A DNA stretch of 28,521 bases from a virus. This document shows positions 1-28,521 of this stretch, piece after piece. Each line of letters opens with the position of its first letter. Positions within the stretch are counted from its first letter, which is position 1. The stretch lies in IMG/VR virus record IMGVR_UViG_3300017991_001303, positions 1-28,521 of that record; one strand, 5' to 3'. The notes under the pieces were generated by a model that saw only the letters and a program-made list of their open reading frames with translations, was not told the DNA's origin and searched no databases. The position numbers and the translations under genes were made by a program.

Positions 1-2
1 AA

Positions 3-947
3 GCCTTCAAAACCGCTGACCTTTCTTTGGACGATAACTGCTTTTATGACGTGTTGCCCGAGTATTTTTTGTATCGTTACATGAATGCGAAAAATGAGGT
101 CACAAAGCATGTTTTGGAGACCTTTGATCGTCCTGAGAATTATCAGCATATGATGAATCTGGTTCAAATGCTCTCTGACATTGAGTCGAGGGATCTAAAC
201 GTCGATATTGAGCCTATCAAGCATCTTTTGTCTTCTGTGAAGGGCAAGAACTTTCATCGCACTCTTCGCACGTCGCGTTGGGTGTGTGATTATGATGCGT
301 GGGGGACGGTGACTGGCCGACTTTCGACAAAGCCTAAGTCTTTTCCGATTTTGACGATGGGCAAGGAGTTCCGAGGGTGCATTAAACCGAACAATGATTG
401 GCTTTTGGAGCTTGATTTCAATGCAGCAGAGTTGAGAGTACTCCTGGCTCTATCCGAGCAAGATCAGCCACAAAATGACATCCACGATTGGAATGTTCAG
501 AACGTTTTCAACAATCAATTGACCCGTGAAGACGCAAAGACAAAGACTTTTGCTTGGTTGTATTCTTCCAACGAAAACAAGCAGTTACAGCAGCTTTACA
601 ACAAAGATTTTGTTCGAAATAAGTTCTGGGATGGCTTCAAAATCAAGACAGATTATGGTAGAATAATGGATAATGTAGACGAGCATCACGCTCTGAACTA
701 CATTGTACAGAGCACCACGATTGATATGGTGCATGAACAGGCATATAAGGTTTTTAAGCTTTTGGAGGGGATGAAAAGCAATATCGCATTTCTTGTTCAC
801 GATGCTGTATACATCGATCTCGCAAACGACGAACGACAGACGATTGTAGAAATACTTGACACGTTCAAAAAAACCCGCTATGGTAACTTCAAGGTCAATG
901 TCTCGGCAGGCAGAAATCTTGGAGAAATGAAGAAATTAAATTTATGA
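3..947 (+). CDS. polA: DNA polymerase I family A, C-terminal part (5' truncated by window edge)
   Basis: Template-directed DNA synthesis in phage replication. The reading frame is open to the window edge, so the N-terminal part lies upstream. Counting from the first possible in-window start (TTG at 27), the palm and fingers motifs are in order: VTGRLS near residue 95; motif A LLELDFNAAELR (126-137) with the first catalytic Asp; motif B R167-x3-K171-x7-Y179 (the O helix, here YS instead of YG); motif C VHDA (257-260) with the second catalytic Asp. Family members usually have HDE at motif C, so Ala for Glu is unusual. The stretch between motifs B and C (about 80 residues) is shorter than in Klenow polymerase, so the fingers are compact. 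The stop overlaps the next start by 4 bp (ATGA). The family call is secure. Whether it is the replicative enzyme is unclear, because a DnaE-type polymerase is also encoded. Confidence 0.93.
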   Translation, partial: AFKTADLSLDDNCFYDVLPEYFLYRYMNAKNEVTKHVLETFDRPENYQHMMNLVQMLSDIESRDLNVDIEPIKHLLSSVKGKNFHRTLRTSRWVCDYDAWGTVTGRLSTKPKSFPILTMGKEFRGCIKPNNDWLLELDFNAAELRVLLALSEQDQPQNDIHDWNVQNVFNNQLTREDAKTKTFAWLYSSNENKQLQQLYNKDFVRNKFWDGFKIKTDYGRIMDNVDEHHALNYIVQSTTIDMVHEQAYKVFKLLEGMKSNIAFLVHDAVYIDLANDERQTIVEILDTFKKTRYGNFKVNVSAGRNLGEMKKLNL

Positions 948-1258
948 AAACATTACATTACAAGCTTGTCCGAGATCGAATTCCAGAGATCATCGAAGAA
1001 GCCGGCAAAACTCATCAAACCACTATTATTAATGGGGAGGATCTTAGAGTCGCCGCGCTTAATAAGCTTCAAGAAGAAGTAATGGAATTTGTTGAAAACC
1101 CCAGTGCTGAAGAGGCTGCGGATATCGTGGAAATCCTTCACCTTACTCTCAGTAGAGAAGGCATCACGGATGCTCAGGTTATGACGGCTGTCACTGTTAA
1201 GCGTATTGAGTGTGGTGGCTTTGACATGGGTTACATGTTGGAGTGGGTTGAGGAATGA
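944..1258 (+). CDS. MazG-like nucleotide pyrophosphohydrolase (COG4997-type)
   Basis: All-alpha NTP pyrophosphatase family, expected to hydrolyse non-canonical or excess (d)NTPs to monophosphates. The N-terminus shows the family hallmark KLVRDRIPEII. It is followed by a metal-binding EE-x2-E motif (EEVMEF, about residues 44-49) and a second acidic helix (EEAADIVEIL, about 56-65). Length (104 aa) fits the compact single-domain members. It starts inside the polA stop (ATGA overlap) and its own end overlaps the next gene by 4 bp, so the three are probably translationally coupled. Its place next to the polymerase suits a role in controlling the nucleotide pool; substrate specificity cannot be read from the sequence. 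Confidence 0.82.
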   Translation: MKTLHYKLVRDRIPEIIEEAGKTHQTTIINGEDLRVAALNKLQEEVMEFVENPSAEEAADIVEILHLTLSREGITDAQVMTAVTVKRIECGGFDMGYMLEWVEE

Positions 1259-2115
1259 TTGTTGTGGGATTGGGAAAAGCAGGTTGTAACATTGCGAAGG
1301 CTTTTTCAAAGTTCCCGCAATATGAAACTTTTACTATCGATACAAACGACGACGCAAGTAATATAATTAAGGAATGTTCCTCTCACGAAGAGTATGACGC
1401 AAAGTTTCCTGACCTAAAGTTAGATATTCAAAACGAAGAAGTTTTGGTTGTTATTGCTGGCGCAGGAAAGATCTCTGGTGGCTCTTTACGTTTGTTGGAG
1501 CAACTTCAAAACAATAAGATTACAGTTCTTTACATTGAAAGCGATCTAACGATTATGTCTGAGATACAAAAGAAGCAAGAAAGAATTGTTTCTTCTGTTC
1601 TTCAAGAGTATGCTCGTTCAGGCGTGTTAGAGCGTATTATTATGGTCAATAACGCGCACATTGAGCGAAGCATTGGCGATATGTCTATTATTGGTTATTA
1701 CGATACTCTAAACCAAGCGATTGTAAATATCATTCATATGACAAACGTATTCAAGCACTCAGAGCCTGTAATCGGCAACTTTATTACACCGTCAGAGTTG
1801 TCTCGTATCTGTACCATTGGCGCAGTATCATTAGAGGGCGACGATTATACTGAGTACACAGAAAAATGGTTTTACCCCTTGACAAACACCAAGGACGTAG
1901 TGTACTATTACGGTATTGGCGAGGATGATTTGAAGAACGACGGCACACTCTTCAGAAAGATTAACAACTTTGTTAAATCTCGCCTTGACACAGGAACCAA
2001 TGTATCGTATGGTGTGTTCAGAACGAGTTACGAGCAGAAATATTGTTATTGCGTTCGTTACTCTTCTATGGTACAGTATGTTGAAGAACTTTTAGGCGAT
2101 CAGGATATTAGCTGA
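1255..2115 (+). CDS. Divergent FtsZ/tubulin-like GTPase (putative)
   Basis: The layout of the tubulin/FtsZ GTPase domain can be recognised although identity is low. A glycine-rich beta1-turn GLGKAGCN sits at residues 5-12. It is followed by a strand ending FTIDTND (26-32), comparable to FtsZ AINTD. The FtsZ tubulin-signature position is occupied by IAGAGKISGGS (67-77), with strand KITVLYIES after it. Next comes a long helix, then IIMVNNAHIERSIGD, comparable to the FtsZ LIIIPNDKLL region, and a YYDTLNQAIVNIIHMTNVF helix comparable to the one before the FtsZ NVDFADV segment. At 286 aa it is shorter than FtsZ and near phage PhuZ size. The canonical GGGTGTG loop is altered, so GTP hydrolysis is uncertain. 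It is coupled by ATGA to the MazG-like gene. A Rossmann-type enzyme is the main alternative. Confidence 0.5.
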   Translation: MIVVGLGKAGCNIAKAFSKFPQYETFTIDTNDDASNIIKECSSHEEYDAKFPDLKLDIQNEEVLVVIAGAGKISGGSLRLLEQLQNNKITVLYIESDLTIMSEIQKKQERIVSSVLQEYARSGVLERIIMVNNAHIERSIGDMSIIGYYDTLNQAIVNIIHMTNVFKHSEPVIGNFITPSELSRICTIGAVSLEGDDYTEYTEKWFYPLTNTKDVVYYYGIGEDDLKNDGTLFRKINNFVKSRLDTGTNVSYGVFRTSYEQKYCYCVRYSSMVQYVEELLGDQDIS

Positions 2116-2146
2116 TCGTACTCTAACCCAAGAAAGGAAATAAAAA

Positions 2147-2923
2147 ATGGGTATCAATCTAGACAAAATGCGAGAGAAGCTCGCAGCCTTGCGAGGTGAG
2201 GGTAAGGGTGGAAACTCTGTTTTCTGGCGTCCCGAGGATGGTGATCAGGATATTCGTATCGTGCCTACTGCTGATGGCGACCCCTTCAAGGAGATGTGGT
2301 TCCACTACAATGTAGAAAAGGGCGGCTTCCTTTGTCCAAAGCGTAACTTTGGCGATAACTGCCCCGTATGTGATTTCGCTTCTCAGCTATGGCGTGAGGG
2401 TGTAGATAACAACGACGATCACTCAAAGAAGATGGCCAAGTCTCTCTTCGTTCGTCAGCGTTTCTTCTCACCGGTTATGGTCCGTGGTCAGGAGGATGCG
2501 GGAGTTCGCGTCTGGGGTTACGGAAAGCTCGCATACGAGAATCTTCTTTCTCTTGTACTCAACCCTGAGTATGGAGATATTACCGATACCGAGTCAGGCA
2601 CTGACCTTACTCTTACTTACGGTAAGCCCCCTGGAGCGTCGTTCCCTCAGACAAAGCTGGTCCCGCGTCGGCGTTCCTCCGCTCTCTGTGAAGATCTAAC
2701 TCCAGATAAGTGCGCAGAGCTTCTTGACAGCATCCCCGATTTTGGTGGGCTGTTTGAGCGTAAGACGACTGCTGATGTTCAGACAATGCTTGATAACTTT
2801 GTTAACTCGCAGGTTGATGATCCAGAGTCGGTTTCTAGCGAGACCAGGAAGTATGGCAACAAGAACAACGATAGCGAGGTCAACGCCGTCGATGCCGCCT
2901 TCGCAGAGCTTGGCGCTCTTTAA
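2147..2923 (+). CDS. Single-stranded DNA-binding protein, T4 gp32-like
   Basis: Coats ssDNA at the replication fork and in recombination, and partners the UvsX/RecA and helicase encoded downstream. The N-terminal basic segment (LDKMREKLAALRG) resembles the cooperativity region of gp32. The core begins FWRPEDGDQDIRIVP. A zinc site is visible as H53, C63, C72, C75 (FLCPKRNFGDNCPVCD), matching the H-C-C-C arrangement of T4 gp32. The C-terminus carries many Asp and Glu, as expected for the partner-binding tail. A clear Shine-Dalgarno (AAAGGAAA) precedes the ATG. Length (258 aa) is slightly below T4 gp32 (301 aa). Confidence 0.9.
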   Translation: MGINLDKMREKLAALRGEGKGGNSVFWRPEDGDQDIRIVPTADGDPFKEMWFHYNVEKGGFLCPKRNFGDNCPVCDFASQLWREGVDNNDDHSKKMAKSLFVRQRFFSPVMVRGQEDAGVRVWGYGKLAYENLLSLVLNPEYGDITDTESGTDLTLTYGKPPGASFPQTKLVPRRRSSALCEDLTPDKCAELLDSIPDFGGLFERKTTADVQTMLDNFVNSQVDDPESVSSETRKYGNKNNDSEVNAVDAAFAELGAL

Positions 2924-2929
2924 TTATCC

Positions 2930-2943
2930 CCTCCGCAGGGAGG
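2930..2943 (+). other. Short hairpin in the spacer after the SSB gene
   Basis: A perfect 5-bp stem CCTCC/GGAGG with loop GCAG lies 6 bp after the SSB stop codon. It is followed by CCCGGGG and not by a T-run, so it is not a typical intrinsic terminator. It may affect mRNA stability or be fortuitous. Confidence 0.3.
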
Positions 2944-2990
2944 CCCGGGGTTACAGGGGTCTCACTTTTCACTTTAAAAGGGAGTTAAAA

Positions 2991-3521
2991 ATGAGTGATT
3001 TTGTAAATCGGCTACGAGAGCTAAATGTTGACACGAATACTTTTGTAACCCTCAAGTACAGCGAGGGCAATGATGTATGGCACATCAATGATGGGTATGT
3101 TACGGACTCGGTTCACGAGACTGCAACTGCTGGCTTGCTTGCAAGTTTGCTTGCTTCTGGCATTCCTGTATATGGCGGCTGGGGCACTCCAAGCGTTGGC
3201 GACGATATTCTTAATAATCTACGCGACAATGGAGAGCTTGATGATTACGAGCGCGGAGAGGATTATTTTGAGGAGTACATTACCGAGCGTCTTGCTGAGA
3301 CCATTTACGATGGTGAGTATTCTCTAGAGTATTCAACCGAGCAGTATGATTACAAGCGTGGTCGCTGTGATATCTCTACTGAGGTTCAGGTTCGTATTAG
3401 CGATATCTTCAACGCTGATGCTGCCACCACCGGTCGTTTTCAGTATTTTGATGCCGACACTTTTGTTTCCGCTTTTGAGGTTTCTGTCGAGACCCCTAAC
3501 GGAACTCTAACACTAAACTAG
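2991..3521 (+). CDS. Hypothetical acidic protein
   Basis: A 176-aa protein that I do not recognise. The ATG at 2991 has a good ribosome-binding site (AAAGGGAG). The open frame continues upstream through the SSB gene, but that part is a shadow of the SSB frame. The protein is rich in Asp, Glu and Tyr, with an Ala/Gly/Leu-rich stretch near residues 45-65 (LLASLLASGIPVYGGWG) and no signal peptide or membrane segment. Position between SSB and RecA suggests an accessory role in replication, but nothing in the sequence proves it. Confidence 0.75.
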   Translation: MSDFVNRLRELNVDTNTFVTLKYSEGNDVWHINDGYVTDSVHETATAGLLASLLASGIPVYGGWGTPSVGDDILNNLRDNGELDDYERGEDYFEEYITERLAETIYDGEYSLEYSTEQYDYKRGRCDISTEVQVRISDIFNADAATTGRFQYFDADTFVSAFEVSVETPNGTLTLN

Positions 3522-3534
3522 AAAGGAAAATAGT

Positions 3535-3747
3535 ATGTTCAAGCGTGTAAGTATTGCTACTTTTGTAACATTTTTGGCTTGCCTTTTTGTTATCAGCACG
3601 GTAGTATTAGGTGGCTGTCCAAGTGCAGAGGTCGATGATGATGACTCATCTGTAGCTGATGACGATGATTCGTCCGTCACCGACGACGACGATTCAGCTG
3701 CCGATGATGATGATTCGGCAGGCGACGACGACGATAGCGCGGAGTGA
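3535..3747 (+). CDS. Small lipoprotein with DDDDS tandem repeats
   Basis: A 70-aa protein with a lipoprotein signal peptide: positive N-terminus (MFKR), hydrophobic core to residue 24, and lipobox LGGC with the lipidated Cys at 28. The mature part is almost entirely five repeats of the type [VAG]-x-DDDDS-[SA]. Asp codons vary freely between GAT and GAC from repeat to repeat, so the array is kept at protein level and is not a recent DNA-slippage product. Similar DDDDS-repeat tails are, from memory, common in lipoproteins of Myxococcota- and Bradymonadota-type bacteria, which suggests a gene taken from or adapted to such a host. A role at the host envelope (for example superinfection exclusion) is possible but unproven. 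Confidence 0.8.
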   Translation: MFKRVSIATFVTFLACLFVISTVVLGGCPSAEVDDDDSSVADDDDSSVTDDDDSAADDDDSAGDDDDSAE

Positions 3748-3751
3748 TGCA

Positions 3752-3925
3752 ATGATCATTGTCGCCGTAATTCTGTCGGGTTGTTTAATATGGTGGTATC
3801 TGTCAGGGTTACTGCGACAGATCAGCGAGATTGAGGAAAGTCTTTCAGCATTACATAAAGATTTTGCTGAGGAAATGTATAAAAGATACATGTTAGAAGA
3901 AAGGGATAAAGATGGCGAAGAGTAA
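3752..3925 (+). CDS. Small membrane protein with one N-terminal transmembrane helix
   Basis: A 57-aa protein starting at ATG 3752. The open frame extends further upstream but only over the lipoprotein repeat region in another frame, so this start is preferred. Residues 1-20 form a hydrophobic segment (MIIVAVILSGCLIWWYLSG). It is followed by a charged, probably coiled-coil tail (about residues 22-57). A membrane anchor plus coiled coil next to a lipoprotein superficially recalls Rz/Rz1 spanin pairs, but the tail is much too short. The 3' end overlaps the RecA start by 14 bp. Confidence 0.65.
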   Translation: MIIVAVILSGCLIWWYLSGLLRQISEIEESLSALHKDFAEEMYKRYMLEERDKDGEE

Positions 3926-5036
3926 ATCAAAGGCTGGCAAGATTTCGATTGACGGTCTACGAAGTCTCATTAACAAGACTTCAGGAGTGGAGTGTGCCCA
4001 CAATCTAAATCAAGCAAACCCTACCGAGGTAAAGGAGTGGATTCCAACTGGCTCACGCTGGCTTGATTCTATCATTTGCCGAGGACAGTTGGCTGGCATT
4101 CCAGTCGGCAAGTTTACGGAGATTGCTGGCCTTGAAGCAACAGGAAAGTCTTTTATGGCTGCGCAGATTGCTGCGAACGCACAGAAGATGGGTATGAATG
4201 TTGTTTATATGGACTCTGAGTCTGCTATTGACCCGGGCTTTTTGCAGCGCACGGGATGTGATTTAGAAAACCTTATTTACGTTCAGGCACAGAGCGTAGA
4301 GCACGTCCTTGAAACTGTTGAGGCAGTTTTGGATTCAGGAGCAGAGCGAACCCTATTCATTTGGGATTCGCTTGCTCTGACCCCGACTGTTTCAGATGTA
4401 GAGGGAGATTTCAACCCGAACTCTACAATGGCTGTCAAGGCTCGTGTTCTATCAAAGGGAATGTCAAAGCTGACGGTTCCAATCGCAAACACACAGTCTG
4501 CGTTTTTGGTTCTCAATCAGTTGAAGACGAATATCCCACAGGGTCCAAATGCGCGTATTATTGCTATGACGACGCCTTACATCACTCCGGGTGGTAAGTC
4601 AATGCATTATGTTTATTCCCTGCGCATTTGGCTAACAGGAAGAAAGGCAAAAGCTGCCTTTATTTTAGATGATAGTGGCTTCCGCATTGGTTCAGAAGTA
4701 AAAGTTAAGTTGGAGAAGTCACGATTTGGAACTGCCGGTAGAAACTGTGCTTTCAAGATTCTTTGGGGCTCAGAAGACATCGGTGTGCAGGATAGAGAAA
4801 GTTGGCTGCAGGCAATTAAGATCTCCGATAACCTGAAGCAAGCAGGTGCTTGGTATTCATTGGTTTATCCAGACGGCACAGAAGAGAAGTTCCAGTCAGC
4901 CCATTGGTTAGATAAGTTAGAGGACGATAAATTTAGAAATCGAGTATTTGAGATTATGGATGAGGAGATTATCAAGAAGTTTGATAATCGCGAGGGAGAC
5001 GCAGGCGATTTCTACGACGTAGATAAAGAAGAGTAA
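3912..5036 (+). CDS. uvsX: RecA/UvsX-family recombinase
   Basis: ATP-dependent strand-exchange protein for recombination-dependent replication and repair. The core follows the RecA plan. Residues 45-52 (PTGSRWLD) precede the Walker A motif GLEATGKS (73-80). The motif VVYMDSESAID supplies the catalytic Glu region. Walker B is LFIWDSLAL. The L1/L2 region includes FLVLNQLKTNIPQGPNARI, and the segment TPGGKSMHYVYSLRIWL matches the family GGKALKFYAS-type motif. Length (374 aa) is between bacterial RecA and T4 UvsX (391 aa). The C-terminal tail is acidic, as is usual. A strong hairpin follows the stop at 5059-5090. Confidence 0.93.
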   Translation: MAKSKSKAGKISIDGLRSLINKTSGVECAHNLNQANPTEVKEWIPTGSRWLDSIICRGQLAGIPVGKFTEIAGLEATGKSFMAAQIAANAQKMGMNVVYMDSESAIDPGFLQRTGCDLENLIYVQAQSVEHVLETVEAVLDSGAERTLFIWDSLALTPTVSDVEGDFNPNSTMAVKARVLSKGMSKLTVPIANTQSAFLVLNQLKTNIPQGPNARIIAMTTPYITPGGKSMHYVYSLRIWLTGRKAKAAFILDDSGFRIGSEVKVKLEKSRFGTAGRNCAFKILWGSEDIGVQDRESWLQAIKISDNLKQAGAWYSLVYPDGTEEKFQSAHWLDKLEDDKFRNRVFEIMDEEIIKKFDNREGDAGDFYDVDKEE

Positions 5037-5047
5037 GTAAAAAAGGG

Positions 5048-5076
5048 TTGACAAACCGGCGGCTGTGGGGTATTCT
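5048..5076 (+). promoter_or_regulatory. Sigma70-type promoter upstream of the exonuclease gene
   Basis: A consensus -35 TTGACA (5048-5053), a 17-bp spacer, and TATTCT (5071-5076, 4 of 6 matches) as -10. The expected transcription start is near 5083, about 30 bp before the ATG at 5113. The -10 box lies in the middle of a long inverted repeat (5059-5090). Confidence 0.6.
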
Positions 5077-5090
5077 TACTCCACAGTCGC
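5059..5090 (+). terminator. 14-bp hairpin after recA, overlapping a promoter
   Basis: Left arm 5059-5072 and right arm 5077-5090 pair over 14 bp around a TTCT loop. Two positions are G-T and so pair only as G-U in RNA, which suggests the RNA form is selected. It is followed by TTTCT. This could end recA mRNA, but the T-tract is weak. As DNA it is also a near-perfect dyad over the -10 box, so an operator is the alternative. Confidence 0.5.
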
Positions 5091-5112
5091 TTTCTACGTT
5101 AGGGGATAACAA

Positions 5113-6081
5113 ATGAAAAGAGTAATGATTGTGGATGCTCTGAATGCTTACTTTAGGGCGTTCATTGTAAATCCAAGTATTTCGATCCACGGACAGCCTA
5201 TTGGTGGTCTGAAGGGCTTTCTAAGCATTCTGCAGAAGCTTTGCCGGGACATCAACCCAGACAGTATTGTAATCGTTTGGGATGGGCCAGGAGGCTCCCG
5301 TAAGCGCCGCCAGCAAAACAAGAATTACAAGGAGGGCCGCAAGCCTATCCGCGTCAACCGTCCAAACAACCTTACGCCCGAGCAGCAGCGTGAGAATATG
5401 GTATGGCAGCAGGTTCGTTTGATTGAATATCTAAACGAACTACCTGTTATTCAGTTCCGCTTTGACGAGATTGAAGCTGACGATGTAATCTCTTATGTTA
5501 GTCGCCTTCCACACTACGAAGGATGGCAGAAGGTTATTGTTTCCAATGACAAGGATTTCATTCAGCTTTGTGATGATGAGACTGTCTTGTTCCGTCCGAC
5601 TCAGAAGGTTGTTCACAACAAGATGAACATTGTTGAGCAGTTTGATATTCATCCTCGCAACTTTGCTGTTGCTCGGGCTATTGCTGGTGATGCTTCCGAC
5701 AATCTTGTGGGAGTTCCTCGCGCCGGACTCAAGTCCATCGCAAAAAATCTTAATTTTCTGAGAGAAGATAAAGATGTGACTTTACACGAGGTTTTCGATT
5801 TCTGCGAGAATACAGAGTCCAAAGCCAAGTTTTTCTCTAACGTTTTAGAGCACAAAGATATAGTTATTAGTAACTATAAACTTATGCAACTGTATGCGCC
5901 AGCCATCTCGTTGCAGAGTCAAGAAAAGGTCCATTACGCACTAAACAACTTTGAGCACGACTACAACAAAACCGAGATTCTTCGTATGATGAATCAGGAT
6001 GGGTTTGGTGTCTTTAATTGGGAGGATTTGCACGGAACTATGAACAAAATCTGCATTGACAAAGCACTGGTGACGGAGTAA
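5113..6081 (+). CDS. 5'-3' exonuclease / flap endonuclease (T4 RNase H, FEN type)
   Basis: Removes RNA primers and 5' flaps on the lagging strand. The N-terminus shows the FEN nuclease motif VMIVDALNAYFRAF. It continues with VIVWDGPGGSRKRRQQNKNYK, where Asp binds metal and the basic helix follows. Next are DEIEADDVISYV and VIVSNDKDFIQL, giving the acidic metal cluster. The helix-hairpin-helix region is AIAGDASDNLVGVPRAGLKS, including the family-wide GD-x-SDN-x-GVPG-like element. Length (322 aa) matches T4 RNase H (305 aa). ATG 5113 has a RBS AGGGGATAA and is preceded by a promoter-like sequence. Confidence 0.92.
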   Translation: MKRVMIVDALNAYFRAFIVNPSISIHGQPIGGLKGFLSILQKLCRDINPDSIVIVWDGPGGSRKRRQQNKNYKEGRKPIRVNRPNNLTPEQQRENMVWQQVRLIEYLNELPVIQFRFDEIEADDVISYVSRLPHYEGWQKVIVSNDKDFIQLCDDETVLFRPTQKVVHNKMNIVEQFDIHPRNFAVARAIAGDASDNLVGVPRAGLKSIAKNLNFLREDKDVTLHEVFDFCENTESKAKFFSNVLEHKDIVISNYKLMQLYAPAISLQSQEKVHYALNNFEHDYNKTEILRMMNQDGFGVFNWEDLHGTMNKICIDKALVTE

Positions 6082-6084
6082 GAT

Positions 6085-7473
6085 GTGGCTATGAATCAAA
6101 CTATCATTGGTAAAAACGAAAACGTTAACTTCTCAAGGTATGGCAAGTCCTTCCAAGAAAAGCTTTGTATGGTAATACTAGATGACCGTGCGTTCGCTGA
6201 CCAGATTGAAGAAGTCCTTGACATTAACTTTTTGGAGCTAAACTACCTAAAACTATTTCTAACAAAGGTTTTCTCTTATCGCGAGAAGTATGGGGTTCAC
6301 CCATCACGCGATATTATGAAGACTATCCTGCGTTCCGACTTGGACGCAGAGAACGAGCTAACAGCAAAGCAAGTACGCGAGTTTTATGTGCGCTCACAAA
6401 TCGCGGATCTTACAGACGTAGAGTATATTAAGGATACGTCGCTTGATTTCTGTAAAAAGCAGAACCTCAAGTCTGCGATGGTCAAGTCTATTGGTCTTCT
6501 ACAGAACTCGTCTTATGATGAGATTTCACAAGTTATTAATGACTCACTGAAACTTGGTATGGACAACGATGAGGGTTATGATTGGAAGAAGGACTTTGAG
6601 GAGCGATTTAAGCCTCGGTTCCGCAACCCTATCTCAACTGGTTGGGATCTAATTGATAACATTTGTAAGGGTGGACTAGGACAGAAGGAGCTTGGCGTTG
6701 TTATTGCTCCGACTGGTGCCGGTAAGTCAATGGTGCTCGTTCACCTTGGAACACAGGCTCTCAAAGCAGGCAAGACTGTTGTTCATTACACACTGGAACT
6801 TCAAGATACGGTTATTGGATCTCGTTACGACTCTTGTCTCACAAAGGTGCCTTTGGGCAATCTTATGTCTTTCAAGGAGAAGATTTACGAAGAGGTTCAG
6901 GACATTGAAGGTCGCCTAATCGTCAAAGAGTATCCAACAAAGTCTGCGACAACTCACACTATTAAGACACACCTTGAAAAGTTGAAGATGCGCAATATCA
7001 ATGTTGATATGATTATTGTTGATTATGCTGATCTTCTTCGTCCGGTTCGCTCACAAAGAGAAAAGAGAAACGAACTAGAAACTATTTACGAAGAACTTCG
7101 CGGCATCGCATCAGAAATGGAGTGTCCAATTTGGACTGCTTCACAGACAAACCGTTCTGGTTTGAATGCCGAAGTTATTACAATGGAGGCGATTTCAGAA
7201 GCGTTCAACAAATGTTTCGTTTCAGACTTTATTTTCACTGTTTCCCGAACTGTGGATGATAAGGTTGCGAACTCTGGTCGCGTCTTTGTAGCAAAGAACA
7301 GAAATGGACCTGATGGGCTTGTATTCCCTATCTTTATGGATACAAGCACAGTCAGTATCAAGGTTTTGCAACCATCTGAGGAAGATGAAAACGTTGAAGT
7401 GAATGCTAAAAAGCAAAAGCAATCACTCGTAGAGAAATACAAGAACTTCAAGAAAAACAAAGGAGAAAACTAA
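6085..7473 (+). CDS. Replicative DNA helicase, DnaB/T4 gp41 type
   Basis: Hexameric 5'-3' helicase of the RecA-fold SF4 family. An N-terminal helical domain (to about residue 170) precedes the motor. Walker A is APTGAGKS (208-215). HYTLELQD supplies the catalytic Glu region. Walker B is MIIVDYADLLRP (about 310-320). The motif WTASQTNRSG carries the sensor Gln of SF4 helicases, and an arginine region follows near SDFIFTVSRT. Length matches gp41 (475 aa). The start is ambiguous: GTG 6085 lies 5 bp after GGAG, while ATG 6091 in the same frame is farther from it. No intein is present, although split inteins are known in gp41 genes of environmental phages. Confidence 0.92.
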   Translation: MAMNQTIIGKNENVNFSRYGKSFQEKLCMVILDDRAFADQIEEVLDINFLELNYLKLFLTKVFSYREKYGVHPSRDIMKTILRSDLDAENELTAKQVREFYVRSQIADLTDVEYIKDTSLDFCKKQNLKSAMVKSIGLLQNSSYDEISQVINDSLKLGMDNDEGYDWKKDFEERFKPRFRNPISTGWDLIDNICKGGLGQKELGVVIAPTGAGKSMVLVHLGTQALKAGKTVVHYTLELQDTVIGSRYDSCLTKVPLGNLMSFKEKIYEEVQDIEGRLIVKEYPTKSATTHTIKTHLEKLKMRNINVDMIIVDYADLLRPVRSQREKRNELETIYEELRGIASEMECPIWTASQTNRSGLNAEVITMEAISEAFNKCFVSDFIFTVSRTVDDKVANSGRVFVAKNRNGPDGLVFPIFMDTSTVSIKVLQPSEEDENVEVNAKKQKQSLVEKYKNFKKNKGEN

Positions 7474-7475
7474 CA

Positions 7476-9905
7476 ATGTATAATGAAGAGCAGGTAAGAG
7501 AAGCAACATTAGCTTATTTTGATGGCGATGAACTCGCTACAAACGTTTTTATGACGAAATATTGTCTTCGCGACAATAAAGGAAACTATGTTGAAAAGAC
7601 CCCCGATGATATGCATCGTCGCATTGCTTCCGAGTTTGCTCGGATGGAAGATAAGTTTGGTGGAAACAAGCTTACCGAATCAGAAATCTATTCTTACTTA
7701 AAGAACTTCAAATACATTGTTCCACAGGGTTCGCCTATGATGGGGATTGGAAATAATTATGTTAATGTATCGCTTTCTAACTGTGTTGTTGTCGATAATC
7801 CACAGGATAGTATTTCATCCATTATGGACGCTGGCAAGGACATTGCTAATCTGTTCAAGCGTCGTTGTGGGGTTGGTCTTGATATTTCTGATTTGCGTCC
7901 CGAGGGTGCTCCCGTTAACAACTCTGCTCGCACTACTACTGGCGCTTGGTCTTTCGCAGACTTTTATTCTTATGTTTGTCGGATGATTGGACAGAACGGT
8001 CGTCGTGGTGCTCTTATGATTTCTATGGATGTTCGTCACCCGGACATTCGTGAGTTTGTAAGAATGAAGCACGACCTTACAAAGGTTACAGGAGCCAATG
8101 TATCCGTAAAGATTACAGATGACTTTATGGAGGCTGTGAGGGACGGAGGAGAGTTTACTCTTCGTTTCCCTGTAGATGCCGAGACGCCAACACACATTAG
8201 CACTGTGAATGCCACAGAGCTTTGGAACGATATTGTTGAGTCTGCTACAAAGACAGCAGAGCCGGGACTTCTAATGTGGGACAACATCACAAAGAACCTT
8301 CCAGCACACTCATACCCGCAGTTCCAAACAAAGACAACTAATCCCTGTGGTGAGATCCCTCTTTCTGCTTACGATTCTTGCCGTCTTATTTCTTTAAATC
8401 TAAAGCATCTTGTTCAGGATGCTTTCACAGAGAACGCTAGCTTTGACTTCAACAGACTAAAGCTGATTGCATCCGTAGGTATGCGTCTTTCCGACAACCT
8501 TGTTGAGTTGGAGTTGGAGAAGTTAGAGAACATTCGTGCTGTTGCCGATTCAGACGATGAGAAGGAACTATGGACCAAGCTTTACAATGCTGCCGCCAAG
8601 GGTCGCAGAACTGGTCTTGGTACTCACGGTCTTGCTGATGCTGTTGCACGAATGAATCTTGCTTACGATTCAAACGAGGCACTGGTTCTAATTGAGCAGA
8701 TCTACGAGACTATTAGAGACACCGCTTACACTGAAAGTTGTTACCTTGCGCAAGAGCGCGGCGTTTTCCCTGTATTTGATTGGGAGACTGAAAAGGATAA
8801 TGCTTTCATTCAGCGTCTTCCAAGTGAGATCCAAGAACTAATCCAAGCACACGGTCGTCGTAATATTTCTATTCTTACAAACGCGCCTACTGGTTCTGTT
8901 TCTATTATGTCGCAGACTTCATCTGGTTTGGAGCCCGTATTCAAGAACTACTACATTCGTCGTCGTAAACTTTCTCACAACGAGACAGATGTTACGCCTG
9001 ACTTTGTAGATGATCTGGGAGATCGTTGGTTGGAGTATAAGGTATTCCACCACAATGTTCAGGAGTGGATAAACGAGAACTTTACCAATCACAGAGAACT
9101 ACCTCAACTGCCTGATTTCTTTGTTGAGTCTGATTCTATTGATTGGTCACAGCGTGTCGCTATCCAGGCAGCAATCCAGAAGTCTATTGATCACTCTATC
9201 AGTTCTACAATCAACCTTCCAAAGGGCACAGAGCCAGAGGTTGTTGGTAGACTATACCAACAGGGCTGGGAGTTGGGTCTAAAAGGCATTACTGTATATG
9301 TTGATGGTTCCCGAACTGGCGTTCTTCTAACCGAGAACGATAAGAAGGACGAAGAAATATTCCCACAGCACCGTGCCCCCAAGCGTCCTTTGGAGTTGGA
9401 ATGCAACATCCACCACACTACCATTAAGGGCGAGAAGTGGGTTATTATGGTTGGTCTTCTAGATGGCAAGCCGTATGAGGTTATGGGAGGACTTTCAAAC
9501 CTTATTGAGATTCCGAGAGGTAAAACAAAGGGTGTCCTTGTCAAGAATCCCCGCAAGACTGTAAATTCCATTTACGACTTGCGCATTGGAACAAACGGTG
9601 ATATAGTTATCGTCAAGGATCTAGTAAAGACCTTTGATAATCCAAACCACAGTGCTTTGACGCGGATTATTTCACTTGGTTTGCGCCACGGAGCAAATAT
9701 TCAGTATGTTGTTGAGCAGCTGCAGAAGGATAAGGACTCTGATATGTTCTCATTCTCCAAGTGTATTGCTCGTATTCTCAAAAACTACATTCCTGATGGT
9801 CAGGAAGCAAGTGAGAAGACTTGCCCCGAGTGTGGCGAAGATGGTTTGGTTTATATTGAGGGATGTCAGACGTGCCAGTCATGTGGCTGGGCCCGCTGCG
9901 GATAG
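7476..9905 (+). CDS. nrdJ: Adenosylcobalamin-dependent (class II) ribonucleotide reductase
   Basis: Reduces ribonucleotides to deoxyribonucleotides using a cobalamin-generated thiyl radical, without oxygen or a small subunit. The active-site loop is NPCGE (289-293), with radical Cys291 and Glu293. Redox cysteines are C103 (SLSNC) and C302 (DSC). The spacings 103-291-302 are the same as C134-C322-C333 of Thermotoga maritima NrdJ, as I recall them. APTGSVSIM supplies the phosphate-binding loop. The C-terminus carries two zinc-ribbon-like pairs (CPEC, CQTCQSCG), as in class II enzymes that receive electrons from thioredoxin. No ATP-cone is seen at the N-terminus. At 809 aa it is a single complete chain with no intein. 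It starts 3 bp after the helicase stop, suggesting co-transcription. Confidence 0.95.
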   Translation: MYNEEQVREATLAYFDGDELATNVFMTKYCLRDNKGNYVEKTPDDMHRRIASEFARMEDKFGGNKLTESEIYSYLKNFKYIVPQGSPMMGIGNNYVNVSLSNCVVVDNPQDSISSIMDAGKDIANLFKRRCGVGLDISDLRPEGAPVNNSARTTTGAWSFADFYSYVCRMIGQNGRRGALMISMDVRHPDIREFVRMKHDLTKVTGANVSVKITDDFMEAVRDGGEFTLRFPVDAETPTHISTVNATELWNDIVESATKTAEPGLLMWDNITKNLPAHSYPQFQTKTTNPCGEIPLSAYDSCRLISLNLKHLVQDAFTENASFDFNRLKLIASVGMRLSDNLVELELEKLENIRAVADSDDEKELWTKLYNAAAKGRRTGLGTHGLADAVARMNLAYDSNEALVLIEQIYETIRDTAYTESCYLAQERGVFPVFDWETEKDNAFIQRLPSEIQELIQAHGRRNISILTNAPTGSVSIMSQTSSGLEPVFKNYYIRRRKLSHNETDVTPDFVDDLGDRWLEYKVFHHNVQEWINENFTNHRELPQLPDFFVESDSIDWSQRVAIQAAIQKSIDHSISSTINLPKGTEPEVVGRLYQQGWELGLKGITVYVDGSRTGVLLTENDKKDEEIFPQHRAPKRPLELECNIHHTTIKGEKWVIMVGLLDGKPYEVMGGLSNLIEIPRGKTKGVLVKNPRKTVNSIYDLRIGTNGDIVIVKDLVKTFDNPNHSALTRIISLGLRHGANIQYVVEQLQKDKDSDMFSFSKCIARILKNYIPDGQEASEKTCPECGEDGLVYIEGCQTCQSCGWARCG

Positions 9906-9913
9906 GAGATAAA

Positions 9914-10192
9914 ATGAACTTTGTACCAGTAAATAACTACCTTTACGTTCAAACAGTAGAGGACAATGAAACCGAAGATGTGGGTATCCTACTTCCACAG
10001 GATTACCGATCTGTTGAATCGCCGTTTGCGGTGGTAGAACTACTACAGACTCATACAACCTCAAATAATGTGATCTGGGGTGCTGAGCTTCGTTTGGTTG
10101 TGGAGGCTCATATGCTCCGAGATATTGAACACAATGGGCAAACCTTTACAGTCATTAAAGAAAACCACGTAATTGGAATTTTATCAGAATAA
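9914..10192 (+). CDS. GroES-like co-chaperonin (gp31-type)
   Basis: A 92-aa protein with the GroES plan. PVNNYLYVQTVED is the first beta strand region, comparable to KPLxDRVLVKRVE in GroES. GILLPQDY lies near the position of the family GGIVLP segment. The C-terminal half, LVVEAHMLRDIEHNGQTFTVIKENHVIGILSE read in two parts, matches the GroES ending (tEVKxDGxEYLIMREDDILAVLE pattern). Phages use such caps to fold capsid protein with host GroEL. The ATG at 9914 follows AGGAGAT closely and is preferred over an upstream in-frame start inside the RNR gene. Confidence 0.7.
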   Translation: MNFVPVNNYLYVQTVEDNETEDVGILLPQDYRSVESPFAVVELLQTHTTSNNVIWGAELRLVVEAHMLRDIEHNGQTFTVIKENHVIGILSE

Positions 10193-10195
10193 ATA

Positions 10196-10203
10196 ACTAT
10201 TTA
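10196..10203 (+). promoter_or_regulatory. ACTATTTA octamer (candidate phage promoter element), copy 1
   Basis: One of five copies in intergenic or gene-end positions in this window. It lies 40 bp before the ATG at 10244. A 5-bp hairpin (GTTGT/ACAAC, 10205-10221) follows, and then the ribosome-binding site AAAGGAG. Confidence 0.5.
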
Positions 10204-10243
10204 AGTTGTTGGATACACAACAAATTACCAAAGGAGCAGTAAA

Positions 10244-10291
10244 ATGAAACTAACCAAAGCAAGATTACAACAGATCATCAAAGAAGAGATC
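10244..10291 (+). repeat. 48-bp leader-coding repeat, copy A
   Basis: It differs from copy B (10672-10719) at only three positions, all silent. Both copies encode the same 16-residue N-terminus, while the genes differ completely after it. Confidence 0.85.
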
Positions 10292-10627
10292 GCAGCCGCA
10301 ACGGAACAAGATCCGGAAGCCAAGATTGATGAACTTATGGCCAGCGCGCTGTTTTCAAACGCAGACGAAGCAGATAAGGCAGAGGCACGCAAGATAATCC
10401 TTGACGCCTTGATGGGCCTTGAAGGCTACGGCGGCACGAAAAGGCCGGATGAAGAGTACATGGATGATGCGTTCCGCCCTTATGAAGACCTAACAAGAAG
10501 GTTAGCGCAAGCATGGCTCGGCTCGCGCCTGCTTCAACGATCTCTGCGCCACCGGTGGTTAGACGCCCTTGTCGCTTGGTCGCTCGGCCGCAAAGATTAT
10601 GAGAAAGAGCTATATCATATATCATAA
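10244..10627 (+). CDS. Small protein with KLTK-type N-terminal leader
   Basis: A 127-aa protein of unknown function. The first 16 residues, MKLTKARLQQIIKEEI, are identical to those of the next gene, while the rest is unrelated. The body is helical and charged, with an acidic middle (DELMASALFSNADEADKAEA) and a basic C-terminal part (SRLLQRSLRHRWLDAL). Similar lysine-rich K-L-T-K-x-x-L-x-x-I-I-x-E-E leaders are, from memory, frequent on otherwise unrelated proteins of marine phages; their role is not known to me. It has a good ribosome-binding site (AAAGGAG) and an ACTATTTA element upstream. Confidence 0.7.
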   Translation: MKLTKARLQQIIKEEIAAATEQDPEAKIDELMASALFSNADEADKAEARKIILDALMGLEGYGGTKRPDEEYMDDAFRPYEDLTRRLAQAWLGSRLLQRSLRHRWLDALVAWSLGRKDYEKELYHIS

Positions 10628-10642
10628 TGATCAAGATTTACA

Positions 10643-10655
10643 GCGCATGATGCGC
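10643..10655. repeat. Interrupted palindrome GCGCAT-G-ATGCGC
   Basis: Perfect 6-bp arms around one base, 17 bp before the start of the second KLTK-leader gene. It could be a small operator; no partner copy was seen. Confidence 0.35.
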
Positions 10656-10671
10656 AGTAGGAAATAACAGA

Positions 10672-10719
10672 ATGAAACTCACCAAAGCAAGATTACAGCA
10701 GATCATCAAAGAAGAGATT
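10672..10719 (+). repeat. 48-bp leader-coding repeat, copy B
   Basis: Second copy of the MKLTKARLQQIIKEEI-coding segment (see 10244-10291). The three nucleotide differences are synonymous, so the peptide is under selection or the copies recombine. Confidence 0.85.
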
Positions 10720-10989
10720 GATGCCGTTAGCGAAGCAGAAACCGATGGCGAGTTGCCGGCAAACATTATGACGGTGGATAAAATGATAGAAGAATTATCA
10801 AAGATCCCAGGCGATACACCCGTCGCCTTCTCCCACGAGTTTGGGACCATGAACGTTAAAAACATCCGGATCTATGATGATCAAATCTACAAGGAAATTT
10901 CCTACGGAGGAGACTGGCACGATCCGGAGGGCGTCGGGCCCGAGGGTACGGAGATGCCGCGCTATAAGGTTGTCGTGATAGGCGCCTAA
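10672..10989 (+). CDS. Small protein with KLTK-type N-terminal leader, second copy
   Basis: A 105-aa protein. Residues 1-16 repeat the leader of the preceding gene. The segment TVDKMIEELSKIPGDTPVAF resembles a motif found in various small phage proteins (LIEELSKLPxDxPV pattern). The last strand, YKVVVIGA, suggests a compact alpha/beta domain. The function is unknown. Ribosome-binding site AGGAAATAACAGA precedes the ATG. The sharing of only the leader suggests that it is an exchangeable tag. Confidence 0.7.
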   Translation: MKLTKARLQQIIKEEIDAVSEAETDGELPANIMTVDKMIEELSKIPGDTPVAFSHEFGTMNVKNIRIYDDQIYKEISYGGDWHDPEGVGPEGTEMPRYKVVVIGA

Positions 10990-11002
10990 TTAAAAATAAC
11001 AC

Positions 11003-11031
11003 TTGACTTGTAAGCCCGGTTATGCTACATT
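11003..11031 (+). promoter_or_regulatory. Sigma70-type promoter, possibly giving a leaderless mRNA
   Basis: TTGACT (11003-11008), a 17-bp spacer, then TACATT (11026-11031, 4 of 6). The expected transcription start, about 7 bp downstream, coincides with the ATG at 11038. No Shine-Dalgarno is visible before that ATG. Confidence 0.5.
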
Positions 11032-11049
11032 AGTAGTATGACTGGGCTT
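11012..11049 (+). other. 17-bp hairpin spanning a start codon
   Basis: Arms 11012-11028 and 11033-11049 pair over 17 bp around an ATTA loop, with three G-U pairs in RNA. The ATG at 11038 lies inside the right arm, so read-through mRNA from upstream would hide the start codon, whereas mRNA started near 11038 would not. Confidence 0.55.
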
Positions 11050-11769
11050 TCACCTATACAAATCAAACTTCCCAATGTTGTGATTGGCTGGCGGGAAGAA
11101 GCGATTACATTCGCGAACAAAAAGAACTACCATCTAATCGTCAATGATGAACAAAGACCTTTTGTTCATTTCTTTCGTTATGAAGATGTAAAAAGCAACT
11201 GGTATAACGGCATATTTGAACTTGGAATGAAATCCAAACTTCCTGTTCCGTTTGATATTCAAACTATCGGAATGGAAGACAACAAATTGAAGATTATCAC
11301 AAAAGGAAACACCAAGATTTTGATTGAGTTTGGTTTCCTTCATATTTTTGACCTTGAAAACTGTAACTTTGATGGCGTAGATCAGGTTATCAAAGATTAC
11401 ACCGTCAAGGATACCTTTGATATTACGGTAGGTTCCAAACTTGGCCACGATATTGTGATCAAGCCCCACGACACATTTGTAAAAGAGTTCAGAACCATCA
11501 GAACCAACCGAGTTGATAGAAACAAGACCGGTGAGTTCAAGGACTTTTTGGCAACAAGTGTTATTGATGCCGAGGACATCAAAAACTTTGATTTTTCCGA
11601 CACAATCGTGCGTTTGCTTTTGGAAAGAAAGATAAGGCAAATGGGATTGAAGAGAAACAACAAAGAATACCTAAAACTACAACATAGCGACCGACACATA
11701 AGCAAAAGAAACTTTTATTTCGAGACAACAGAAGATTTGGATGATAGAATAGTTCTATATGACCCGTAG
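11038..11769 (+). CDS. Conserved-type hypothetical protein
   Basis: A 243-aa protein that I cannot assign. It is of mixed alpha/beta composition, rich in Lys, Asp and Phe, with no membrane segment or clear catalytic motif. The C-terminal 60 residues are basic (RKIRQMGLKRNNKEYLKLQHSDRH, split here for description at residue 210), suggesting nucleic-acid contact. The start is unusual: the frame is closed upstream at 11011-11013, no Shine-Dalgarno is seen, and the ATG lies in a hairpin arm at the expected transcription start. It overlaps the next gene by 11 bp, so the two are probably expressed together. Confidence 0.75.
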   Translation: MTGLSPIQIKLPNVVIGWREEAITFANKKNYHLIVNDEQRPFVHFFRYEDVKSNWYNGIFELGMKSKLPVPFDIQTIGMEDNKLKIITKGNTKILIEFGFLHIFDLENCNFDGVDQVIKDYTVKDTFDITVGSKLGHDIVIKPHDTFVKEFRTIRTNRVDRNKTGEFKDFLATSVIDAEDIKNFDFSDTIVRLLLERKIRQMGLKRNNKEYLKLQHSDRHISKRNFYFETTEDLDDRIVLYDP

Positions 11770-12625
11770 CAAAGAAAACCTACCGGGGATCATCCCGGTA
11801 TCAGGAATGACTTCCGAGTTTGGTATGGAATGGGACTCATCACTAATACCTGTTGCTCCAAACTATACCGCATTAGAGTCGGCTATTTTTGAATGTATTC
11901 ACGTTGGCTGTAACTCTATTTGGATTGTCGCAAACGACGATATTGCCCCACTTATCCGCCATCGCATAGGCGAATATGCGACAGATATGCGTTCTGTGGA
12001 GCAAGGTGCGTTCAAAAACTGGGGCAGCCCCAATCATTTGGAAGTTCCCATTTATTATGTTCCTATTCACCCGAAACATAGAGATAGGGTAGATAACTAC
12101 GCTTGGTCTGCGATCTATGGCGCTAATGCATGCTTTTGGATTATGCGTATGTTCTCGCGATGGACAACACCGGCTGCTTATTATGTTTCATTTCCTTTGG
12201 GGATGCTTGATCCAAAAGAACTGCTAAAACATCGGGCAAAAGTTCAGAAAAAGAAAACATTCTACTTTTCTCACAAAGGCAAAACGGTAAGAGACGGGTA
12301 TCCTATCTCATTTGTTATGGAACCAGAAGAGTGGCGCAGAGCAAAACATACAATAACCAAAAATGCTTCGGTTTGGAAATCTACTAACGGAGAGGCGATA
12401 CCAAGGGAGAAGTTGCCGCCAGAAGAACGGTTGGTGTCTCTAAAATACAATCTTGAAGATGTGTTTGGTGGAGGACCCACAAACAACGACCAAGAGATTG
12501 AAGAGTTTTATGACTTGACTACCTGGGATGGGTATGCTACTTTACTAGGGTCGCCGCTCGGCAAGCGCATGAAGCGACCATCGAAAACACTAATGTACAG
12601 AAAAGGAAAAGTTAATGACGGATAA
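11759..12625 (+). CDS. Nucleotidyltransferase-like protein (putative)
   Basis: A 288-aa protein. The N-terminal 80 residues resemble the NTP-binding half of sugar-phosphate nucleotidyltransferases: GIIPVSGMTSEFG (10-22), then PVAPNYTALESAIFECIHVGCNSIWIV, where a helix and a strand IWIV follow the AGC-type turn, then DDIAPLIRHRIGE. The usual GxGTRLxPLT signature is altered, so catalysis is uncertain. The C-terminal part is basic and carries no recognised domain. It overlaps the preceding gene by 11 bp and the first dnaE fragment by 11 bp, placing it in the polymerase operon. A non-catalytic relative is possible. Confidence 0.55.
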   Translation: MTRSKENLPGIIPVSGMTSEFGMEWDSSLIPVAPNYTALESAIFECIHVGCNSIWIVANDDIAPLIRHRIGEYATDMRSVEQGAFKNWGSPNHLEVPIYYVPIHPKHRDRVDNYAWSAIYGANACFWIMRMFSRWTTPAAYYVSFPLGMLDPKELLKHRAKVQKKKTFYFSHKGKTVRDGYPISFVMEPEEWRRAKHTITKNASVWKSTNGEAIPREKLPPEERLVSLKYNLEDVFGGGPTNNDQEIEEFYDLTTWDGYATLLGSPLGKRMKRPSKTLMYRKGKVNDG

Positions 12626-13472
12626 AAAGATACCTTTTGTTGGACTTCACGCGCATTCTGTTGCGGGGTCTATCTTTGACGCAATAGGATACCCAGACGA
12701 ACATATGGACTGGGCTTATTCAAACGGTTGTGAAGCTCTCGCACTGACGGACCACGGAAATATGAATGGTTTTTCACATCAGTTTCTTCATTGGAAGAAG
12801 ATGAAGGCAGAAGGCAAGAACTTCAAGCCTATCTTTGGTGTTGAAGCTTATTTCCTACCTTCTATCGAGGAGTGGAGAGGAGAATACAATAGAATCAAGG
12901 AAGACGCTAAACTCGCAAAGTCTCTTGCGAAGAGCGATACTTCCGGTGCTACCGTCGAGGATGAGAAAGAGTCAAAGAAGGCTATCAAGTCTATCCTAAA
13001 CCGTCGTCGTCATTTGGTTCTTTTGGCTCAAAACCAAACAGGACTAAACAACCTTTTCAAGCTTATTTCCGAGTCTTACAACGAAGAGAACTATTACCGT
13101 TATCCGCGTGTTGATTACAAGATGCTGGACAAGTATTCAGAAGGCATTATCGCTGCGTCTGCTTGTTTGACTGGTGATAGTATCTTGGATACTTCTATGG
13201 GACAGATGAGACTGGATGATGTAGTCAGAAACTATAAACAAGGCAACGAACTTTTTGTGCTCTCTTATAGCGAAAAAGAACAACGATTAGTGTATCGTCG
13301 TGTTCTATGGGGAGATTTAACAAGAAAGAAAGCCAAAATTATTCGTATCAAAACCAAAGATGGCAAAAGTGTCCGTCTCACACCAGATCACAAGGTTTTT
13401 ACAGATCAAGGGTGGATGGAAGCCGGAGACCTCAAAAAACACAAAAACATTAAGATTTTGTCTTTAAAATAA
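12615..13472 (+). CDS. dnaE: DNA polymerase III alpha, fragment 1: PHP domain part plus N-intein
   Basis: Residues 1-183 are the first part of a DnaE PHP domain: metal-ligand motif GLHAHS (10-15), LTDHGNM (about 44-50), FGVEAYF (about 75-81), and GIIAASA at the junction. From Cys184 the chain becomes a canonical N-intein of 102 aa. It has a CLTGDS start (block A), a block B TPDHKVF, and WMEAGDLKKHKNIKILSLK at the end, closest in style to the NrdA/NrdJ split inteins of environmental phages. It ends at a stop, so activity needs protein trans-splicing with the C-intein at 14451. In the extein lysine is mostly AAG (about 16 AAG to 3 AAA); in the intein it is mostly AAA (11 to 3). This shows a different origin. 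Confidence 0.93.
   Translation: MTDKKIPFVGLHAHSVAGSIFDAIGYPDEHMDWAYSNGCEALALTDHGNMNGFSHQFLHWKKMKAEGKNFKPIFGVEAYFLPSIEEWRGEYNRIKEDAKLAKSLAKSDTSGATVEDEKESKKAIKSILNRRRHLVLLAQNQTGLNNLFKLISESYNEENYYRYPRVDYKMLDKYSEGIIAASACLTGDSILDTSMGQMRLDDVVRNYKQGNELFVLSYSEKEQRLVYRRVLWGDLTRKKAKIIRIKTKDGKSVRLTPDHKVFTDQGWMEAGDLKKHKNIKILSLK
13164..13469 (+). other. N-terminal half of split intein 1 (dnaE, PHP insertion site)
   Basis: Codons 184-285 of fragment 1. Cys1, block A CLTGDS and block B with the conserved Thr and His (TPDH) are all present, so the acyl-shift chemistry should work. It is inserted between the extein residues ...ASA and CLGG. Confidence 0.9.
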
Positions 13473-13479
13473 GGTATAA

Positions 13480-13540
13480 ACCCCCCCGAGAATACTATTT
13501 ATTGTGAGGGGGGTCTTTACTTCCCCAATCCTCACAGAGG
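13480..13540 (+). promoter_or_regulatory. Leader of HEG 1 with mutually exclusive hairpins
   Basis: ACCCCCC (13480-13486) can pair with GGGGGGT (13508-13514), enclosing ACTATTTA. Alternatively GTGAGG (13504-13509) plus GGGG pairs with CCCC and CCTCAC (13530-13535). A third pairing, CCTC (13530-13533) with GAGG (13537-13540), would hide the ribosome-binding site. The pairing chosen should depend on whether the mRNA starts upstream or at the octamer. Confidence 0.5.
13494..13501 (+). promoter_or_regulatory. ACTATTTA octamer, copy 2 (HEG 1)
   Basis: It lies in the loop of the C-run/G-run hairpin, 47 bp before the ATG at 13549. See the other copies at 10196, 18002, 21835 and 28469. Confidence 0.55.
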
Positions 13541-13548
13541 AAACCAAA

Positions 13549-14454
13549 ATGGCCCATAAATACCACAATTTATCTAAACAAGAAAAATATATGATACTTT
13601 GCACTTATGTTGATGAAGCATTAATAAAACAAAAATTAGAAGATAACCATAGTTTTGGTATGATAAGGGATTGGATTATAAGAGATTATCCGGAGGCTAT
13701 CAAGGATGAACGATTATTTTGGCTAAATACACTGCAAACTACTCGTTCGATTTTTAAATCACAGGGACTTACATGTAATTTAAAGAATTACAACACTATG
13801 CCTCAAAACTGGAAACTTCAATATAGGTTCCCAAAAGATTATACATTAGAGCAGATTAGTTTGATTAATGCCGAAAAATCAAGAAAAGGCCAGATGAAAA
13901 CAATAGAACAACGAAAAAAGAACGGAACACTGGGTAATCCCAAGTTTAAACGAAAAGATAGCCCATTATGTAAAGAATACTACACTTCTCGGGGTATTTC
14001 GCTCTATGAGGCGACAAAGCAAATTAAAGAAATTTGCTCTTCTGGAGGAATAGCGGCCTGCAAGTCGTTCTCTGATAATAATCGCCTATCCAGTGTAGAA
14101 TGCAAGATTGCCGCCATATTAGATGAAATAGGTGTTTCATACTCGCAACAGTTACAGATTAGAATACCTGAAAACAATAGGTTATTTGGCAATTTATCGT
14201 ATATTTATGATTTTTTGATTGGAGATCTTATAATAGAGGTTAATGGGACTTATTTTCACGGAGATAATAGATTTTTTAAAGCAAGCGATATAATTTTAGG
14301 CCAACCAGCAGAAGAAGTGTGGAAAAAGGATCAACATAAACTTGACATAGCGAAACAAATGGGTTTTAATGTACTAACACTTTGGGAATATGATATAAAC
14401 TACAACGAAGAAGCAATCAAACAACAAATACAAGAAATTTTGGTGGAACAATGA
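13549..14454 (+). CDS. Free-standing homing endonuclease, Vsr-like (EDxHD type)
   Basis: A 301-aa nuclease lying between the two halves of split intein 1. The C-terminal third has the Vsr/EDxHD fold pattern: E184 ([11 protein letters not shown]), strand YIYDF with D221, [12 protein letters not shown] (E230, N232, H237), then [26 protein letters not shown]. The N-terminal part is basic and helical and probably reads DNA. This family is known from fractured genes in environmental phage sequences and from I-Bth0305I. The ATG at 13549 is chosen because AGAGG precedes it. Its stop overlaps the C-intein start (ATGA), so the downstream dnaE fragment is translationally coupled to it. It probably cuts intein-less dnaE alleles at the PHP site. 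Confidence 0.87.
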
Positions 14455-14573
14455 ATAATTATAAATTTGTAGAGATCGAAGAAATAGAGGAATTAGAAGA
14501 GATTGAGGACACTTATGATATAACAGTCGAAGACACACATAATTTTTTTGCCAACGGACTGTTGGTCCATAAT
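14451..14573 (+). other. C-terminal half of split intein 1
   Basis: 41 residues with block F (THNFFANG) and block G (LLVHN), with the +1 Cys coded at 14574-14576. The resemblance to the NrdJ-1-type C-intein is close. The acidic stretch [13 protein letters not shown] may pair with the basic N-half by charge. Confidence 0.9.
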
Positions 14574-15605
14574 TGTTTGGGTGGTCCGTATGCCGGCAAC
14601 TACTGGGCAAACCGCGAGGAAGGCCCCGAGGCTGTCCGAGAGGCAATGCGCGAGACCACAAGAGAGTTTGTGAAGATCTTTGGGGATCGTTGGCACGGCG
14701 AGCTTCAATGGAACAATATTCCAGAGCAGCACGAGCTAAATCAGTACATTATTGAAATGCATCACGAGTTTGGTATTCCACTTATTTCAACTGCCGACTC
14801 TCATTATCCTAATCCGGACGCTTGGAAGGACCGAGAGCTTTACAAGCGCCTTGGTTGGCTTGGTAAGGGCAAGCCTGATTGGATGGAGAATACCGATCTT
14901 CCGGCTGGTGTTGAAGAGATTGGATATGAGATTTATCCTAAGAATGGAAACCAAATGTGGGATTCCTACAAGTATTACTCAAAGACCGCTGGCGTAGAGT
15001 ATGACGATCAGTTGGTAATGGACTCAATCACACGAACTCACGACATTGCTTTCAAGATGATTGAGGACTTTGTTCCTGATACAACTGTAAAGCTTCCTGA
15101 CTTTGTGGTTCCTGCGGGGCATACTGCTACAGAGGCACTTGTAAACTATGCTTTGGAAGGTTTGCGTAATCGTGGGCTCCACGAGAACAAAGAATACACT
15201 GACCGTCTAAAGATGGAGTTGGATGTTATTGATGACCGTGGTTTCAGCAAGTATTTCTTGACCATGAAAGCGATCTCCGACAAGGCAAATGAAGTTCAGT
15301 TGACTGGCCCCGGTCGTGGGTCCGCTGCTGGTTCTTTGGTTGCTTATGTTCTCGGGATCACACAGATTGACCCTATCAAGTATGGTCTTCTTTTTGAGAG
15401 GTTTATGACAAAGGACGCAGGCTCTGGTTACATTACTGACAATGGAAGAGCACTGGAAGAGGTTGCCGCCATCCAGCTGGACACTGATAGCGGTAGGACT
15501 ATTACTATCACTCCGGATATGGAAGTGAAAGTTAAACGAGATAATAAAGTTTTTTATGCCCTCGCCAAAAACCTACAGGTAGGCGACGAGATAATGAGCG
15601 TGTAA
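14451..15605 (+). CDS. dnaE: DNA polymerase III alpha, fragment 2: C-intein, rest of PHP and first palm part
   Basis: Residues 1-41 are a C-intein with [17 protein letters not shown] and the terminal LLVHN, followed by Cys42 as the +1 nucleophile. Splicing would give ...[18 protein letters not shown]. The extein then supplies the rest of the PHP domain (STADSHYPN, about residue 113) and the start of the palm, with [17 protein letters not shown] (about 286-302) and [13 protein letters not shown]. At Gly324 the sequence leaves DnaE homology and becomes a Hint-like segment of 61 aa ending at the stop. The catalytic Asp pair is therefore on the third fragment. The first splice looks fully competent; the second does not. 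Confidence 0.92.
15420..15602 (+). other. Degenerate Hint/N-intein-like segment at the second dnaE break
   Basis: 61 residues after [25 protein letters not shown] resembles intein block B but has Met where His is expected, and [11 protein letters not shown] resembles the usual LKVGDEI end. No block A with Cys1 is visible; a Ser at the second position is the only candidate. Lysine codons are all AAA (4 of 4), unlike the surrounding dnaE. Confidence 0.6.
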
Positions 15606-15747
15606 AAACCAAAAGTTCGTTGAGGCGTTAGAAAACAACTTGACGACACAAAACATTTATGAGACACTATTCCCATATCGCACATTTAGTTCAGTAAAGA
15701 ACCAACGAAGAAAGATATTACAAAGGATGGTAAATGAAAATCACTAA
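15598..15747 (+). pseudogene. 3' remnant of a homing endonuclease between dnaE fragments 2 and 3
   Basis: An open segment of about 49 codons with no start codon, ending in TAA at 15747. It encodes NIYETLFPYRTFSSVKNQRR in its middle, a pattern like the YRT-x-SS-x-K DNA-binding helices at the ends of phage homing endonucleases. It overlaps the start of dnaE fragment 3 by 14 bp, just as the intact HEGs overlap their downstream exons (ATGA at 14451, 8 bp at 19018). The N-terminal and catalytic parts are gone. The match is by eye and rests on a short stretch. Confidence 0.5.
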
Positions 15748-17884
15748 CATAACACACTTGCCAGTGGCTAAAAGAAACCTAATCCCAGTCCCAGCAGGAC
15801 AGAAGAAGGAGCTGGAGGGTATATTTCTAAATAATCCAAAAGATACCAATATGCCTGATATTGACTATGATGTGAGCAATCCAATGGAACTAAAAGAGCG
15901 TCTTATGGAGGATTGGGGCAAGAACTCTGTTATTCCAATCTCAAACTGGAACACTCTACAGTTGAAGTCTCTAATCAAGGACATTTCAAAGTTCTATGGT
16001 GTGCCTTTCATTGAGGTAAATAAAGTTACATCTCAGATGATCTTTGAGGCTACTCCTGCCGCAAAGGCAAGGCACGGCATCAAGGCTGGTGTTTATACTC
16101 CAACTTGGGAAGAGGTTATGGAACTTTCTCCTTCTCTTCGTGGCTTCCTTGTAAAGCACCCTCACATCAAAACGCACGTTGAGGCGCTTGTAGGTCAGGT
16201 AAGGAGTTGTTCCCGCCACGCTGGTGGCGTTTTGATTGCGGACGATCTAAACGAGCATATGCCGATTATTAGTTCTGGTGGTGTTCGGCAGTCTCCGTGG
16301 GCAGAAGGTCAGAACGTTCGTCATTTGGAGCCGCTTGGGTTTATTAAGTTTGACCTTTTGGGGCTCTCCACACTTCGGATGATTGAAGACGCAATCCGTC
16401 ACATCCTTGTTCGGCATTACAATAATCCAGAGCCGACGTTCAAGGATGTTCAGGATTTCTACAACAAGCATCTTCACCCGGACGTTATTGACTTTGACGA
16501 TCAGGAAGTGTATAAGAATGTTTTCCAGAAAGGAAACTTCGCCGGTATTTTTCAGTTTACCGAGGGGCGAGCACAGGAATTCTGTGCAAACGCACAGCCA
16601 AAGTCTTTGGTTGATATTTCCGCCATTACTTCCATTTATCGTCCCGGGCCTCTATCGGCAAATGTTCACGAGCAATACATTCAAGCTAAGGAGAACGCAG
16701 ACGGTATTGATTATATGAATGATCATATCAAGGAAGTTACGCAAGAAACTTACGGGTTCCTTATCTTTCAGGAGCAGATTGCCTTACTTGCTCACAAGTT
16801 GGGTAAGGACGTATCTCTTGATGAAGGCAACCTTCTTCGCAAGGTTCTTACCAAGAAGGGAACCGGCAAGGGTCACGAAGTAAAGATGAAAATCCACGAC
16901 AAGTTTATTGAGGGTTGTGTTGAAAAGGGCATTCGTAGGCACGAAGCAGAAAGTATGTGGGAGCGATTTGAGTATTTCTCCGGATACGGCTTCAACAAGT
17001 CTCACGCTATTTCTTATTCCGCGATTTCTTTCCAGTGCGCTTGGCTTTGGAACTATTACCCGATTGAGTGGATGGCTTCTTTCTTGGACAAGGAGCCCGA
17101 GAAGCGAAAGGAAAAGGCAATCAATATTGCAAAGGCAAATGGCTTCTTTATCGAAAAGGCAGACGTAAACCGTTCTTCGTTTGAGTGGGAGATTGATCCA
17201 AACGATGATCGCAAGCTTATTCAGCCTCTTGCGGGCCTAAAGGGACTTGGTGACGCAGCAATCCAGCAGATTGTTGATAACCGTCCGTTTGCGAATATCG
17301 AAGAGTTTTTATTCCACGATGATATTGTTTACAGCAAACTAAACAAGAAGGCTCTTGATGTGCTAGTTCGGTCGGGAGCGATGAATAGTTTAATGGATGA
17401 TCGCTTCACTGGTCGCAAGCATTTCTGGTCTGCTGTCGCAGTAGATAGAGTTTACAACCGCAAGAAGTTCAATGAGAACATTGAGAAGTATAGAGATGAA
17501 GGGGACTTCACTCCAGAGGAAGAAATCGAGAATCTAACAACAATCACAGGTATTTTCCCTATGTCTCTGGTCGTAACGCCAGAGGTTCGGCAAAAGTTGG
17601 ATGAGTATTACATTCCGGCGATTTCAGATTACGATCCAGAGTTGGGACTTGTATGGTTTATTCCACGCGAGATTATTCGCAAGAAAACAAAAAGAGGAAA
17701 GCCTTATTGGATTGTGGAAGTTATTGATTCGAATTCCGTCTTGACACGCTTCCGTTGTTGGGGTATTGTTGAGGGCAAGGACAGGATCCACTTGAATCGT
17801 CCTTATATGTGTCGCCCACAATATGATCCCACTTGGGGATTCTCAGTTCGATCAATTAAAAAGCAGCTGCGCCTTTTGGGATGA
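15734..17884 (+). CDS. dnaE: DNA polymerase III alpha, fragment 3: catalytic palm, fingers and C-terminal domains
   Basis: A 716-aa protein carrying most of the polymerase. The catalytic carboxylates are PDIDYD (41-46, the Asp pair equivalent to E. coli D401 and D403) and D207 in FIKFDLLGL (the D555 equivalent). SRHAGG (160-165) belongs to the nucleotide-binding fingers. It continues with YRPGPL, QETYGFLIFQEQI, LLRKVLTKKG and YFSGYGFNKSHAISYS, then an HhH region (LAGLKGLGDAAIQQI) and a C-terminal OB-like part. Residues 1-37 (MKITNITHLPVAKRNLIPVP and on) look like a C-intein start but lack a terminal His-Asn and nucleophile at a convincing place. The start at 15734 follows AAAGGATGGTAA. Confidence 0.92.
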   Translation: MKITNITHLPVAKRNLIPVPAGQKKELEGIFLNNPKDTNMPDIDYDVSNPMELKERLMEDWGKNSVIPISNWNTLQLKSLIKDISKFYGVPFIEVNKVTSQMIFEATPAAKARHGIKAGVYTPTWEEVMELSPSLRGFLVKHPHIKTHVEALVGQVRSCSRHAGGVLIADDLNEHMPIISSGGVRQSPWAEGQNVRHLEPLGFIKFDLLGLSTLRMIEDAIRHILVRHYNNPEPTFKDVQDFYNKHLHPDVIDFDDQEVYKNVFQKGNFAGIFQFTEGRAQEFCANAQPKSLVDISAITSIYRPGPLSANVHEQYIQAKENADGIDYMNDHIKEVTQETYGFLIFQEQIALLAHKLGKDVSLDEGNLLRKVLTKKGTGKGHEVKMKIHDKFIEGCVEKGIRRHEAESMWERFEYFSGYGFNKSHAISYSAISFQCAWLWNYYPIEWMASFLDKEPEKRKEKAINIAKANGFFIEKADVNRSSFEWEIDPNDDRKLIQPLAGLKGLGDAAIQQIVDNRPFANIEEFLFHDDIVYSKLNKKALDVLVRSGAMNSLMDDRFTGRKHFWSAVAVDRVYNRKKFNENIEKYRDEGDFTPEEEIENLTTITGIFPMSLVVTPEVRQKLDEYYIPAISDYDPELGLVWFIPREIIRKKTKRGKPYWIVEVIDSNSVLTRFRCWGIVEGKDRIHLNRPYMCRPQYDPTWGFSVRSIKKQLRLLG

Positions 17885-17934
17885 AATAAACCCTGAGTAT
17901 ATCAGGATAGCTAAGAAAATGTTGGGAGTAGAAA

Positions 17935-18000
17935 ATGATAGCAGATATAATAGTAGGTTTGTCTTTTGGTGATGAAGGCAAGGCTTTTTACTTTTTGTAA
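17935..18000 (+). pseudogene. Truncated 5' end of purA, interrupted at the P-loop
   Basis: Codes MIADIIVGLSFGDEGK followed by five foreign residues (AFYFL) and a stop. The first 16 residues match the start of adenylosuccinate synthetase, including the catalytic GDEGK loop. Homology stops right after the Lys codon at 17980-17982. It keeps its own ribosome-binding site and start, so a 21-aa peptide may still be made. It is the relic of the gene that the HEG 2 cassette entered; the complete purA starts at 19018. Confidence 0.8.
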
Positions 18001-18033
18001 AACTATTTATTTATGAATGGAGAAAATACAAAA
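17993..18033 (+). promoter_or_regulatory. Leader of HEG 2 with possible RBS-proximal hairpin
   Basis: TTTTGTA (17993-17999) can pair with TACAAAA (18027-18033), which abuts the start codon. The ACTATTTA octamer and the ribosome-binding site GGAG lie between the arms. The stem is AT-rich, so it is weaker than at the other two HEGs. Confidence 0.35.
18002..18009 (+). promoter_or_regulatory. ACTATTTA octamer, copy 3 (HEG 2)
   Basis: It lies one base after the stop of the purA stub and 23 bp before the ATG at 18033. Confidence 0.55.
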
Positions 18034-19025
18034 TGTATAAAGTAACTTGCTTAATTTGTAATTATAGCTGCGGTCTGAACTACTTGGGGACTCATTTAAA
18101 AAAAACACACTCAACAAGTTTAAAAAACTATTATGATGAGTACTTGAAAGAAGAGGGCGACGGGCAATGTAAGATGTGCGCTGAGTCCACCAAATTTATC
18201 AGCTTGAAGATAGGATATAGAAAAACATGTTCTGCCAGTTGCGCGCACAAATGTCGCTCTCAGAGGTTATATGAAGAACACGGGGTCACAAACCAATTCC
18301 AGCTAAAGAAAGTTAAAGAGAAGTCTAAAAAAACTTTATTAGACAAGTACGGAGTAGGTAATATATCAGAACTAGCGGAGACAAAAGAAAAAAAGAAGGC
18401 AACCTGTTTGTTGAATTATGGAGTTGAACACCCTCTTCAAAGTAAGGCAATAAGGGACAAGGCGATAGATACGATAAGAGAGAAGTATTGTAATCCTAAT
18501 GCCGTAAACATAGGACAAATAGCGTCCGTTAAGGCTCAAATAAGAAAAACAAAAAAAGAAAGATATGGTGATGAACATTACACCAATAGGCAAAAAGCAG
18601 AAGAGACAATGCTTCATCGTTATGGCACCAAGCAAATTATGGATATAGACGAGTATGCTGAAAAGGCGTCGATGAATGGTGGCGGCCGCGCAAAGACTAG
18701 AAAATACAGTACAATATTTGGTGATATAATCAATATACAAGGTTCCTACGAAGAGAGGTTTGTCAAGTACTGCGAAAACAATAATTACAGGGTTTTGAAC
18801 GGCCCAACTATTGATTATGTTTTTGAAGGACAAAAAAGAAAATATAGGGTTGACTTTGAGGTAGAAAAAGGGGACAATAAAGTTCTGGTTGAGATCAAGA
18901 GCAGTTATTGGTATAAAGAACACCAAAAACAAGTTGAAGCCAAAAAGAAATATGCTGAGGCATATTGTAAAAAAAAGAATTTATCGTATCAACTATTAGT
19001 AGAAAGGTTTAGTTTACATGATTAA
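18033..19025 (+). CDS. Putative homing endonuclease, zinc finger plus YG-repeats plus PD-(D/E)XK-like nuclease
   Basis: A 330-aa protein inserted between a purA stub and a complete purA. The N-terminus has a C2H2-like finger (C6, C9, H21, H26) and a second Cys cluster (CKMC, CSASC). The middle holds four spaced repeats of the type [KNR]YG-x4-6 (KYGVGNISE, NYGVEHPLQ, RYGDEHYTN, RYGTKQIMD) seen in phage mobile endonucleases. The C-terminus has a PD-(D/E)XK-like core: YRVDFEVEKG with D274, then VLVEIKSSYW with E287-x-K289. The 3' end overlaps the intact purA start by 8 bp. It uses almost only AAA for Lys, like the 5' half of that purA. The likely target is the P-loop codons of purA. Confidence 0.78.
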   Translation: MYKVTCLICNYSCGLNYLGTHLKKTHSTSLKNYYDEYLKEEGDGQCKMCAESTKFISLKIGYRKTCSASCAHKCRSQRLYEEHGVTNQFQLKKVKEKSKKTLLDKYGVGNISELAETKEKKKATCLLNYGVEHPLQSKAIRDKAIDTIREKYCNPNAVNIGQIASVKAQIRKTKKERYGDEHYTNRQKAEETMLHRYGTKQIMDIDEYAEKASMNGGGRAKTRKYSTIFGDIINIQGSYEERFVKYCENNNYRVLNGPTIDYVFEGQKRKYRVDFEVEKGDNKVLVEIKSSYWYKEHQKQVEAKKKYAEAYCKKKNLSYQLLVERFSLHD

Positions 19026-20031
19026 AGCAGCGGATATGGTCATCGGCCTGGCCATGGGGGATGAATCCAAAGGAAAAGTTGCCTACCATCTGGTCAAAAA
19101 CGGAGACTATACTCATGTGATTCGTTTTTGCGGAGGAGCAAATGCAGGACACACCATATACCACAATGGCAACAAAATCGTTACACACTCAATACCGGTA
19201 GGCGTTATACATGGAGTTAAGTCAATTATAGGCTCAGGGTGCGTGTTAAACCCAGAAGCGTTTTTTGCAGAACTCAAGGAGCTTAATGAAGCGGGCATTG
19301 ACACAGAAGACAAAGTCTTCATCGCTGCAAATGCTCATATCACAACAGACTGTCACTTAGAAGAAGACAGAAAAGATACCAAAATTGGCACAACCAAAAG
19401 AGGCATTGGACCGACCTATCGTGATAAATACGCTAGAGAAGGCTTATTAGCCAAAGATGTGCCCGAACTAGCACCATATATAATCGACCTTTATGAAGAA
19501 TTACACAACAATCAGCAGGGTGACACTGTGATCCTCTGTGAGGGCGCACAAGGCTTTGGATTGGACATTGACTGGGGAGATTACCCTTATGTTACTTCAA
19601 GCCACTGTACGACCGCTGGGGCGCTCCTAAACGGCATCCCTCCGCAGGCTGTCCGAAAGGTTTACGGTATCACGAAGGCTTACGATACTTACGTGGGAGC
19701 AAAGAACTTTCACGGTGAAGGAAGAGTATTTGATTTGCTACAAAGCCTAGGAAAGGAGTTTGGTGCGACCACTGGTCGTCCCCGTCAGTGTAACTGGCTT
19801 AATGTTCAGGCCCTAAAGAAGGCAGTAGATATCAATGGCGTTACAGATGTGATTATCAACAAGGTAGATATTCTTCGACAAACTGGCGCTTGGAACTTGC
19901 GTTCTTCTGACAACAATGCTATCATGCTCAAGTTGGGTTCAGAGGTAGCCTGGAAGCAATACATCAGACGATTCCTCAGTGACAACAGAAATATCAATGT
20001 TGTCTTTTCAGAATCACCAGAAAGGATTTAA
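19018..20031 (+). CDS. purA: Adenylosuccinate synthetase, phage type (mosaic gene)
   Basis: Condenses IMP with aspartate using GTP, the first step from IMP to AMP. The P-loop is MGDESKGK (13-20) with catalytic Asp15; GGANAGHT (39-46) supplies catalytic His45. Later motifs are SSHCTTAGALLNG (as HCTTAGALL here), KAYDTYVG and GATTGRPRQCNWLN. Length (337 aa) matches the short archaeal/phage forms and not the 430-aa bacterial form. Phage PurZ enzymes, which make the 2-aminoadenine precursor, are reported to lack the catalytic Asp; here it is kept. Lys codons shift sharply: 11 AAA to 2 AAG up to about 19457, then 0 to 9 from 19657. So the 5' half probably came in with HEG 2. It overlaps that gene by 8 bp. 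Confidence 0.88.
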   Translation: MIKAADMVIGLAMGDESKGKVAYHLVKNGDYTHVIRFCGGANAGHTIYHNGNKIVTHSIPVGVIHGVKSIIGSGCVLNPEAFFAELKELNEAGIDTEDKVFIAANAHITTDCHLEEDRKDTKIGTTKRGIGPTYRDKYAREGLLAKDVPELAPYIIDLYEELHNNQQGDTVILCEGAQGFGLDIDWGDYPYVTSSHCTTAGALLNGIPPQAVRKVYGITKAYDTYVGAKNFHGEGRVFDLLQSLGKEFGATTGRPRQCNWLNVQALKKAVDINGVTDVIINKVDILRQTGAWNLRSSDNNAIMLKLGSEVAWKQYIRRFLSDNRNINVVFSESPERI

Positions 20032-20032
20032 A

Positions 20033-20497
20033 ATGATTTTACAGTATCACATGATTCACGATAATGTTCACCCCCCGACGCGATCTAATCCGTCAGATGC
20101 AGGTTTGGATCTGCGATTTAGCCCAGACGATGCTACTGTGCGTGGCCTTCGAATTGATCCGGGCGAAAGCAAATTACTGCCTACTGGTTTGCGGTTTGCT
20201 ATTCCTCATGGTTATATGATGGAAATCAAGAACCGATCTAGTATGGCTGCAAAGCGTCAGCTTCTGGTTGGCGCTTGTGTTGTGGACTCTGGCTATGATG
20301 GTGAGGTTTTTGTCAATCTTCACAACATTGGTAAGTACTGGCAGACTATCGAGCCCGGGGACAAGATTGCACAGGCTGTTGTTGTTCCGGTTGTTCACGC
20401 TCGCTTTGTAGCGTCTGAGGATCCCAACATTTATGATTGGCATCCGATTACCATCTCTAACCGGGGTGATGGTGCCCTAGGAAGCACAGGTAAGTAA
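20033..20497 (+). CDS. dut: dUTPase (deoxyuridine 5'-triphosphate nucleotidohydrolase)
   Basis: Hydrolyses dUTP to dUMP, keeping uracil out of DNA and feeding ThyX. All five trimeric dUTPase motifs are present in a 154-aa chain: SDAGLDL (21-27), NRSS (67-70), VVDSGYDGEV (83-92), PGDKIAQ (108-114) and RGDGALGSTG (144-153). ATG 20033 follows GAAAGGATTTAA; the frame extends upstream only within purA. It abuts purA and overlaps the ClpP-like gene by one base (TAATG). Confidence 0.95.
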   Translation: MILQYHMIHDNVHPPTRSNPSDAGLDLRFSPDDATVRGLRIDPGESKLLPTGLRFAIPHGYMMEIKNRSSMAAKRQLLVGACVVDSGYDGEVFVNLHNIGKYWQTIEPGDKIAQAVVVPVVHARFVASEDPNIYDWHPITISNRGDGALGSTGK

Positions 20498-21063
20498 TGT
20501 CGTCATCACTACCACTACCAAAGGATCGTTGTTTATACCTGCCTGATCAGGTTACACAGGAGTCAATGAACAAACTAACAAAGAGCATTGTTGAAATCAA
20601 TGCCGATGATGCACTACTAAAGAAGGTGTATGCTATCCACGGATTAGAGTATACACCGAAGCCTATTCAGATTTACATTGACTCTTACGGCGGCGCAGTA
20701 TATCAGTGCTTTGGTTTGCTTGGAGTTATGGAGAAGTCTGAAACTCCAATCCATACGATTGTAACTGGTGCTGCTATGTCTTGTGGCTTTATGATTTTGA
20801 TCTCAGGGCATAAGCGGTTTGGTTACAGACTATCAACCCCGCTTTACCATCAGGTTTCCTCTGGGTTGTTCTATGGTAAGGTTCAGGATATGGAAGAGCA
20901 ACTACAAGAGACAAAGCGCCTTCAAAAGTTGATTGAGGAGATTACTTTGGACAAAACCAACATCTCAAAGAAGAAGTTGGCTGATGTTCTCAAAAACAAG
21001 GTTGATTGGTATATGTCTGCCGAAGAGGCACTAAAGTTGGGCGTCATTGACGCAATCATATAA
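20497..21063 (+). CDS. ClpP-like serine protease
   Basis: A 188-aa member of the ClpP/crotonase fold. The triad can be placed as Ser95 (GAAMSCGF), His118 (LYHQVSSG) and Asp170 (NKVDWYMSAEEA). The oxyanion-strand motif IDSYGGAVYQ (61-70) matches ClpP NSPGGSV. The C-terminal SAEEALKLGVIDAI is the usual family ending (SAxEAxxYGLID). It may process phage or host proteins together with host Clp ATPases, or act alone; the target is unknown. Its location among nucleotide genes, with TAATG coupling to dut, suggests early or middle expression. Confidence 0.88.
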   Translation: MSSSLPLPKDRCLYLPDQVTQESMNKLTKSIVEINADDALLKKVYAIHGLEYTPKPIQIYIDSYGGAVYQCFGLLGVMEKSETPIHTIVTGAAMSCGFMILISGHKRFGYRLSTPLYHQVSSGLFYGKVQDMEEQLQETKRLQKLIEEITLDKTNISKKKLADVLKNKVDWYMSAEEALKLGVIDAII

Positions 21064-21073
21064 AGGATTATAA

Positions 21074-21793
21074 ATGAACCACGAAGACGAAAACAAAACG
21101 ATTTATTTATATGGCGACGGTATTGGAAAGGTTCAACTTATTGAGAGTTATGGATCAGATAAATCCGTCGTGAATAGTGCCCGAGTGTCCTTCGGGAAGC
21201 ATAAAGAAGAACTTGACGAACGAGATAAAAAGTTAATCAACTATCTTATCAAGCATCGCCATACTTCAACTCTGGAACATTGCGGCGCTACATTTAAGTT
21301 TGTCGTCCCACTTTATGTTCGTTCACAACATCATCGTCATCGCACTTGGTCTTATAACGAGATTTCAAGAAGATACACAGATGTGAATATTCAGTTCTAT
21401 GAGCCGAAGGTGTTTAGAACACAACATAAAACAAACCGACAAGCATCAAACGCCGACTCAATCGATCCAGTCTTATATCCAGATTTAAGCGATTCTGAGT
21501 TTGGTATTACCGCCTCTGAAAGTGTGATAGCGCACCACGAGAAGAGTCTAGGGCTATATCACCAATTGATGGCAAGAGGTGTCTGTCGAGAGCAGGCTCG
21601 TGGAGTTTTACCACAGAACCTTTACACTGAATACTACGGCACCTGTTCTGTTTTGAATGCGTTAAAGTTTATTTCTTTAAGGTCTCACGAAGGGGCTCAA
21701 TGGGAAATCAGAAAGGTCGCGGAGGCAATGTTGGAGATTTTGGAGGATCTTTATCCTGTAACAATCGCGGCGTATAAAGAGCATAACTGGTAG
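21074..21793 (+). CDS. thyX: Flavin-dependent thymidylate synthase
   Basis: Methylates dUMP to dTMP with FAD, NADPH and methylene-tetrahydrofolate. The ThyX signature RHRTWSYNEISRRY (88-101; pattern RHR-x7-S) is complete. SARVSFGK (35-42) and the C-terminal ARGVLPQNLYTEYYGTCS, with the region LKFISLRSHEGAQWEIR, match the family nucleotide-binding parts. Length (239 aa) is normal. It completes the dUTP to dUMP to dTMP route with the dUTPase two genes upstream. Ten bases separate it from the ClpP-like gene. Confidence 0.95.
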   Translation: MNHEDENKTIYLYGDGIGKVQLIESYGSDKSVVNSARVSFGKHKEELDERDKKLINYLIKHRHTSTLEHCGATFKFVVPLYVRSQHHRHRTWSYNEISRRYTDVNIQFYEPKVFRTQHKTNRQASNADSIDPVLYPDLSDSEFGITASESVIAHHEKSLGLYHQLMARGVCREQARGVLPQNLYTEYYGTCSVLNALKFISLRSHEGAQWEIRKVAEAMLEILEDLYPVTIAAYKEHNW

Positions 21794-21817
21794 AACTTTA
21801 TTTTATTTATACCGGGT

Positions 21818-21864
21818 ATTAGGGAATGTTCCATACTATTTAGTATATAAGGGAGTTTCCTAAT
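21818..21864 (+). promoter_or_regulatory. Leader of HEG 3: hairpin that covers the start codon
   Basis: ATTAGGGAA (21818-21826) pairs over 9 bp (one G-U) with TTTCCTAAT (21856-21864), which contains the first two bases of the ATG at 21863. Between the arms lie an ACTATTTA octamer within a dyad (ATACTA-TT-TAGTAT) and the ribosome-binding site GGGAG (21851-21855). Confidence 0.55.
21835..21842 (+). promoter_or_regulatory. ACTATTTA octamer, copy 4 (HEG 3)
   Basis: It lies 20 bp before the ATG at 21863, in the loop of the leader hairpin. An mRNA starting a few bases downstream would lack the left arm. Confidence 0.55.
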
Positions 21865-22675
21865 GAAACAAATAAAATCTGGTATTTATTCTATAACTTG
21901 TAAAGTCAATAATAAAGTTTATATTGGTAGTAGCGTTAATATTGTTAAAAGATGGAGGGAGCATTTATCGTCACTACGAAGAGGTAAGCACCGAAATCAA
22001 TACTTACAGCACGCATTTACGAAATATGGTGAAGAAAGTTTTTCTTTCTCTATTGTTGTTGAGTGTGAGCCTGAAATGCTATTGATAGAGGAAGAAAAAC
22101 AAATAAAAATCTACAACTCTTTTAACGATGGATTTAACTTGGTAGAAACCCCAACAACTAATATGCTGGGGTATAAACATACAGAAGAAAGTATAAAGAA
22201 AATGTCCAGAGTTAGAAAAAAACTCGGCAGGGTCAGCGGTTCCCTAACCATAGAGCAAGTAAAGCAAATGAGGCAACAGTTTTTTGATGGTGCAAGAGTT
22301 TCGGCATTAGCGAAAGAATATGGAATAGTGCGGCAAACAATAGGAAGAATAGTTTATTTAAAGTCTTATCAAGATGTTCCTGTATCAACAGAATATCGTG
22401 AGATGCTTGAAGAACTAAAAGAAGCAAAAGAAAATGGTAAGCGCCCCCGCTCAAAAGGTTGGAACCACAGTGAAGAGTTTGTGGAAAGATTTATAAAAGC
22501 AGTATCTAAACCTCGGGCAGCAGATAAAAGAGCCTTGACGCCGGAGCAAATCCGTGATATAAGATACAGAGCGCAGCAGGGTGAGACTTATAAAGTTTTG
22601 TCCGCTGATTTTGGAGTTAATCAAATGTCTATTAGTAAAATAGTTCGCAGATTAACTTACAAAGATGTAGTATAA
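21863..22675 (+). CDS. GIY-YIG homing endonuclease
   Basis: A 270-aa free-standing endonuclease of the Seg/I-TevI type. The nuclease domain opens with GIYS (7-10) and YIGSS (20-24). A conserved Arg follows at about residue 30 (KRWREH) and a catalytic Glu region in IEEEKQIKIYNSF. A NUMOD3-like DNA-binding motif (MLGYKHTEESIKKMS) and two helix-turn-helix repeats come next (LTIEQVKQMRQQFFDG...VRQTIGRI and LTPEQIRDIRYRAQQG...NQMSISKI). It sits between thyX and a block of small genes and does not interrupt a recognisable gene. Codons are AAA-rich, as in the other HEGs. Confidence 0.9.
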   Translation: MKQIKSGIYSITCKVNNKVYIGSSVNIVKRWREHLSSLRRGKHRNQYLQHAFTKYGEESFSFSIVVECEPEMLLIEEEKQIKIYNSFNDGFNLVETPTTNMLGYKHTEESIKKMSRVRKKLGRVSGSLTIEQVKQMRQQFFDGARVSALAKEYGIVRQTIGRIVYLKSYQDVPVSTEYREMLEELKEAKENGKRPRSKGWNHSEEFVERFIKAVSKPRAADKRALTPEQIRDIRYRAQQGETYKVLSADFGVNQMSISKIVRRLTYKDVV

Positions 22676-22691
22676 GGAGAACGAAGAATGA
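22676..22691 (+). repeat. Gene-junction cassette GGAGAACGAAGAATGA, copy 1
   Basis: Ribosome-binding site plus start codon of the gene at 22688. The same 16 bases recur at 25713 and 25943, and a close variant is found at 26881. Confidence 0.7.
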
Positions 22692-22888
22692 AAGTCGGTG
22701 ATCTTGTAAAACCAAAAAGTCAGTGGGATGAAAACTTCAAAAAGAAAAAGCATGATATTGGTCTTTTAATAGACATTGAAAAAGACTTCTATCGCCACAA
22801 CGATTATTTTCAAGACCGTCTGACTATCTGGTGGACCCACGGTGAAACGACACAAGAGCCTACTGGCTATGTGGAGGTTATGAGATGA
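22688..22888 (+). CDS. Small hypothetical protein
   Basis: 66 aa, opening MKVGDLVKPKSQW and containing IGLLIDIEKD and RLTIWWTHGE. The pattern of alternating strands resembles small SH3-like phage proteins (MKVGDLVxxK...GIIxxI...V-x-W). No function is known. It begins the run of tiny overlapping genes and its stop overlaps the next start (ATGA). Confidence 0.75.
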   Translation: MKVGDLVKPKSQWDENFKKKKHDIGLLIDIEKDFYRHNDYFQDRLTIWWTHGETTQEPTGYVEVMR

Positions 22889-23226
22889 GCATGGAAGAGC
22901 AAATCGCAAAGGAAATTGTTCAAATGTCTGACGATGAAGTTATCCAAAACGTAAAAAAGTATTTTCCTGAATCTATTGCAACTGCCGTTATGAAGCGTAT
23001 GCTCACCAAATACGGGCGCTTGGATGAACAAGTTTATTTTCTTGAGATTCTTCGTCTTGAGTCTCTTTGTCGCAGAGCGGCAGAAGAAATCAAAATGCTT
23101 GATGATAAGTTGCAAGAGATTTCGCCCGATCCAGATGGCACTCACACCTCTGTGAATCTGCTTTCGAGACTTGATGGACGGATTGGCGGGTGGTATACTA
23201 TGGCTGAACGAAGCGAGGAGGAGTGA
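22885..23226 (+). CDS. Small hypothetical protein, helical
   Basis: 113 aa, strongly charged and predicted helical (EEQIAKEIVQMSDDEVIQNV at the start, a second long helix near residues 55-75). No recognised domain. ATGA overlap upstream and a one-base overlap downstream place it in the same coupled run. Confidence 0.75.
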   Translation: MSMEEQIAKEIVQMSDDEVIQNVKKYFPESIATAVMKRMLTKYGRLDEQVYFLEILRLESLCRRAAEEIKMLDDKLQEISPDPDGTHTSVNLLSRLDGRIGGWYTMAERSEEE

Positions 23227-23429
23227 TGGCCAAATCTGCTGGCAGGCATTATTTGCATATGGACATATTTGATTTGTGTGTAAATATTCACATTTTTCCA
23301 TATAAGAAATATCAATTGTGGGGATACCACCTTGATTGGTACGATGGGCCAATTCACGAACTTGGTTTGGGGCCTCTATTTTATATCTGCACACATGATG
23401 CAAAGTATGTCCATCCAGAGGAGAAGTGA
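23226..23429 (+). CDS. Small hypothetical protein, aromatic-rich
   Basis: 67 aa from ATG 23226, overlapping the previous stop by one base (TGATG). Rich in Tyr, His, Phe and Trp (KYQLWGYHLDWYDGPIHEL). No signal peptide, and no known family recognised. Confidence 0.65.
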   Translation: MAKSAGRHYLHMDIFDLCVNIHIFPYKKYQLWGYHLDWYDGPIHELGLGPLFYICTHDAKYVHPEEK

Positions 23430-23593
23430 TGAGGGTTTGGGTCGTAACAAAACGATGGGTTCACGAAGATCGTATGAATATTGCCGTTTTTTCAACGGAA
23501 ACGGCAGCGTACAATTTTGTTAGAGACAATGAAACAGACGACAATTGGCGAGTTTGTTTTGATGTTGAAGAATGGGAGGTTGATAATGAGTGA
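23429..23593 (+). CDS. Very small hypothetical protein (54 aa)
   Basis: ATG 23429 overlaps the preceding stop by one base and follows GGAGAAG. It codes MRVWVVTKRWVHEDRMNIAV at the start and FDVEEWEVDNE at the end. The pattern (VWVVTK-x-W...I-x-VFST-x-A-Y) is like small phage proteins with a single beta-alpha-beta unit. It fills what would otherwise be a gap in a coupled gene run, which supports it as real. Confidence 0.65.
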   Translation: MRVWVVTKRWVHEDRMNIAVFSTETAAYNFVRDNETDDNWRVCFDVEEWEVDNE

Positions 23594-23771
23594 CGACAAG
23601 AAAGATTATTATGACCTTCGCTCACTTTACGAAGGTGTCATTTCTCGCATCAACAAGTTGGAAGACGACACAAGAGCAGCGATAGAGTTTGCTGATCTTG
23701 CAGAAGATGATAGGGGAGCAGAAATGATCTTGGAATTCTGCAATGATATTACAAAGTTGGTTGGAGAGTGA
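23586..23771 (+). CDS. Small hypothetical protein, helical
   Basis: 61 aa from ATG 23586 (RBS GGAGG at 23575-23579), overlapping the previous gene by 8 bp. Acidic and helical throughout (SLYEGVISRINKLEDDTRAA), possibly a coiled coil. Function unknown. Confidence 0.65.
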   Translation: MSDDKKDYYDLRSLYEGVISRINKLEDDTRAAIEFADLAEDDRGAEMILEFCNDITKLVGE

Positions 23772-23774
23772 AGA

Positions 23775-24065
23775 GTGAGTTCCAGCATCGAAATCAAAAC
23801 GGACGGATGCAAGTCTCTTTACCTTGACATAAAGACCACAGGCGTAGAGTTTGAAGCTTGGAATCAAGATTATCCAGAAGCGGAACTCATTACGATGTGG
23901 TTTGATCTGAAAGATAAGGAAGATCGAAAGGCAATCAAGAATCTTATTTCACATCTCCAACATCAGTTGCGGGTTCATGAATCACCCCCTTATTCTACTT
24001 GTCCTTCTTGTTCTTGGCTAAAAAGAGAACGAGGCATAGAAGCCTGCGAGGAGCATAGCAAATGA
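23775..24065 (+). CDS. Hypothetical protein with C-terminal Cys pair
   Basis: 96 aa with a GTG start (23775) preceded by GGAGAGTGAAGA; no better ATG is available. The N-terminal part forms strands (SSIEIKTDGCKSLYLDIKTT). The C-terminus has CPSC plus a later Cys and His (ACEEH), possibly a small metal site. ATGA overlap with the next gene. Confidence 0.65.
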   Translation: MSSSIEIKTDGCKSLYLDIKTTGVEFEAWNQDYPEAELITMWFDLKDKEDRKAIKNLISHLQHQLRVHESPPYSTCPSCSWLKRERGIEACEEHSK

Positions 24066-24484
24066 TTGGAGCAACAAAGATGATTGGAACAGCAAAGAGG
24101 CTTATTGAATGTCGTTATTTCCGGTGGCTTCCGGGTATGCGAGATTTGGGTGGAAACTTCTATCTTGGTCAAAGGGCAAATGCACCAGAAGGTGTTCATA
24201 TGTGGGCCGGTTTTGATAGGGGAAGTTGGGAATGGAACGAAACCGAGTTTGGACTACCAGACCTTGAAGACCCCGCAACCCTTGGATGCGTTCTTGCTTT
24301 GGTTCGCAACGCTTGGAAAGACGACGGCATTGCGTGTGTGACGGGTTCTTACACCGCAGAGTCAGGTTACAGGTTTCGCATCGTTGGTGGAAAGCGTCAA
24401 GATACAAAGTTCTTTATGATGAGCCAAAACCATTACCTTTCAGAAGGCGAGGCACTTGTTGCTGCTTTGGAGTTGGCAGGATGA
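24062..24484 (+). CDS. Hypothetical protein
   Basis: 140 aa, not recognised. Rich in Trp and Gly (HMWAGFDRGSWEWNE), with a middle helix (TLGCVLALVRNAWKDDG) and a C-terminal helix (SEGEALVAALELAG). Another in-frame ATG (24080) lies six codons downstream. Coupled by ATGA on both sides. Confidence 0.7.
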   Translation: MIGATKMIGTAKRLIECRYFRWLPGMRDLGGNFYLGQRANAPEGVHMWAGFDRGSWEWNETEFGLPDLEDPATLGCVLALVRNAWKDDGIACVTGSYTAESGYRFRIVGGKRQDTKFFMMSQNHYLSEGEALVAALELAG

Positions 24485-24663
24485 CTAACGAAGATTTCAA
24501 CAAGAATATGAGCAGAATGTTCTTTCGTCTTGGAAATGCTTTCCGCGATGTAAGAGACAACATGATCGAAAACTTTGGAAGAGAAAACGATACATCAGAA
24601 CTTCTCTTTCGCCTTGAAGAAGTTTGCGATATTATGATTGAGAATTATGGGGAGGAAAAATGA
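24481..24663 (+). CDS. Small hypothetical protein, helical
   Basis: 60 aa from ATG 24481, chosen for its ATGA overlap with the previous stop; the open frame upstream is only a shadow. Two amphipathic helices (MSRMFFRLGNAFRDVRDN and ELLFRLEEVCDIMIENYG). Function unknown. Confidence 0.65.
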   Translation: MTNEDFNKNMSRMFFRLGNAFRDVRDNMIENFGRENDTSELLFRLEEVCDIMIENYGEEK

Positions 24664-24950
24664 ATAACCCTTGTAACGAAATCTGTATTGGGAAGGTGGA
24701 TGATGTGGTTGAGTGGTGGCAGATCAACTCCTACAATGCCGGTTACCACAGAGGACTAAACACAGAATACCATAATATTCCAATCAATATTCTTTTCACC
24801 AAGTGGATTGCTGATGTTCGCAGACCAGCATCAGAAGCACTTGATATTGTTGCCTTCGAGAAAGGCTTCAATGACGGCATAGAAGATTATGAAGAGTCTA
24901 TGAAAGGTCATAAAGACGGAGCAGCAACTACAGCAGGTTGGGAAGAATAA
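24660..24950 (+). CDS. Hypothetical protein
   Basis: 96 aa. The repeated pattern Y-N-A-G-Y-H-R-G and F-N-D-G-I-E-D-Y resembles repeats seen in small phage proteins of unknown role. Two Cys near the N-terminus (NPCNEICIG). ATGA upstream, TAATG downstream. Confidence 0.7.
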   Translation: MNNPCNEICIGKVDDVVEWWQINSYNAGYHRGLNTEYHNIPINILFTKWIADVRRPASEALDIVAFEKGFNDGIEDYEESMKGHKDGAATTAGWEE

Positions 24951-25171
24951 TGGATATTAGACCAGAAAACAACAAAGACACTTTTCGTGGAAGAGGCAAA
25001 ACCATCGAGAAGTTGAGAGATCAAGTTAATTTCTTGAATGAAGAACGAGAGCGCTTAATCAAGAAGCTTGAAAAGATCGAAAATCTTTCTCGGTACGCTT
25101 GGGAACAAGTTAGCAGAAATCCAGAAGAAGCAGTAGAGCTTTTTAGAATGATAAACTTTGAGAGTAAGTGA
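24950..25171 (+). CDS. Small coiled-coil protein
   Basis: 73 aa from ATG 24950 (TAATG overlap). Residues 18-47 (KTIEKLRDQVNFLNEERERL and on to KLEKIENL) have a clear heptad pattern, so it probably dimerises as a coiled coil. No other feature. Confidence 0.68.
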   Translation: MDIRPENNKDTFRGRGKTIEKLRDQVNFLNEERERLIKKLEKIENLSRYAWEQVSRNPEEAVELFRMINFESK

Positions 25172-25728
25172 TGAGCGATTATTTTGAAAATCTATCTTAC
25201 GAACTAAGAGAAGAGAATAGCAATCTAAAAGAACAACTTGGTGCTCTAAAATCAATTATTCGCCAAACCTACAAAGCGATTGGTTGCTCTGACGATATTG
25301 TCGAAGGAGAAGATTGGGGAGGTTTGCCCTCAAGGGTTGCTTGTCTCAAAGCGGCTGTTGATATCGGGATTCATCACAAGACCGAACTGGAAAGAAAGAA
25401 TGACTGGATTGAGCAGTGGCTGGATACTTACATTGGGGATGACCCTGTTGTTTTGGAATTACGGAAACAATATCACGAAGAGTTCCATTCAATCAAGCAT
25501 GACCGACCTCACAAGGAAATAGGAAGAGCAAGAGCAGCAAAGGTTCATAGGGTTCCAACTGCTGATGAGATGGTTACGGCTCAACAAATGACTGCACCAA
25601 CAAGGCTGGAAATTGAATGGAGAAACATTCAAAAAGCGAACGAAGACACTACAAAATGGTACAACTGCCCTCGTTGCGATGCCGGCTACCTAAACCAAGA
25701 GTGTGTTTGCAAGGAGAACGAAGAATGA
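25171..25728 (+). CDS. Hypothetical protein with coiled coil and C-terminal Cys cluster
   Basis: 185 aa from ATG 25171. It opens with a coiled-coil segment (LSYELREENSNLKEQLGALK). The C-terminus has four cysteines in a zinc-ribbon-like order (CPRC...CVC). The last residues, CKENEE, are coded by the junction cassette at 25713. The combination suggests a multimeric nucleic-acid-binding protein, but this is inference. Confidence 0.68.
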   Translation: MSDYFENLSYELREENSNLKEQLGALKSIIRQTYKAIGCSDDIVEGEDWGGLPSRVACLKAAVDIGIHHKTELERKNDWIEQWLDTYIGDDPVVLELRKQYHEEFHSIKHDRPHKEIGRARAAKVHRVPTADEMVTAQQMTAPTRLEIEWRNIQKANEDTTKWYNCPRCDAGYLNQECVCKENEE

Positions 25729-25732
25729 GTGA
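25713..25732 (+). repeat. Gene-junction cassette, copy 2 (20 bp, GGAGAACGAAGAATGAGTGA)
   Basis: Identical over 20 bp to 25943-25962. Each copy codes the last residues (ENEE) of one protein, the ribosome-binding site, and the Met-Ser start of the next. Confidence 0.75.
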
Positions 25733-25958
25733 TCTATTGGTTAAACTCTTAGAAGGTACAACTGGGATGACCGAAGAGCAAGAGATCTTTAAAAAGTCTA
25801 AAACAATCATAGCAGAGCACTTTTCTGTTTCTGAAGATGTGATTGAATGGAGATCCTTTAAGAAAGAAGGCTGGCACATCGATCCACCCGGCAGATGGTA
25901 TGTTAATGGAAAACTTCTGAAATTGAAATTGATCCCATTTATGGAGAACGAAGAATGA
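25725..25958 (+). CDS. Small hypothetical protein
   Basis: 77 aa from ATG 25725 (ATGA overlap). Helical N-terminus (EEQEIFKKSKTIIAEHFSVS) followed by strands (WHIDPPGRWYVNGKLLKLKL). It resembles no family I can name. Confidence 0.68.
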   Translation: MSDLLVKLLEGTTGMTEEQEIFKKSKTIIAEHFSVSEDVIEWRSFKKEGWHIDPPGRWYVNGKLLKLKLIPFMENEE

Positions 25959-25962
25959 GTGA
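25943..25962 (+). repeat. Gene-junction cassette, copy 3 (20 bp)
   Basis: Identical to copy 2; it forms the boundary between the gene ending at 25958 and the one starting at 25955. Confidence 0.75.
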
Positions 25963-26176
25963 AAAAGTAAACCATCCAGACCATTATGGTGGCGAAAGCA
26001 ATCCATACGAAGCAATCAAAGTTATTGAGGCTTGGGATCTTAATTTTCATCTTGGTAATGTCGTCAAATACATTTCAAGAGCCGGTAAGAAGTCAGAGAA
26101 CAGTATTGAGGATTTGAAGAAAGCAGAGTGGTATTTGAGTCGGTATGTCCAGTTCATACAAAAAACAAATAACTGA
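25955..26176 (+). CDS. DUF3310 family protein
   Basis: 73 aa matching the short phage DUF3310 family: VNHPDHYGG (5-13), then YEAIKVIEAWDLNFHLGN and VVKYISRAGKK, with a final helix EDLKKAEWYLSRYV. The family is common in phage genomes, often annotated loosely as nucleotide-kinase-like; its biochemical role is not established. It starts inside the junction cassette and overlaps the next gene by 32 bp. Confidence 0.88.
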   Translation: MSEKVNHPDHYGGESNPYEAIKVIEAWDLNFHLGNVVKYISRAGKKSENSIEDLKKAEWYLSRYVQFIQKTNN

Positions 26177-26636
26177 TTACATCAACAATGTTCTCAATCA
26201 AAAGAGATCAGAGTTCAGCGGTATGGCTGTGTGTCCTTTTGCTGCGCCAGAGTTGGCGAACAATAAGTTGATGATTGCTATGCTTGGAGAAGACGACAAG
26301 GGTATAAAAGATCTGTTAGAGGAGTTCGCTCAATCTGATTATGATAGTGCGATCATTGCTTTGCCGCATCAGTTAGGTCCCGAGGACACAAAACCTTTTC
26401 AGATCTTTATCAATAAGATTTTGAAGAGACTTGGTCTTGAAGATTACAAGAATATCTGTTTCAACCCCAATGATGGGGTGGAAGTGAACGGTTTTAATCC
26501 GAGAGCAGAGTCGCCTTACTTTTTGATAAATATTGCGCACAGAAAAGTGCTAAATGATGCACATAAGTCCTTGCGCAAAACGAAATACTATGATAACCTA
26601 AATGAACAATACAGAGAGTTTTTGAGGATCAAATAA
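26145..26636 (+). CDS. DUF1415-like protein (remote similarity)
   Basis: 163 aa. The pattern CPFAAPEL, then a strand DSAIIALP, a helix FINKILKRLGL, ICFNPNDG and finally RAESPYFLINIAHRKVLNDA parallels DUF1415 (CPFA, a hydrophobic strand, F-HP, then RSPYP-x-LHLLRE). The function of that family is unknown. The ATG at 26145 overlaps the DUF3310 gene by 32 bp; no later in-frame ATG comes before SGMAVCPF. Confidence 0.6.
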   Translation: MSSSYKKQITDYINNVLNQKRSEFSGMAVCPFAAPELANNKLMIAMLGEDDKGIKDLLEEFAQSDYDSAIIALPHQLGPEDTKPFQIFINKILKRLGLEDYKNICFNPNDGVEVNGFNPRAESPYFLINIAHRKVLNDAHKSLRKTKYYDNLNEQYREFLRIK

Positions 26637-26638
26637 AA

Positions 26639-26896
26639 ATGAAGAAGCTAAGAAAACATATTCCGGGTAAAAGAAAACGAGAAAAGAAGGAAGCAAAGGA
26701 AAGGCTTGAAAAGCAAGCCGCTGCTTTTCTTAACCATCCCAAAGAATGTTGCGTTTGTAAAACTGAGTTTGAAAGAACGCACGAGACAGTCAAAACTTGG
26801 CAAGTAACAGTAGTAGAAGATAGGGTGCGCTTGACTTGCCCAGACTGCTGGGAAGTATTTAGCAAAGTAAAAGAAGGATTGGAGAACATAGAATGA
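26639..26896 (+). CDS. Small zinc-ribbon protein
   Basis: 85 aa: a highly basic N-terminus (KKLRKHIPGKRKREKKEAKE) followed by two Cys pairs, CCVC and CPDC, spaced about 35 residues apart, which make a zinc ribbon. Similar basic plus zinc-ribbon proteins occur in marine T4-like phages. Binding to nucleic acid or RNA polymerase is plausible. Its stop overlaps the next start by 4 bp. Confidence 0.75.
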   Translation: MKKLRKHIPGKRKREKKEAKERLEKQAAAFLNHPKECCVCKTEFERTHETVKTWQVTVVEDRVRLTCPDCWEVFSKVKEGLENIE

Positions 26897-27906
26897 GAGA
26901 GACACTAGCGTATGACGACGTTTTGATCGTCCCGCAATATTCAGATATAGAAACAAGGAAAGAAGTTAGTCTAAACTCAAAGTTAGGGTTTATTGATTGT
27001 GATCTGCCGATCATTGCTTCACCAATGGATACGGTTTCAGAGGTGGCTATGGCGAAAGCAATGGACGCAAAGGGAGGCATCGCCATTATTCACAGATATA
27101 ACAGCGTTGAAGATCAGGCAAGAATGGTTGCTGAAGCTAGTGAAGGAAACTCATTGGTTGGCGCAGCAGTTGGAACATCTGGCGACTTTCTTGAAAGAGC
27201 CTACGCTTGTTATGAAGCCGGCGCAGATGTAATCTGTGTTGATGTGGCGCACGGTCATCATTCTCTAATGAAGCAAGCCCTAAAACTGCTAAGGCAGATG
27301 GTTGGCGACGATGTTCATATAATGGCTGGAAATGTCGCAACGCTTGAAGGCTATGAGGACTTAGCTTCTTGGGGAGCGGACAGTGTTCGCGCGAACATCG
27401 GGTCGGGCAGCATATGCAGCACGAAAATCCAAACAGGACACGGTGTCCCTGGACTACAAACAATATTCGATTGTAGTAGATCTCATTTTGCTGGAACTGT
27501 TCCTATCATTGCTGACGGAGGCATTCGTAACTCCGGTGATATTGTAAAGGCTCTTGCTGCCGGTGCTGACTTTGTAATGTTAGGTTCTTTGCTCGCGGGA
27601 ACAACAGAAGCCCCGGGTGATGTTTTGGTTGGCCGCGACGGAAGCAAACAAAAGGCTTACAGAGGAATGGCTTCAAAGGACGCTCAAATGTCTTGGAGAG
27701 GCAAGACAGCATCTTTGGAAGGTATCGCTACAACCATCCCATACAAGGGAACAGTAGTGGATATTCTAGATGATCTAGAAAGAGGTATTCGTTCTGGACT
27801 ATCCTACTCAGGAGCGCGAACCATTACAGAACTACAATCAAAGGCTAAGTTTATTCGTCAGACTGTGAGCGGGCAAATTGAAAGTGGAACACACATCCTA
27901 AGATGA
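26893..27906 (+). CDS. IMP dehydrogenase/GMP reductase family enzyme without CBS domains
   Basis: A 337-aa TIM barrel. Visible motifs: [11 protein letters not shown] (5-15), IASPMDTV (41-48), MAGNVAT (144-150), the catalytic-Cys loop [13 protein letters not shown] (170-182, C175), DGGIRNSGD (208-216), YRGM (256-259) and PYKG (283-286). The CBS/Bateman pair that bacterial IMPDH carries after SVEDQ is absent. The ending [23 protein letters not shown] is more IMPDH-like than GMP-reductase-like. However, the IMPDH flap Arg-Tyr pair is not evident (WRGK instead). So it either makes XMP from IMP or, less likely, IMP from GMP. With PurA it brackets the IMP branch point. IMPDH genes are known hosts of split inteins in related phages; this one is intact. 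Confidence 0.85.
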
Positions 27907-28238
27907 AAAGATCGTACCCAAAAGGACACTCTATTCTATCATTCTCGTTGGATTCAAAACTTCACGAGAACCTAAAGATTAGATTGTTCTACGATGAGAT
28001 CAAAACACAAAGCGAGTTCTTTCGGTACTGTGTTGAATCTTATCTATCACAAGACAAGCTTTTTATGGAGTTTCTCGACGATTACAAGATAAACAAGAAG
28101 GTTCAGTCTAAGAAGCGTGTTACAAAATCTCGCAAACTGCGTGAGGAAGGCGAGAAAATGTTACAAGAACTTGCGCTAACAGAAGAAGATATCGAGAATA
28201 TATTTGATATATTAGAAGAGGATTTACCAGAGTTATGA
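27903..28238 (+). CDS. Ribbon-helix-helix-like small protein (putative regulator)
   Basis: 111 aa. ILSFSLDSKLHENLKIRLFY (11-30) followed by TQSEFFRYCVESYLSQD has the strand-helix-helix order of RHH DNA-binding proteins. The C-terminal part is a basic linker (KKVQSKKRVTKSRKLR) and an acidic tail (EEDIENIFDILEEDL). It is probably a transcription regulator or a nucleic-acid-binding accessory. ATGA overlap with the GuaB-family gene and 4-bp overlap with the next. Confidence 0.6.
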   Translation: MKRSYPKGHSILSFSLDSKLHENLKIRLFYDEIKTQSEFFRYCVESYLSQDKLFMEFLDDYKINKKVQSKKRVTKSRKLREEGEKMLQELALTEEDIENIFDILEEDLPEL

Positions 28239-28477
28239 GAGAATGTTCTAAAAGATGTTACATACATAAAATACCCTGCACTCAAAGCGAGTGCAGACTT
28301 CATTTAGATTACGAGAAAGATTTAAATTGCACGGAGATAGCAGTTTATAAACACGGCGAAATGACCTTGCAACAGATCGCGGATCGCCACGGGATAAGTA
28401 TCGTAAGGGCGAAGCAACTAGTAGATGAGGCTTTGCTTAAATTAAATAAGACATTATCAGAAAAAAGTACTATTTAA
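28235..28477 (+). CDS. Sigma factor region-4-like protein
   Basis: 80 aa. The C-terminal half, GEMTLQQIADRHGISIVRAKQLV (41-63, named here by its ends GEMTL and KQLV), is the helix-turn-helix of sigma70 region 4, completed by DEALLKLNK. The N-terminus has five Cys (C4, C8, C15, C20, C32), possibly a metal site. There is no region 2, so it cannot melt a promoter alone. It could be a co-factor that binds the -35 region or redirects RNA polymerase. Small proteins of this build are found in several marine phages. Its last codons contain an ACTATTTA octamer. Confidence 0.72.
   Translation: MRECSKRCYIHKIPCTQSECRLHLDYEKDLNCTEIAVYKHGEMTLQQIADRHGISIVRAKQLVDEALLKLNKTLSEKSTI
28469..28476 (+). promoter_or_regulatory. 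ACTATTTA octamer, copy 5
   Basis: It overlaps the stop of the sigma-like gene (ACT ATT TAA) and lies 40 bp before the next ATG at 28517, the same distance as copy 1. Confidence 0.5.
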
Positions 28478-28484
28478 AACAGCA

Positions 28485-28496
28485 TATTCGCGAATA
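28485..28496. repeat. 12-bp perfect palindrome TATTCGCGAATA
   Basis: Between the octamer and the ribosome-binding site of the next gene; it could be a regulator binding site in that gene's leader. Confidence 0.35.
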
Positions 28497-28516
28497 ATTG
28501 TTAGGAGTTTTGCAGA

Positions 28517-28521
28517 ATGTC
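28517..28521 (+). CDS. Start of the next gene (cut by window edge)
   Basis: ATG at 28517 preceded by TTAGGAG (28501-28507) at good spacing. Only the first codon and two bases are in the window, so no product can be named. Confidence 0.45.

Follow-up and report, generated by a model that had tools for sequence, protein, structure and literature searches.

A phage dnaE gene in three pieces, with a split intein at one break and a putative splicing-dead split Hint module at the other

Results and discussion

The DnaE polymerase of the phage analyzed here appears to be assembled from three polypeptides by two different devices: fragments 1 and 2 would be joined by protein trans-splicing, and fragments 2 and 3 would be docked by a split Hint domain that no longer splices. 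We give this reading, which draws on sequence comparisons and structural models, a probability of roughly 65%. The gene lies in a 28,521 nucleotide stretch of viral DNA (IMG/VR record IMGVR_UViG_3300017991_001303), referred to below as the window.

Organization of dnaE in the window

DnaE is spread over three ORFs on the + strand, at 12615-13472 (285 aa), 14451-15605 (384 aa) and 15734-17884 (716 aa), and the first gap holds an additional ORF of 316 aa (Table 1). Pfam assigned the PHP domain to fragment 1 and the finger and HHH_6 domains to fragment 3, with DNA_pol3_alpha divided across fragments 2 and 3. This layout agrees with the initial annotation, which had described dnaE as a gene in three pieces and as the split gene among intact ones; the DnaB-type, ribonucleotide reductase and IMPDH genes are each a single ORF. 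Its reading of the breaks stands for the first (a split intein, a nuclease-like ORF between the halves, and a divided PHP domain), while the second, which had been taken as a plain break, appears instead to be another Hint-derived insertion.

Table 1. Positions of the dnaE fragments, intein halves and nuclease sequences in the window
Feature	Position	Strand	Description	Evidence
DnaE fragment 1 N-extein	12615..13163	+	Residues 1-183, most of PHP domain	PF02811 PHP E 1.3e-28; aligns to F1 1-187 of uninterrupted relatives
Site-1 N-intein	13164..13469	+	Cys184 to fragment 1 end, 102 aa, block B TPDH	phmmer to solved inteins best 3.4e-6; PF14890 profile 5-91
Putative homing nuclease ORF	13504..14454	+	Between site-1 halves	DUF559 E 0.055 only; phrog_22677 6.5e-9 and phrog_22215 1.1e-3, both unnamed; position
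Site-1 C-intein	14451..14573	+	41 aa, ends ...ANGLLVHN, +1 Cys42	PF14890 profile 118-155 E 3.8e-12; solved inteins 4.7e-6
DnaE fragment 2 extein	14574..15419	+	Residues 42-323, rest of PHP and first palm part	PF07733 E 8.1e-28; contiguous with F1 and F3 in relatives
Site-2 N-tail	15420..15602	+	Residues 324-384, putative Hint N-half from after block A, left border approximate	PF14890 E 0.006 at profile 49-93 of 155, below cut-off; AlphaFold and Foldseek; absent from uninterrupted relatives
Homing endonuclease remnant	15607..15726	+	About 40 aa, C-terminal end of LAGLIDADG type	65% over 40 aa and 70% over 37 aa to C-termini of gap ORFs in L049 and L084
Site-2 C-tail	15734..15844	+	Fragment 3 residues 1-37, putative Hint C-half, MKITNIT...GIFLNNPKD	Absent from uninterrupted relatives; conserved in L049, L084
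DnaE fragment 3	15845..17884	+	Residues 38-716, catalytic PDIDYD motif, thumb/fingers, HHH	PF07733, PF17657, PF14579

A canonical split intein at site 1

The earlier description of an N-intein ending fragment 1 and a C-intein opening fragment 2 is borne out by matches of both halves to solved inteins, the N-half aligning from residue 2 on and the C-half matching their end. Fragment 2 starts with [14 protein letters not shown] and then Cys42. The residue-1 nucleophile is present (Cys184), as are the block B TxxH on fragment 1 and, on fragment 2, the terminal His-Asn with its +1 nucleophile. As had also been claimed, the break divides the PHP domain between fragments 1 and 2, and a nuclease-like ORF lies between the halves, although its nuclease matches are weak, consisting of DUF559 at an E value below its cut-off and two unnamed PHROGs. 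A search for intein-free homologues had been proposed, and our survey of 80 loci kept of 222 relatives, some of them near-duplicates, supplied them: (A/S)SACLGG is uninterrupted in 61 of the 62 loci that span site 1, and the sole exception, L001, is the same phage (99.7% nucleotide identity).

Judged by its sequence and family membership, site 1 is a further case of the known fractured genes with split inteins, and it is probably active in trans-splicing. Such genes, accompanied by free-standing homing endonucleases, are said to have been described in phages by Dassa et al. in 2009, reportedly with the same layout of intein halves on two ORFs, a nuclease-like ORF between them, and a phage replication gene as host. 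Unlike in those cases, the host gene here is dnaE, interrupted in its PHP domain, and the same gene carries a second, non-canonical Hint insertion. Active natural split DnaE inteins occur in cyanobacteria, and there the same protein family is split by a split intein, but the insertion site and the host differ.

A second insertion next to the catalytic motif

Site 2 lies directly upstream of the catalytic PDIDYD motif. Uninterrupted relatives join fragment-2 residue 323 straight to fragment-3 residue 38 (seen by pattern in 75 of the 79 loci that span the site, and by eye in L076 as well), which delimits an insertion made up of 61 residues at the end of fragment 2 and 37 at the start of fragment 3. 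The exceptions are L001 and L081, both the window phage, and L049. An insertion at the same site was found in L049, L084 and L086, here called window-type together with the window itself, and in 80 kept of 111 gut-type loci, a label that comes from named or annotated records (BS-TP1, MT835494, Rikenellaceae MAGs) and need not describe the sampling source of the IMG/VR contigs or of the window; many of these loci are near-duplicates, so that the counts are not independent. BS-TP1 is an isolated Bacteroides phage among the gut-type records. A plain break or an assembly error was rejected as an account of site 2, since other loci carry the same insertion at that point and the second record, L001, is identical across 12600-17900.

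A profile of 31 site-2 N-tails was used to query 177,635 PDB sequences, and inteins made up the top five of six matches (E values 0.014-0.15), aligned from chain residue 69-80. The Pfam Intein_splicing family was matched by 21 of the 31 N-tails (best 1.5e-4) and, in another search, by five of eight tails, from profile position 38-49 of 155; the single-tail E values, including that of the window, are weak and below the Pfam cut-offs. The L086 and L098 tails had no intein-family match in the eight-tail search. PF24957 (DrmE_C) also matched 15 of the 31 tails and seven of the eight, in the latter case more than Intein_splicing did. When the C-tail alone was compared with PDB sequences there was no intein match, the single match being to an antibody (E value 0.72). 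In the MAFFT alignment of split fragments, which used an added bridging row, the first residues of most C-rows were still placed too far to the left.

One contiguous copy was found, L162, on a 6.5-kb metagenome contig, with both site-2 halves in one ORF; a search for further contiguous copies, made with a single protein and able to reach close relatives only, added none. In its AlphaFold model the blocks of the insert have pLDDT values of 84-98 (69 at residues 231-240), and the C-part, the gut-type counterpart of the window C-tail, is fused to the N-half within one beta domain. Among the best 50 of 194 Foldseek matches to this model, rows 1-19 were DnaE or PolC and rows 20-50 were all inteins or hedgehog proteins (E values 2.7e-3 to 0.18). 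A VIA search gave a similar picture, with inteins or hedgehog in all of rows 17-50 among the 50 matches listed, at Z scores of 4.2-7.1, a range below 8 in which a match can reflect a common arrangement. The unmodified window N-tail, modeled alone from an alignment that included gut-type rows, matched inteins and hedgehog from rank 11 (rmsd 1.4-2.1 over 33-43 columns, probability 0.60-1.00, E values 0.26-5.9, with all Foldseek E values >0.2). The Hint fold of site 2 is supported by these models, and profile searches, AlphaFold and Foldseek place the insertion among inteins as what appears to be a second, independent Hint-derived insertion.

Mobility and selection

A close relative, L002, 94.5% identical in dnaE, has neither insertion, and both interruptions are therefore recent arrivals in the window dnaE. 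At site 2 the identity between the two falls to 71% within a single 60-nt bin, a conversion-like dip. In some relatives the site-2 gap is filled by LAGLIDADG or HNH-type nuclease genes; the gap ORF of L049, for example, is a LAGLIDADG_3 (4.8e-14), and the window keeps only the tail end of its site-2 homing nuclease (Table 1). The gap nucleases and the recent gain relative to L002 are those of a mobile insertion at a conserved host motif associated with a homing endonuclease. Across very divergent phage DnaE genes the gap contains different nucleases, a helicase, or nothing, and 19 of 72 gut-type loci remain split across a gap of <160 nt in which no gene was found. Scans with the insert as query for more window-type copies returned known contigs plus L090, another contig of the L084 type. 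Bacterial genomes gave six matches, two over the tail (Rikenellaceae MAG contigs L178 and L179) and four confined to 17 flank residues.

The tails evolve faster than the flanking DnaE, and are under purifying selection (pN/pS 0.169/0.778 for the N-tail, 0.298/0.791 for the C-tail). Their rate would suit the view that they are leftovers of a split intein that has decayed and now serve no purpose, with contacts of the palm surface alone bringing the polymerase parts together, as happens in other genes-in-pieces. That view is in keeping with phages KLEB27-3 and phiT1, whose dnaE is split at other positions with no Hint tails visible, and with a C-tail that forms a separate mini-ORF: in nine loci (64 being in frame and L161 unclassified), and on inspection by eye in L304, the C-tail ORF ends immediately after GSLP(D) and the core of the polymerase resumes in another frame. 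The C-half has no visible tie to the core in those ten loci, which complicates docking. Decay without a role is nevertheless unlikely in our judgment, because the same two halves are kept open and are conserved at pN/pS of about 0.2-0.4 across divergent phages, even where no gene occupies the gap, and because the L162 model has a coherent, high-confidence fold.

Loss of the splicing residues at site 2

Missing from site 2 are the first intein hairpin with its residue 1, the His of block B, and the His-Asn/+1 pair at the C-terminus. The window N-tail ([12 protein letters not shown]...[13 protein letters not shown]) has no residue-1 nucleophile block, and no block A with Cys, Ser or Thr at residue 1 was found at site 2, the five matching tails entering the Intein_splicing profile beyond it. 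Cysteine is absent from the tails of the window, L049 and L084, and occurs once, internally, in L086. In these four the block-B His position is occupied by Met, Val, Leu and Thr, respectively. An Asn at the block-G-like end is kept in all four window-type C-tails, preceded by Asn, Arg, Arg and Lys and followed by Pro, Thr, Pro and Glu in the same order; no conserved terminal Asn was found in 31 gut-type C-tails.

The conserved Asn may point to residual chemistry at site 2, and with the Thr that follows it in L049, the Hint fold, and an entry into a naive dnaE so recent that the insertion would have had to be tolerated at once, it could be taken to indicate an unconventional active split intein, either a shorter Hint that uses a non-standard nucleophile to splice fragment 2 to fragment 3, or one that cleaves by Asn cyclization. 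The missing block A, the replaced block-B His, the residues flanking the Asn, and its lack of conservation in gut-type C-tails run counter to this. The residue pattern argues against self-excision and extein ligation, and we regard an active site 2 as somewhat less probable even than functionless debris. Joining at the RNA or translation level by an intron, bypass or frameshift, for which the stop and frame change at the C-tail/core boundary of some gut-type loci might be cited, is very improbable given that a scan of the window and nine loci against Rfam gave nothing at gathering scores (on which an intron at site 2 was rejected), that gaps range from overlap to 2.5 kb with unrelated genes, and that tails end in normal stops and C-tails begin with ATG, or GTG in L049.

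Proposed assembly of DnaE

In the two-device assembly that we favor, ordinary protein trans-splicing would join fragments 1 and 2 and restore ASA-CLGG within the PHP domain, and fragments 2 and 3 would stay unspliced, each bearing at the break one half of a trimmed Hint domain. With the splicing residues lost, peptide-bond chemistry is not expected at site 2, and trans-splicing is thus expected to yield not one DnaE but two polypeptides, one in which fragments 1 and 2 are linked and the other consisting of fragment 3. Together the two halves would form a stable beta domain immediately ahead of the catalytic aspartates, with a Hint fold that the models support, and this domain would hold the two palm parts together non-covalently. 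The module would spread by means of homing endonucleases located in the gap; in the window it would have entered a naive dnaE recently and then lost the nuclease save for its last ~40 codons.

The chance is about even that mobile "docking inteins" form a class to which site 2 belongs: split Hint modules that have lost the splicing active site, are still site-specific and homing-associated, cut a replicative polymerase gene next to its catalytic motif and clasp the two resulting proteins, and that have become a permanent two-subunit DnaE in many gut-type phages. Inteins are thought to persist by removing themselves. If the proposal is true, a Hint module that remains part of the enzyme and keeps its halves together would show another means by which a mobile element can avoid doing harm, as well as a path along which a selfish element can turn into a permanent subunit interface; it would also provide a natural splicing-free protein clasp and explain the two-gene replicase of a large set of phages. 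In phage Aeh1 a homing endonuclease splits the ribonucleotide reductase gene and the parts of this gene-in-pieces enzyme work without splicing; no Hint-derived module is known at that break, unlike at site 2.

A literature search, which covered few subscription papers, found no title or abstract dealing with a split Hint of this splicing-dead kind in the DnaE of a phage. The jumbo phage MIJ3 has a split PolB with a split intein and an HNH endonuclease (PMC6892783). As in the window, where the site-1 nuclease is putative, ORFs of a phage DNA polymerase, two in MIJ3, flank an endonuclease gene; that polymerase is of family B, and its splicing blocks, F and G among them, are recognizable, in contrast to site 2, which has neither block A nor the catalytic residues. 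Split inteins without cysteine occur in PolB genes, where they keep Ser or Thr as residues 1 and +1 and do splice (PMC12707363); they resemble site 2 in interrupting polymerase genes with no Cys at the splice points and differ from it in that site 2 has no block A.

Structure of dnaE and the split intein at site 1

The initial annotation had described a DnaE polymerase spread over three ORFs, and this holds: F1, F2 and F3 follow one another on the plus strand and divide the PHP, palm, fingers and HHH domains among them. A second record (L001) that spans window positions 9727-22507 at 99.7% shows zero differences within 12600-17900.

Features of the virus record (28,521 bases)
Feature	Coordinates	Strand	Content
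5'-truncated ORF	3-947		family A DNA polymerase domain
Small ORF, first	10244-10627
Small ORF, second	10672-10989
F1	12615-13472	+	PHP (Pfam)
316-aa ORF between F1 and F2	13504-14454	+
F2	14451-15605	+	alpha NTPase/palm domain, first portion (Pfam)
F3	15734-17884	+	rest of alpha NTPase/palm domain, fingers, HHH (Pfam)
ORF just after dnaE	18033-19025		DUF7487 and TnsA-like N domain
ORF adjoining Thy1	21863-22675		GIY-YIG endonuclease

At the F1/F2 break (site 1), the sequence carries an N-intein with Cys184 and a TPDH block closing F1 and a C-intein with terminal LVHN, followed by Cys42, opening F2. This proposed arrangement was confirmed by matches of both halves to solved inteins (N-half from residue 2 on, C-half at the intein end), and the N-half also matches Pfam Intein_splicing from profile position 5. 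Site 1 is a further case of the already known fractured genes with split inteins, and we infer that it splices. An ORF is indeed present between the halves, where a Vsr-like homing endonuclease gene had been suggested; it probably encodes a homing nuclease, though its matches are weak.

Intein-free homologues, which the annotation had proposed to look for, were found: 222 relatives yielded 80 kept loci, 62 of which span site 1, and (A/S)SACLGG is unbroken in all of these except L001 (61 of 62). One of the relatives, L002, shares 94.5% identity with the window in dnaE and is without the insert; the two agree over 168 nt to the left of site 1, and over 8 nt to the right before they first differ. 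The C-intein region used as a query returned 74 loci, and intein and PHP flank were matched together only in L184, which derives from the L001 contig. In 13 other loci with matches reaching site 1, the C-inteins precede different sequences, several of ribonucleotide-reductase type, so that among the loci searched the PHP-site insertion is unique to the window phage. In one of these 13, L246 (near its positions 4001-4108, from a 309-kb contig), a C-intein ending in HN precedes the DnaE finger-like CIIFQEQ, another dnaE site.

A Hint-derived insertion at site 2

At the F2/F3 break, site 2, relatives with no interruption join F2 residue 323 directly to F3 residue 38 (of 79 spanned loci, 75 fit the pattern and L076 was read by eye; the exceptions are L001, L081 and L049). 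Thus the last 61 residues of F2 (324-384, the N-tail) and the first 37 of F3 (the C-tail) are extra, with a left border uncertain by a few residues. The N-tail looks like block B of an intein plus the next strand, the first hairpin being missing, and its match to the 155-position Pfam profile Intein_splicing sets in at position 49 (E 0.006, short of the cut-off). A database family annotated as 'DNA polymerase', phrog_13169 (463 positions), matches F2 237-381 at its own end, positions 326-460 (1.3e-19); such proteins are therefore already in databases, with the Hint part unnamed.

Tails of the window type are also found in L049 and L084, which carry both, and in L086. Identity between the window and L049 is 48% and 65% over stretches including flanks. 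The gap holds a LAGLIDADG-type ORF in L049 and its homologue in L084, and the window keeps the final ~40 codons of such an ORF; L086 has a different nuclease ORF (PF05367 2.3e-5, below the cut-off; phrog_1271 HNH endonuclease 1e-17). Intein residue 1 and its hairpin are missing, and the block-B His position is occupied by Met, Val, Leu and Thr in the window, L049, L084 and L086, respectively. The C-tails keep an Asn (FLNN, QVRN, FLRN and IIKN in the same order), none with a preceding His, and this Asn is followed by Pro, Thr, Pro and Glu. Judged from these residues, conventional splicing at site 2 is unlikely.

Four distant tails used as seeds brought up 111 loci; 80 were kept, and all of these match over the tail (at least to query residue 84 of 87). 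Their DnaE is split at the same point and, in L087 and L088, is just 23-32% identical to that of the window. We call this divergent set gut-type after named records in it, among them Bacteroides phage BS-TP1, which has been isolated. Both fragments are placed in 72 gut-type loci, near-duplicates counted: 40 have a Dda-like helicase in the gap, 4 a helicase plus HNH, 7 an HNH gene and 2 other content, and in 19 no gene was found, so that the helicase lies between the two DnaE genes in 44, BS-TP1 included. An insert-only query gave 57 loci, and RFLxPE/DR, a DnaE motif looked for independently of tail position, is encoded by 47 of 47 newly fetched. One contig, L162, the single case of tail fusion found, has both tails within one uninterrupted ORF. 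Near 3400-3460 its contiguous DnaE ORF ends early relative to L087, and the contig may carry an indel. Bacillus phage KLEB27-3 and Rossellomorea phage phiT1 have a dnaE broken elsewhere, further downstream, with no Hint tails visible; an HNH gene or an ORF of 49 aa lies in between.

A profile of 31 gut-type N-tail rows was compared with 177,635 PDB sequences, and inteins were the top five of six matches (E 0.014-0.15), some of the five being identified as inteins only via the Foldseek comparison; they align from chain residue 69-80. More rows match Pfam Intein_splicing than any other family (21 of 31, best 1.5e-4). Next comes PF24957 DrmE_C, which is the C-terminal domain of DrmE from the DISARM system (15 of 31, best 1.8e-4, below the cut-off where shown) and possibly a related beta fold. 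The C-tail alone was unrecognisable as an intein by sequence against the PDB.

An AlphaFold model of L162 (74 rows) folds the insert into beta strands and one helix, with pLDDT of 84-98 in 10-residue blocks over 131-230 and 69 at 231-240. The best 50 of 194 Foldseek matches open with DnaE/PolC (rows 1-19), and every later one (rows 20-50) is an intein or a hedgehog protein. Among the VIA matches listed, rows 17-50 are likewise inteins or hedgehog, at Z 4.2-7.1, below the level that stands on Z alone; the alignments to gp41-1, Npu DnaE and MsmDnaB start at residue 29-52 and end at least 12 residues before the listed chain length. For the unmodified window F2 end, modelled with gut-type rows in the alignment, inteins or hedgehog proteins come up from rank 11 on, at an rmsd of 1.4-2.1 over 33-43 columns, with prob 0.60-1.00 and E values of 0.26-5.9.

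Gut-type N-tails have invariant Thr, Arg, Glu and two Asp columns, and the C-tails mostly end GSLP. The N-tail had pN 0.169 versus pS 0.778 over 33 close pairs, which are not independent (flanking DnaE, 0.068 versus 0.802), and the C-tail 0.298 versus 0.791 over 25 (following DnaE, 0.102 versus 0.808), with synonymous sites near saturation.

Proposed role of the tails

F2 and F3 would be held together by a splicing-dead split Hint working as a docking clasp. What the sequences and models show is where the insertion begins and ends, that it recurs, a Hint-like fold, the loss of the splicing residues, conservation and a gain relative to L002. We infer that the site-2 halves bind in trans and that this binding matters to the polymerase. 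Taken as a whole, splicing at site 1 together with a splicing-dead docking Hint at site 2 has, in our estimate, a probability of about 0.65. The strongest counter-observation comes from loci in which the C-tail ORF stops right after GSLP(D), with the polymerase core in another frame: nine (L095, with ALP instead, L113, L115, L125, L126, L148, L150, L155 and L173) versus 64 in frame, plus L304 by eye. The core resumes in that frame 1-8 nt past the stop, often with an HNH-type gene upstream; L150, L155 and L173 offer a GTG start and some others are without an obvious usual start codon. Reinitiation, frameshifting or a free C-tail peptide may be involved, and if the C-half is a free peptide, docking by the tails could not hold there as drawn. 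The literature already contains phage polymerases with split inteins and genes split by endonucleases; within its partly covered titles and abstracts, none described a split DnaE with a splicing-dead split Hint at the break.

Acquisition and other mobile elements

Between window and L002 dnaE, joined at chosen cut points on which the comparison depends, one 60-nt bin at site 2 falls to 71% (73% versus L063), its direct neighbours being at 96 and 98%, and the changed flank in the window (RFM...TNMPDIDYDV) resembles L049. The simplest account is a recent acquisition with co-conversion from an L049/L084-like donor, with the nuclease lost afterwards. Low bins also occur at the 5' end (63% and 85%) and near the 3' end (83-85%), so not every dip reflects homing.

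The ORF just after dnaE is probably another homing nuclease, and its interval is ~0.46 kb in L002 versus 1.55 kb in the window; that of the GIY-YIG ORF is ~0.5 kb versus 1.2 kb. The window seems to hold several mobile nucleases without counterpart in L002. With a family A domain in the 5'-truncated ORF, the phage may possess a PolA-type polymerase besides DnaE. The neighbouring small ORFs at 10244-10627 and 10672-10989 both begin with MKLTKARLQQIIKEEI and diverge beyond it.
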